This document shows positions 1 to 37,299 of a stretch of DNA of 37,299 bases, piece after piece; position 1 is the first letter of the stretch; every line of letters starts with the position of its first letter. Source of the stretch: a virus; IMG/VR virus record IMGVR_UViG_3300037069_002995, positions 1-37,299 of that record; one strand, given 5' to 3'. The notes beneath the pieces are model-generated. The model made no database searches. It was not told where the DNA came from and saw only the letters and a list, made by a program, of their open reading frames with translations. The translations under genes and the position numbers were made by a program.

Positions 1-207
1 TACCGGATCGGCAGCCTGGACGAGCACGACCTTCGCGACCTGGAGTTCGTGCTCGCGCAGCGCCGGGCGATGTCCAGCCGGTGCCCGGAGACTGACGGAC
101 GGCACACCTGCAGCCTGCGCCCGGGTCACGGCGAGAGCCACCAGTGCCGGGGCTGCGAGGCCCGCTGGCGGCACGTCCCGGCCGGGATACGCTTAGGGAC
201 ACCATGA
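1..207 (+). CDS. C-terminal part of a small Cys-rich protein (5' truncated)
   Basis: The frame is open from the first base of the window to a TGA at 205-207, giving the last 68 residues of a protein whose start lies upstream. It has four Cys: a CPE, an HTCS and a CRGC motif near the end, with two His between them, which resembles a small zinc-binding knuckle. It sits just upstream of the terminase, a place where actinophages often carry small HNH or zinc-ribbon proteins, but no HNH core is visible in this fragment. The function is unknown; the zinc-binding idea is inference from the Cys/His spacing. Confidence 0.6.
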   Translation, partial: YRIGSLDEHDLRDLEFVLAQRRAMSSRCPETDGRHTCSLRPGHGESHQCRGCEARWRHVPAGIRLGTP

Positions 208-276
208 TCCTGCGGCCGGGCTGATTTCCGGAGCCGGGAACCTCCTCTCACAGCACGGAGGGTCCCGGCTCCGGTT
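188..276 (+). promoter_or_regulatory. terminase leader: -10-like box and RBS-enclosing hairpin
   Basis: A TACGCT box (188-193) is followed by a perfect 12-bp inverted repeat, CCGGAGCCGGGA (228-239) and TCCCGGCTCCGG (263-274). The loop holds CCTCC (241-245), which can pair with GGAGG (257-261), the Shine-Dalgarno of the terminase. The start codon at 277 lies 2 nt after the stem. If folded, the RBS would be completely buried, so translation may depend on another factor or on upstream ribosomes. No good -35 box is visible. Confidence 0.6.
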
Positions 277-1962
277 ATGCCCGCCCTGGAACTGCAGGTC
301 ATCCCGGAAACCATCCTGCCCGGCGGCATCGCCGTGCGCGGCCTGGACGGCCTGTCCGGCTCGCAGCAGCCCCGGTTCTGGACCGCCCCGCCTCGCCACC
401 GGGACAAGGACCCGGCCTGCCCGGCCTGCGCGAACGACGACTACCGGTGCGGCTGCGGCGACTACCAGTCTTCCGAGCTGCTGGACTGGGCGCCGAACTT
501 CGGCTACGACCTGGACGAGTGGCAGTCCTGGTGGCTGGCCGAGGCGACCGGGACCCGGCCGGACGGCAAGTGGGCGGCGTTCGAGAATTATCTCGTAGTA
601 AGTCGGCAGAACGGAAAGAACCAGTGCCTTGAGGTGCGGGAACTGGCCGGCCTGTTCGTCTTCGGCGAGAAGATGATCATCCACACCGCCCACGAATTTA
701 AAGCTGCCGCCGAGCATTTCCGCCGCGTCCGCGACGTGGTGACCGGGTACGACGAGCTGCGCAAGCGGGTCAAGTCCGTCACCACCAGCCACGGCGACGA
801 GGCGATCGAGCTGCGGGCCGCGCCCACCCTGATCTTCGGCTCCGGCGGCAAGATGATCCGCAAGACGGTCACGCCCCGGCTCCGGTTCCTGGCCCGCTCG
901 CGCGGCTCCGGCCGGTCGTTCACCGCGGACTGCGTGGTCTACGACGAGGCGATGATCCTGTCCGATGAGCAGGTCGGCGCATCGATGCCGACTATGAGTG
1001 CCGTCGCCAACCCCCAGATGATCTATACCGCGTCGGCCGGCTACAAGGACTCCATCCAGCTCGGCTCGGTCCGCCGCCGGGTGATCCGCAAGGACCCCAC
1101 CCTGATGGGCGCCGAGTGGTCCGTCAGCCCGCACAACGACGCCTGCCCCCGGGACGAGCTGAACGGCCGCAGCACCAACTCCTACATCACCTGCTCGCTG
1201 CACGACGACCGGGACGACCCGCGGTCCTGGGCTCGTGCCAACCCGGCGCTCGGCACCCGGATCAGCTTCCGGCACGTGGCCCAGGAGATGGCCTCGATGA
1301 GCACGGTCACGTTCGACCGGGAGCGGCTCGGCGTCGGCGACTGGCCGGCCGAGGACGAGGCCTGGGCGGTGATCAGCCGGGAGCACTGGGAGGGCTGCTC
1401 GCTGCCCGACCCCGGCGGCGCCACCCGGCCGATCGCGTTCGCCGTGGACGTGGACCCGGACATGCTCTCGGCCTCGATCGCCGCGTGCTGGTACCGGCCG
1501 GCCGACGCGGCATCGCCGGAGCGGCCGGTGCTGGAGATCCCGCAGGGCTGCCACCGCGAGGGCGTCTCCTGGGTCATCCCCCGGCTCATCCAGCTCCGGC
1601 AGCGCTGGCGCCCGCTCGCCGTGGCCATGCCGCGGAACGGCCCGGCGGCCGGCCTGACCGACGACGCGGAGAAGGCCGGCATCGAGGTGATGAAGGCGTC
1701 CAGCGCGGACGAGGCCGCCGCGTTCAGCTTCATCGTCACCGCCGCCCGGAGCCGCTCGATCATCCACCTCGGCCAGGAGCAGGCCCCCGGGATGTGGCAC
1801 TCGGTGGCCCGCGCCGAGACCCGCGACGTCGGCGACGGCGGCCAGGCCTGGTCCCGGCGCGACTCCGAATCCGACATCACCCCGATCACCTCGGCCACGC
1901 TCGCGCTGTGGGCGCTGAACCGCAAGCGCCGGCACTACGACCCGCTCAAGTCGATCCGGTAG
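277..1962 (+). CDS. terL: phage terminase, large subunit
   Basis: This is the ATPase/nuclease motor that packages DNA into the prohead through the portal. The 561-residue length is normal for the family. The Walker A-like motif SRQNGKN is at residues 109-115, Walker B VVYDEA at about 220-225, and the RNase H-like nuclease domain begins at about residue 386 with an acidic DVD motif (391-393). A Cys cluster (CPAC, CGC at about 48-60) precedes the ATPase, which is less usual and may bind zinc. The ATG start is chosen because it follows GGAGG by 15 nt and fits the hairpin leader. It is the first gene of the packaging-head operon, with no small subunit recognised in this window. Confidence 0.95.
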   Translation: MPALELQVIPETILPGGIAVRGLDGLSGSQQPRFWTAPPRHRDKDPACPACANDDYRCGCGDYQSSELLDWAPNFGYDLDEWQSWWLAEATGTRPDGKWAAFENYLVVSRQNGKNQCLEVRELAGLFVFGEKMIIHTAHEFKAAAEHFRRVRDVVTGYDELRKRVKSVTTSHGDEAIELRAAPTLIFGSGGKMIRKTVTPRLRFLARSRGSGRSFTADCVVYDEAMILSDEQVGASMPTMSAVANPQMIYTASAGYKDSIQLGSVRRRVIRKDPTLMGAEWSVSPHNDACPRDELNGRSTNSYITCSLHDDRDDPRSWARANPALGTRISFRHVAQEMASMSTVTFDRERLGVGDWPAEDEAWAVISREHWEGCSLPDPGGATRPIAFAVDVDPDMLSASIAACWYRPADAASPERPVLEIPQGCHREGVSWVIPRLIQLRQRWRPLAVAMPRNGPAAGLTDDAEKAGIEVMKASSADEAAAFSFIVTAARSRSIIHLGQEQAPGMWHSVARAETRDVGDGGQAWSRRDSESDITPITSATLALWALNRKRRHYDPLKSIR

Positions 1963-1971
1963 GAGGAGCTG

Positions 1972-2244
1972 ATGACAGCGACGGCCGAGACCGTCCCGGC
2001 GCAGCAGGCCCGCGAGATCCGTCCCGGGCGCTGGCTGGCCACCGCGTTCGCCGCCGTGTTCGTGACCCTCGGCTGGCTGGCCGGCGCGATCGTCACCTCG
2101 GTTATCTTCACCGGGAGCAGCATCCGGTACGGCTGGCACCGCGGCCGGGGCCGGAGCGATGAGATGATCGCCGCCAGGGCCTCGGCCAGGGCCGTGAAGG
2201 CCGCGCCGGAGCCCCCGCCCGCACCGCGCCCGTCCAAGATGTAG
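1972..2244 (+). CDS. small membrane protein, unknown function
   Basis: The protein has 90 residues, with an ATG start 5 nt after a strong AGGAGG. Residues about 22-45 form one long hydrophobic segment (WLATAFAAVFVTLGWLAG and on), followed by a basic stretch and an Ala/Pro-rich tail. It is probably a single-pass membrane protein. It lies 9 nt after the terminase and is likely co-transcribed with it. I do not recognise a family. Confidence 0.75.
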   Translation: MTATAETVPAQQAREIRPGRWLATAFAAVFVTLGWLAGAIVTSVIFTGSSIRYGWHRGRGRSDEMIAARASARAVKAAPEPPPAPRPSKM

Positions 2245-2252
2245 GAGGAACC

Positions 2253-2399
2253 GTGACCGACCGCGAGATGACCGAGGAGCGGGAGCAGGAGCTGGAGCTG
2301 GCCCGCGAGTGGGCGACCACGACCCGGCGGCTGGCCGGCCAGGCTGAGGACCAGCTGGCCCTGGCGCTGATGCGGTACAACCGGCAGACTGGCCGGTAA
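2253..2399 (+). CDS. small charged helical protein, unknown function
   Basis: A GTG start at 2253 follows GGAGGAACC and gives 48 residues, rich in Glu and Arg in the first half (EERE, ELEL) and predicted to be one long helix. It follows the membrane protein by 8 nt and shares its codon bias. Such short acidic helical proteins are common between terminase and portal genes of actinophages, but nothing in the sequence gives a function. Confidence 0.65.
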   Translation: MTDREMTEEREQELELAREWATTTRRLAGQAEDQLALALMRYNRQTGR

Positions 2400-2426
2400 C
2401 TACCGCCCGCAGGCCTGGAGGGCGCC

Positions 2427-3269
2427 GTGCACGCGCACGCCCATGTCATCCTGGCAGCCGCCGTCGCCCACCCGCACGTGGTGCGCCTGATCATCACCGC
2501 GCACGTGCATGCGTACCGTGCCGCCGCCCGGTTCATCCGCACACTCATCACGGCAGTGGCGGCCCGCAAGCCGAAGATCTCCGTCATCACCCCCACCTGG
2601 CAGCGGGCCCGGCTGCTGCTGAACCGGTGCATCCCGTCCGTGCTGGCCCAGGACTACGAGGGCGAGATCGAGCACGTCATCGTGTGCGACGGCCCTGATC
2701 CGGCGCTGGAGGGCGTGCCCGGCGTGCGGTTCCTGGACCGCCACCGGGAGCAGGCCAACCGCGGCATCTGGGCCCGGCTGGCCGGCACCCGGCTGGCCAC
2801 CGGGGAGCTGCTCGCCTACCTGGACGACGATAACGCCTGGCGGCCGGGTCACCTGCGGCTGCTGGCCGCCGCGATCGATGAGCAGGACGTCTCGTTCGCG
2901 TACAGCCGGGCCGCGTGCAGCAACGGGAACGGGTGCCGGTGGGAGATCGGCTGCCCCAACCCCGTGTTCGGCCAGGTGGACACCTCGCTGATCGTGCACC
3001 GGGCCGGGCTGCTGGAGACCGCGACCTGGGAGCCGTCCGGGCGTCCTGCCGACTGGCACCTGGTCGACCGGTGGCTGACGGCCGGCGCGAGGTGGGCGCA
3101 CGTCCCGCAGGTCACCCTGGATTACTACGCCAGCACCCCGGCGCTGGACGGCATGGCGCTGTCCGGGTTCCGGGAAGGCTACCTGAGAGCCTTCCCGCAG
3201 CTCGCGTTACGCAGGTTAGTCCTGGCTGCGCGTGCGAAAACGGGGGAACAGGGAGTAACCTGGCCCTAG
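2427..3269 (+). CDS. family 2-type glycosyltransferase
   Basis: The protein has 280 residues. A His- and Ala-rich amphipathic N-terminal extension of about 48 residues precedes a GT-A core that starts at ISVITPTWQR. The nucleotide-sugar region has a DGPD motif, and the metal-binding acidic motif is YLDDDN (about residue 131-136). It resembles the family 2-like enzyme at 15888 (ITPTWQR, RCIPSV and DGPD are shared), so the two are probably paralogues. It lies between terminase and portal, away from the main sugar module, which suggests glycosylation is linked to virion assembly; that link is inference. GTG start after GGAGG at 2417-2421. Confidence 0.85.
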   Translation: MHAHAHVILAAAVAHPHVVRLIITAHVHAYRAAARFIRTLITAVAARKPKISVITPTWQRARLLLNRCIPSVLAQDYEGEIEHVIVCDGPDPALEGVPGVRFLDRHREQANRGIWARLAGTRLATGELLAYLDDDNAWRPGHLRLLAAAIDEQDVSFAYSRAACSNGNGCRWEIGCPNPVFGQVDTSLIVHRAGLLETATWEPSGRPADWHLVDRWLTAGARWAHVPQVTLDYYASTPALDGMALSGFREGYLRAFPQLALRRLVLAARAKTGEQGVTWP

Positions 3270-3338
3270 TCACTGCCACTCGCCCCTGGCCACTGACGGA
3301 GCGGGGCCTTCGTTTTACGAGGGAGTCCCGGCCCCGTG
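3256..3338 (+). promoter_or_regulatory. portal leader: TAACCT box, start-associated motif and hairpin
   Basis: TAACCT (3256-3261) is followed by ACGGAGCG (3296-3303), a one-base variant of the motif found before other structural genes. An inverted repeat CGGGGCC (3302-3308) / GGCCCCG (3330-3336) places the GAGGGAG ribosome-binding site in its loop and the first base of the GTG start (3336) in the stem. No TTGACA-like -35 box is seen. Confidence 0.5.
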
Positions 3339-4934
3339 CCACGAGGGCTGATCGAACGCATCCACGCCAGCCGACCCGAGCAGAGGGTTATCGGCGGCGT
3401 GCCCTGGCGTCCCTGGGACAACCCCTTCATGAAGTTCTCCGCGGGCGGCCCGGTCCACCCGTCCCGGCAGTTCTACGGCCAGGACGAGGCGCTGGGGCTG
3501 CCGGCGCTGTATTCCGGCGTCAGCCTGATCGCCAACTCGATCGCCTCGCTGCCGATCAAGATCTACGCCCGGGGTAATTCGTCCGGGCACGCCGTGCGGT
3601 ACCGCGGGCCGTCCATCTTCGACCACCCGTGCGTGTCCGGCACCCTGTTCGACTGGCTGTTCACGATGATGACCAGCCTGCTGCTGCAGGGCAACGCCTG
3701 GGGCTTCATCACCGGCCGGGACGGCTACGGCTTCCCGCAGGGGATCGAGTGGATCCCGCCCCAGGACGTCTCCTGCGTCGATGACGAGATGCAGCCGTGG
3801 AACCCGCTGCGGACCCGGATCTACGTCTACGGCCGGCTGACGGACCGCAATGAGCTGTTCCACGTCAAGGCGTTCAGCCTGGCCGGCCGCACTGAGGGCG
3901 TCTCCCCGCTGCGCGCGTTCGCGATGACCATCCTGGCCGGGATCGAGGCCCAGCGGTACGGCACCGACTGGTACCGGGCCGGCGGCTTCCCGCCCGGGAC
4001 ATTCCAGAATTCCGAGATCGAGATCGACGCGGACCAGGCCGAGGAGATCCGCGCGATGCTCACGTCCACCATCCGCCGCAGGGAGCCCCTGGTTTACGGG
4101 CGCGACTGGGACTACAAGCCAGTCACAGTACCCCCATCAGAAGCACAGTTCGTAGATGCTATGCGGATGAACGCGACGCAGATCGCCTCCGTCCTGCATC
4201 TCCCGCCGGACAGGATCGGCGGTACTCGCGGAGATTCGCTTACGTATTCGACTGTCGAACAGGGCGCGCTCCAGGTGATCGAGGCGCTGCGCCCGTGGCT
4301 GGTCCGGCTGGAGACCGCGTTCTTCGACATCCTCCCGTCCAACCGGTACTGCCGGTTCGATAGCGATGCGCTGCTGAAGACGGATCTGAAGACGCGGACC
4401 GACATCTACCAGATCCAGCGGAACATCGGCCTGCGCACCACCGACGAGCTGCGCGACATGGAGGACCTGGAGGCGCTGCCCGGCAAGGCCGGCGGGGAGA
4501 ACATCCCGCTGGAGGTCATGGTGGCCATGTCCAGGTCCATCCGCGGCATCCCGAACTCGATGCTCAATTCCATCACGCTGGAGATGGACCTGGCCGTGGA
4601 GAAGCTGGAGAAGCTGGAATCGCAGGGCCTGGCGGCGGATACGGGGCAGCCCATCCCGGGCCCGGAGACGGTCCTGGGCCAGGTCATCGGCCAGCAGCGC
4701 AGTTACGACCCGGAAGCGCGCAAGGATGCTGAGCTGATCCTGGACTTCCTGGCCGCCCGCCGCCGCGCCCGGGGCAAGGGCATGCCGCGGCTCGCCCCGG
4801 AGTTCGTCGGCGCGTGGATCCCGACCCGGCGCGAGCTGGCCGAGGAGCTGGAGGCCAGGCGCGAGGCCCAGTTCGAGGATTTCCCTGTTAACGGCCGCCG
4901 GCCGGAATATATCAACGGTGCAGGAAGGCATTGA
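3336..4934 (+). CDS. HK97-family portal protein
   Basis: This is the dodecameric ring at the unique head vertex through which DNA enters and leaves. It has 532 residues. The N-terminal part carries the typical HK97 portal run (QDEALGLPALYSGVSLIANS, then SLPIKIYAR), followed by the wing/stem region with an LLLQGNAWGFI segment. The C-terminal quarter is charged and helical, and rich in Arg and Glu, as in actinophage portals. The GTG start sits in the start-associated hairpin. The next gene is the maturation protease, the usual order. Confidence 0.93.
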   Translation: MPRGLIERIHASRPEQRVIGGVPWRPWDNPFMKFSAGGPVHPSRQFYGQDEALGLPALYSGVSLIANSIASLPIKIYARGNSSGHAVRYRGPSIFDHPCVSGTLFDWLFTMMTSLLLQGNAWGFITGRDGYGFPQGIEWIPPQDVSCVDDEMQPWNPLRTRIYVYGRLTDRNELFHVKAFSLAGRTEGVSPLRAFAMTILAGIEAQRYGTDWYRAGGFPPGTFQNSEIEIDADQAEEIRAMLTSTIRRREPLVYGRDWDYKPVTVPPSEAQFVDAMRMNATQIASVLHLPPDRIGGTRGDSLTYSTVEQGALQVIEALRPWLVRLETAFFDILPSNRYCRFDSDALLKTDLKTRTDIYQIQRNIGLRTTDELRDMEDLEALPGKAGGENIPLEVMVAMSRSIRGIPNSMLNSITLEMDLAVEKLEKLESQGLAADTGQPIPGPETVLGQVIGQQRSYDPEARKDAELILDFLAARRRARGKGMPRLAPEFVGAWIPTRRELAEELEARREAQFEDFPVNGRRPEYINGAGRH

Positions 4935-4961
4935 TATGCCGCGTGAAAGGAATGTGGCGTT

Positions 4962-5975
4962 ATGGCAGAACTGAGCAGCGCCGCTATCAATGATCTCCCT
5001 GATAGCGCGTTCGCCCACATCGAGCCCGGGGGCCAGAAGGATGCCCAGGGGAAGACGGTGCCCAGGAGCAAGCGTCATTTTCCTGTGCACGATGAGGCTC
5101 ACACCCGGAACGCCCTGTCGCGCGCTCCGCAGAGCCCGTTCGGCAAGCAGGCCATGCCCAAGATCCTGGCTGCCGCGCGCAAGCACGGGATCAAGGTCTC
5201 CGGCGACCAGCGGGCCGCGTTCGGCACCTACGAGCTGGACGGGTTCCCCGAGCGCCGGTTCACCAAGTTCCCGCCGGAGGTCCGGGCCGCGATGGGGCCG
5301 GACGGGCCGAAGACGATCTTCGGGTACGCCGCCGCGTTCGGCAAGCTCAGCCGCAAGCTCGGCGGCTTCGTTGAGCAGGTCGACTCGCGCGCCTTCAACG
5401 AGTCCAAGGCGGACGGCTGGCCCGAGGTGGTCTGCCGGTACAACCACAAGGACGACATGCTGCTGGGCACCACGCACGCCCGGACGCTCAAGCTGGCCCT
5501 GGATGACACCGGGCTGGTGTACGAGGTAGAGCCGCCGCAGGCCCGCGCCGACGTGCTGGAGTACGTGACCCGCGGCGACGTCCGGCACAGCTCGTTCGCG
5601 TTCCGGGTCTTCCCCGGCGGCGACGAGTGGGGCCTGTCGGAGTTCAACTACCCGATGCGGACGCTGCTGTCGGTCCAGCTGGTCGACGTCGCGCCCGTGC
5701 TCGACCCGGCCTACCCCGACGCCACGGCCGGCGCCCGCGCGATGAACGGCGCGGTGGAATCGCTCGCCCAGTGGGTCCAGGGCGAGATCGAGGAAGTCCG
5801 CTCCCGGGTGAACGACGGCCGGGTGCTGGAGTTCTTCAAGCGCGTTTCCGCGGACGGCGGCAAGCCGAAGGACCCGGCCCGGTCGCGGCCGGCGCCGAAG
5901 CCCGCGATGACCGGAGCGCAGGCGATGCTCGCGCTGCAGGCCAATATGGAAGACCCCTGGGCGGACGAAGAATAG
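4962..5975 (+). CDS. prohead (capsid maturation) protease, S78-like
   Basis: This serine protease removes scaffold or capsid N-termini during head maturation. The 337 residues hold three parts. Residues about 1-85 form an extension (PRSKRHFPVHD, ALSRAPQS) of a kind often fused to actinophage proteases. The S78 core follows from about 115 (IFGYAAAFG). It has the catalytic His in YNHKDD, the conserved TLKLALDDTGL strand and the Ser in RGDVRHSSFAF. The C-terminal tail is charged, ends in EDPWADEE and may act as scaffold. It lies between portal and capsid genes, as expected. The ATG follows AAGGA at a long spacing. Confidence 0.92.
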   Translation: MAELSSAAINDLPDSAFAHIEPGGQKDAQGKTVPRSKRHFPVHDEAHTRNALSRAPQSPFGKQAMPKILAAARKHGIKVSGDQRAAFGTYELDGFPERRFTKFPPEVRAAMGPDGPKTIFGYAAAFGKLSRKLGGFVEQVDSRAFNESKADGWPEVVCRYNHKDDMLLGTTHARTLKLALDDTGLVYEVEPPQARADVLEYVTRGDVRHSSFAFRVFPGGDEWGLSEFNYPMRTLLSVQLVDVAPVLDPAYPDATAGARAMNGAVESLAQWVQGEIEEVRSRVNDGRVLEFFKRVSADGGKPKDPARSRPAPKPAMTGAQAMLALQANMEDPWADEE

Positions 5976-6015
5976 CAGCTCAGGTCCGAAAATCCGAATA
6001 AATCTGCTGAGGCCG

Positions 6016-6076
6016 TAGCTACCCTCCGGTACCGGACGGAGCCAGTGCAGATGCCACACCTGAAGGGAGAACTATC
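6016..6076 (+). promoter_or_regulatory. capsid leader: TAGCTA box and ACGGAGCC motif
   Basis: TAGCTA (6016-6021) precedes ACGGAGCC (6036-6043), which ends 33 nt before the GTG start, and a GAAGGGAG ribosome-binding site follows. Unlike the terminase leader, no long hairpin covers the RBS, which fits a need for very high expression. Confidence 0.45.
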
Positions 6077-7336
6077 GTGGCATCAGAAGTGGCTAAGCGT
6101 CTCAGGGACCGGCGCCAGAATGTCTGGAGCGAGGCCAAGGGGATCGCTGAGCAGGCGGCCCAGGAAAACCGCGCCCTGACCGATGAGGAGCAGGGCAAGT
6201 GGGACGCGATGCAGGAGGAGATGTCCAAGCTGGACACCCGCATCCGCGCCGTCCTGGACACCGAGAAGCGCGCCAAGGACGCCGATGACGCGTTCGACGC
6301 GCTGTCCGGCCGCAAGCCCGAGCAGGGCCAGGCGGCCCGTACCGCCGGCGGCGGCGCGATGCTCCAGGAGATCCGCAAGTGGGCGCGCGGCGAGGAAGGC
6401 GCTCCCCGCAACCTGGAGATCCGGCGCGACGCGGGCCTCGGCCCGATCAACTACCGGATCCTGACCACCGGAGCGCAGGGGACGAACGCGAGCAGCATCG
6501 TTCCCACCGACTTCTACGACATGCTGATCGCGCACCTGATCGAAGTTTCTGGAGTCATGCAGTGCGGGCCGACCGTCCTGAACACGGGCGGCGGCGAGAC
6601 CCTCCAGGTCCCGAAGACGACCTCGCACTCCACCGCGGCCTCGGCGGCCCAGGCAGGCAACCTGCCCACCGCCGACCCGGCCTTCTCGATGCAGCCCCTG
6701 AGTGCCTACAAGTACGGCATCATGCTGCAGGTCGCCCGCGAGCTGATTGACGACACTGCCGTTGACCTGCTCGGGTACCTGGCCATGCAGGCCGGGCGGG
6801 CGCTCGGCAACGCGTTCGGGACCGACCTGGTGAACGGCACCGGCTCCAACCAGCCGGCCGGCATCGTCACCACGGCCACGACCGGCGTGACCGGCTCGGT
6901 GACCGGCGTGTCCGGCGCCCCGAGCTACGCCAACCTGGTGGACCTGGAGTACTCGGTCATCGCGCCGTACCGCCAGAGCCGTTCGTGCTACTGGCTGGCC
7001 GCGGACAAGACCATCGGCGGCTTCCGGAAGATCACCGACACCGTGGGCAGGCCCGTGTGGGAGCCCTCGGCCGTGCTCGGCAGCCCCGACCTGCTGCTCG
7101 GCAAGCCGCTGGTTGCCGACCCGTTCATGCCCGCCGTGGCCACCTCGGCCAAGTCGGTCGCGTTCGGTGACTTCAGCCAGTACTTCGTCCGCCTGGTCGG
7201 CGGGGTCCGGTTCGAGCGCAGCGACGACTTCGCGTTCGGCAGCGACCTGGTGACCTTCAGGGCCATCCTGAGGGGCGACGGAACCCTAGTTGACAGAACG
7301 GGAGCGATCAAGCTCTACGTGGGTCCGAGCACGTAG
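6077..7336 (+). CDS. major capsid protein, HK97 fold
   Basis: This is the main shell protein. It has 419 residues. The first ~95 form a charged coiled-coil delta domain (RALTDEEQGKWDAM, MSKLDTRI), which the prohead protease probably removes. The mature part starts near residue 105. The E-loop, P-domain and A-domain follow, with typical features such as TLQVPKTTS, a long helix QVARELIDDTAVDLL, and LVNGTGSNQPAGI. The length is standard. The GTG start has a good GAAGGGAG site at about 9 nt. Head-tail connector genes usually follow directly; here they are displaced by about 28.7 kb. Confidence 0.95.
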   Translation: MASEVAKRLRDRRQNVWSEAKGIAEQAAQENRALTDEEQGKWDAMQEEMSKLDTRIRAVLDTEKRAKDADDAFDALSGRKPEQGQAARTAGGGAMLQEIRKWARGEEGAPRNLEIRRDAGLGPINYRILTTGAQGTNASSIVPTDFYDMLIAHLIEVSGVMQCGPTVLNTGGGETLQVPKTTSHSTAASAAQAGNLPTADPAFSMQPLSAYKYGIMLQVARELIDDTAVDLLGYLAMQAGRALGNAFGTDLVNGTGSNQPAGIVTTATTGVTGSVTGVSGAPSYANLVDLEYSVIAPYRQSRSCYWLAADKTIGGFRKITDTVGRPVWEPSAVLGSPDLLLGKPLVADPFMPAVATSAKSVAFGDFSQYFVRLVGGVRFERSDDFAFGSDLVTFRAILRGDGTLVDRTGAIKLYVGPST

Positions 7337-7425
7337 CCGCTCTTTTCCGGAATCATCAGTTACCCGGGTCCGCGCCAGGCGCGAGCGTTACGGCGCGGGC
7401 CCGGGAGCCAGGCGAGAGGAACGAC

Positions 7426-7968
7426 ATGCTGGTACGGATGCTGATCCACGTATCCGGCGGCCGTAACGGCGTGCCGTGGCCTCGCGCCGGCACGACGATC
7501 GACCTGCCCGAGGACGAGGCGATGGGCCTGATCCGGTCCGATATCGCGGCGCCGGAGGGCGAGGACGCCAGGAACGTGGTGGGAATCGCCGCCGAGCAGC
7601 CCGTCGCCGGCCATCCGTCCAAGGTGGACCTGCGGGTGGAAGCGGCCGGCGTCCCGGTTGAGGGCGGTACCGCGGACGCGGTGGTGACGGTGCAGGAAGC
7701 GGAGCCGGCGCCCGCAGAAGCAGCGGAGCCGGCCGGGGAGCCATCTGCGGCCCCGGACGTGGCCGCACCGGGCGTGCCAGGGGTACCGGACCTGGACGGG
7801 GGCAGCCTCAGCGGCGCGCAGCCGGCTGTCCCTGAGGCCGCAGCCCCTGGCCCGTCCGCCCCTAAGCAGGCCTGGATCGATTTCGCGATCGGCCAGGGAG
7901 CTGACCCGGCGACGGCAGGCGCCATGACCAAGGCGGACCTGATGAGCCGCTACGGAGGACGACTGTGA
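7426..7968 (+). CDS. head-associated protein with C-terminal HeH/LEM-like segment
   Basis: The protein has 180 residues. The N-terminal ~60 residues (MLIHVSGGRNG, TTIDLPEDEAMGL) look like a small beta-rich domain often found next to capsid genes. A Pro/Ala/Glu-rich linker covers about 60-140. The C-terminal 35 residues (AWIDFAIGQGADP, AGAMTKADLMSRYG) match the helix-extended-helix motif seen at the end of many phage head proteins. AGAGGAAC precedes the ATG. It overlaps the next gene by 4 bp. A decoration or head-completion role is inferred from position. Confidence 0.8.
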   Translation: MLVRMLIHVSGGRNGVPWPRAGTTIDLPEDEAMGLIRSDIAAPEGEDARNVVGIAAEQPVAGHPSKVDLRVEAAGVPVEGGTADAVVTVQEAEPAPAEAAEPAGEPSAAPDVAAPGVPGVPDLDGGSLSGAQPAVPEAAAPGPSAPKQAWIDFAIGQGADPATAGAMTKADLMSRYGGRL

Positions 7969-8228
7969 CCGAGAACGACAGCAAGGACGGCAAGGCTGAG
8001 GTGAAGGACGGCGGCCCGCGCGGCGGCATCCGGGCGGCCGACGTGGCCTCGGCCGAGGCGTACGCGAAGGACGGCATCTTCGGCGCCCCGGGCTCGGAGG
8101 TGGACGGCGCCAGGACCCCGGTTACCCGCGACTACAGCGGGGACACCGACAACCGGCCCGCCACCCAGATCGAGGCCGAGCAGCTGGCGGCGGATGCGGA
8201 CGTGGCCGCGGCCGGCGATGACGGCTAG
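7965..8228 (+). CDS. small charged head-region protein, unknown function
   Basis: The protein has 87 residues. The GTG start overlaps the preceding stop by 4 bp, implying translational coupling. It is hydrophilic and rich in Asp, Gly, Ala and Lys (GGPRGGIRAADVAS, AKDGIFGAPGSEVDG), with an Ala/Asp-rich end. It is probably disordered. The GIFG and GAPG elements recur in the protein encoded at 8579. No family is recognised. Confidence 0.7.
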   Translation: MTENDSKDGKAEVKDGGPRGGIRAADVASAEAYAKDGIFGAPGSEVDGARTPVTRDYSGDTDNRPATQIEAEQLAADADVAAAGDDG

Positions 8229-8230
8229 CC

Positions 8231-8521
8231 GTGAGCAACAGCCGCAGGGTCCGGACGTCTGCGGCGGCCAGGGCGCAGCTCCCCCGGTGCGGCAGCTGCG
8301 GCGCCCGGGTCGGCGCGCTGGAGGACCGGATCGAGCTGCACGACGGGCGGCTGATCTGCATGCGCTGCCGGGACCGCGGCGTGCTCATCAAGCGGCTGCC
8401 CTGCGGTCACATGGCGATGCCCCGCAGCATGGTCATCGCCGACAGCGCGGACCAGTCGAATTTCCAGTGCATTCGCTGCTCACCGCACGCGAACCTGCCC
8501 AAGGGGTATCCTGGGGCGTAA
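8231..8521 (+). CDS. double zinc-ribbon protein
   Basis: The protein has 96 residues with four CxxC-type pairs: CGSC (about 17-20), CMRC (about 40-43), CGH (about 54-56) and CIRC (about 76-79). This is consistent with two small treble-clef or ribbon zinc sites. The GTG start is 2 nt after the preceding stop, so coupling is likely. Similar small Cys-pair proteins are widespread in actinophages without a known role; nucleic-acid binding is possible but not shown. Confidence 0.75.
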   Translation: MSNSRRVRTSAAARAQLPRCGSCGARVGALEDRIELHDGRLICMRCRDRGVLIKRLPCGHMAMPRSMVIADSADQSNFQCIRCSPHANLPKGYPGA

Positions 8522-8578
8522 CAGGCAATCTGCCCGCGGCCATCACGGAGCCGGGCTCCAGAACGAAGGAGCCTCCTG
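8507..8578 (+). promoter_or_regulatory. start-associated leader with ACGGAGCC and palindrome
   Basis: TATCCT (8507-8512) precedes ACGGAGCC (8545-8552), which is part of the palindrome GGAGCC-G-GGCTCC. AAGGAG and the GTG start (8579) follow. The block beginning CCCGCGGCC about 11 nt before the motif matches the leader at 35968-35994 with two differences over about 27 bp, although the two copies are 27 kb apart. Confidence 0.55.
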
Positions 8579-9127
8579 GTGGCCGACAGCTACCCCGGTT
8601 ACGACAGCCGCAAGCAGACCGCCGGCACGACCAAGGTGTCGGGTACGGGCGGCGGCGGTACCGACCCGACCAACGAGCCCGGCCAGTACCCGGTCGGCAA
8701 CGACCACGGCATCTTCGGCGGCCCGCTCCCGGCCGGCACCGGAGCCCCGGGCACGGCCGGCGCATCCGGCACCCCGGACGCGACCAACGAGCCGGGCCAG
8801 ACCCAGGACGGCCTGACCGGGATCTCCGAGCACGACATCACCGATACCGGCGCCCCCGGCACCCAGGGCACCACGCCCACCTCCGGCGGCGGCCCGGACG
8901 CGATCACCTTCACCCGGCCCACCGCCGGCGTCACCGGGTACGAGAGCATCAGCGTCAGCGACAGCGTGGGCGGCACGGCTGACTGGACCCAGGCCAACGA
9001 CGACGGCTACGGCTCCGGCGGCCCGCAGCTGCCGGGCATCAAGGGCAACGAGCCGCAGGCCGGCAGCAACCGGTTCCAGCCGGGCGGCGGCTCGGTGCTG
9101 CGCGGCGGCCGGGCAGTCCGCGGCTGA
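8579..9127 (+). CDS. Gly/Thr/Pro-rich low-complexity protein
   Basis: The protein has 182 residues, mostly Gly, Thr, Pro, Asp and Ala, with internal near-repeats (DPTNEPGQ and DATNEPGQ; GAPGTAG and GAPGTQG). It has no hydrophobic core and is probably extended or disordered. GTG start after AAGGAG. It lies in the run of small head genes under its own start-associated leader, so strong late expression and a virion or assembly role are plausible. No family is recognised. Confidence 0.75.
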   Translation: MADSYPGYDSRKQTAGTTKVSGTGGGGTDPTNEPGQYPVGNDHGIFGGPLPAGTGAPGTAGASGTPDATNEPGQTQDGLTGISEHDITDTGAPGTQGTTPTSGGGPDAITFTRPTAGVTGYESISVSDSVGGTADWTQANDDGYGSGGPQLPGIKGNEPQAGSNRFQPGGGSVLRGGRAVRG

Positions 9128-9130
9128 GCC

Positions 9131-9427
9131 ATGGCATTCGCGTCCGGGACCGTTGAGGTCGGCGAGGACGAGGCCGTCGCGCTGTGCGGCGTGCCCCCGT
9201 CCGGGGTCCGCGTGCGGAACCTCGGCAGCGTCACCGTCTACCTCGGCGATTCCGGTGTCGGCGAGAACGGTTACCCGCTGGACGGCGGCCAGAGCGGCAC
9301 CTTCCCTGGCATCGAGCCGAAGGAAAGCACGCTCGTCCCGGCCCCGCCCGACGACCTGGCCGCGCCCGTGCTGTACGCCCGCACCGGCAAGGGCACCGGC
9401 ACGTCCCGCGTCAGCTACATCGCGTAG
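9131..9427 (+). CDS. small beta-rich probable head decoration protein
   Basis: The protein has 98 residues. The pattern VALCGVPPSGVRVRNLGSV, TVYLGDSGV, ENGYPLDGG and LYARTGKG is typical of a compact beta-sandwich protein found among actinophage structural genes. The ATG lies 3 nt after the preceding stop and has no clear Shine-Dalgarno, so translation is probably coupled. The decoration role is inferred from size, fold pattern and position. Confidence 0.75.
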   Translation: MAFASGTVEVGEDEAVALCGVPPSGVRVRNLGSVTVYLGDSGVGENGYPLDGGQSGTFPGIEPKESTLVPAPPDDLAAPVLYARTGKGTGTSRVSYIA

Positions 9428-9436
9428 GAGGCAGCA

Positions 9437-9727
9437 GTGCAGGACCTGAGCAGCCTGGCCAAGGACAGCATGTGGGTGACCAGCCAGGAGGCCGGCAACA
9501 TGATGAGCGGCCGGCCGGGAGCCATGTCCGCGCCGGGTTCCCAGCCGGTCACCCCGCTGCCGCCGGCCAAGGACCAGGGCGTGCCCTCGGTGGAGAACTC
9601 CCCCGGTGCGCAGCCCGGTCCCGGCGACGACGGCAAGCCGAAGGCCCGGACGACGGCCGGGAAGCCCGCCCTGCCCGAGCCGTCCTGGAGCAAGACCACC
9701 ACTCCGGAAGTCGTCCGGGAAACCTAG
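9437..9727 (+). CDS. hydrophilic Pro/Lys-rich protein, unknown function
   Basis: The protein has 96 residues with a GTG start after GGAGG. The first 30 residues are helical (MQDLSSLAKDSMWVTS, EAGNMMSG). The rest is rich in Pro, Gly, Lys and Ala (PGAQPGPGDDGKPKA) and probably disordered. It lies 9 nt after the previous gene in the same operon. No family is recognised. Confidence 0.65.
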   Translation: MQDLSSLAKDSMWVTSQEAGNMMSGRPGAMSAPGSQPVTPLPPAKDQGVPSVENSPGAQPGPGDDGKPKARTTAGKPALPEPSWSKTTTPEVVRET

Positions 9728-9736
9728 GAGGAAACC

Positions 9737-9919
9737 ATGCCGCGAGTCCCCGCCGGGATCACGTCCACCCCCGACGTGCCGGGCCAGCCGTATGACGCCA
9801 CGTCCGGCAGTGCGCTGGGCAAGTGGAAGCCGGTCGACGCCAACTCCGGTCCCGCCTCGATGGATTCCGGTGCGTGCACCGGGGACTTCGAGTCCGATTC
9901 GGACTGGAGCCAGACGTGA
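9737..9919 (+). CDS. small acidic-tailed protein, unknown function
   Basis: The protein has 60 residues with an ATG start after a strong TAGGAGGA. The sequence (PAGITSTPDVPGQPYDATSG, ending in DFESDSDWSQT) is Pro/Ser/Asp-rich and probably disordered. The end overlaps the next start by 4 bp (GTGA). It is part of the small head-gene run. Confidence 0.65.
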   Translation: MPRVPAGITSTPDVPGQPYDATSGSALGKWKPVDANSGPASMDSGACTGDFESDSDWSQT

Positions 9920-10086
9920 GCGATATCAGCCGGGTTTACGCCGCGGGCAAGGAACCCGGGCTGGTCTCCGGTACCGCCGCGTCCAACACGGCCGGCGGCG
10001 GGGTCCCGCAGCCGGCCGGCAAGGAACTCGCCAGCCTGGTGAACCAGCACAGCAGCCACGACTACAAGGATGACCGGACCAAGTGA
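9916..10086 (+). CDS. small hydrophilic protein, unknown function
   Basis: The GTG at 9916 overlaps the previous stop, and 56 residues follow. The sequence is Gly/Ala/Ser-rich in the middle (SGTAASNTAGGGVPQPAG) and ends in a His/Asp/Lys-rich tail (HSSHDYKDDRTK). It overlaps the next gene by 4 bp. No family is recognised, but the overlaps and codon use support a real gene. Confidence 0.6.
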   Translation: MSDISRVYAAGKEPGLVSGTAASNTAGGGVPQPAGKELASLVNQHSSHDYKDDRTK

Positions 10087-10265
10087 ACGTCCTCGCCAGC
10101 TCGTTCGCTGTCAGCGGCGCGCACGGGTTCCTGATCCTGATCGCGTTCATCCTGTTCGCGGTCGCCGCCGTGGTCGCCTGGGTGGTCACGCCGCGCGCTA
10201 TCTGGGCCACCTTCGTCGCGGCCGGGCTCGCGCTGTACATGCTCGCCCTGCTGTTCACCGGGTGA
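10083..10265 (+). CDS. small two-helix membrane protein
   Basis: The protein has 60 residues with two clear transmembrane segments (about 14-36, FLILIAFILFAVAAVVAWVV; about 42-58, TFVAAGLALYMLALLF) joined by a short TPRAIW turn. GTG start overlaps the previous stop. Size and topology are compatible with a holin, but it lies among head genes with no endolysin nearby, so I leave the function open. Confidence 0.7.
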   Translation: MNVLASSFAVSGAHGFLILIAFILFAVAAVVAWVVTPRAIWATFVAAGLALYMLALLFTG

Positions 10266-10447
10266 CCCCCGGCCAGGCCTCGTACGAGGCGTACTGCGAG
10301 AAGGCCGGCGGGGTCAGCCTGGTTTCCGGCGAGCCGCTGCCGGGCTGGGATCTCCTGCTCCCCGACGTCCGGGACGCCTGGGAGTCCGCCGCGCAGGCCG
10401 CGGTCCGGGGCAGCACCGGGAACGGCGTGGAATACCGCAGTAGTTAG
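10262..10447 (+). CDS. small soluble protein, unknown function
   Basis: The GTG at 10262 overlaps the previous stop (GTGA), and 61 residues follow. The pattern (SYEAYCEKAGGVSLVSGEPL, PGWDLLLPDVRDAWESAAQA) resembles short phage proteins in which a conserved Trp-rich helix follows a Gly turn. The stop codon shares its last base with the next possible GTG start. No family is named. Confidence 0.6.
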   Translation: MTPGQASYEAYCEKAGGVSLVSGEPLPGWDLLLPDVRDAWESAAQAAVRGSTGNGVEYRSS

Positions 10448-10464
10448 TGCGGTTGGCTAACTAC
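10440..10464 (+). promoter_or_regulatory. start-codon hairpin before the HNH-like lipoprotein
   Basis: GTAGTTAG (10440-10447) and CTAACTAC (10457-10464) form a perfect 8-bp inverted repeat with a 9-nt loop. It covers the preceding stop and the GTG at 10447, and it ends exactly at the ATG at 10465. It is one of several hairpins abutting start codons in this window. Confidence 0.5.
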
Positions 10465-11055
10465 ATGATCACAGGACTCGCCAGGGTCGCTGCCGTCACA
10501 GCAGCCGCCCTGCTCACCGGATGCATGTCATCGCCAGTCACCGGCCAGCAGGCCGCCGCCCCGGTCTCGGCCGCTACCGCCCGCATGGCATACCCCGCCA
10601 GCTGGACGCTGCCTAACGGGAAGATCAGCCCCGGCGCCGTCCAGCACGGCTTCACGGTCAGGGACATCTGCCCGCACGTGAACCCGGCCCTGGAGAAGAT
10701 GCGGCCGGGTACCGCGGAGAAGAACAAGGTCTACGCCATGTACGGCATCAGGACCCATCCCGCGGGCAAGTACGAGATCGACCACATCATCCCGATCGAG
10801 CTGCTGGGCCAGGCCGGGGCCAGCACGGCAGACCCCGCGCTGAACCTGTACCCCGAGCTGAACGACAAGCCCGACCCGGTGATGATCAGGAAATACCACC
10901 TGAGCGCGGCTTACGTGCATAACTCGAAAGACATCCTGGAAGACGTTCTCCACCAGAAGGTCTGCGCCGGGACCGTGCCGCTCGCGACCGCCCAGCGCGA
11001 CATCGCCACCGACTGGCGGGCCGCTTACGTGAGGTACGTAGGCCGGCCGGCGTAG
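10447..11055 (+). CDS. secreted HNH-like nuclease lipoprotein
   Basis: The protein has 202 residues from the GTG (196 from the in-frame ATG at 10465). An N-terminal hydrophobic signal ends in a lipobox, ALLTGC, so it is probably anchored to the outside of the host membrane. The C-terminal half has an HNH-like core: YEIDHIIPIELLG, NLYPEL, a KDILEDVLHQ helix and a VCAG element, as in small HNH-fold proteins of actinobacteria. It could degrade DNA outside the cell or at the membrane, perhaps as superinfection exclusion; that role is inference. It starts the accessory region after the small head genes. Confidence 0.75.
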   Translation: MRLANYMITGLARVAAVTAAALLTGCMSSPVTGQQAAAPVSAATARMAYPASWTLPNGKISPGAVQHGFTVRDICPHVNPALEKMRPGTAEKNKVYAMYGIRTHPAGKYEIDHIIPIELLGQAGASTADPALNLYPELNDKPDPVMIRKYHLSAAYVHNSKDILEDVLHQKVCAGTVPLATAQRDIATDWRAAYVRYVGRPA

Positions 11056-11064
11056 TCTTGCCCG

Positions 11065-11595
11065 GTGAGAGACACCATCTCCCGCTGGCTGGTGCCCCGC
11101 ACCCCGCGCCGCCGGGCCTGGCAGGGAGCGGCCTACGCCGTCATCACCCTGGTCGCGCTGACCGCCGGCACGTTCCGGTACATGGCGCTGCACCAGCCGG
11201 TCCCCGCCCCGGCCGCCGCGACGTCGGGCGCGGGGAACCACGGCCAGGGCGGCAAGACCGCGCCGCCGCACCGGGCGCGTACCGCGGTCCAGCCGGTCCC
11301 GGCCGCGGTCACGCCGGCTCCCGTCCCGTCCGTCTCGCCGGCCCCGCAGCCGCGCTCGCAATCGCACCCATCGCCGTCATCCCGGACCTCGACCTGGTGG
11401 ACGACGGTCACCTCGCCGCCATCCAGCCGGGACGGCCAGCCTTCGCCGCCGGCCTGGACGTCGCCCCCGTCACCGGACCCCGTGGTGACGGTCACGGCTC
11501 CGCCGCCCTCGGTCACGCCTTCGGATCCGCCCGCCTCATCAGGTACTGAAGCACCTCCGCCCCCCGCCCCGGGTAGCTTACGATGGCTCTCATGA
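11065..11595 (+). CDS. membrane-anchored Pro/Ser-rich protein
   Basis: The protein has 176 residues: a basic N-terminus (RTPRRRAWQG), one transmembrane helix (about 22-40, YAVITLVALTAG), then a long Pro/Ser/Thr/Ala-rich tail typical of a wall-spanning stalk. A TAGTCT box at 11053-11058 lies 6 nt before the GTG, so it may be expressed from a leaderless transcript; the TAG is also the stop of the gene before it. An overlapping frame is also open but codes for no believable protein. A cell-surface role is inferred. Confidence 0.65.
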   Translation: MRDTISRWLVPRTPRRRAWQGAAYAVITLVALTAGTFRYMALHQPVPAPAAATSGAGNHGQGGKTAPPHRARTAVQPVPAAVTPAPVPSVSPAPQPRSQSHPSPSSRTSTWWTTVTSPPSSRDGQPSPPAWTSPPSPDPVVTVTAPPPSVTPSDPPASSGTEAPPPPAPGSLRWLS

Positions 11596-11652
11596 GCCAC
11601 TGCCTGAGGTCGTTCGCGAAGCCAGGCTTCCTGCCATCCGAGGGAGCCCGGC

Positions 11653-12609
11653 ATGAGGATCCTGGTTACCGGCGGCGCCGGCTTCATCGGCAGCGGCCTG
11701 GTCCGGAAACTGCTTGATTCCGGCCACGAGGTCCGGGTACTGGATGACATGAGCCGGGGCCAGCCGAACAGGCTGCACGGGCTCCCGGTCCAGATCGTCA
11801 CCGCCGATGTCCGCGACCCTGATATGACGGCCTACGCCATGCAGGGCTGCGACATGGTGGCGCACCTGGCCTACCTGCAGGGCACCCAGACGTTCTACGC
11901 CAACCCGCGCACGGTGCTCGATGTCGCGCTGCGCGGGATGCTGGCCGTGCTGGACGCCTGCCAGCGGACCGGCTGCGGGGAGATGCTGCTGGTCTCCAGC
12001 TCCGAGGCCTACCAGGTGGCGGAGCAGGTGCCCACCCCGGAGACCGTGCCGCTGTCCGTGCCGGACCCGATGAACGCCCGGTACTCCTACGGCGGCGGGA
12101 AGATCGCCTGCGAGCTGCTGGCGCTGGCCTGGGCCCGGGACGGCATCCTGGACCGCGCGGTGATCGCCCGGCCGCACAACATCTACGGCCCGGACATGGG
12201 CCGCGAGCACGTCATCCCCGAGTTCGCGCTGCGGATGAACCGGTTCACCGCCGAGCAGCCCGAGGGGATCATCGACTTCCCGATCCAGGGCACCGGCCAG
12301 GAGACCCGCAGCTTCTGCTACATCGAGGACTGCACCGACCAGCTCGCGCTGCTGCTGGCCCGCGGCATCACCGGCATCTACCACGTCGGCACCATGGACG
12401 AGCACACGATCGAGGACGTTGCCTGCGCCATCGCGGACCGGTACGGCCGGGAGATCAAGGTGGTGCCCGGCAAGCTGCCGCAGGGCTCGCCGCCGCGCCG
12501 GCTGCCCGCGCTGGCCAAGCTCCGCGGGCTGGCCGGCTCGCACCTGGCCGTCACCCCGTGGGAGTACGGCCTGGACGCCACCGTCTCCTGGTACCGGGAG
12601 CACGGATGA
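11653..12609 (+). CDS. NAD-dependent sugar epimerase/dehydratase (extended SDR)
   Basis: The protein has 318 residues. The Rossmann motif TGGAGFIG lies at residues 6-13, and the catalytic YxxxK is in YSYGGGK, following the SSSEAYQ element. The family acts on NDP-sugars, commonly as 4-epimerase or 4-ketoreductase. The next gene (C-methyltransferase) overlaps by 4 bp, so they probably work in sequence. A GAAGCC-A-GGCTTC palindrome lies 30 nt upstream, similar to the start-associated leaders. The precise substrate cannot be read from the sequence. Confidence 0.9.
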   Translation: MRILVTGGAGFIGSGLVRKLLDSGHEVRVLDDMSRGQPNRLHGLPVQIVTADVRDPDMTAYAMQGCDMVAHLAYLQGTQTFYANPRTVLDVALRGMLAVLDACQRTGCGEMLLVSSSEAYQVAEQVPTPETVPLSVPDPMNARYSYGGGKIACELLALAWARDGILDRAVIARPHNIYGPDMGREHVIPEFALRMNRFTAEQPEGIIDFPIQGTGQETRSFCYIEDCTDQLALLLARGITGIYHVGTMDEHTIEDVACAIADRYGREIKVVPGKLPQGSPPRRLPALAKLRGLAGSHLAVTPWEYGLDATVSWYREHG

Positions 12610-13769
12610 CCGCCGCCGCCGCGATCGAGTTCTCCGGTGACCCGTCCCCGGCCCAGTCGTGCGGGATCTGCGGGTCCTCGTACCTGAGCACGTTCCTGGA
12701 CATGGGCGCCCAGCCGCTGGCCGAGCGCTACGGGGACCACGGCGACCGGTACCCGCTGAAGCTGGTCCGCTGCCAGTCCTGCACCCTGGTCCAGCTCGCC
12801 TACCCGTGGCCGTCGCAGCGCGAGCTGTTCCCCCTCGATCACCCGTACGCGACCGGGAACACGGACGCCAACCTGAGCCACTTCAAGCGGCTGGCGGTCG
12901 CGGCCGGCTGGAACCTGTCGCCGGGCGACGCCGTGCTCGACATCGGCGCGAACGACGGGACGCTGCTGTCGATGTTCGGCGACGGCATCCGCCGGATCGC
13001 GGTAGAGCCGACCGGGCAGTCGGCCAAGATCGACGGGGCCGCGGTGTACCGGGAGTTCTTCACGGTGGGCACGGCGCAGCGGATCCGGCGCGAGCACGGC
13101 CAGGTGAAGCTGATCACCGCGTGCAACGTGCTGGCGCACGTCCCGGACCCGCACGATTTCATGTCCGGCGTGGCGATGCTGCTGGCCCCGGGCGGCTCGT
13201 TCGTGACCGAGAACCACGACCTGCGCTCGCTCACCCAGGGCCTGCAGATCGACACCGTGTACCACGAGCACCTGCGCTACTACGACCTGACCTCGCTCGG
13301 CCGGCTGCTGACCATGCACGGGCTGGCCGCCGATGAGGTGATGAAGATCTCGATGCACGGCGGCTCGTTCCGGGTCACCGCCCGCAAGACCGCGCACGCC
13401 GACATCCAGCTGCGCGCCGCGCGGGCCGGCCGGGACCTGCACCGGATGCTGGAGAAGCTGACCGGTTCCGGCGCCCGGGTGTACGGGGTCAGCGCCGCCA
13501 CCCGCGCCACGCCGCTGATGTACTTCGCCGGCATCACCCGGTTCATCACCTGCGTCTGCGAGGCCGAGGGCAGCGAGAAGATCGGCCTGACCATGCCGGG
13601 CACCGCGATCCCGGTCGTGCCGGACGGCAGGCTGATCGCCGACCAGCCCGAGTACGCGCTGCTGTTCTGCTGGCATATCGCCGCCTCGGTGGTGCCCCTG
13701 CTCCGGGCGGCCGGCTACCGCGGCAAGTTCATCGTCCCGCTGCCGGAACCGGAGGTCATCGATGACTGA
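12606..13769 (+). CDS. NDP-hexose C-methyltransferase
   Basis: The protein has 387 residues from the ATG that overlaps the epimerase stop. The N-terminal zinc site has CGIC (19-22) and CQSC (56-59). The SAM-binding motif VLDIGANDGTLL is at about 110-121. Later hallmarks are YHEHLRYYD and HGGSFRV, followed by a C-terminal Rossmann-like domain (YGVSAATRATPL). This three-part layout is that of the C-methyltransferases that act on NDP-4-keto-deoxysugars in antibiotic pathways. It would add a methyl branch to a 4-keto sugar made by a 4,6-dehydratase; an RmlB-like enzyme is at 28613. Sugar identity is unknown. Confidence 0.88.
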   Translation: MTAAAAIEFSGDPSPAQSCGICGSSYLSTFLDMGAQPLAERYGDHGDRYPLKLVRCQSCTLVQLAYPWPSQRELFPLDHPYATGNTDANLSHFKRLAVAAGWNLSPGDAVLDIGANDGTLLSMFGDGIRRIAVEPTGQSAKIDGAAVYREFFTVGTAQRIRREHGQVKLITACNVLAHVPDPHDFMSGVAMLLAPGGSFVTENHDLRSLTQGLQIDTVYHEHLRYYDLTSLGRLLTMHGLAADEVMKISMHGGSFRVTARKTAHADIQLRAARAGRDLHRMLEKLTGSGARVYGVSAATRATPLMYFAGITRFITCVCEAEGSEKIGLTMPGTAIPVVPDGRLIADQPEYALLFCWHIAASVVPLLRAAGYRGKFIVPLPEPEVIDD

Positions 13770-13926
13770 GCTGATACCAGATCCGGAGCTGGAGCAGCGC
13801 GTCCGCGCGGAGCTGCGCGAGACCGCGGAGGGAACCGAGCCCGGAGACGACGGCCTGGCGAGGATCCAGGAGCGCATTGCGGGGCTGCGGGGCGCCATCG
13901 AGGACCTGGCGGCCGGGAATGGCTGA
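13762..13926 (+). CDS. small acidic helical protein, unknown function
   Basis: The ATG at 13762 lies inside the end of the methyltransferase gene (8-bp overlap), and the stop overlaps the cupin start. The 54 residues are charged and helical (LEQRVRAELRETAEG, LARIQERIAGLRGAIEDLAA), likely a short coiled coil. Overlaps on both sides support translation. It may be a subunit or adaptor for a neighbouring sugar enzyme, but nothing in it shows this. Confidence 0.55.
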   Translation: MTELIPDPELEQRVRAELRETAEGTEPGDDGLARIQERIAGLRGAIEDLAAGNG

Positions 13927-14278
13927 CCGGTACGAGGACGACCGCGGCGTCATCCAGGACCTGCTCGGCCGGGTCGACGCGGTGACCGAGATCATCACCC
14001 GGGCCGGCGCCGTCCGCGGCAACCACGTCCACCAGCGCACCACCCAGTGGACCTACGTCTGCTATGGCCTGATGACGTTCGCCTGGTGGGAAGACGACGG
14101 CGTGCACACCCGGCAGGGCAGGCCCGGCGACCTGATCGAGGAGACGGCCGGCATCCCGCACGCCTGGAAGGCCGACACCGACTGCCGGGTCATCGTGCTC
14201 ACCCGCGGCCCGAGGTCGGGGGAGGCGTACGAGACCGACACCCAGCGGCTGCCGGAGAACGCGAGGCTGCTGACGTGA
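13919..14278 (+). CDS. cupin-fold protein, possible NDP-sugar isomerase/epimerase
   Basis: The protein has 119 residues with a cupin core: GVIQDLLG, TEIITRAGAVRGNHVH (first cupin motif with His), WTYVCYGLM, and GDLIEETAGIPHAWKA (second motif with His). The GNHVH and GIPHAW elements resemble the small cupins that isomerise or epimerise keto-sugars, though such cupins also act as simple binding proteins. Start overlaps the preceding gene by 8 bp and the end overlaps the next by 4 bp, tying it to the C-methyltransferase and a glycosyltransferase. Confidence 0.75.
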   Translation: MADRYEDDRGVIQDLLGRVDAVTEIITRAGAVRGNHVHQRTTQWTYVCYGLMTFAWWEDDGVHTRQGRPGDLIEETAGIPHAWKADTDCRVIVLTRGPRSGEAYETDTQRLPENARLLT

Positions 14279-14934
14279 GCCGGCCGACCTGGGACTTGCT
14301 CGTCACCTCCATCCCGCACCGTCACGACACCCTGTGCGAGCTGCTGAAGGACCTGGACCGGCAGGTCACCCCGCACTCCTCGCACATCGGCGTGCTGCTC
14401 TACCGGGACAACCTGGCCGTGGCCTACGGCGACAAGACCCGGGCCCTGATCGAGGCCAGCTCGGCCGAGTACGTGAGCTGCGTGGATGACGATGACCTGC
14501 TCGCCCCGGACGGCGTGAGCCGGGTCTGCGCCGCGCTGCGGAACCGGCCGGACTACGTGGGCTTCTCCGTGGCCTGGACGAGAGACGGCGTGCCGCAGCT
14601 GCCGGCGGAGCACTCGCTGCGCCACCCGGCCTGGGATAACGGCGCGGACATGCTGAAGCGGTCGGTGATGCAGTTCAACCCGATCCGCCGTGACATCGCG
14701 CTGGACGGGGAATGGGCCGGCGGGTACGAAGCCGAGCGGCACTGGCAGGCCGGGGTGATCGCGGCCGGCCGGTGCAAGACCGAGACGTGGATCGGCGGGC
14801 CTCCGGTGTACCTGTACCGGGAGCGGAGCAGCGACACCTTCAAGACGGCGCGCACCCCGTTCCCCCCGGACCAGATCCGGCCGCTGCCGCAGTACCCGTG
14901 GCTGACCGCGCTGAGCACGGCGAGCAGCGTATGA
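14275..14934 (+). CDS. glycosyltransferase (GT-A, family 2-like)
   Basis: The protein has 219 residues from a GTG overlapping the cupin stop. WDLLVTSIPHR opens the nucleotide-binding half. An acidic DDDD patch in SCVDDDDLL (about residues 65-73) is the likely metal/UDP site. The second half (FNPIRRDIALDGEW, ERHWQAGVI) fits the acceptor side of a small GT-A enzyme. It is one of four glycosyltransferases in 14.2-18.5 kb. Confidence 0.8.
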   Translation: MSRPTWDLLVTSIPHRHDTLCELLKDLDRQVTPHSSHIGVLLYRDNLAVAYGDKTRALIEASSAEYVSCVDDDDLLAPDGVSRVCAALRNRPDYVGFSVAWTRDGVPQLPAEHSLRHPAWDNGADMLKRSVMQFNPIRRDIALDGEWAGGYEAERHWQAGVIAAGRCKTETWIGGPPVYLYRERSSDTFKTARTPFPPDQIRPLPQYPWLTALSTASSV

Positions 14935-15038
14935 CCAGGGAGGCGTGCAGCGGGGACTTCTGCGGCTTTGCCCCGCGCCCGGCCGCGAAGCCGAGCCGCG
15001 TCAGCAGCCGGGCACGCCTCCCTGCGGTGACCCCGTGA
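14931..15038 (+). CDS. short basic peptide, probable coupling ORF
   Basis: This 35-residue frame fills the gap between two glycosyltransferases, with 4-bp overlaps at both ends (ATGA and GTGA). It is Arg/Ala/Pro-rich with two Cys close to the start. It may only carry ribosomes across the gap, or it may encode a real small protein. The overlaps are the only support. Confidence 0.4.
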   Translation: MTREACSGDFCGFAPRPAAKPSRVSSRARLPAVTP

Positions 15039-15772
15039 GCGGGCACGGGCGGCTCGGGCTGCTGGTCCCGTCGCGCAGGCCGGCCGGCGCCGCCAGGCTG
15101 TGGCAGTCGATGAAGGACACCTGCGGCGGCGGCACCTCGCTGATCCTCGGCATCGACGCTGACGACCCGGCCCTGGAGGCGTACCCGGCCGGGCCTGGCT
15201 ACGTGATCGCCGGCGGCCTGCGCTACGTCACCGCCTGGGTCAACTACCTGACCCTGACCACCTGGGGCCAGTACGAGTTCCTCGGCCACGTGGGCGACGA
15301 CAACACCTGCGACACGCCCGGCTGGGATGACCGGATCCGGGACGCGCTGCGCCGCCAGCCGTTCGCCTTCGCCAACGACAGGTACCCGCGCGAGCCGGGG
15401 AGCCTGAGCTGCCACATCTTCATGCGCGCCGAGGTGGCCGGGACGCTGGGCTACTTCGGGCCGCCGGAGATCAGCCACATGTACGTGGACGTCGCCTGGA
15501 TGGCCTGGTGCCTGGGCTGCGGGCACGAGTACCTGGATGACGTCCTGCTGCCGCACCACCACTACACGCTCGGCGCCGACCGCGACGCCACCTACGCCGC
15601 CAGCTACGCCCGGACCTCCCCGGACCTGGACGCCTGGCATGCCTACTCGCGGAGGCAGGGGACAGGAGGACTCAACGACGATATCGCCAAGCTCGGCGGC
15701 GAGCCGTTCACCGCGGCGCGGCTGTCCGAGTTCAACGCAAGGCTGAACATACCGGAGAGGTGGCCGTGGTGA
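15035..15772 (+). CDS. GT-A-like glycosyltransferase
   Basis: The protein has 245 residues from a GTG overlapping the previous stop. LGLLVPSRRP starts the sugar-nucleotide domain, followed by LILGIDADDPAL. The acidic motif is FLGHVGDDN, after WGQYEFLGH. The second half has MYVDVAWMAW and a His-rich segment (LLPHHHY). The length fits a single-domain enzyme. It is part of the sugar module, with the next gene overlapping by 4 bp. Confidence 0.75.
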   Translation: MSGHGRLGLLVPSRRPAGAARLWQSMKDTCGGGTSLILGIDADDPALEAYPAGPGYVIAGGLRYVTAWVNYLTLTTWGQYEFLGHVGDDNTCDTPGWDDRIRDALRRQPFAFANDRYPREPGSLSCHIFMRAEVAGTLGYFGPPEISHMYVDVAWMAWCLGCGHEYLDDVLLPHHHYTLGADRDATYAASYARTSPDLDAWHAYSRRQGTGGLNDDIAKLGGEPFTAARLSEFNARLNIPERWPW

Positions 15773-15891
15773 GCGAGCTGTGGAGGTACGCGCGATCGAG
15801 CCCGGAAGGACTGATCCGGGTCAGCGCCCTGGTCGTGACGGCGGCTGTCGTCCTGCTCCTGATTGTCATGGCGGTGATCACGCTGGCATGA
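15769..15891 (+). CDS. single-pass membrane peptide
   Basis: The GTG at 15769 overlaps the preceding stop, and the end overlaps the next ATG. The 40 residues have a short polar head (SELWRYARSSPEG) and one strong transmembrane helix (about 19-40, ALVVTAAVVLLLIVMAVI). It could anchor a neighbouring glycosyltransferase at the membrane; this is inference from position. Confidence 0.6.
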   Translation: MSELWRYARSSPEGLIRVSALVVTAAVVLLLIVMAVITLA

Positions 15892-16505
15892 GCGGCCCCC
15901 TGGTCACCGTCATCACCCCGACCTGGCAGCGGCACGGGTTCCTGCTGGACCGGTGCATCCCGTCTGTCCAGGCCCAGGGCTACCCGTGGCTGGAGCACCT
16001 GGTGATCAGCGACGGGCCGGACGAGGCGCTGCGGGGGAAGCTGGCCGAGCCGTGGCTGAACGGCTGGAAGAACCTGTGGTACCGCGAGCTGCCCGAGCAC
16101 GATCCCGAGCCGCACTACGGGCATCACGGCCGGGCGTACGGGCTGGAGATCGCCCAGGGCGAGTACGTCACCTACTGCGATGACGACGACGCGCTGCGGC
16201 CGGGGCACTGCCACATGCTGGCCGCCGCGCTCGACGCCGAGCCGGGCGCCGGCTTCGCGGTGTCCCGGATGGCCAGCCACGGCCCGAACGGCATGAACGT
16301 CATCGGGCACGGGCCGCTTGCGTGCGGGAACGTGGGCACGCCGATGATCATGCACAGGCGCGGCGCCCTGGACGGCCTGCCCGGCTGGGATCATCCCGGC
16401 CAGTTCGAGGACTGGGACTTCGTGCTGGCGATGATCAACGCCGGGATCAGCCACGTCCGGGTAGAGGAGGAGACGGTCGACGTGTGGCCGTCCCTGTACC
16501 GCTGA
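15888..16505 (+). CDS. family 2-type glycosyltransferase, paralogue of the one at 2427
   Basis: The protein has 205 residues. VTVITPTWQR starts the GT-A domain, then RCIPSVQAQ, DGPDEAL, and the metal motif YCDDDDALRPGH (about residues 97-108). The end is EDWDFVLAMINAG. Core motifs are shared with the glycosyltransferase at 2427 (TPTWQR, RCIPSV, RPGH), which indicates duplication within the phage or its ancestors. The last 59 bp overlap the convergent regulator gene. Confidence 0.85.
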   Translation: MSGPLVTVITPTWQRHGFLLDRCIPSVQAQGYPWLEHLVISDGPDEALRGKLAEPWLNGWKNLWYRELPEHDPEPHYGHHGRAYGLEIAQGEYVTYCDDDDALRPGHCHMLAAALDAEPGAGFAVSRMASHGPNGMNVIGHGPLACGNVGTPMIMHRRGALDGLPGWDHPGQFEDWDFVLAMINAGISHVRVEEETVDVWPSLYR

Positions 16506-16788
16506 GCATCTGGCCTACCTCGTCTTCCTCCCCGGTTGCCGTGACGGTGCCGGTCCGGTCCGAGAGCAGCAGCTGCGTCCAGCCCTCGTCCCCGGCCTGC
16601 CTGATGCCGATCCTGCCGCCGGGCTTGCTGGCGATCCACATCAGGTAGGCGTACATCTGCAGGGCCCGGTTGATCGTGTCCGTCTTGGTGTCGCCGGTCA
16701 GCTTCACGGCCAGCGTGAGCGCGGCGTCGGAGCGCGGGATGAGGTTGACCGTGACCCGGGTCAGCGGGGAGTTTTCCGACTTTGCCAT
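16447..16788 (-). CDS. ribbon-helix-helix transcriptional regulator
   Basis: The ATG at 16788 gives 113 residues. Residues about 8-45 have the RHH pattern: a strand LTRVTVNLI, helix SDAALTLAVKLTG, then KTDTINRALQMYAYL. The rest (GGRIGIRQ and a Ser/Thr/Pro-rich tail) is probably flexible. The start is chosen because a TACAAT box lies 6 nt upstream, with TTGCCA 18 bp before it, which predicts a leaderless mRNA. Two tandem 11-bp repeats overlap this -10, a likely site for autoregulation. Its divergent neighbour starts at 16912. Its 3' end overlaps the convergent glycosyltransferase. Confidence 0.8.
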   Translation of the reverse strand: MAKSENSPLTRVTVNLIPRSDAALTLAVKLTGDTKTDTINRALQMYAYLMWIASKPGGRIGIRQAGDEGWTQLLLSDRTGTVTATGEEDEVGQMLSGTGTATRRPSPPLPGRG

Positions 16789-16794
16789 GCAGCC

Positions 16795-16846
16795 ATTGTA
16801 TGACCATCGTATGACCAGTGGCAACCGCGGCCGGGTCCGGTAGGCT
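16795..16846. promoter_or_regulatory. divergent promoters with tandem-repeat operator
   Basis: Minus strand: TTGCCA (16824-16819), 18 bp, TACAAT (16800-16795), then 6 nt to the regulator ATG. Plus strand: GTGGCA (16818-16823), 17 bp, TAGGCT (16841-16846), directed at the gene at 16912. The two -35 boxes overlap. ATTGTATGACC (16795-16805) and ATCGTATGACC (16806-16816) are 11-bp direct repeats differing at one base. RHH proteins usually bind tandem or inverted short repeats, so this is the probable operator. Confidence 0.6.
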
Positions 16847-16911
16847 GCCGTCAGCGCCTGCGGCCGGCGACGGAGCCAGGACGGTCCCTCTCACCTGAGC
16901 GGAGTCCTGCC
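16847..16911 (+). promoter_or_regulatory. start-associated leader with ACGGAGCC
   Basis: ACGGAGCC (16870-16877) lies 34 nt before the ATG at 16912. CAGGAC and GTCCTG flank the GCGGAG ribosome-binding site as a 6-bp inverted repeat. This is the same arrangement as before the capsid and connector genes, so this gene may follow the late programme. Confidence 0.4.
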
Positions 16912-17208
16912 ATGACCCAGCCGGCGCCGGTCCCGGACGGCCTCCCCCCGCTGTTCGATACCGGAAATCAGATGATCGCGGTGACGCCGTGCCACATGGT
17001 GACCGGCAAGGTGGACGTCCCGGACGGCGAGCGCGGCGTGCTGACCATCCGGAACGCGAACACCACGCTGACCGTCATCCTGGCCAAGGCCGACGTGGTG
17101 CAGTGGATCGAGACCCTGGGCGGGCTGCGGGACGCGCTGTCCGGGGCCGCCCTGGTGCTGCCTTCGCCCGGTGACGCGCTCCGGATCGCGAACGGGCAGC
17201 AGCGGTGA
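16912..17208 (+). CDS. small beta-rich hypothetical protein
   Basis: The protein has 98 residues. It looks like one compact beta domain (HMVTGKVDVPDGERGVLTI, NTTLTVILAKADVVQWIETL) with a C-terminal helix. ATG after GCGGAG. It shares the divergent control region with the RHH regulator and is followed by two overlapping genes ending in a glycosyltransferase. No function is recognised; it may be an actinobacterial or phage-specific small protein. Confidence 0.7.
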   Translation: MTQPAPVPDGLPPLFDTGNQMIAVTPCHMVTGKVDVPDGERGVLTIRNANTTLTVILAKADVVQWIETLGGLRDALSGAALVLPSPGDALRIANGQQR

Positions 17209-17432
17209 GGCCGTCGCCCGGCCGGATCGTGCACTACGTCCCGGATGAGCACGCCGTCGTGCTGCCGGACCGGTGCCAGGCCGCGATCGTCACCGCCGCG
17301 GGCGACCCGGGCGGGGAGGTCGTGCTGGCCGTGTTCGCCCCCGGCGTCACCCGCCACGTCTTCGGCAGCGCGCACGACGAGGAGGCCAAGGCGCCGGGCA
17401 CCTGGCACTGGCCCGAGCGGACGGGCGGGTGA
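17205..17432 (+). CDS. small hypothetical protein
   Basis: The protein has 75 residues from a GTG overlapping the previous stop by 4 bp. The pattern RIVHYVPDEHA, CQAAIVTAAGD, VVLAVFAPG and GTWHWPER resembles a widespread family of actinophage and Streptomyces small proteins with a conserved HWPE end. The family has no established role. It overlaps the glycosyltransferase start by 4 bp. Confidence 0.7.
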   Translation: MRPSPGRIVHYVPDEHAVVLPDRCQAAIVTAAGDPGGEVVLAVFAPGVTRHVFGSAHDEEAKAPGTWHWPERTGG

Positions 17433-18451
17433 AGATCTTCGCCGGCCACGACGGCGGCTCGGGGTGCTCGTGGTACCGGATGGAGATGCCGCTGCGCGAG
17501 CTGGAAGCCGCCTCCGAGGATATCGAGGTGACGTTCGCCGGCGCCGGGTACCGGAGCGGGCCGCCCCCGGTGACCGCATCCATGCTCCAGGGCCACGACG
17601 TGATCGTGGCGCAGCGCTGGAACACGCACAAGGGCCTGGGGGTCTGGCGCCGGGCCCGGTCGCCGTACAGCCGGCTGGTCTACGAGCTGGACGACGACGT
17701 GCTGAGCGTGACCCCGGACAACTGGAACGCCTACCAGCTCTACCGCAAGCCGGAGATCCGCGACGCGGTGATCCACGCGGCCGAGACCGCCGACCTGGTG
17801 ACCGTCTCGACCGGGCCGCTGGCCGCCGTCATGCGCCAGTTCTGCCCCGATGTCGCGGTCGTGCCCAACGCCATCCCCGGCTGGGTGCTCGCGCTGCCCC
17901 GCACGCCGCGGGCCCGGCCCCGGATCGGCTGGACCGGCGGCGCTAGCCACGGCGTCGACATCGGCCTGGTCGCCGATCCGGTGCGCCGGTTCCTGCGCCG
18001 GCACCCCGGCTGGGACCTGCACATCGGCGGCACCGACTACCGGCCGACGTTCGCCGCCCCCGCTGACCGGATGTTCTACGGGAAGTGGGTCCAGGTGAAC
18101 GAGGACCCGGAGGGGTTCTACTCCTCGATCGACTTCGACATCGGGCTGTGCCCGGTCCAGCCGACCGTCTTCAACGACTCCAAGAGCGCGATCAAGGCGA
18201 TCGAGTACGGCGCCCGCGGCATCCCGGCCATCTGCTCGGACGTGCCCGCCTACCGGCCGGTGATCGAGCACGGCATCAACGGGTTCCTGGTGAAGCGCGA
18301 TCATGAGTGGCTGAAGTACGCCTCCGAGCTGGCCGCCGACGACGGGCTGCGGGACAGGATGGGCGAGGCGGCCCGGGAGATGGCCCGCCGGCACCTGATC
18401 GAGGACCGCTGGCGGGACTGGGAGGCGGCGTACCGGGGGCTGTTCCGGTAA
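17429..18451 (+). CDS. GT-B glycosyltransferase (family 1/4-like)
   Basis: The protein has 340 residues from a GTG overlapping the previous stop. The N-terminal domain has AGHDGGSGCSWYR and YELDDDVLS. The linker and C-terminal Rossmann domain have VVPNAIPGW, RIGWTGGASHGVD, and the donor-binding end IKAIEYGARGIPAICSD with HGINGFLV. This is the arrangement of retaining GT-B enzymes such as family 4. It closes the plus-strand sugar operon; a terminator lies about 80 bp downstream. Confidence 0.85.
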   Translation: MKIFAGHDGGSGCSWYRMEMPLRELEAASEDIEVTFAGAGYRSGPPPVTASMLQGHDVIVAQRWNTHKGLGVWRRARSPYSRLVYELDDDVLSVTPDNWNAYQLYRKPEIRDAVIHAAETADLVTVSTGPLAAVMRQFCPDVAVVPNAIPGWVLALPRTPRARPRIGWTGGASHGVDIGLVADPVRRFLRRHPGWDLHIGGTDYRPTFAAPADRMFYGKWVQVNEDPEGFYSSIDFDIGLCPVQPTVFNDSKSAIKAIEYGARGIPAICSDVPAYRPVIEHGINGFLVKRDHEWLKYASELAADDGLRDRMGEAAREMARRHLIEDRWRDWEAAYRGLFR

Positions 18452-18581
18452 CCTGCGTGATCCTGTCTGCTGCTGTATGATAGGCAGTACCGAGATGTTC
18501 AGGGACAGGCATCGCGGGCCTTCGGCGAAAGCCCCCGGAAGGGCCCCCATCGGGGTTACCTGCTCAAGGGGGCTTTTGCTA
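18452..18581 (+). other. intergenic region with possible short RNA and terminator
   Basis: A TATGAT box (18476-18481) lacks a convincing -35. From about 18488 a transcript of roughly 90 nt would contain GGGCC/GGCGAAAGCCC and CCCC-ATC-GGGG hairpins and end at the terminator described separately. No open frame is credible here, so either it is only the operon's 3' end or it encodes a small RNA. Confidence 0.3.
18528..18577 (+). terminator. rho-independent-like terminator between convergent operons
   Basis: AAAGCCCCC (18528-18536) pairs with GGGGGCTTT (18568-18576), followed by T and GCTATT, with an inner CCCC-ATC-GGGG hairpin. On the minus strand the same stem is followed by TTTCGCC, so it may work in both directions, ending the sugar operon and the tRNA-rtcB unit. 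Confidence 0.65.
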
Positions 18582-18791
18582 TTACCGGGGCTTCCAGCCG
18601 GCCGGCCGCACCTTGCCGTGGCTGGCCAGGTGCGCCCGCATCTCCGGCCAGCGCCGGCCCCAGATGACGCCGAGGAGCGCATCGGCGCACCGGGCGCAGA
18701 TGTGCGACGGGCCGGTCGTGCTGGTCACCACGGCATCGCCGCCGCACCGGCCGCAGGCCCGGGTGCAGGTGACGGGCTTGACGTCGTACAC
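18582..18791 (-). CDS. small zinc-ribbon protein downstream of rtcB
   Basis: The GTG start at 18791 follows a strong GGGAGGAGCC. The 69 residues have CGRC (about 13-16) and CARC (about 32-35) with a basic C-terminus, typical of a one-site zinc ribbon. It begins 16 nt after the rtcB stop, so the two are probably co-transcribed. It may bind RNA or rtcB, but this is inferred only from the neighbourhood. Confidence 0.7.
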   Translation of the reverse strand: MYDVKPVTCTRACGRCGGDAVVTSTTGPSHICARCADALLGVIWGRRWPEMRAHLASHGKVRPAGWKPR

Positions 18792-18807
18792 GGCTCCTCC
18801 CTTCCGG

Positions 18808-19983
18808 CTACTCGCCCTTGACGTTGACCAGCTGGTGCAGCTCGTGCCGGATCTCCACCAGGTCCGCGGAGTCGGCCATGACCTGCCCGATGTCCTTGTA
18901 CGCGCCCGGGATCTCGTCCAGGAACGCCCGGCCGGAACCGGACCGCCACTCGATGCCCTTCATGGCGGCGTGCAGGTCCTGCTCGGTGAAGACCTGCTTG
19001 GCCTTGCTGCGCGAGTACTCCCGGCCGGCCCCGTGCGGGCTGGAGTTCAGCGCCAGCGCGTTCCCCTTGCCGGTCACCACGTACGACGCGGCGGCCATCG
19101 ATCCGGGGATCAGGCCCGGCTTCCCTGCCGTGGCGTCGATCGCGCCCTTGCGGGACAGCCACACCAGCCGGCCGCCGTGGGTCTCCTGCTCGGTGTAGTT
19201 GTGGTGGCAGTTGACCTGCTCGGTCACGGCGAACGGGGTTCCCAGCCAGCCGGCGAAAACCTCGTGCACCCGGTCCATCATCTCGGCCCGGTTCAGCCAG
19301 GCGAACCGCTGGGCCCAGCGCAGGTCCCGGATGTAGGCCGCGAACTCCTCCGTGCCCTCAGCCAGGTACGCCAGGTCCGGGTCCGGCAGCCGGACGCCCG
19401 CCGCCTTGCAGATCCCCAGGGCCGTGCGGATGTGCGCGACGGCCAGCTTGTTGCCCACCCCGCGCGAGCCGGAGTGCAGGAACAGCCAGACCAGGCCGGC
19501 CTCGTCCGCGGAGACCTCGATGAAGTGGTTGCCGCCGCCGAGCGAGCCGAGCTGCAGCCGCCAGTTCGGGGCGATCTTCTCCGCGCTGCCCGCGCCGTAC
19601 AGTTCCTCCAGCTCGGACACCCGGCGGCGGGTTCCCGCGCTGCGGTGCCACTCGGCGTTGTAGTTGCCGGGCGACAGCGGGACGGCCTTCTCGATGCCCA
19701 GCCGCATGTCGGCCAGATCCCGGCCGGCCAGCTCGTCCCGGTGCACGCTGGTGCGCCACGCGATCATGCCGCAGCCGATATCCACGCCGACCGCGGCGGG
19801 CATGATCGCCCCCTCGGTGGGGATGACCGAGCCCACGGTGGCGCCCTTGCCCAGGTGGGCGTCGGGCATCAGCGCGATGTGCGGGTAGATGAACGGCATG
19901 GACGAGGCCGTGCGCGCCTGCTCGCGCGTCACCCGGTCCAGGATGGACGCCCAGCTCAGCAGCTTGCCGTTGATCCGTTCCAT
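18808..19983 (-). CDS. rtcB: RtcB-type RNA ligase
   Basis: RtcB joins RNA ends carrying 2',3'-cyclic phosphate (or 3'-phosphate) to 5'-OH ends using GTP and Mn2+, and can reseal tRNAs cut in the anticodon loop. The 391 residues have the full motif set: DAHLGKG (41-47), GVDIGCGM with the metal Cys at 71, GSLGGGNHFIEV with His 153, LHSGSRG with His 170, CHHNY (259-263), RKGA (278-281) and the guanylylated His in HGAGR (His 317). The start is the ATG after GGAAGGGAAG; a longer frame begins upstream but lacks an RBS. It is transcribed in the same direction as the tRNA array and is the first protein gene after its last tRNA. No archease, RtcA or PrfH is visible. Confidence 0.93.
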   Translation of the reverse strand: MERINGKLLSWASILDRVTREQARTASSMPFIYPHIALMPDAHLGKGATVGSVIPTEGAIMPAAVGVDIGCGMIAWRTSVHRDELAGRDLADMRLGIEKAVPLSPGNYNAEWHRSAGTRRRVSELEELYGAGSAEKIAPNWRLQLGSLGGGNHFIEVSADEAGLVWLFLHSGSRGVGNKLAVAHIRTALGICKAAGVRLPDPDLAYLAEGTEEFAAYIRDLRWAQRFAWLNRAEMMDRVHEVFAGWLGTPFAVTEQVNCHHNYTEQETHGGRLVWLSRKGAIDATAGKPGLIPGSMAAASYVVTGKGNALALNSSPHGAGREYSRSKAKQVFTEQDLHAAMKGIEWRSGSGRAFLDEIPGAYKDIGQVMADSADLVEIRHELHQLVNVKGE

Positions 19984-19998
19984 GGTTCGGCTTCCCTT

Positions 19999-20010
19999 CC
20001 GACCGGTCGG
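19999..20010. promoter_or_regulatory. 12-bp palindrome between last tRNA and rtcB
   Basis: CCGACCGGTCGG is a perfect palindrome 15 nt before the rtcB start and 31 nt from the end of tRNA-Arg(CCT). It overlaps the 5' edge of the ribosome-binding region. It could be an operator or a short hairpin used in processing; nothing decides between them. Confidence 0.35.
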
Positions 20011-20041
20011 ATGATCCAAGACCACAGCGTGAGCACCGGAG

Positions 20042-20114
20042 CTGGCCCTGCGGGACTCGAACCCGCGTCTGCGGCTTAGGAGGCCGCCGCCCTAATCCTC
20101 TGGACTAAGGGCCA
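20042..20114 (-). tRNA. tRNA-Arg (anticodon CCT)
   Basis: A 73-nt cloverleaf: acceptor TGGCCCT/AGGGCCA with G73, anticodon stem GCGGC/GCCGC, loop CTCCTAA and T-arm GCGGG-TTCGAGT-CCCGC. It reads AGG codons. Last tRNA before rtcB. CCA is not encoded. Confidence 0.9.
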
Positions 20115-20118
20115 CTGG

Positions 20119-20189
20119 AGGGACGCCAGGGAGTTGAACCCTGCCCTGCGGTTTTGCAGACCGCATCCCGCACCGGCAAGATACGCCCC
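20119..20189 (-). tRNA. tRNA-Cys (anticodon GCA)
   Basis: A 71-nt tRNA with acceptor GGGGCGT/GCGTCCC, U73, encoded CCA (20116-20118), anticodon stem GCGGT/ACCGC, loop CTGCAAA and T-loop TTCAACT. U73 fits the cysteine identity rule. Confidence 0.9.
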
Positions 20190-20194
20190 AGGAG

Positions 20195-20266
20195 ACAGCA
20201 GCGGTCAGGGGGAGTCGGACCCCCGGCCGGATAACCCGTGATTGCCGCTCCGGCGGCCACTGCTGT
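20195..20266 (-). ncRNA. tRNA-like or degenerate structured RNA
   Basis: A perfect 7-bp terminal stem (ACAGCAG/CTGCTGT) spans 72 nt, exactly a tRNA length. It contains a D-arm-like hairpin GCCGC-CGGA-GCGGC and a T-arm-like hairpin GGGGG-TCCGACT-CCCCC. However, 6 nt separate the T-arm from the terminal stem and no 5-bp anticodon stem with a 7-nt loop can be drawn. It may be a decayed tRNA or a separate small RNA in the array. Confidence 0.4.
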
Positions 20267-20271
20267 TCTCG

Positions 20272-20340
20272 CGCCCCTGCCCGGAGCCGAACCGGGCGTC
20301 TGTCCTTCGGAGGGACAGGGGAAGATCCGCTACCAGGGGC
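20272..20340 (-). tRNA. tRNA-Arg (anticodon CCG)
   Basis: A 69-nt tRNA with acceptor GCCCCTG/CAGGGGC, anticodon stem TGTCC/GGACA, loop CTCCGAA and T-arm CCCGG-TTCGGCT-CCGGG. The D-arm is unusually short (a GGA-TCT-TCC hairpin), so the fold is atypical. It reads CGG. Confidence 0.8.
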
Positions 20341-20344
20341 TTGC

Positions 20345-20572
20345 TTACTCAGGTCCTTCATCCCGCTCGTCACCGAGCCGGGTCACGACGGCCGGCGGCC
20401 GGGTTACCACGACCGGGCCTATCGTCCAGCCTTCCCGGCAGGCATGCTCCAGGATCACGCCGGCCGCCTGGGTGATCGAGATACCCGATTTCGCGGCCTC
20501 GGCGGCCAGGTACGCGTGGGTTGAGGTGCGGACCCGCATCTGCGTCGTCGTCCATCCAGGTGTGTCTGCCAT
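20345..20572 (-). CDS. small RHH-like DNA-binding protein
   Basis: The protein has 75 residues. QMRVRTSTHAYLAAEAAKSG and ISITQAAGVILEHAC look like a strand followed by two helices, the ribbon-helix-helix layout, though weaker than in the gene at 16447. TAACAT (20579-20584) lies 6 nt before the ATG, suggesting a leaderless message started inside the tRNA array. It sits between tRNA-Tyr and tRNA-Arg(CCG) with only a few bases on its 3' side. A role in controlling the array is possible but unproven. Confidence 0.6.
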   Translation of the reverse strand: MADTPGWTTTQMRVRTSTHAYLAAEAAKSGISITQAAGVILEHACREGWTIGPVVVTRPPAVVTRLGDERDEGPE

Positions 20573-20595
20573 ATGGACATGTTATCAGGACCTGG

Positions 20596-20676
20596 TGCGC
20601 CCGGATGGACTCGAACCACCGTACCCAGAGGGACCTGGTTTACAGCCAGGCGCGATTGCCGCTCTGCCACGGACGC
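20596..20676 (-). tRNA. tRNA-Tyr (anticodon GTA)
   Basis: A class II tRNA of 81 nt: acceptor GCGTCCG/CGGGCGC, A73, encoded CCA, anticodon stem CCTGG/CCAGG, loop CTGTAAA, a long variable arm, and T-arm GGTGG-TTCGAGT-CCATC. Bacterial tRNA-Tyr is class II, as here. Confidence 0.9.
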
Positions 20677-20680
20677 ATGG

Positions 20681-20752
20681 GGTGAGATACGGGAGTCGGA
20701 CCCGTCTTGCAGGGTTCACGGCCCTGCGCCTTCCCTCGACGGCAAATCCCAC
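20681..20752 (-). tRNA. tRNA-His (anticodon GTG), C33
   Basis: Acceptor GTGGGAT/ATCTCAC with C73, encoded CCA, and G at position -1 (20753), the histidine identity pair. Anticodon stem CAGGG/CCCTG with loop CCGTGAA: position 33 is C instead of U. The T-loop is TCCGACT (C55). Functional status is uncertain because of C33. Confidence 0.85.
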
Positions 20753-20757
20753 CATGA

Positions 20758-20835
20758 AGGGGAGCTGGCACGGACTGCTCCACCGCTGCACATAGCGAGG
20801 CTCCGGGTCATCCCCTACCTCTTTGCAGCTCCCCT
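20758..20835. ncRNA. structured element bounded by a 10-bp inverted repeat
   Basis: AGGGGAGCTG (20758-20767) and CAGCTCCCCT (20826-20835) are perfect inverted repeats spanning 78 nt, the size of a tRNA. Inside, CGCT-ATGTGC-AGCG (minus strand) resembles an anticodon arm with a 6-nt loop, but no T-loop motif is present. It is flanked by tRNA-His and tRNA-Val(CAC). It may be a decayed tRNA or a small RNA. Confidence 0.35.
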
Positions 20836-20837
20836 AG

Positions 20838-20910
20838 TGGACGCACCTGGGATCGAACCAGGGGCCTGCCGGGTGTGGACCGGCTGCTCGTACCGCTGAG
20901 CTATACGTCC
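20838..20910 (-). tRNA. tRNA-Val (anticodon CAC), C33
   Basis: Acceptor GGACGTA/TGCGTCC, A73, D-stem GCTC/GAGC, anticodon stem GCCGG/CCGGC, loop TCCACAC with C33, and T-arm CCTGG-TTCGATC-CCAGG. The T-arm is identical to that of tRNA-Val(GAC), so the two are probably duplicates. It would read GUG. Confidence 0.87.
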
Positions 20911-20915
20911 TTGAG

Positions 20916-20987
20916 TACGCCCGAAGGGAGTCGAACCCCCATTCCTGGATCCGTAATCCAGTGCCTTGTCCTTTAGACGACGGGCGC
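20916..20987 (-). tRNA. tRNA-Arg (anticodon ACG)
   Basis: Acceptor GCGCCCG/CGGGCGT, A73, anticodon stem CTGGA/TCCAG, loop TTACGGA, and T-arm GGGGG-TTCGACT-CCCTT. A34 would normally be deaminated to inosine to read CGU, CGC and CGA. Confidence 0.88.
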
Positions 20988-20998
20988 TAGGTACTGCG

Positions 20999-21071
20999 TG
21001 GTCGCACCTGGGATCGAACCAGGGGCCTTCGCCGTGTCAGGGCGACGCTCATACCGCTGAGCTACGCGACC
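20999..21071 (-). tRNA. tRNA-Val (anticodon GAC)
   Basis: Acceptor GGTCGCG/TGCGACC, A73, anticodon stem TCGCC/GGCGA, loop CTGACAC with the normal U33, and T-arm CCTGG-TTCGATC-CCAGG. It reads GUC and GUU. Confidence 0.92.
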
Positions 21072-21075
21072 ATGG

Positions 21076-21148
21076 CGGGACATACCGGATTTGAACCGGC
21101 GGCTTCCACCTTGACAGGGTGGCACTCTAACCGCTGAGTTAATGCCCC
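21076..21148 (-). tRNA. tRNA-Asp (anticodon GTC)
   Basis: Acceptor GGGGCAT/ATGTCCC, G73, encoded CCA, anticodon stem CCACC/GGTGG, loop CTGTCAA and T-loop TTCAAAT. G73 fits aspartate identity. Its 5' end overlaps the last codons of the membrane protein gene at 21139. Confidence 0.92.
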
Positions 21149-21792
21149 ATGGGGTACTGCGCTCCGGTGACAGGGCTCGAACCTGTGACATCCCGCTTAA
21201 CAGGCGGACGCTCTGCCAGCTGAGCTACACCGGATCGGGTCCGCCTCGTGCCGGCGGACGCCAGGATGATCATGGCCGAGCACGCGGCCAGCTCGTACGC
21301 CGGGTAGATGATCCCGGCCGGGACAGTGAGATCCGCGGCGGCCAGCGCGATGCCGGCCCCGGATGCGATCAGGACCCAGGGCACCATCGGCTCCTCGCCG
21401 CGCCAGGCGTTCGCGTAGGACGGGGCGAACGCCGCCAGGTCGGCCAGGACCGACGCCGCTACCGCCCAGGCCGGGGGAGCGACGGCCAGCAGGACCAGCC
21501 CGCCCGTGCCGAGGACCAGCGCGATGACGTCCAGCCGGCCGCACTCGCGGTCGCCGTGCCGGATGCCAGCACCCAGGACCGCCAGCGCGGTGACCGCCCC
21601 GGCGCCGGCCAGCAGCGCTCCCGGGAGCTGCCCGGCCTTCGCTGCTCCCGCCGAGGCGACCGCCATCGAGACGGCCCAGATCGCCCAGGACGCCAGCCGC
21701 GGGTCGGCCTCGTGCTTCCGGACGGCGGTGAGGTAGCCCCAGCTGCCCGCGATGACCAGCAGGCCGGCCAGGATCCCGGCGCCGGCCCGCAT
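21139..21792 (-). CDS. multi-pass membrane protein; frame runs through tRNA-Asn
   Basis: The frame has 217 residues from the ATG at 21792, which overlaps the preceding stop (TGATG). About six hydrophobic segments are visible (GAGILAGLLVIAGSWGYL, LASWAIWAVSMAVASAG, LLAGAGAVTALAVLGAG, VIALVLGTGGLVLLAVA, VPWVLIASGAGIALAA, YELAACSAMIILAS). The layout with a central PSYANAWRGEEPM loop resembles PQ-loop-type transporters. The last ~30 residues are the translation of tRNA-Asn and part of tRNA-Asp, so the native 3' end seems to have been lost where tRNAs were inserted. No function is assigned. Confidence 0.65.
   Translation of the reverse strand: MRAGAGILAGLLVIAGSWGYLTAVRKHEADPRLASWAIWAVSMAVASAGAAKAGQLPGALLAGAGAVTALAVLGAGIRHGDRECGRLDVIALVLGTGGLVLLAVAPPAWAVAASVLADLAAFAPSYANAWRGEEPMVPWVLIASGAGIALAAADLTVPAGIIYPAYELAACSAMIILASAGTRRTRSGVAQLAERPPVKRDVTGSSPVTGAQYPMGH
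21162..21234 (-). tRNA. tRNA-Asn (anticodon GTT)
   Basis: Acceptor TCCGGTG/CACCGGA, G73, anticodon stem TCCGC/GCGGG, loop CTGTTAA and T-arm ACAGG-TTCGAGC-CCTGT. The tRNA lies inside the open frame of the upstream membrane protein on the same strand. Confidence 0.92.
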
Positions 21793-22175
21793 CAGGCGGA
21801 AGCGGGCGTGCGGGCCATCCCCGGCAGCACCGGCTCGTGCACCAGGTGCAGCAGGTCGGGCCCGAAATGGCCGCGGATGACGGCGGTCACCGTCACGTAG
21901 GCGAACGGCTTGCAGGAGTGCAGGTCCAGCGAGGCGAACCCGGTGCCGTCCGGGTAGTCCCAGCACATCAGCGACCAGCCGGAGTAATCCCAGTGGCACA
22001 TCACGGCCAGGCCCAGCGGGCACTTCCCCGAGATGTCCAGGTCCAGGACGCTCATGCCCATCGCGCTGGCCAGCCGGGGGGAGAACAGCTCGGCGTCGGC
22101 GACCCGGACGTGCCTGCGGAGGGTGAACTCCGCGACCATCCGCTGCCGGTGAATCCCCGGCGCAAGATCCTTCAT
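21792..22175 (-). CDS. possible AdoMet-decarboxylase-like (SpeD-like) small protein
   Basis: The protein has 127 residues from an ATG with a strong G-rich ribosome-binding site (GGGAGGGCC). The start DLAPGIHRQRMVAEF and the later strand FASLDLHSCKPF recall small AdoMet-decarboxylase-type proteins reported in phages, where a DLx3IxRQR start and a CKPF element recur. The canonical pyruvoyl-forming Ser motif is not evident, so it may have another activity. It overlaps the membrane protein gene by one base, so the two are translationally coupled. The family call is tentative; the coding call is firm. Confidence 0.6.
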   Translation of the reverse strand: MKDLAPGIHRQRMVAEFTLRRHVRVADAELFSPRLASAMGMSVLDLDISGKCPLGLAVMCHWDYSGWSLMCWDYPDGTGFASLDLHSCKPFAYVTVTAVIRGHFGPDLLHLVHEPVLPGMARTPASA

Positions 22176-22246
22176 GGCCCTCCCTGTGCCCGCCGGCGAC
22201 TGCCGGGCTGCCCGGGAAATCACGATAACATACCGCAGTCAAGTGG

Positions 22247-22322
22247 TAGCGGAGGGCGGATTCGAACCGCCGTTCTCCGGCTTATGAGGCCGGCGAGGAC
22301 AACCGAACTCCTCTACTCCGCG
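22247..22322 (-). tRNA. initiator-like tRNA-Met (anticodon CAT)
   Basis: Acceptor CGCGGAG/CTCCGCT: bases 1 and 72 (C and U) cannot pair, the mark of bacterial initiators and the same C1-U72 arrangement as actinobacterial tRNA-fMet. A73 and CCA are encoded. Anticodon stem CCGGC/GCCGG has two of the three G-C pairs typical of initiators; loop CTCATAA. T-arm GGCGG-TTCGAAT-CCGCC. Confidence 0.85.
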
Positions 22323-22323
22323 G

Positions 22324-22397
22324 TGGCCCCAGCCGGATTCGAACCGGCGATCGCCGCCTTGAAAGGACGGTGGCTTAGCCCGCTTGCCCATGGGGTC
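22324..22397 (-). tRNA. tRNA-Glu (anticodon TTC)
   Basis: Acceptor GACCCCA/TGGGGCC has an A2-C71 mismatch. Anticodon stem CCGTC/GGCGG, loop CTTTCAA, T-arm GCCGG-TTCGAAT-CCGGC, A73. It is separated by 1 nt from the initiator tRNA, so processing must cut between them. Confidence 0.87.
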
Positions 22398-22408
22398 GTG
22401 GTACTCCG

Positions 22409-22481
22409 TAGCCCTGACCGGATTCGAACCGGCGTGACCGGCTTGAGGGGCCGGCATCCTCGTCCGCTAGATGACGGGGCC
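22409..22481 (-). tRNA. tRNA-Glu (anticodon CTC), C33
   Basis: Acceptor GGCCCCG/CAGGGCT with a C6-A67 mismatch, A73, anticodon stem CCGGC/GCCGG, loop CCCTCAA with C33, and T-arm GCCGG-TTCGAAT-CCGGT. It would read GAG. Confidence 0.85.
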
Positions 22482-22557
22482 GTGGGTGAACACTGTTAAT
22501 CCTGCACGGATGACGGATGTTTCGCCCGCACGTGCAATCACGCTGCGTACTGGGGTC

Positions 22558-22587
22558 TTGACGGTGAGGTCTCCGCGTGCCTACGGT
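22558..22587 (+). promoter_or_regulatory. sigma-70-like promoter for the small secreted peptide
   Basis: TTGACG (22558-22563), an 18-bp spacer and TACGGT (22582-22587). A transcript from about 22594 would have a 27-nt leader with the GGGAG ribosome-binding site. It points against the tRNA array and is the best two-box promoter in the window. Confidence 0.65.
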
Positions 22588-22620
22588 ACCGCTGAGCGAA
22601 CCCGAGACAGGGAGATCATC

Positions 22621-22746
22621 ATGTCCAGGACCAAGAAGGCCATCATCATCGTCCTCGCCGCGGCCGGCCTCGCGGCCAGCGCCGGCGCCATCGCCGAGTC
22701 GGGCGGCGGGCCGGCCCACGCCGTGGCGTTCTACTACCGCGGCTAG
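22621..22746 (+). CDS. tiny secreted peptide precursor (41 aa)
   Basis: ATG after GGGAGATCATC. MSRTKK is a basic n-region, about 7-24 a hydrophobic core (AIIIVLAAAGLAASAGAI), followed by several signal-peptidase-like AxA sites (ASA, AIA, AHA). Cleavage after AHA would leave only VAFYYRG; cleavage after AIA would leave 16 residues. The gene has its own two-box promoter and lies opposite to the array between tRNA-Glu(CTC) and tRNA-Arg(TCT). A secreted signal or antimicrobial peptide is possible; no receptor or exporter gene is recognised nearby. Confidence 0.65.
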   Translation: MSRTKKAIIIVLAAAGLAASAGAIAESGGGPAHAVAFYYRG

Positions 22747-22747
22747 G

Positions 22748-22821
22748 CGCGCTGACCGGGATTCGGACCCGGGACCTCCCGCTTAGAAGGCGGTTGCTCT
22801 GTCCGGCTGAGCTACCAGCGC
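22748..22821 (-). tRNA. tRNA-Arg (anticodon TCT)
   Basis: Acceptor GCGCTGG/TCAGCGC, G73, anticodon stem ACCGC/GCGGG, loop CTTCTAA, and T-arm CCGGG-TCCGAAT-CCCGG with C55 instead of U55. It reads AGA and AGG. Confidence 0.9.
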
Positions 22822-22843
22822 ATGGCGGGCGGCCCCGGGCCGG

Positions 22844-23221
22844 CTACAGGTACGCCAGCGGGTGGGACGGGCGGGAGTCGAAGTCCTCCACCGACAGGGC
22901 CAGGATCAGCACGTGGAAGATCCGCGCGGCCCGCCTGGTGTTCCCGTCCAGCTTCCCCCACGGGCAGATGAACGGCGCGACCCTGGCCGGGTCGTCGCGG
23001 ACCGGGCCGTACGTCCAGCCCAGCTGGATCAGCCGCTGCACCCGCAGGTCGTGCACCTCGCCCGGGGTCAGGCCGTTGCGGGCCAGCCGCACCGATTCCA
23101 GGACCGCGGCCCGGCGGCTGCCCGGCAGCTCCCGGTAGGTGTGGGCCACGGCGGCTTCATGGTCATACAGGACGTTCAGCGCGGCGTAGCAGATCTCGGC
23201 GATTTCCTGTTCGGTCAGCAC
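22844..23221 (-). CDS. RyR-domain protein
   Basis: A GTG at 23221 after AAAGGGGG gives 125 residues; an upstream in-frame ATG (23281) lacks an RBS. Two helical parts are seen: EIAEICYAALNVLYDHEAA, then LARNGLTPGEVHDLRVQRLI, followed by the RyR-like signature GWTYGPVRDDPARVAPFICP with a conserved PW. Small RyR proteins occur in many phages and bacteria near nucleotide-sensing or defence genes, with no settled role. It lies in the array next to tRNA-Arg(TCT). Confidence 0.7.
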   Translation of the reverse strand: MLTEQEIAEICYAALNVLYDHEAAVAHTYRELPGSRRAAVLESVRLARNGLTPGEVHDLRVQRLIQLGWTYGPVRDDPARVAPFICPWGKLDGNTRRAARIFHVLILALSVEDFDSRPSHPLAYL

Positions 23222-23301
23222 AGCTGCCGACCCCCTTTCCCCCGGCTGGAAGCGAGCGGGGTCCGGGCTCGTGAAGATCATGACGATACCAGCCGGCCGG
23301 G

Positions 23302-23375
23302 TGGGCTGACTCGGGATTGAACCGAGGACGACGCGGGTTAAAGGCCCGCCGCTCGTGCCGCTGAGCTACCAGCCC
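23302..23375 (-). tRNA. tRNA-Lys (anticodon TTT), C33
   Basis: Acceptor GGGCTGG/TCAGCCC, A73, anticodon stem GCGGG/CCCGC, loop CCTTTAA with C33 (the usual bacterial loop is CTTTTAA), and T-loop TTCAATC. It would read AAA and AAG. Confidence 0.87.
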
Positions 23376-23376
23376 G

Positions 23377-23452
23377 TAGGCCCGACCGGATTTGAACCGG
23401 TGACGCACCCCGTATAAGAGGGCCGCTCATATCCAGGCTGAGCTACGGGCCG
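23377..23452 (-). tRNA. tRNA-Ile (anticodon TAT)
   Basis: Acceptor CGGCCCG/CGGGCCT with a C1-U72 mismatch, A73, anticodon stem GCCCT/GGGGT, loop CTTATAC and T-arm ACCGG-TTCAAAT-CCGGT. A UAU anticodon for the rare AUA codon is unusual in bacteria, which normally use lysidine-modified CAT. Confidence 0.8.
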
Positions 23453-23455
23453 TGG

Positions 23456-23528
23456 TAGCGAGAGCGGGAACCGAGCCCGCGGCCTCCCCGTTATGGGCGG
23501 GGCGCTCTGCCAGCTGAGCTATCTCGCT
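23456..23528 (-). tRNA. tRNA-Met, elongator (anticodon CAT), C33
   Basis: Acceptor AGCGAGA/TCTCGCT is fully paired, so it is not an initiator. A73 and CCA are encoded. Anticodon stem CCCCG/CGGGG, loop CCCATAA with C33. The T-loop is CTCGGTT (C54, G58), a second departure from consensus. Confidence 0.85.
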
Positions 23529-23537
23529 GCGAGAAGC

Positions 23538-23570
23538 GGCAGCCGCCCGGCCTGAGCGCGGGCGGCTGCC
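23538..23570 (-). terminator. strong hairpin after the secreted-protein gene
   Basis: GGCAGCCGCCCG (23538-23549) pairs with CGGGCGGCTGCC (23559-23570), 12 bp with a 9-nt loop, just downstream of the stop of the gene at 23589. It has no T-tract on either strand, so it may slow or process transcripts instead of ending them. Confidence 0.5.
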
Positions 23571-23588
23571 AGAGGTGAAACGGGACGG

Positions 23589-24116
23589 TTAGCCGTCGTG
23601 CCCGTTCGAGGCCACGCCGGAAGCGGTGATCTGGGTCTCGGAGAACTTCGGCGCGTCAGCCGGGTTCGTGTCGCACCCGTGGTGGTGATGATGGCTGCGC
23701 TTCAGGACCGTGAACTGGAACAGCCGGTACGTGCCCCACCCGGTGGCGTGCTGGTACCTGCCGGTGCCGCCGAGGAACTTCCAGGTGCCGGTCTCGGCGT
23801 AGGTGACGGTGCAGTTCTGCAGGTTCAGCCTCGGATGGCCGGCCCAGGTGGTCTTGTGCCCGGCGTTGACCGTGCCGTGCTCGAACGTGAAGACATCCAG
23901 GTTCGGGGTTGCCTGGTTGTCGGTGCCGTCATGGCCGCGGACCGGGCCGTAGGCGTTCACGGTGCCGTCCGGGTTGTCCGTGCTGATCGAGATGGTGACG
24001 AACTCAGGCTTCAGGTCGTGCCGGGGGCTCGCGCTGGCTGCTCCTGCGGTCAGCGGGACCGCCACGGCGGCTGCGAACGCGACGGCCGCAGCCGTGCGCC
24101 ATCCTGGGAATCTCAT
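23589..24116 (-). CDS. secreted barrel-like protein (dirigent/allene-oxide-cyclase-like)
   Basis: The protein has 175 residues with a clear signal peptide (RTAAAVAFAAAVAVPLTAG, cleavage after ASA). The mature part has FTFEHGTVNAGHKTTW, CTVTYAETGTWKFLGGTG and RYQHATGWGTYRLFQ. The GGTGRY-ATG pattern is that of the small beta-barrels related to dirigent proteins and allene oxide cyclase. It ends in a His-run (HHHHH). AAGGA precedes the ATG. A secreted protein inside a tRNA array is unexpected; a moron acting on the host surface is one explanation. Confidence 0.7.
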   Translation of the reverse strand: MRFPGWRTAAAVAFAAAVAVPLTAGAASASPRHDLKPEFVTISISTDNPDGTVNAYGPVRGHDGTDNQATPNLDVFTFEHGTVNAGHKTTWAGHPRLNLQNCTVTYAETGTWKFLGGTGRYQHATGWGTYRLFQFTVLKRSHHHHHGCDTNPADAPKFSETQITASGVASNGHDG

Positions 24117-24223
24117 GTGCGTGATCGTCCTTCCGGGTCTGGCCGGGAGCCGGCACCGATGCCGCCCCCTAGCACAACCGGACAGCTTAGCCCAGTCCCG
24201 CACATGATCGCCAGCATCACGAG

Positions 24224-24298
24224 TGGGCGCCCCAGGAATCGAACCTGACTGTACTTGCTTATCAGGCAAGCCTCTTGCCACCAGCCGAGCTGGCGCCC
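24224..24298 (-). tRNA. tRNA-Ile (anticodon GAT)
   Basis: Acceptor GGGCGCC/GGCGCCC, A73, anticodon stem CTTGC/GCAAG, loop CTGATAA, T-loop TTCGATT. The D-stem is short (CTC/GAG) with a long D-loop. It reads AUC and AUU. Confidence 0.9.
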
Positions 24299-24311
24299 GT
24301 GAGCAGATCAG

Positions 24312-24395
24312 AGGAGGGTAGAGGTGTCGATCCCCACGGCCTCGCGACCGCCTCCGGTTTTCGAGACCGGGTGCACCGCCGGGTGCGTACCCTCC
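24312..24395 (-). tRNA. tRNA-Ser (anticodon CGA)
   Basis: A class II tRNA of 84 nt: acceptor GGAGGGT/ACCCTCC, U73, anticodon stem CCGGT/ACCGG, loop CTCGAAA and a long variable arm. The T-stem has only four pairs and the T-loop is ATCGACA (A54), so the T-arm is weakened. Confidence 0.8.
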
Positions 24396-24399
24396 GCGG

Positions 24400-24491
24400 A
24401 GGAGCGTGCGGGATTCGAACCCGCGGAGGACGGTCACCCGCCTCACCGCCTTAGCAGGACGGCGCCTTCAGCCAGCTCGTGCCAACGCTCC
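24400..24491 (-). tRNA. tRNA-Ser (anticodon GCT)
   Basis: A class II tRNA of 92 nt: acceptor GGAGCGT/ACGCTCC, U73, anticodon stem CCGTC/GGCGG, loop CTGCTAA, long variable arm, T-arm CGGG-TTCGAAT-CCCG. It reads AGC and AGU. Confidence 0.88.
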
Positions 24492-24501
24492 GGGTACTGC
24501 G

Positions 24502-24586
24502 TGCGCGCGGGGAGAGTCGAACTCCCACGCCCTTGCGGGCATACGGGTCTGAGCCGTACGCGTATACCAGTTCCAGCCACGCGCGC
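24502..24586 (-). tRNA. tRNA-Leu (anticodon CAG)
   Basis: A class II tRNA of 85 nt: acceptor GCGCGCG/CGCGCGC, A73, anticodon stem TACGG/CCGTA, loop CTCAGAC, variable arm GCCC-GCAA-GGGC, T-arm GGGAG-TTCGACT-CTCCC. It reads CUG, the main Leu codon in high-GC genomes. Confidence 0.9.
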
Positions 24587-24589
24587 GAG

Positions 24590-24676
24590 GAGATCACGAC
24601 AGCTCGATGACTGCCGCCGATGTGCATGAGGTTCAGGTCAGGCGTGCCGTCGCCAGTTCTCTCATGTCGTGATCTC
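24590..24676. ncRNA. structured element bounded by a 12-bp inverted repeat
   Basis: GAGATCACGACA (24590-24601) and TGTCGTGATCTC (24665-24676) are perfect inverted repeats enclosing 63 nt, between tRNA-Gly and tRNA-Leu. Inside, on the minus strand, ATGAG/CTCAT and GGCG/CGCC can form further stems. No protein frame or tRNA fits. It is the strongest candidate for a non-tRNA structured RNA in the array. Confidence 0.5.
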
Positions 24677-24679
24677 AAG

Positions 24680-24752
24680 AGCGGTTGACGGGGTTCGAAC
24701 CCGCGGCCTTCACCTTGGCAAGGTGACGCGCTGCCAGCTGCGCCACAACCGC
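24680..24752 (-). tRNA. tRNA-Gly (anticodon GCC)
   Basis: Acceptor GCGGTTG/CAACCGC, U73 (usual for glycine), anticodon stem TCACC/GGTGA, loop TTGCCAA and T-arm GCGGG-TTCGAAC-CCCGT. It reads GGC and GGU. Confidence 0.92.
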
Positions 24753-24766
24753 ATTAACTAGTCTTC

Positions 24767-24970
24767 ATGAACTTCCGGCTGATCTCCTGCACGGCCGGGC
24801 TGCTGCTCGCGGCGGCCGGGCTGGCGCTCGCGCTGTCCTGGCACCTCGACCCCGGGTGGGCGAAGGGCGCCGCGTGGTGGTTCCTGGTGGCCGGGTACCT
24901 GACGACGGCCTTCAGCGAGCCGTGGAGGCTCCGCCGCGATCGACGGCTCAGAGCCCCGACCCAGATTTGA
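24767..24970 (+). CDS. small two-helix membrane protein
   Basis: The protein has 67 residues with two transmembrane segments (about 5-24, LISCTAGLLLAAAGLALALS; about 32-50, GAAWWFLVAGYLTTAFS) and a basic end. TAACTA at 24755-24760 lies 6 nt before the ATG, suggesting a leaderless message. It is transcribed against the tRNA array, and its last 19 bp overlap tRNA-Thr(GGT) in antisense. No function is recognised. Confidence 0.6.
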   Translation: MNFRLISCTAGLLLAAAGLALALSWHLDPGWAKGAAWWFLVAGYLTTAFSEPWRLRRDRRLRAPTQI

Positions 24971-25025
24971 ACTGGGGACCTCGGCCTTACCATGGCCGCG
25001 CTACTGCCGGCTGAGCTACCGGGGC
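24952..25025 (-). tRNA. tRNA-Thr (anticodon GGT)
   Basis: Acceptor GCCCCGG/TCGGGGC, U73, anticodon stem CGGCC/GGCCG, loop ATGGTAA, T-arm CCCAG-TTCAAAT-CTGGG. It reads ACC and ACU. Its 3' end overlaps the convergent membrane-protein gene. Confidence 0.88.
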
Positions 25026-25080
25026 GGGTGCGCGTTGCGTACGCGCTGGCTGCCGGTGAATGCCTGGGGCAGCCGTGAAG

Positions 25081-25151
25081 CTGAGGGCGCTGGATTCGAA
25101 CCAGCATTGCGGGGGCCAAAACCCCGGGGCCTGCCGTTAACCGAGCCCCCA
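25081..25151 (-). tRNA. tRNA-Gln (anticodon TTG)
   Basis: Acceptor TGGGGGC/GCCCTCA, G73, anticodon stem CGGGG/CCCCG, loop TTTTGGC, T-arm GCTGG-TTCGAAT-CCAGC. The weak first pair (U1-A72) and G73 match glutamine identity features. Confidence 0.9.
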
Positions 25152-25188
25152 TGGACCTGGTGGCAGAGCGGAACTTACGCTGTGCCAT

Positions 25189-25752
25189 GTGCCAGGGCAG
25201 AGCATCCTGAACGACCGCGAGGCGGTCACCGCGGCGGTCCGCCGGAGCAGCTCGATGGCCGGGACGCTGAAGCTGCTGGGCCTGCGGCCGGCCGGCGGGA
25301 ACTACCAGGCGCTGCGGCTGGCATGCCGGAAGTTCGGGCTGGAACCTCCGGTCTACCGGGGCGGCCCGCGCCAGGGAAAGCCCGCTGCGAGGCCGCCGAA
25401 GATCAGCTGGCCGGATCATGCGCAGCTGCGGATGCTGGTGGCGGCCACGTCCTACGCGGAGGCCGGCCGCCAGCTGGGCGTGTCCGGGACCGCGATCCGC
25501 AAGCGGCTGCAGCGGCCTGCGGAACCGAGCCGGCTACCCGTCTCGAACGGGTCACCTGCCCCTTACAAGGGGGCCGCTCTGCCAGCTGAGCTAAGCCGGC
25601 GTGACTGGCCGGTGCCGGTGGCCGTGGCCCTGGTGGCCGCCGCCGCCGCGGCTGGCTGCATGCTGGCCCTGGCCATCCGGGACGGATCTGCCGTCGCGCT
25701 CGCCGCCGCCGCCGGATGCTGCGCGCTCGTGCTGGCGACCGCGCTGGCCTGA
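25189..25752 (+). CDS. HTH protein fused in frame, through an antisense tRNA, to a membrane segment
   Basis: The frame has 187 residues from a GTG; TACGCT at 25176-25181 lies 7 nt upstream (leaderless). Residues about 8-50 (AVTAAVRRSSSMAGTLKLLG, then ALRLACRKFGLEPP) match the HTH that precedes HNH domains in phage endonucleases. A second HTH lies at about 84-108 (YAEAGRQLGVSGTAIRKRL). Residues about 114-138 are the antisense of tRNA-Thr(TGT). The end has two hydrophobic helices. Either it is one odd protein, or an HTH gene lost its stop and a separate membrane peptide starts near 25612. The HTH part is the reliable part. Confidence 0.6.
   Translation: MPGQSILNDREAVTAAVRRSSSMAGTLKLLGLRPAGGNYQALRLACRKFGLEPPVYRGGPRQGKPAARPPKISWPDHAQLRMLVAATSYAEAGRQLGVSGTAIRKRLQRPAEPSRLPVSNGSPAPYKGAALPAELSRRDWPVPVAVALVAAAAAAGCMLALAIRDGSAVALAAAAGCCALVLATALA
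25528..25600 (-). tRNA. tRNA-Thr (anticodon TGT)
   Basis: Acceptor GCCGGCT/AGCCGGC, U73, D-stem GCTC/GAGC, anticodon stem GCCCC/GGGGC, loop CTTGTAA, T-arm ACCCG-TTCGAGA-CGGGT. It lies antisense within the frame at 25189-25752. Confidence 0.92.
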
Positions 25753-25753
25753 G

Positions 25754-25838
25754 TGTCCGAGGCGGGACTTGAACCCGCACGCCCCTTCCGGAGCACACGG
25801 CCCTCAACCGTGCGTGGCTGCCGTTACACCACCCGGAC
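25754..25838 (-). tRNA. tRNA-Leu (anticodon GAG)
   Basis: A class II tRNA of 85 nt: acceptor GTCCGGG/CTCGGAC, A73, anticodon stem CACGG/CCGTG, loop TTGAGGG, a long variable arm, and T-arm GCGGG-TTCAAGT-CCCGC. It reads CUC and CUU. It starts 1 nt after the HTH gene's stop. Confidence 0.88.
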
Positions 25839-25882
25839 GTGTTGTCCTGGCATGAACCAGGACGCGGAGTTATGCTCACCGC

Positions 25883-26947
25883 ATGAATATTCCGGTATCA
25901 CCGTACGTAGTTGGTCCGACGAGGTACCGGCGCAGGCTCGCGTACCTCGTCGGCAGCCTCCCGGGCGCCGGGCCGCTGGAGGCCATGGGCAGCGCCCTGT
26001 GGTACCTGGGCGATTCGCTGAGGTACCTGCCCGGCGGCGAGACCGGCAAGCGGGCCGGCTGGATTGAGGAGGAGCTGCGCGCGGTCGGCCGGCTGCCCGG
26101 CATCACCGTGCTGTCTGACGCCTACGAGGACTACGAGCACACCCCGCACTTCCGCGCTGAGGCGTGGCCGATGACGGCAGGCGACTTCGGGCCCGCCATG
26201 CAGCTGATCCCGTCCTTCACCGAGGAATGGCCGTACTTCCGGCAGCTCCGCGAGGACTACGACCGGCCGGACCTGCTGCTCCAGCGCGGCGTGCCCGCGC
26301 CGCTGGACCTGTCCCTGTACGCCTTCAAGGGCGAGGGGCTCGCTCCCGGCCTGCTGGATCCCATTACCGCGGCCAAGGCCGACGCGGTGCTGGCCGTCAA
26401 TACCGAGGCGCGCGGCCGGGTCATGTTCCAGCTCGAAAGCCCGGCGGCGGTGGCCATGGCGGCGGACGGCCAGGCCAAGTTCGCGGCCCGGCTGCTGGCC
26501 CAGCTGCCCGGCCAGTGCCCCGGCACCATCTGGGGCGTCCACCTCTGCTTCGGCGACTGGCATCACAAGGCCATGACGCACCTGGGGAACGCGGCCCCGC
26601 TGGCCGACCTGGTGACCGCGCTGGCGGCCGAGTGGCCGGGGCTGGTCCCGTGGCAGGTCCTGCACCTGCCGATGGCCGCGGCGGACGAGCCGCCGTCGCT
26701 GGACCCGGCATGGTACGAGCCGCTGCGCGGGATCCGCGAGACGCTGCCGGCCGGGTGCCAGCTGGCCGCCGGGTTCGCGCACGCCGGCCGCTCGCTGAAA
26801 GAGCTGCGGCAGCTCCAGGACACGATCGAGGCGATCTGGGGGGCCGAGGTGATGGTGGCCGCCGCCTGCGGGCTGGGCCGCTACCCGGACCCGGACGAGG
26901 CGCTGAAGGTGCTGACCAAGATGGCCATCCTGGCCGGGCCGCGCTGA
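25883..26947 (+). CDS. MetE/UROD-superfamily protein
   Basis: The protein has 354 residues. The start (YLVGSLPGAGPLEAM, YLPGGETGKRAGWIEEELR) and the metal-site motifs GVHLCFGDWHHK and AAACGLGRYPD recall the catalytic half of cobalamin-independent methionine synthase, with its His-x-Cys and late Cys zinc ligands. The N-terminal half of true MetE is absent, so the substrate is uncertain: a methyl transfer to a thiol, or another UROD-fold reaction. CTGGCA, an 18-bp spacer and TATGCT (25871-25876) lie 6 nt before the ATG, so the message is probably leaderless. It stands alone, opposed to the tRNA array. Confidence 0.75.
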   Translation: MNIPVSPYVVGPTRYRRRLAYLVGSLPGAGPLEAMGSALWYLGDSLRYLPGGETGKRAGWIEEELRAVGRLPGITVLSDAYEDYEHTPHFRAEAWPMTAGDFGPAMQLIPSFTEEWPYFRQLREDYDRPDLLLQRGVPAPLDLSLYAFKGEGLAPGLLDPITAAKADAVLAVNTEARGRVMFQLESPAAVAMAADGQAKFAARLLAQLPGQCPGTIWGVHLCFGDWHHKAMTHLGNAAPLADLVTALAAEWPGLVPWQVLHLPMAAADEPPSLDPAWYEPLRGIRETLPAGCQLAAGFAHAGRSLKELRQLQDTIEAIWGAEVMVAAACGLGRYPDPDEALKVLTKMAILAGPR

Positions 26948-26948
26948 G

Positions 26949-27020
26949 AGCCCCTTGCAGGTACCGGTCCTGCGGCCTTCCGCTTACGAAACGGATGCTC
27001 CGCCATTGAGCTAAAGGGGC
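26949..27020 (-). tRNA. tRNA-Thr (anticodon CGT)
   Basis: Acceptor GCCCCTT/AAGGGGC, U73, anticodon stem TCCGT/GCGGA, loop TTCGTAA. The T-arm is GCAGG-ACCGGTA-CCTGC, lacking the conserved TTC, so the elbow contact is likely altered. It reads ACG. Confidence 0.82.
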
Positions 27021-27024
27021 GTGG

Positions 27025-27095
27025 CTCCGGGAGCTGGGGTCGAACCAACGTTGACGGCTTCAGGGGCCGGCGTCCTGCCATTAGACGATCCCGGA
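27025..27095 (-). tRNA. tRNA-Gln (anticodon CTG), C33
   Basis: Acceptor TCCGGGA/TCCCGGA, G73, encoded CCA, anticodon stem CCGGC/GCCGT with one mismatch, loop CCCTGAA with C33, T-arm GTTGG-TTCGACC-CCAGC. It would read CAG, the main Gln codon here. Confidence 0.82.
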
Positions 27096-27099
27096 ATGG

Positions 27100-27174
27100 T
27101 GGGCGAGGAGGGAGTCGCACCCTCATCTGACCGGGTTTGAGCCGGCCCGCTCTGCTAGTTGGACGTACTCGCCC
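27100..27174 (-). tRNA. tRNA with CAA anticodon (Leu), short variable loop
   Basis: Acceptor GGGCGAG/CTCGCCC, A73, encoded CCA, anticodon stem GCCGG/CCGGT, loop CTCAAAC, T-arm GAGGG-TGCGACT-CCCTC (G55). A CAA anticodon means Leu, but the variable region is only 5 nt, whereas bacterial tRNA-Leu is class II. It may be charged poorly or with another amino acid. Confidence 0.72.
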
Positions 27175-27178
27175 GTTG

Positions 27179-27250
27179 TGCGCCGCGAGAGGATCGAACT
27201 CCCGACACGCCGGTTAAGAGCCGGCTGCTCTACCGCTGAGCTAGCGGCGC
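27179..27250 (-). tRNA. tRNA-Lys (anticodon CTT)
   Basis: Acceptor GCGCCGC/GCGGCGC, A73, anticodon stem GCCGG/CCGGC, loop CTCTTAA with normal U33, T-arm GGGAG-TTCGATC-CTCTC. It reads AAG. Confidence 0.92.
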
Positions 27251-27254
27251 GCGG

Positions 27255-27326
27255 AGCCCTAGACCGGAATTGAACCGACATTCCCTGGTTGGAAGCCAGG
27301 CACACTAGCCATTGTGTTACTAGGGC
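27255..27326 (-). tRNA. tRNA-Gly (anticodon TCC)
   Basis: Acceptor GCCCTAG/CTAGGGC, U73, anticodon stem CCTGG/CCAGG, loop CTTCCAA, T-arm GTCGG-TTCAATT-CCGGT. It reads GGA and GGG. Confidence 0.9.
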
Positions 27327-27330
27327 GTGG

Positions 27331-27402
27331 CGGGACCTGGAGATACTGAGACTCCGACCTGCGGTATTTCACACCGCCGCTCTGCCGCTGAGCTAAGGCC
27401 CC
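27331..27402 (-). tRNA. tRNA-Phe (anticodon GAA)
   Basis: Acceptor GGGGCCT/AGGTCCC, G73, encoded CCA, anticodon stem GCGGT/ACCGC, loop GTGAAAT. The T-arm GGAGT-CTCAGTA-TCTCC has a mismatch at its loop end and lacks the usual TTCGA loop, so the elbow may be altered. Confidence 0.82.
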
Positions 27403-27415
27403 ATGTTCTGCTACG

Positions 27416-27487
27416 TCGGGAACCCGGGTGCCGCCCCCGGTTTCTCCTGGCTCCAGACCAGGCGGATTGCTGTCTTCCTCGCTCCCG
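27416..27487 (-). tRNA. tRNA-Pro (anticodon TGG), C33, divergent T-loop
   Basis: Acceptor CGGGAGC/GTTCCCG with C1-G72 and A73 (proline identity), D-stem GGA/TCC, anticodon stem CCTGG/CCAGG, loop TCTGGAG with C33. The T-arm is CCGGG-GGCGGCA-CCCGG, with no conserved T-loop base at 54-55. It is the most divergent tRNA still forming all four stems. Confidence 0.7.
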
Positions 27488-27488
27488 G

Positions 27489-27563
27489 TCGGGCTGGCCG
27501 TATTCGAAACGGCGGCCTCCCGGCCCCCAGCCGGATGCTCTGACCAAACTGAGCTACAGCCCG
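27489..27563 (-). tRNA. tRNA-Pro (anticodon GGG)
   Basis: Acceptor CGGGCTG/CAGCCCG with C1-G72 and A73, anticodon stem TCCGG/CCGGG, loop CTGGGGG, T-arm GCCGT-TTCGAAT-ACGGC. It reads CCC and CCU and lies 1 nt from tRNA-Pro(TGG). Confidence 0.9.
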
Positions 27564-27570
27564 TAAACCT

Positions 27571-27626
27571 GAGCAGGGACCGGGTGACCCCGGCCGCGGA
27601 GTGTGTGCCGCGCTTGCGCCCTGCTC
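27571..27626. ncRNA. 56-nt three-way-junction element
   Basis: GAGCAGGG (27571-27578) and CCCTGCTC (27619-27626) pair perfectly and enclose two hairpins, CCGGG-TGAC-CCCGG and CGCGG-AGTGTGTG-CCGCG, giving a compact mini-cloverleaf. It is too short for a tRNA and holds no credible frame. It may be a shrunken tRNA or a processing signal between tRNA-Pro genes. Confidence 0.4.
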
Positions 27627-27630
27627 TCCG

Positions 27631-27704
27631 TCTGGCTAGCAGGATTTGAACCTGCGGCCTTCTCGTCCCGAACGAGACGCGCTGCCAAGCTGCGCTATAG
27701 CCAG
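27631..27704 (-). tRNA. tRNA-Pro (anticodon CGG)
   Basis: Acceptor CTGGCTA/TAGCCAG with C1-G72 and A73, D-stem GCGC/GCGC, anticodon stem TCTCG/CGAGA, loop TTCGGGA, T-arm GCAGG-TTCAAAT-CCTGC. The D-stem, anticodon stem and variable loop are identical to those of the neighbouring tRNA-Ala(CGC). Confidence 0.9.
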
Positions 27705-27724
27705 TCGATGTTTTACGTGAAACG

Positions 27725-27797
27725 TGGAGCTAGCCGGAATCGAACCGGCGGCCTTCTCGGTGCGAACGAGACGCGCTACCTGCTGCGCTATAGCCCC
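27725..27797 (-). tRNA. tRNA-Ala (anticodon CGC)
   Basis: Acceptor GGGGCTA/TAGCTCC contains G3-U70, the key alanine identity pair, and A73. Anticodon stem TCTCG/CGAGA, loop TTCGCAC, T-arm GCCGG-TTCGATT-CCGGC. It reads GCG. Confidence 0.92.
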
Positions 27798-27801
27798 AGA
27801 T

Positions 27802-27866
27802 GGCAGCTGATTTCAGGTCCGGTCATGGGAGCCCTCGCGGACTGCCGGACGCCCAGCTCAGCTGCC
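27802..27866. ncRNA. structured element with nested inverted repeats
   Basis: GGCAGCTGA (27802-27810) and TCAGCTGCC (27858-27866) pair, and inside them GTCCGG (27817-27822) pairs with CCGGAC (27845-27850), with GGG-AG-CCC within. It lies between two tRNA-Ala genes. There is no tRNA fold or credible frame. Confidence 0.4.
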
Positions 27867-27878
27867 GAAGCTGTCCCG

Positions 27879-27951
27879 TGGAGCCTAGGAGATTCGAACT
27901 CCTGACCTTCTGCATGCCATGCAGACGCGCTACCAGCTGCGCCAAGGCCCC
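27879..27951 (-). tRNA. tRNA-Ala (anticodon GGC)
   Basis: Acceptor GGGGCCT/AGGCTCC with G3-U70 and A73, anticodon stem TCTGC/GCAGA, loop ATGGCAT, T-arm AGGAG-TTCGAAT-CTCCT. It reads GCC and GCU. Confidence 0.92.
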
Positions 27952-27956
27952 GTAGT

Positions 27957-28008
27957 GATGCTGCGCCCGGCCCGGGTGTCTCATACCCACCCGGGACGGG
28001 CCAGCATC
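27957..28008. promoter_or_regulatory. long hairpin between tRNA-Ala(GGC) and tRNA-Trp
   Basis: GATGCTG (27957-27963) pairs with CAGCATC (28002-28008), continued by GC-rich CCGGCCCGGGT/ACCCGGGACGG segments with small bulges. It lacks a T-tract. It separates tRNA-Trp from the rest of the array, so it may mark a processing site or a pause. Confidence 0.45.
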
Positions 28009-28123
28009 ATGTCGGCGGGGATGGCGCCCCGCCTGTGGTGCTCACGCTATGGTCTTGTCAAGTGGCCGGCGAGCGGCCTCGGTGACATGCGCCCTCCCTC
28101 GCTCTCGCTCGGGCTGACGGTCG

Positions 28124-28197
28124 CAGGGGCGGAGGGAATCGAACCCCCATTCCGCCGGTTTTGGAGACCGGCCGCCGAGCCAGTGTGGCTCGCCCCT
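28124..28197 (-). tRNA. tRNA-Trp (anticodon CCA)
   Basis: Acceptor AGGGGCG/CGCCCCT with G73 (tryptophan identity), anticodon stem CCGGT/ACCGG, loop CTCCAAA, T-arm GGGGG-TTCGATT-CCCTC. The D-arm can fold as GAGCCA-CAC-TGGCTC, much stronger than a normal D-stem. It is the first tRNA of the array in the direction of transcription. Confidence 0.88.
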
Positions 28198-28227
28198 TCG
28201 GGTATCCAGTTGTCGTGAGAAACGAAA

Positions 28228-28260
28228 GACCGCCCTTTCCGGATCTTCCGGGGGGCGGTC
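28228..28260 (-). terminator. rho-independent terminator upstream of the tRNA array
   Basis: On the minus strand GACCGCCC pairs with GGGCGGTC around an inner CCGGA-AGA-TCCGG, and TTTCGTTTCT follows. It ends the transcript of the short gene at 28279, so the tRNA array needs read-through or its own promoter; no clear promoter is visible before tRNA-Trp. Confidence 0.75.
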
Positions 28261-28278
28261 CTGGGGCCTGATGGTCCT

Positions 28279-28380
28279 CTATCCAGGTTCCGCCTCGCCG
28301 GGCCGGGTGGCCTCCCATGCGGACAGCATGGCGAACGGGCTGATTCGCCCGTCATGCTGCTTGCGCAGGTAAGGATTCAT
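28279..28380 (-). CDS. 33-residue protein
   Basis: The ATG at 28380 follows GGAG by 5 nt and encodes MNPYLRKQHDGRISPFAML and a short tail ending in EAEPG. It has a promoter-like pair upstream (28444-28473) and a terminator downstream, so a complete small transcription unit exists. The Arg/Lys-rich start and amphipathic middle give no family. The promoter, RBS and terminator are the evidence. Confidence 0.6.
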   Translation of the reverse strand: MNPYLRKQHDGRISPFAMLSAWEATRPGEAEPG

Positions 28381-28443
28381 CACGACTCCAGTATGCCCCG
28401 GGTCTCCCCGGTTCCGCCAGCCGGTTTTCCCGGCCGTAGTTCA

Positions 28444-28473
28444 ATCATACGGCAGGAGACAGAGCTTCCGCAA
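28444..28473 (-). promoter_or_regulatory. promoter for the 33-residue protein gene
   Basis: On the minus strand TTGCGG (28473-28468), an 18-bp spacer and TATGAT (28449-28444). The start codon is about 60 nt downstream. It is divergent from the dehydratase gene at 28613. Confidence 0.55.
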
Positions 28474-28543
28474 CCCGTTAGGCAAGTTAATTTTCACGAC
28501 TAACTACCGGGGCCTGAGCTGCGGAACTATGCTGGTGCCCAGT

Positions 28544-28612
28544 GCACGGCCTCCGCTGCCAGGACTCCGGGGGAGCTGCCACCGCCCACCCCACTCGCCG
28601 CGGAGGCCGTGC
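28544..28612 (+). promoter_or_regulatory. RBS-burying hairpin before the dehydratase gene
   Basis: GCACGGCCTCCGC (28544-28556) and GCGGAGGCCGTGC (28600-28612) are a perfect 13-bp inverted repeat with a 43-nt loop. The GGAGG ribosome-binding site (28603-28607) is in the 3' strand, and the ATG (28613) follows immediately. Folding would block initiation, as before the terminase gene. A TATGCT box lies at 28528-28533. Confidence 0.6.
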
Positions 28613-29644
28613 ATGACGCGTTGCCTGCTGACGGGCGCCGGCGGCTTCGTCGGGCATCACTTCCTGGAGCACGTGCTGTCCCGCACGGACTGGGATGTCG
28701 TGGCCACCGACTCGTTCCGGCACCGCGGCACCACCGACCGGATCGCCCAGGTGCTGCGCGGCACGCCGGCCTGGGAGTCGCGGCCCTGGGACGACCGGGT
28801 GACCGTGCTCCAGCATGACCTGCGGGCCCCGTTCAGCGAGCGGTCGGCGCACCTGATCGCCGGCCGGGGCGGGCTGGACTACCTGATCGCGATGGCCAGC
28901 CAGAGCCACGTCGACACCTCGATCACCGACCCCGTGCCGTTCGTGGAGAACAACATGGCGGTCGCGCTGAACACGCTGGAGCTGGCCCGGCAGCTCAAGC
29001 CGCGCGCCGTGGTGATGATCTCCACCGACGAGGTGTACGGCCCGGTGCCGGCCGGCGGCGCGCATGCCGAGTGGGCGCCGGTCCTGCCGAGCAATCCCTA
29101 CGCCGCGTCCAAGGCCGCCCAGGAGGCCGTCTCGGTCAGCTACTGGCGGACCTACGGGGTGCCGGTGATCATCACCAACACGATGAACATGATCGGCGAG
29201 CGGCAGCACCCGGAGAAGTTCATCCCCAAGGTGCTCCGCGACGTGCTGGCCGGCCGCGAGACGGTCATCCACGGGACGCCCGGCGAGATCGGCTCCCGGC
29301 ACTACCTGCACGCCCGGAACATGGCCGACGCCGTGGTGTTCCTGCTGAGCCTGGGCCGCCCGGCTGAGTTCCCGGCCGGCCAGAGACCGGACCGGTACAA
29401 CATCGCCAGCGCCGACCGGATCAGCAACCTGGCCCTGGCGCAGATGATCGCCGGGGCCGCGGGCCGGCCGCTGCGGTACCGGCTGGAGGACTTCCACAGC
29501 GCGCGGCCCGGCCATGATCCGCACTACGGGCTGGACCCGGGCAAGATCGCCGCGCTCGGCTGGAAGCCCCCGGTCCCGTTCGCGGAATCGCTGGAGCGGA
29601 CCATCCGGTGGACGATGCGGCACCCGGAATGGATGCTCGGGTAG
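28613..29644 (+). CDS. NDP-sugar 4,6-dehydratase (RmlB-like SDR)
   Basis: The protein has 343 residues from the ATG after the hairpin. TGAGGFVG (about 7-14) is the NAD-binding loop. SQSHVDTSITDP and FVENNM are RmlB-type signatures; STDEVYGP and YAASKAAQE hold the catalytic Thr, Asp-Glu and YxxxK. GERQHPEKFIPKV follows in the substrate domain. The family turns an NDP-hexose into the 4-keto-6-deoxy form, the substrate expected by the C-methyltransferase at 12606. No nucleotidyltransferase (RmlA) is seen in the window, so the activated sugar probably comes from the host. Confidence 0.88.
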   Translation: MTRCLLTGAGGFVGHHFLEHVLSRTDWDVVATDSFRHRGTTDRIAQVLRGTPAWESRPWDDRVTVLQHDLRAPFSERSAHLIAGRGGLDYLIAMASQSHVDTSITDPVPFVENNMAVALNTLELARQLKPRAVVMISTDEVYGPVPAGGAHAEWAPVLPSNPYAASKAAQEAVSVSYWRTYGVPVIITNTMNMIGERQHPEKFIPKVLRDVLAGRETVIHGTPGEIGSRHYLHARNMADAVVFLLSLGRPAEFPAGQRPDRYNIASADRISNLALAQMIAGAAGRPLRYRLEDFHSARPGHDPHYGLDPGKIAALGWKPPVPFAESLERTIRWTMRHPEWMLG

Positions 29645-29669
29645 CCCGGCCCGGCCTAGGATCTAGGTC

Positions 29670-30053
29670 ATGGCAGGGAAACAGCGCACGACGTACGGCT
29701 TCCGCGCAGGTGACAGCCCGCCGGCCGGGCACTGGGCCGCGGGTATCGCCGGGTTCAGCCGGGCGGCTTACCTGGCGGCCGGGTTCGACAGCCTCGCGGA
29801 GAAGGCCGGGGCTGAAAACGGCCTGTCGCTGCTGCTCGCCTCGCGCGGGCTGCGTCTCGGGCAGGTGCTGGAGGCCACCCCGGAGCAGGTCCGCGACTGG
29901 TACTACGACTGCTACGCCGAGCACTCCGGCGAGCGGCTGGCCGGGGCCTGGGACGTGGTGTCGTTCAGCGCCGGCCTGTACAGCTTCAACTCCGGCGGGT
30001 GCCCGGGACGCCCGCACCAGCGGCTCCGGGCCCGGCTGCCGGACCGCCCGTGA
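29670..30053 (+). CDS. hypothetical protein, probably leaderless
   Basis: The protein has 127 residues. TAGGAT (29657-29662) lies 7 nt before the ATG. The first half is helical (AAGIAGFSRAAYLAAGFDSL, NGLSLLLASRGLRLGQVLEA), then EQVRDWYYDCYAEHSGERLA and a compact SAGLYSFNSGG segment; the tail is Arg/Pro-rich. It looks like a small globular soluble protein. No family is recognised. Confidence 0.65.
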   Translation: MAGKQRTTYGFRAGDSPPAGHWAAGIAGFSRAAYLAAGFDSLAEKAGAENGLSLLLASRGLRLGQVLEATPEQVRDWYYDCYAEHSGERLAGAWDVVSFSAGLYSFNSGGCPGRPHQRLRARLPDRP

Positions 30054-30115
30054 CGGACGTCATGTCCTGACGCGATCGTCACCACAGGGAAGCCTGCGCA
30101 GGGTATGGTCTCCTG

Positions 30116-30445
30116 GTGACCGCCGCCACCCTGCCGATCCTGCGGGATCATTACTGGAGCCGCATGAGCCGGCACGGGAAGTGGTGGATCGCCGACGAGT
30201 CCCCCGGGGGCCTCGGCGAGCGCGAGATATGGGTGGATGAATCCGCGCTCGATATGATCGCCCGGGGCGACGCAGCGCCCGTGACCACGCTGCGCCCCGG
30301 TGACGGAACAGGACGGATCGGCGCTATCGTCAGGTTCGGCCCGCAGCCGGGCCTGGGTACCGCCGTCGTCTACACGATCCTGTCGCGGCGCTGGAGCCTG
30401 GCCAACGACGGGCGCCCGTACTACGTACTGGCCTGGCCGGACTGA
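30116..30445 (+). CDS. hypothetical protein, probably leaderless
   Basis: The protein has 109 residues from a GTG; TATGGT (30104-30109) lies 6 nt upstream. It is Trp/Arg-rich and beta-like (DHYWSRMSRHGKWWIADE, GAIVRFGPQPGLGTAVVYTI, RPYYVLAWPD). The Trp-rich layout suggests a small domain binding a ligand or nucleic acid, but no family is recognised. Confidence 0.6.
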   Translation: MTAATLPILRDHYWSRMSRHGKWWIADESPGGLGEREIWVDESALDMIARGDAAPVTTLRPGDGTGRIGAIVRFGPQPGLGTAVVYTILSRRWSLANDGRPYYVLAWPD

Positions 30446-30474
30446 CCCCGGCCGGGAGATGAAGGGAGCATTCC

Positions 30475-30621
30475 GTGGTCCAGACCCTGCCCGGAACCAG
30501 CCCTGCGGAGACCCGCGGCGGTGATCACCCGGACTGGACGAGGGCGAGGCCGGGTGAATCACTGCCGGAGACTCCCGAGCCCGAGGAGGCCGGCGACGGC
30601 CAGGCCGGGAACGGCGGGTGA
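30475..30621 (+). CDS. small Pro/Glu/Gly-rich protein
   Basis: A GTG at 30475 follows GAAGGGAG and encodes 48 residues of low complexity (ESLPETPEPEEAGDG), probably disordered. It overlaps the methyltransferase start by 4 bp, so it may mainly couple translation into that gene. Confidence 0.5.
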   Translation: MVQTLPGTSPAETRGGDHPDWTRARPGESLPETPEPEEAGDGQAGNGG

Positions 30622-31208
30622 GCGCCCCGGACCCCCGGGAAATCGCCGCGATGCTGCTGGCCGTCACTGATATCGAGGCCAAGCACCGCGGCACGATCAC
30701 CCAGACCGCAGACGAGCACGCCCTGTTCACCCCGTGGATGCCGTTCGAGCCGTACAAGTTCGTCGCGCTGGCGGCCGAGGCGGTCGCCGCGGTGAACTTC
30801 CCGGCGGACGGCTCCGAGCGGCCCAGGTTCTTCGAGGTCGGGGCCGGGCCCGGCACCAAGATGCTGATCCTGCGCGACCTGTTCGGGTTCAGCGTGCGCG
30901 GCATCGAGCGCACCGACTCCTACGCCGAGGCCGGCCGCGCCATGGGCCTGGACGTGATCACCGCCGACGCCGGCGTCTGGACCGCCTACCACGGGTACCC
31001 GCTGATCTGGTTCAACCGGGTCTTCCGTGACGTGCACGCCCAGGAGCTGCTGGAACGCCGCGTCTGGGACTGCGCCAGCGACGGCGCCGTGATCATGTGC
31101 GCCAACCTTGAGACCCGGCCGCCGTGGTCGTGGTACCCGGTGCTGGATGCCTGGGACGACGAGCGCTACGGCATCTGGCAGAAGCCGTCCGTGTCCGGAG
31201 CCAGCTGA
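30618..31208 (+). CDS. SAM-dependent methyltransferase
   Basis: The protein has 196 residues from a GTG overlapping the previous stop. The class I SAM motif FFEVGAGPGTKML lies at about 72-84, with the following acidic strand RGIERTDSY and LDVITADAG, then NRVFRDVHAQE. The size fits a small-molecule or sugar methyltransferase. It is near the dehydratase gene, so an O-methylation of the same sugar is one possibility; protein or nucleic-acid methylation cannot be excluded. Confidence 0.75.
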   Translation: MSAPDPREIAAMLLAVTDIEAKHRGTITQTADEHALFTPWMPFEPYKFVALAAEAVAAVNFPADGSERPRFFEVGAGPGTKMLILRDLFGFSVRGIERTDSYAEAGRAMGLDVITADAGVWTAYHGYPLIWFNRVFRDVHAQELLERRVWDCASDGAVIMCANLETRPPWSWYPVLDAWDDERYGIWQKPSVSGAS

Positions 31209-31412
31209 TAGCCTGACGATCAGTCAGGCGAGTAGCTGCCGTTGACCGGGCACGGACGGAGCCGGGGATGATCCCGTCCACTGCCCGGGACCTATCTCAC
31301 GGCCAGGCCTGCCGTCCGTGCCCGGCCTGCGGTAATCTTGCGTTAAGCCTGTGGCACTCTGGCACTCTTGAGCGAGTGAGCCGGGAGGTTCCTTCCGGAA
31401 GGCCTCGCTCCC
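31209..31412 (+). promoter_or_regulatory. 204-nt leader with ACGGAGCC, tandem octamer and start-codon hairpin
   Basis: ACGGAGCC (31256-31263) opens a GGACG...CGTCC hairpin. TAATCT (31333-31338) may be a -10. TGGCACTC occurs twice in tandem at 31352-31367. GAGCGAG (31370-31376) pairs with CTCGCTC (31404-31410) around CCTTCCGGAAGG, ending 2 nt before the GTG start. No protein frame is evident in this stretch. Confidence 0.45.
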
Positions 31413-31850
31413 GTGCTCATGGTCACCTGCCCGGGGTGCAGCACTCAGGCGTTTCTTGAGTGCAGCTGCCCCGCTGGCTTCATCGATGCGGTAGGCGCCC
31501 ATCACGGCGACTGCACGCACTCCGACATCGACGCGAACCTGATCTGCCCGCCCGGCTCGGAGTGCTGCTCGCTCAGCCACGACCACGCCGCCGCGGCCAA
31601 TTCCTGCCCCGGCACCCACGGCGACGCGCCGTGCCCCGAGCCGCCCGGCGAGTGCGCCACCTGGAAGGGCGCGATCGCCGACGCGTTCCACCCGGAGTTC
31701 ACCCCGGGCAGCCACCCGCTGTTCTCCGGCAAGGACATCCCGGCGTGCCCCGGCGGCCACTGCCACAAGGACGTCAAGGACTGCACGGTCTGCAGGCCCC
31801 TGGTCATCACGGTGCTCCCCGGCACCCAGATCGCCCCCGCGGGGCGGTGA
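31413..31850 (+). CDS. Cys/His-rich protein, probable multi-zinc binder
   Basis: The protein has 145 residues. It has about 16 Cys in pairs (CPGC, CSC, CCS, CPGTHGDAPC, CPGGHCHKDVKDCTVC) and several His, so it probably folds around metal. GTG start after GGAAGG; an ATG two codons later is possible. It starts the run of probable virion genes, so it may be a structural adaptor, but metal binding is the only property the sequence shows. Confidence 0.7.
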   Translation: MLMVTCPGCSTQAFLECSCPAGFIDAVGAHHGDCTHSDIDANLICPPGSECCSLSHDHAAAANSCPGTHGDAPCPEPPGECATWKGAIADAFHPEFTPGSHPLFSGKDIPACPGGHCHKDVKDCTVCRPLVITVLPGTQIAPAGR

Positions 31851-31855
31851 GCTAG

Positions 31856-32302
31856 ATGGCGCAGACTGCGATCGACCAGGCCCGTTCCTCGCTGATGCTC
31901 AACGCCAACCTCCCGGTCGGCGGCACCGCCGGGAATCCCGGCACCCAGCTGACCGCGCTGGCCGCCTCGGCGATGAAGCTCAAGCTGACGTCCACCGCCA
32001 GCACCGGAGCCTCATCCGGAACCGAGCTGACCGGTTCCGGGTACACCGCCGGCGGAACCGCGTTCTCCGACATCGCCAGCTCGCAGGTGTCCTCGTCCGG
32101 CTCGAACGTGCTGCTGCCGAAGACCACCGCGTTCACCTGGACGAACGCCTCGGGCGGCGCCTGGTCCATCGTCTCGCTGGAGCTGACGGACGGCTCGGCC
32201 ACCCGGGTCTGGTACGGGAACTGGAACGGCCAGCCCGTTAGCGTGGCTAACGGAAATACTTTCCAGGTGGCCGCCCAGGCGATCACCGCAGGCGGATTCT
32301 AG
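31856..32302 (+). CDS. probable virion protein (beta-rich)
   Basis: The protein has 148 residues. It is Ser/Thr/Gly-rich with KLTSTASTGASSGTELTGSG, TAFTWTNASGGAWSIVSLEL and ATRVWYGNWNGQPVSVANG, a pattern common in small actinophage structural proteins of the tail or capsid surface. ATG shortly after the previous stop. Role inferred from composition and position before the repeat protein. Confidence 0.75.
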   Translation: MAQTAIDQARSSLMLNANLPVGGTAGNPGTQLTALAASAMKLKLTSTASTGASSGTELTGSGYTAGGTAFSDIASSQVSSSGSNVLLPKTTAFTWTNASGGAWSIVSLELTDGSATRVWYGNWNGQPVSVANGNTFQVAAQAITAGGF

Positions 32303-32347
32303 TACGGAAAGTACCGGTTAGCTGGGGAGGCACCAGGGAGGTAAGGC

Positions 32348-33109
32348 ATGCCATCCTGGAGCGTCCTGCAGTCGGCCGGCAATAACGCTTCGTCCGGGAC
32401 GACGATTACCCTGTCCTTCCCGGGTAACTGCACGGCCGGGACCAAGCTGATCTGCCTGACCTGCAACGGCGGCTCGGGCACGATCGCGTGCCACGACTCG
32501 CACGCCAACAACCTGACGTCGCTGGCCACGGTCAACCTCAACAACACTGCCGGGAGCGGCACGCTGACGCTGTTCGCCCTGGACACCCCGGCCGCCGACG
32601 CGGGCACCGCCGCGGCGATCACCGTCACCCGCACCAGCGGCAACTTCGTCGCGCTGATCATCCAGGAAGTGTCCGGGCTGCTGACCGGGAACACGTCCGC
32701 GATGCTGGACGGCACCGCCGCGACCAGCTTCGGGTCCAGGTCGTCCGGCAGCCAGGCGTGCGGGTCCTACTCCAGCACCGCTTCCGGGGAGTACCTGTTC
32801 GCCGGCTACGGGGACAACGAGAACGCCTCGATGACGATCGGCACGCCGACCGGATCGACCACGTACACCCGGGAGTCCCACTCCCAGCAGGCCAACGCCA
32901 ACTTCGCCTCGGTGGCCGGCTACGGCAGCTCCACAGGCGGCGCGGAGACCGCCAGCTTCACCGTGTCCGGCAGCTCGGCCAGCCCGAACGGGACGATCTT
33001 CGTCGCCTTCAAGCTCGCTCCCGTGGCCGGCGGGCCGCCGCAGCTCACCGCGCCCCGCAGCCCGGTATCGAGGCTGAACGGCCCGGTCACGGCAGGAATC
33101 TTCGCCTAA
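32348..33109 (+). CDS. probable virion surface protein (beta-sandwich)
   Basis: The protein has 253 residues. It has alternating beta strands rich in Ser, Thr, Gly and Asn (TTITLSFPGNCTAGTKLICL, GTLTLFALDTP, ASFTVSGSSASPNGTIFVAF), as in Ig-like or jelly-roll surface proteins of actinophages. The ATG follows GGAGGTAAGGC. The abundant Ser/Thr would give sites for glycosylation by the phage glycosyltransferases; this link is inference. Confidence 0.75.
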   Translation: MPSWSVLQSAGNNASSGTTITLSFPGNCTAGTKLICLTCNGGSGTIACHDSHANNLTSLATVNLNNTAGSGTLTLFALDTPAADAGTAAAITVTRTSGNFVALIIQEVSGLLTGNTSAMLDGTAATSFGSRSSGSQACGSYSSTASGEYLFAGYGDNENASMTIGTPTGSTTYTRESHSQQANANFASVAGYGSSTGGAETASFTVSGSSASPNGTIFVAFKLAPVAGGPPQLTAPRSPVSRLNGPVTAGIFA

Positions 33110-33122
33110 CGAGAGGAATGAC

Positions 33123-33386
33123 ATGGCAGTCCTGGACCAGACCCAGATCAAGGTGCAGTGGTCGGACAGCGGCGCCCGCAGGTGGGCCCTGTTCGCGGTG
33201 CTCGCCATCACCACGGGCGACACGTTCGACCTCGGCGCCTACTACCGGGTGGTCAAGCAGGTCGCCTGGATGGGCGCGACGGTCAGCGGGGTGGTGTCCG
33301 GGTCGTTCACCGGCACCGTGCTGACCGTGCCGGCCGGGCTGAGCAGCGACTCGGCCTACGCGCTGGTTGACGGGGTGCCGCTGTGA
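33123..33386 (+). CDS. small probable structural protein
   Basis: The protein has 87 residues, all beta-like with Thr/Val alternation (IKVQWSDSGARRWALFAVLA, GVVSGSFTGTVLTVPAGL). ATG after GAGAGGAATGAC. It overlaps the next gene by 4 bp. Position within the virion gene run suggests a structural role; no family is recognised. Confidence 0.7.
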   Translation: MAVLDQTQIKVQWSDSGARRWALFAVLAITTGDTFDLGAYYRVVKQVAWMGATVSGVVSGSFTGTVLTVPAGLSSDSAYALVDGVPL

Positions 33387-33892
33387 CCGAGTACGGCGCC
33401 TTCCCCAGGTCGTCGTCCTCGACGTTCGACCCGGTGGTGGTGGCGCTGACCGCGGCCACGGCCAAGACGGCACTCCAGGTGGCCACGCCGTCCACTACGG
33501 ACATCCGGATCCTGGGCTGGGGCGTCTCGTTCGACGCCTCGGCCGCCGCGCAGCCCGGCTGGTGCCAGCTCATCGCCGTGTCCTACGCCGCCACGGTGAC
33601 CGCGCTGGCGCCGGAAAGCTGGGGCAACCCGCTGGCGCCCGCGTCGCTGTGCGTGTCCGGGACCACCGCGACCGGGTACAACGCCTCCGGCGAGGGCACG
33701 CCCGGCACCGCGACGGCCGTGTTCGACCAGCAGCACGTCTACCCGCAGTCCGGGTACGCGGTGTGGTTCCCGGACAGCGCCGCCGGCAACCAGCCGCGGG
33801 TCGCGCCCAGCACGTTCCTGCGGATCAAGTGCAAGTTCCCCGCCGGGGTCAACGTGCTGCCGTGGATCGTGTGGGCCGAGCCGGCCGTGTAA
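33383..33892 (+). CDS. probable virion protein, unknown fold
   Basis: The protein has 169 residues from a GTG overlapping the previous stop. Beta-type segments (DIRILGWGVSFDASAA, CQLIAVSYAATVTAL, YAVWFPDSAAGNQP, FLRIKCKFPAGVNVLPW) suggest a jelly-roll domain, as in small head or tail surface proteins. It precedes the repeat protein by 11 bp and is likely in the same operon. Confidence 0.72.
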   Translation: MTEYGAFPRSSSSTFDPVVVALTAATAKTALQVATPSTTDIRILGWGVSFDASAAAQPGWCQLIAVSYAATVTALAPESWGNPLAPASLCVSGTTATGYNASGEGTPGTATAVFDQQHVYPQSGYAVWFPDSAAGNQPRVAPSTFLRIKCKFPAGVNVLPWIVWAEPAV

Positions 33893-33903
33893 GGGGCTGA
33901 CCC

Positions 33904-35958
33904 GTGCCGGTCGTCGGGCTAGCCGCTAACGTCACCTTCGGCAGGTGGGTGCCGCCGTACATCACCCTGCAAGGTGCCGTCACGCTGGGCGCCGCCGGCT
34001 CGGTCACCTCCGCGGCCACCCAGCTGGCCCCGGCCATCCTGGGCGGCGCGGCCAGCCTCAGCACGGCCTCGGTCCAGCTCGCGCCCGCTACGCTCGGCGC
34101 GGCCGGCTCGCTGGCTGCCACTCCGGCGCAGCGGGCTCCCGCCACACTGGGCGCGGCGGGCTCGATCGGGACGCCGGCGGACGTCCAGGGCTCCGGCGGG
34201 ACACTGGGCGGCGCGGGTTCGCTCCCCGGCCCGGACGTCATCCAGGGCGTCATCGTCACCCTGGGCGCCGCCGGGTCGCTCCCCGGCCCGGATGTCACCC
34301 AGGACGCGATCGCCACCCTGTCCGCTGCAGGGTCGCTGAGCACGACGGTCACCGAGAAGGCTCCCGCCACCCTGAGCGCGGCCGGATCGCTCGGGAACCT
34401 GGACGTCACCGGGGCGCCCGCTGCTCTCGGCGGCACCGGGTCGGTCACCACTGCCGTCACCGAGCTGGCCCCTGCTACCCTGAGCGGCGCCGGCTCTCTC
34501 GTGACCGCCATCGTCCAGGGAGCCGGCGCCACGCTGTCCGGCACCGGGTCGGTCTCCGCGCAGGGCAACATCGCCGGAGCTGCTGCCCTGGGCGGCGCGG
34601 GCTCGCTGTTCACCGCGGCGATCGCCGGAAGCGGCCTCGGCGGTACCGGTGCCCTGGTCACCGCCGCCACGCTCCTCGCACCGGCTATCCTGGGCGGCAC
34701 GGCGAGCCTGTCCGCGCCGGCCGTCCTGCAGGTCCCGGCCATCTTGAGCGCGGCGGGCTCGCTGAGCACAGCTGAAGTCCTGTCCGTCATCGTCACCCTG
34801 GGCGGCGCGGGCTCGCTGGGCACGGCGGAGACCCAGGGCGCCGGGGCCTCTCTTGGCGGCGCCGGGTCTGTCACCGGGACCGTGGGGCAGGGCACCTCCC
34901 TCGGCGGCACCGGGTCGCTCGCGCCGGCCGTCACCCTGGGCGTCATCGTCACGCTCGGGGCGGCCGGGTCGATGGGCACCGCGTCCGCCCAGCTCGCCCC
35001 CGCCGTCCTGGCCGGCGCCGCCAGCCTGAGCACCGCCGTCACCCAGCTGGCTCCCGCTGCCCTGGCCGGCGCCGCCAGCCTGAGCACCGCCGTCACCCAG
35101 CTGGCTCCCGCTGCCCTGGCCGCCGCCGGCTCGCTGGGCACATCCGTCACCCAGCTGGCGCCGGCCACGCTGGCTGCCGCCGGCTCGCTGGCCGGATCAG
35201 GGTCGTCGGCCGGCGCGGCCGGGGCCACCCTGGGCGGCGCGGGATCGGCCGGCGCGCTCGTCACGCAGGGCGCCGTCGTCACGCTGGCCGCCGCCGGGTC
35301 GCTGTCCGGTACCGCCATCACCGGCTCGGGCGGCACGCTGGGCGGCGCGGGATCGCTGGCAGCTCCTGATTCCGCGCAGCTCTCCCCTGCTAGCCTGGCC
35401 GGGGCCGGGGCCTTGGCAGCCGCCGCCGTACAGGGCTCCGGCACCTCCCTGGCGGCGGCCGGGTCGCTGGGCACAGCCGCGGTCATCGGCTCTGTCACCG
35501 TCCTGGCCGCCGCCGGGTCGCTCGCCGGGTCCGGGGGTCTCGCCGGAGCGGTCACGCTGGGCGGCGCGGGCTCGGTCACCGCGTCCGGGGCCGTATCGGG
35601 CGGCGCGGGCGCGCTCCTGGGCGGCGCGGGCTCGGTCGGGCCGGCCTCCCGGCTGCTGGCGCCCGCGGTCCTGGCCGCCGCCGGGTCGCTGTCGGCGGCG
35701 GCAGCCCAGCAGGCCTTCACCGCGCTGGCCGCCGCCGGGTCACTGACCGCGACCGGGATCACGCACCCGCCCCAGATCAAGGGCTTCAGCATCAACTGGG
35801 GCGTCACCCGCCCCGAGCAGACGTTCCCGGTGACCGGCGAGGCCGCCGCCATGGCCGCCCTGGTCACCGGGAACGGGAGCCGGGCCGCCGTCAGCGAGAA
35901 CGCGGACACGGAAGCCGCGGTGACCCAGCCGCTGATGAGCACCAGCGGCGTATCCTGA
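33904..35958 (+). CDS. virion-region protein of about 33 tandem 18-residue repeats
   Basis: The protein has 684 residues. After a short head (residues 1-24) nearly all of the chain is repeats with consensus TLGGAGSLSTAVTQLAPA, most 18 residues long (range 16-20), about 33 copies to residue ~617. An invariant Gly/Ala-Gly-Ser-Leu core recurs in each unit. A 65-residue end domain (KGFSINWGVTRPEQTF) follows. The regular Gly/Ser core and period suggest a beta-solenoid or trimeric fibre, possibly a tail fibre or capsid spike. Adjacent units 20 and 21 are identical in DNA, showing recent expansion. Confidence 0.85.
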   Translation: MPVVGLAANVTFGRWVPPYITLQGAVTLGAAGSVTSAATQLAPAILGGAASLSTASVQLAPATLGAAGSLAATPAQRAPATLGAAGSIGTPADVQGSGGTLGGAGSLPGPDVIQGVIVTLGAAGSLPGPDVTQDAIATLSAAGSLSTTVTEKAPATLSAAGSLGNLDVTGAPAALGGTGSVTTAVTELAPATLSGAGSLVTAIVQGAGATLSGTGSVSAQGNIAGAAALGGAGSLFTAAIAGSGLGGTGALVTAATLLAPAILGGTASLSAPAVLQVPAILSAAGSLSTAEVLSVIVTLGGAGSLGTAETQGAGASLGGAGSVTGTVGQGTSLGGTGSLAPAVTLGVIVTLGAAGSMGTASAQLAPAVLAGAASLSTAVTQLAPAALAGAASLSTAVTQLAPAALAAAGSLGTSVTQLAPATLAAAGSLAGSGSSAGAAGATLGGAGSAGALVTQGAVVTLAAAGSLSGTAITGSGGTLGGAGSLAAPDSAQLSPASLAGAGALAAAAVQGSGTSLAAAGSLGTAAVIGSVTVLAAAGSLAGSGGLAGAVTLGGAGSVTASGAVSGGAGALLGGAGSVGPASRLLAPAVLAAAGSLSAAAAQQAFTALAAAGSLTATGITHPPQIKGFSINWGVTRPEQTFPVTGEAAAMAALVTGNGSRAAVSENADTEAAVTQPLMSTSGVS
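35008..35115 (+). repeat. perfect 54-bp tandem duplication inside the repeat gene
   Basis: Bases 35008-35061 and 35062-35115 are identical, encoding two copies of the same 18-residue unit (LAGAASLSTAVTQLAPAA). Other units differ in many codons. The identity indicates recent slippage or recombination. Confidence 0.95.
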
Positions 35959-36012
35959 GACCAGACCGCCCGCGGCCTTCACGGAGCCGGGTTCCCGAGC
36001 AGAGGAGCCCCG
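35951..36012 (+). promoter_or_regulatory. start-associated leader of the connector gene
   Basis: TATCCT (35951-35956), then CCCGCGGCC and ACGGAGCC (35981-35988), which begins a GGAGCC-G-GGTTCC hairpin. GAGGAG and the GTG (36013) follow. It closely matches the leader at 8507-8578, including the same TATCCT box. No -35 box is seen. Confidence 0.55.
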
Positions 36013-36954
36013 GTGACCGCGACGGTTTTTTACGACGATCTGAACGAGATCGCCCTGGTTACCAACACGTTCACCAACACCGCCGGCGTGGCTACCGACC
36101 CGACCGCGGTCAGCTGCATCATCACCGAGCCGGCCGGCACCCGCGTGACGCACACCTACGCGGGCACGCTCCCGGCTGACGTCATCAAGGTCAGCACCGG
36201 GAAGTACACCCTGTCCGTCCCGTGCTCCCCGTCCGTGACCGGGGTGGACGGGCTGTGGGGATTCGAGTGGATCGGCTCCGGGGCGGTCAGCGACGTCCAG
36301 CCCGGCACCTGGCGGGTGCTGCCGGCCAGCGTCTCCCAGCTGTGGTACGTCGGGCTGGAGGAGATGAAGGACCGCCTCGGCATCCCCGACAACAGCGACG
36401 ACTACGCGCTGCAGACCTCGATCGCGGCGGCGGCCGGGTGGATCAATGAGTACACCGGCAGGCATTTCAACCGGATCACCGAGACCCGGACCTTCGTGCC
36501 GTACGACATCTACCAGCTGCTGATCGATGACGTCGTATCGATCTCGTCCCTGAATGTCGACTTCGACGGAGATGGCGTCTATGAGCAGGCGTGGACCCAG
36601 GGCACCGATTACCAGCTCTACCTCGGCCACTCGAACTTCAACACCGGGTCCACGGGCATCCAGCGGCCGTACGAGCACGTCCGGGTGATCACGTCGGGGA
36701 AGACCTTCCCCTTCATCTGGCCGTTCTCGCCGGTCAACCGGGTGCAGATCACCGGGACCTGGGGCTGGCCGTCTGTGCCGTGGCCGGTCACCGAGGCCAA
36801 CCGGATCCTGGCGGCGGATGAGTTCAAGATGAAGGACGCGCCGTTCGGGGTAGCCGGCGTCTCCGACTACGGGCTGGTGAAGATCCAGAGCAACCCCTGG
36901 CTGACGGAGAACCTGCGGCCGTACATGCGGCCCCGGCGGAAGGTCGGCGTCTAG
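36013..36954 (+). CDS. head-tail connector (gp6-like) with N-terminal extra domain
   Basis: The protein has 313 residues. The core from about 112 (VGLEEMKDRLGIPDNSDDYA, LQTSIAAAAGWINEYTGRHF) is that of the gp6-like adaptors that bind the portal and close the head. The first ~105 residues (IALVTNTFTNTAGVATDPTA, then a beta-rich run) form an additional Ig-like domain that ordinary gp6 proteins lack. GTG start within the start-associated leader. It is normally the gene next to the capsid; here it is about 28.7 kb away. Confidence 0.85.
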   Translation: MTATVFYDDLNEIALVTNTFTNTAGVATDPTAVSCIITEPAGTRVTHTYAGTLPADVIKVSTGKYTLSVPCSPSVTGVDGLWGFEWIGSGAVSDVQPGTWRVLPASVSQLWYVGLEEMKDRLGIPDNSDDYALQTSIAAAAGWINEYTGRHFNRITETRTFVPYDIYQLLIDDVVSISSLNVDFDGDGVYEQAWTQGTDYQLYLGHSNFNTGSTGIQRPYEHVRVITSGKTFPFIWPFSPVNRVQITGTWGWPSVPWPVTEANRILAADEFKMKDAPFGVAGVSDYGLVKIQSNPWLTENLRPYMRPRRKVGV

Positions 36955-37131
36955 ATGTTCATCCTGACCACGGCGAGCTGCCCGGCGCTGGTCCCGGTCG
37001 ACAACGTGAAGTCCGGGGTGCGGCGCGGCGGCGGCGGCAAGGGCCGGTTATGGCCACGCAGTCGGCGGTCAAGCCGGTCGCCGCGCACCACATCACGGCC
37101 AAGCAGCTGGCCGCCGACAAGGCCAACCTGA
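36955..37131 (+). CDS. short protein overlapping the next gene
   Basis: An ATG at 36955, directly after the connector stop, encodes 58 residues: MFILTTASCPALVPVDNVKS, a basic GGGGKG linker, then an Arg/Ser/Pro-rich tail. From 37050 a different frame starts the basic gene below. Either the second half of this frame is a shadow, or the two are linked by frameshifting. The first ~30 residues look natural. Confidence 0.4.
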   Translation: MFILTTASCPALVPVDNVKSGVRRGGGGKGRLWPRSRRSSRSPRTTSRPSSWPPTRPT

Positions 37132-37299
37132 AAAAGGCCCGCGCCGCGCAGAAGGGCAAGCCGCGGACCGCCAAGCAGAAGGCCGCCTCGCGGCAGAACC
37201 TGGTCAAGGCCCGCGCCGCGCAGAAGGCCCGCCGGGCCGGCAAGAAGTTCGTCACCAAGAAGCAGGCGCAGGCGCCGGATTCACGTGAAACATCTGCCA
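37050..37299 (+). CDS. basic Lys/Ala-rich protein (3' truncated)
   Basis: The ATG at 37050 opens a frame to the end of the window (83 residues). It contains repeated KKARAAQKG, QNLVKARAAQKAR and KKQAQA segments, giving very high Lys, Ala and Arg. Such proteins next to head-tail genes often bind DNA or form part of the head-completion set. No SD is clear, so coupling to the frame at 36955 is likely. The product is incomplete. Confidence 0.6.
   Translation, partial: MATQSAVKPVAAHHITAKQLAADKANLKKARAAQKGKPRTAKQKAASRQNLVKARAAQKARRAGKKFVTKKQAQAPDSRETSA

Follow-up and report, generated by a model that had tools for sequence, protein, structure and literature searches.

The window, by which we mean the whole 37,299-base stretch analyzed here (IMGVR_UViG_3300037069_002995, GC about 70%), encodes terminase, portal, head protease, and major capsid proteins and is a fragment of a tailed phage. 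Capsid matches in sequenced genomes fell in prophage-like loci of Streptomyces, Actinoallomurus, and Actinomadura at 50-55% identity, which makes an actinobacterial host likely. No near DNA match to the window was found in phage records. Its tRNA array covers all 20 amino acids (Table 1).

Table 1 Coordinates of the tRNA genes discussed and of other features in the window.
Feature	Position	Strand	Evidence and remarks
Major capsid protein gene	6077..7336	+	Query used to find the phage family
RtcB RNA ligase gene	18808..20025	-	Immediately downstream of the array
tRNA array	20041..28197	-	35 ARAGORN tRNAs plus Phe-GAA, Ser-CGA, and Pro-TGG relic
tRNA-His(GTG)	20678..20752	-	C33, loop ccgtgaa; ARAGORN; Infernal alignment with tRNA-Sec model
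tRNA-Val(CAC)	20837..20910	-	C33, loop tccacac; ARAGORN; Infernal alignment
Initiator-like tRNA-Met(CAT)	22244..22322	-	C1-U72 mismatch; U33 kept
tRNA-Glu(CTC)	22408..22481	-	C33, loop ccctcaa; ARAGORN
tRNA-Lys(TTT)	23300..23375	-	C33, loop cctttaa; ARAGORN; Infernal alignment
Elongator tRNA-Met(CAT)	23453..23528	-	C33, loop cccataa; ARAGORN; Infernal alignment
tRNA-like gene, reads as Ser-CGA	24313-24395	-	Anticodon and T33 by eye
tRNA-Gln(CTG)	27022..27095	-	C33, loop ccctgaa; ARAGORN; Infernal alignment
Phe-GAA	27331-27402	-	Added by Infernal; T33 by eye
Pro(TGG)-like relic	about 27408-27485	-	C33; rejected by both ARAGORN and Infernal

C33 tRNAs of the window

The first-pass annotation of this DNA had listed seven tRNAs with cytosine in place of uridine at position 33 (C33). 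Six of these are ARAGORN-called tRNAs. We treat the seventh, Pro-TGG, as a tRNA-like relic because its T loop reads GGCGGCA, with TTC absent, and neither program accepted it; its anticodon arm (CCTGG-TCTGGAG-CCAGG) is near that of a relative's called Pro-TGG. The other tRNAs were said to carry U33, and base 33 was indeed T in the remaining 29 ARAGORN tRNAs as well as in Phe-GAA and Ser-CGA. The anticodon-stem mismatch noted for Gln-CTG is also real, a single C-T pair. His-GTG has G-1 encoded at position 20753, as read from the sequence.

Infernal placed the anticodon loops of Val, Met, Lys, Gln, and His in the same register as ARAGORN, ruling out loop misplacement as the source of C33. When the viral collection was searched by a Lys-tRNA pattern, no second assembly of the array was found, and support for the base calls of the window therefore comes from many independent relatives in which the pattern recurs. 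Among these, G007 and G010 share the C33 of Lys-TTT, and G037 shares that of Gln-CTG (94% identical).

C33 in the phage family and in comparison sets

The family comprises 17 related actinophage-type contigs, found mainly via the capsid gene. These are soil bacterial viruses, each with about 35-38 tRNA genes; the largest array had 39. The survey of related arrays that the first-pass annotation had called for recovered C33 in 68/379 tRNAs of the 17 contigs (window excluded), with A or G in 0/379, and C33 is a trait of a phage lineage. Position 33 was C in 74/414 tRNAs across the family and A or G in 0/414. ARAGORN still detected nearly all these tRNAs after position 33 was changed in silico to A or G, so a detection bias against purines is ruled out and their absence, as first reported for the window, is real. 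Because no purine is admitted, a pyrimidine must still be required at this position.

C33 was much rarer elsewhere. Random viral contigs, each chosen via a U33 tRNA that was itself left out of the count, had 11 C, 3 A, and 1 G at position 33 among 469 tRNAs (68/379 vs 11/469 C33, Fisher p about 2e-15). The cultured actinophage arrays of Annadreamy, Pumpernickel, Asterius, and ScoobyDoobyDoo together had 4/117 (Fisher p 3e-5 against the family), including 2/26 in Asterius and 1/27 in ScoobyDoobyDoo, both GC-rich. In an Actinoallomurus genome C33 was present in 1/47 tRNAs and U33 in 46/47, so the phage C33 differs from the anticodon-loop base of this actinobacterium, although the true host may differ. 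One tRNA pattern applied to 119 Actinomycetota genomes returned 17 C33 and 556 U33 matches, the former nearly all Val-GAC, Thr-GGT, or Ala-GGC; the generic tRNA pattern fits the family only once and was applied only to cells and random viruses. C33 tRNAs were also present in six further GC-rich contigs (L167, L174, L179, L190, L246, and L271), which had no family capsid gene and probably belong to other phage groups, with the caveat that their records may be partial.

Structural integrity of C33 tRNAs

Within the family, C33 and U33 tRNAs had equal stem mismatch rates and equal conservation of U8, T54, T55, C56, A58, and 53-61. Together with the restriction to C, this bears out the original view that the pattern is not random decay. 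Anticodon stems have also changed on both sides while C33 was kept. The Met tRNAs of the window and G010, both C33, are nearly identical apart from the anticodon stem (CCCCG/CGGGG versus CTGCC/GGCAG, each fully paired), and Ser-GGA in three phages likewise had a compensated anticodon-stem change with C33 retained. Such changes argue that the cloverleaf is kept under selection in C33 tRNAs.

Distribution among isoacceptors

C33 was spread across about 28 isoacceptors and made up roughly 18% of family tRNAs, with about 80% keeping U33. Its rate was unequal among isoacceptors (permutation p 5e-4) and did not track codon use (Spearman -0.16, p 0.32). Rates were high in Val, Asn (6/13), and Lys-TTT (5/13), with 2/8 in Thr-TGT, and C33 was rare in combination with G37 (3/72). 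No C33 was found in family Cys, Trp, Tyr-GTA, Ile (0/18), Arg-ACG, Leu-CAG, Gly-GCC, Ser-GCT, or initiator Met (0/8).

C33 is reported to be an anti-determinant for the bacterial t6A37 enzyme TsaD-TsaB-TsaE (PMC9654439); it is not one for the human mitochondrial t6A37 enzyme (PMC7102964). Bacterial-type IleRS in turn relies strongly on t6A37 as a determinant (PMC9976931). In a test chosen after seeing the data, Ile differed from the other ANN-decoding elongators (p 0.012). The absence of C33 from Ile thus fits its removal where charging needs t6A. C33 possibly has a selected role through t6A37 loss.

Recurrence and GC-ward substitution

On the capsid tree of 16 phages, parsimony required position 33 to change no fewer than 60 times, a minimum that could fall through gene exchange between phages. 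Two Arg-CCT tRNAs that are 96% identical have opposite states (C33 in G019, T33 in G014), and in the Lys-TTT, Met, and Gln-CTG groups C33 was retained through 6-15% divergence.

Other conserved positions changed in the same direction. T-to-C at position 8 occurred in 3.9% of family tRNAs, 3.4% of those in other GC-rich viral contigs, and 0.6% in low-GC contigs; the corresponding values were 3.6%, 2.8%, and 0.0% for T-to-C at position 55 and 2.6%, 1.2%, and 0.0% for A58-to-G. Some contigs of the high-GC comparison set were themselves chosen via a C33 tRNA, which inflates the C33 rate of that set. C56-to-T was not raised in the family or in the other GC-rich contigs. The increase at T8, T55, and A58 and not at C56 points to GC-ward substitution under selection weaker than in the host. 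Change to C was about five-fold more frequent at position 33 than at T55 or T8.

We read the pattern, with a probability of about 0.5, as a tolerated, GC-driven replacement of U33 by C33 in working phage tRNAs. Strong GC-ward substitution pressure in these phages (roughly 65-71% GC) would keep generating C33, C would be the one tolerated substitute for U33, and phage tRNAs would be under weaker selection than those of the host. The effect of C33 on decoding would then be small and selection at position 33 relaxed rather than positive, with C33 weeded out where U33 or t6A37 matters, as in initiator Met and Ile.

Several observations count against GC pressure as the explanation. The five-fold excess demands a far higher tolerance at position 33 than at the other sites, and C33 is low in GC-rich cultured actinophage arrays, as it is in the GC-rich host-type genome that keeps U33 in 46/47 tRNAs. 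The rate varies among isoacceptors, and several C33 lineages persist through divergence. GC pressure also leaves inexplicable the C33 in tRNA-Ile(GAT) of AT-rich phages.

Alternative explanations

The first-pass annotation had also raised the possibility of impaired tRNAs. The Pro-TGG relic and the Gln stem mismatch of the window speak for C33 tRNAs being impaired or becoming pseudogenes, and in yeast a U33C change in tRNA-Gln harmed growth just as a mutant that decodes CAG slowly did (PMC3664417). We find this very unlikely, since C33 and U33 tRNAs are equal in stems, U8, T loop, and A58 (the Pro-TGG relic being the exception), C33 was kept across compensated anticodon-stem changes, His keeps its G-1, and A/G33 is absent. 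Another early proposal was C-to-U editing of position 33. Comparable editing turns C8 into U8 in Methanopyrus tRNAs. Editing would account for C alone standing where U is expected in an otherwise intact structure, but C33 was gained and lost sporadically at orthologous genes, and no PF00383 deaminase was found in the relatives of 210, 190, 164, and 140 kb that have 6-12 C33 tRNAs, which rules out a phage-encoded CDA-type deaminase for these large contigs. The sole two PF00383 matches were in contigs with 3 C33 tRNAs each. We judge editing extremely improbable, though a host editor or an unrelated enzyme may exist.

A third suggestion was that C33 is selected because it avoids tRNA-cutting nucleases that read U33. 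In the form considered here, C33 would shield the phage tRNAs against anticodon nucleases of the host or against a host enzyme that reads U33 or U33-dependent t6A37. Precedent for it exists, as changes to phage anticodon loops that counter nucleases have been described or proposed (PMC10264068; PMC12409363; PMC11555353), among them changes in the Lys, Thr, and Asn tRNAs of T5 that act against AriB (PMC12409363). In the family, C33 is frequent in the isoacceptors cut by AriB (Lys-TTT, Asn, and Thr-TGT), differs in rate between isoacceptors, and recurs far above the rates at other invariant sites. The RtcB gene adjoining the window array would also suit evasion, but RtcB is missing from C33-rich relatives and is ruled out as a constant partner of C33. 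The breadth of the change (about 28 isoacceptors, U33 being kept in 80% of tRNAs) argues against evasion, and the GC-biased direction of change accounts for much of the pattern. Trp, Cys, Leu-CAG, and fMet tRNAs are reported targets of VapC, and C33 occurred in 0/43 of them (p 2e-4, with post hoc grouping); C33 is thus not concentrated in VapC-type targets, although the host's own nucleases may differ. We regard evasion as a tentative and somewhat unlikely explanation. A fuller version, in which C33 would be selected as a means of hiding phage tRNAs from host enzymes reading the U33 loop and would block t6A37 in ANN-decoding tRNAs, with the phage-wide C33 of Ile(GAT) as a second, older instance, we consider decidedly unlikely. 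If true, the phage tRNA pool would be chemically distinct from that of the host and immune to nucleases or modifiers that require t6A37.

Significance and comparison with known systems

The anticodon U-turn is held to require U33, which is also taken to mark a genuine tRNA. Dozens of U33/C33 flips without other damage amount to a natural experiment on the need for it. Matched ortholog pairs in the two states (Arg-CCT at 96% identity, Glu-CTC and Gly-TCC at about 90%) allow direct tests of what C33 does to t6A37, charging, decoding, and cleavage by defense enzymes, and such tests bear on why phages carry tRNAs at all.

Cellular tRNAs offer parallels as well. Many tRNA genes in the GC-rich genome of Methanopyrus have C at an invariant U, like those of the family; there the position is 8 rather than 33, and a deaminase of the superfamily involved is absent from the C33-richest phages. 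In actinobacteria, some cellular U32-C33 loops (e.g., tcgacaa) are identical to phage loops, but the cellular cases are nearly all three G34 isoacceptors, whereas the phage set is far broader and mostly C32-C33. Eukaryotic initiator tRNA has a natural, functional C33 (PMC9023262), but in the phages the initiator-like Met keeps U33 and it is elongators that carry C33.

Among phages, the tRNA-Ile(GAT) of Klebsiella, Salmonella, Caulobacter, and Sulfitobacter phages also has C33 (loop CCGATAA; tcgataa in Caulobacter phages). This is a single isoacceptor in many phage groups, including AT-rich ones, while Ile in the window family never has C33. In mycobacteriophage Asterius, the C33 tRNAs are Val-CAC and Val-GAC. 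A close parallel is with mycobacteriophage cluster C1, likewise actinobacterial phages with large arrays and loop bases unlike those of the host, whose anticodon-loop mutations have been proposed to evade anticodon nucleases (van den Berg 2023, PMC10264068); position 33 is not discussed in the parts of that paper considered here. The family differs in that a single invariant position is altered, always to C, across about 28 isoacceptors and 18% of tRNAs, and in that the VapC-type targets tested are without C33. No paper joining C33, U33, tRNA, and phage was found among the open-access full texts searched. Altered anticodon loops in phage tRNAs were already known, and what appears to be new is the recurrent replacement of U33 by C33 across some 28 isoacceptors within one phage family.

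C33 outside the window family

C33, a C replacing the near-invariant U before the anticodon, was found repeatedly in tRNA-Ile(GAT) across many unrelated phages, with the loop CCGATAA or TCGATAA. Carriers included phage sequences L169, L176, L198 and L255, the cultured phages L505, L506, L509 and L510, and others. The tRNA was confirmed in phages of Klebsiella, Salmonella, Caulobacter and Sulfitobacter, and most copies had an 8-base D loop. Carrier GC content spanned 30-63%, and GC pressure cannot explain this recurrence. In these tRNAs C33 should block t6A37, which bacterial IleRS requires. Some Actinomycetota cells (L487-L503) also had C33, in Val-GAC, Thr-GGT or Ala-GGC tRNAs with the loops TCGACAA, TCGGTAA and TCGGCAG.

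Other features of the window

The window and several relatives shared a tRNA-Ile(TAT). Bacteria normally decode AUA with a lysidine-modified CAT tRNA, and a TAT anticodon is unusual there. Because the window carries several sugar epimerase and glycosyltransferase genes, its gene content suggests glycosylation of phage DNA or particles. RtcB was also present in the cultured actinophage Pumpernickel, located within its tRNA array.

Coordinates of additional window features
Feature	Position	Remark
tRNA-Ile	23376-23452	anticodon TAT
RtcB RNA ligase gene	18808-20025	immediately downstream of tRNA array
Sugar epimerase and glycosyltransferase genes	11653-18451 and 28529-29644	several
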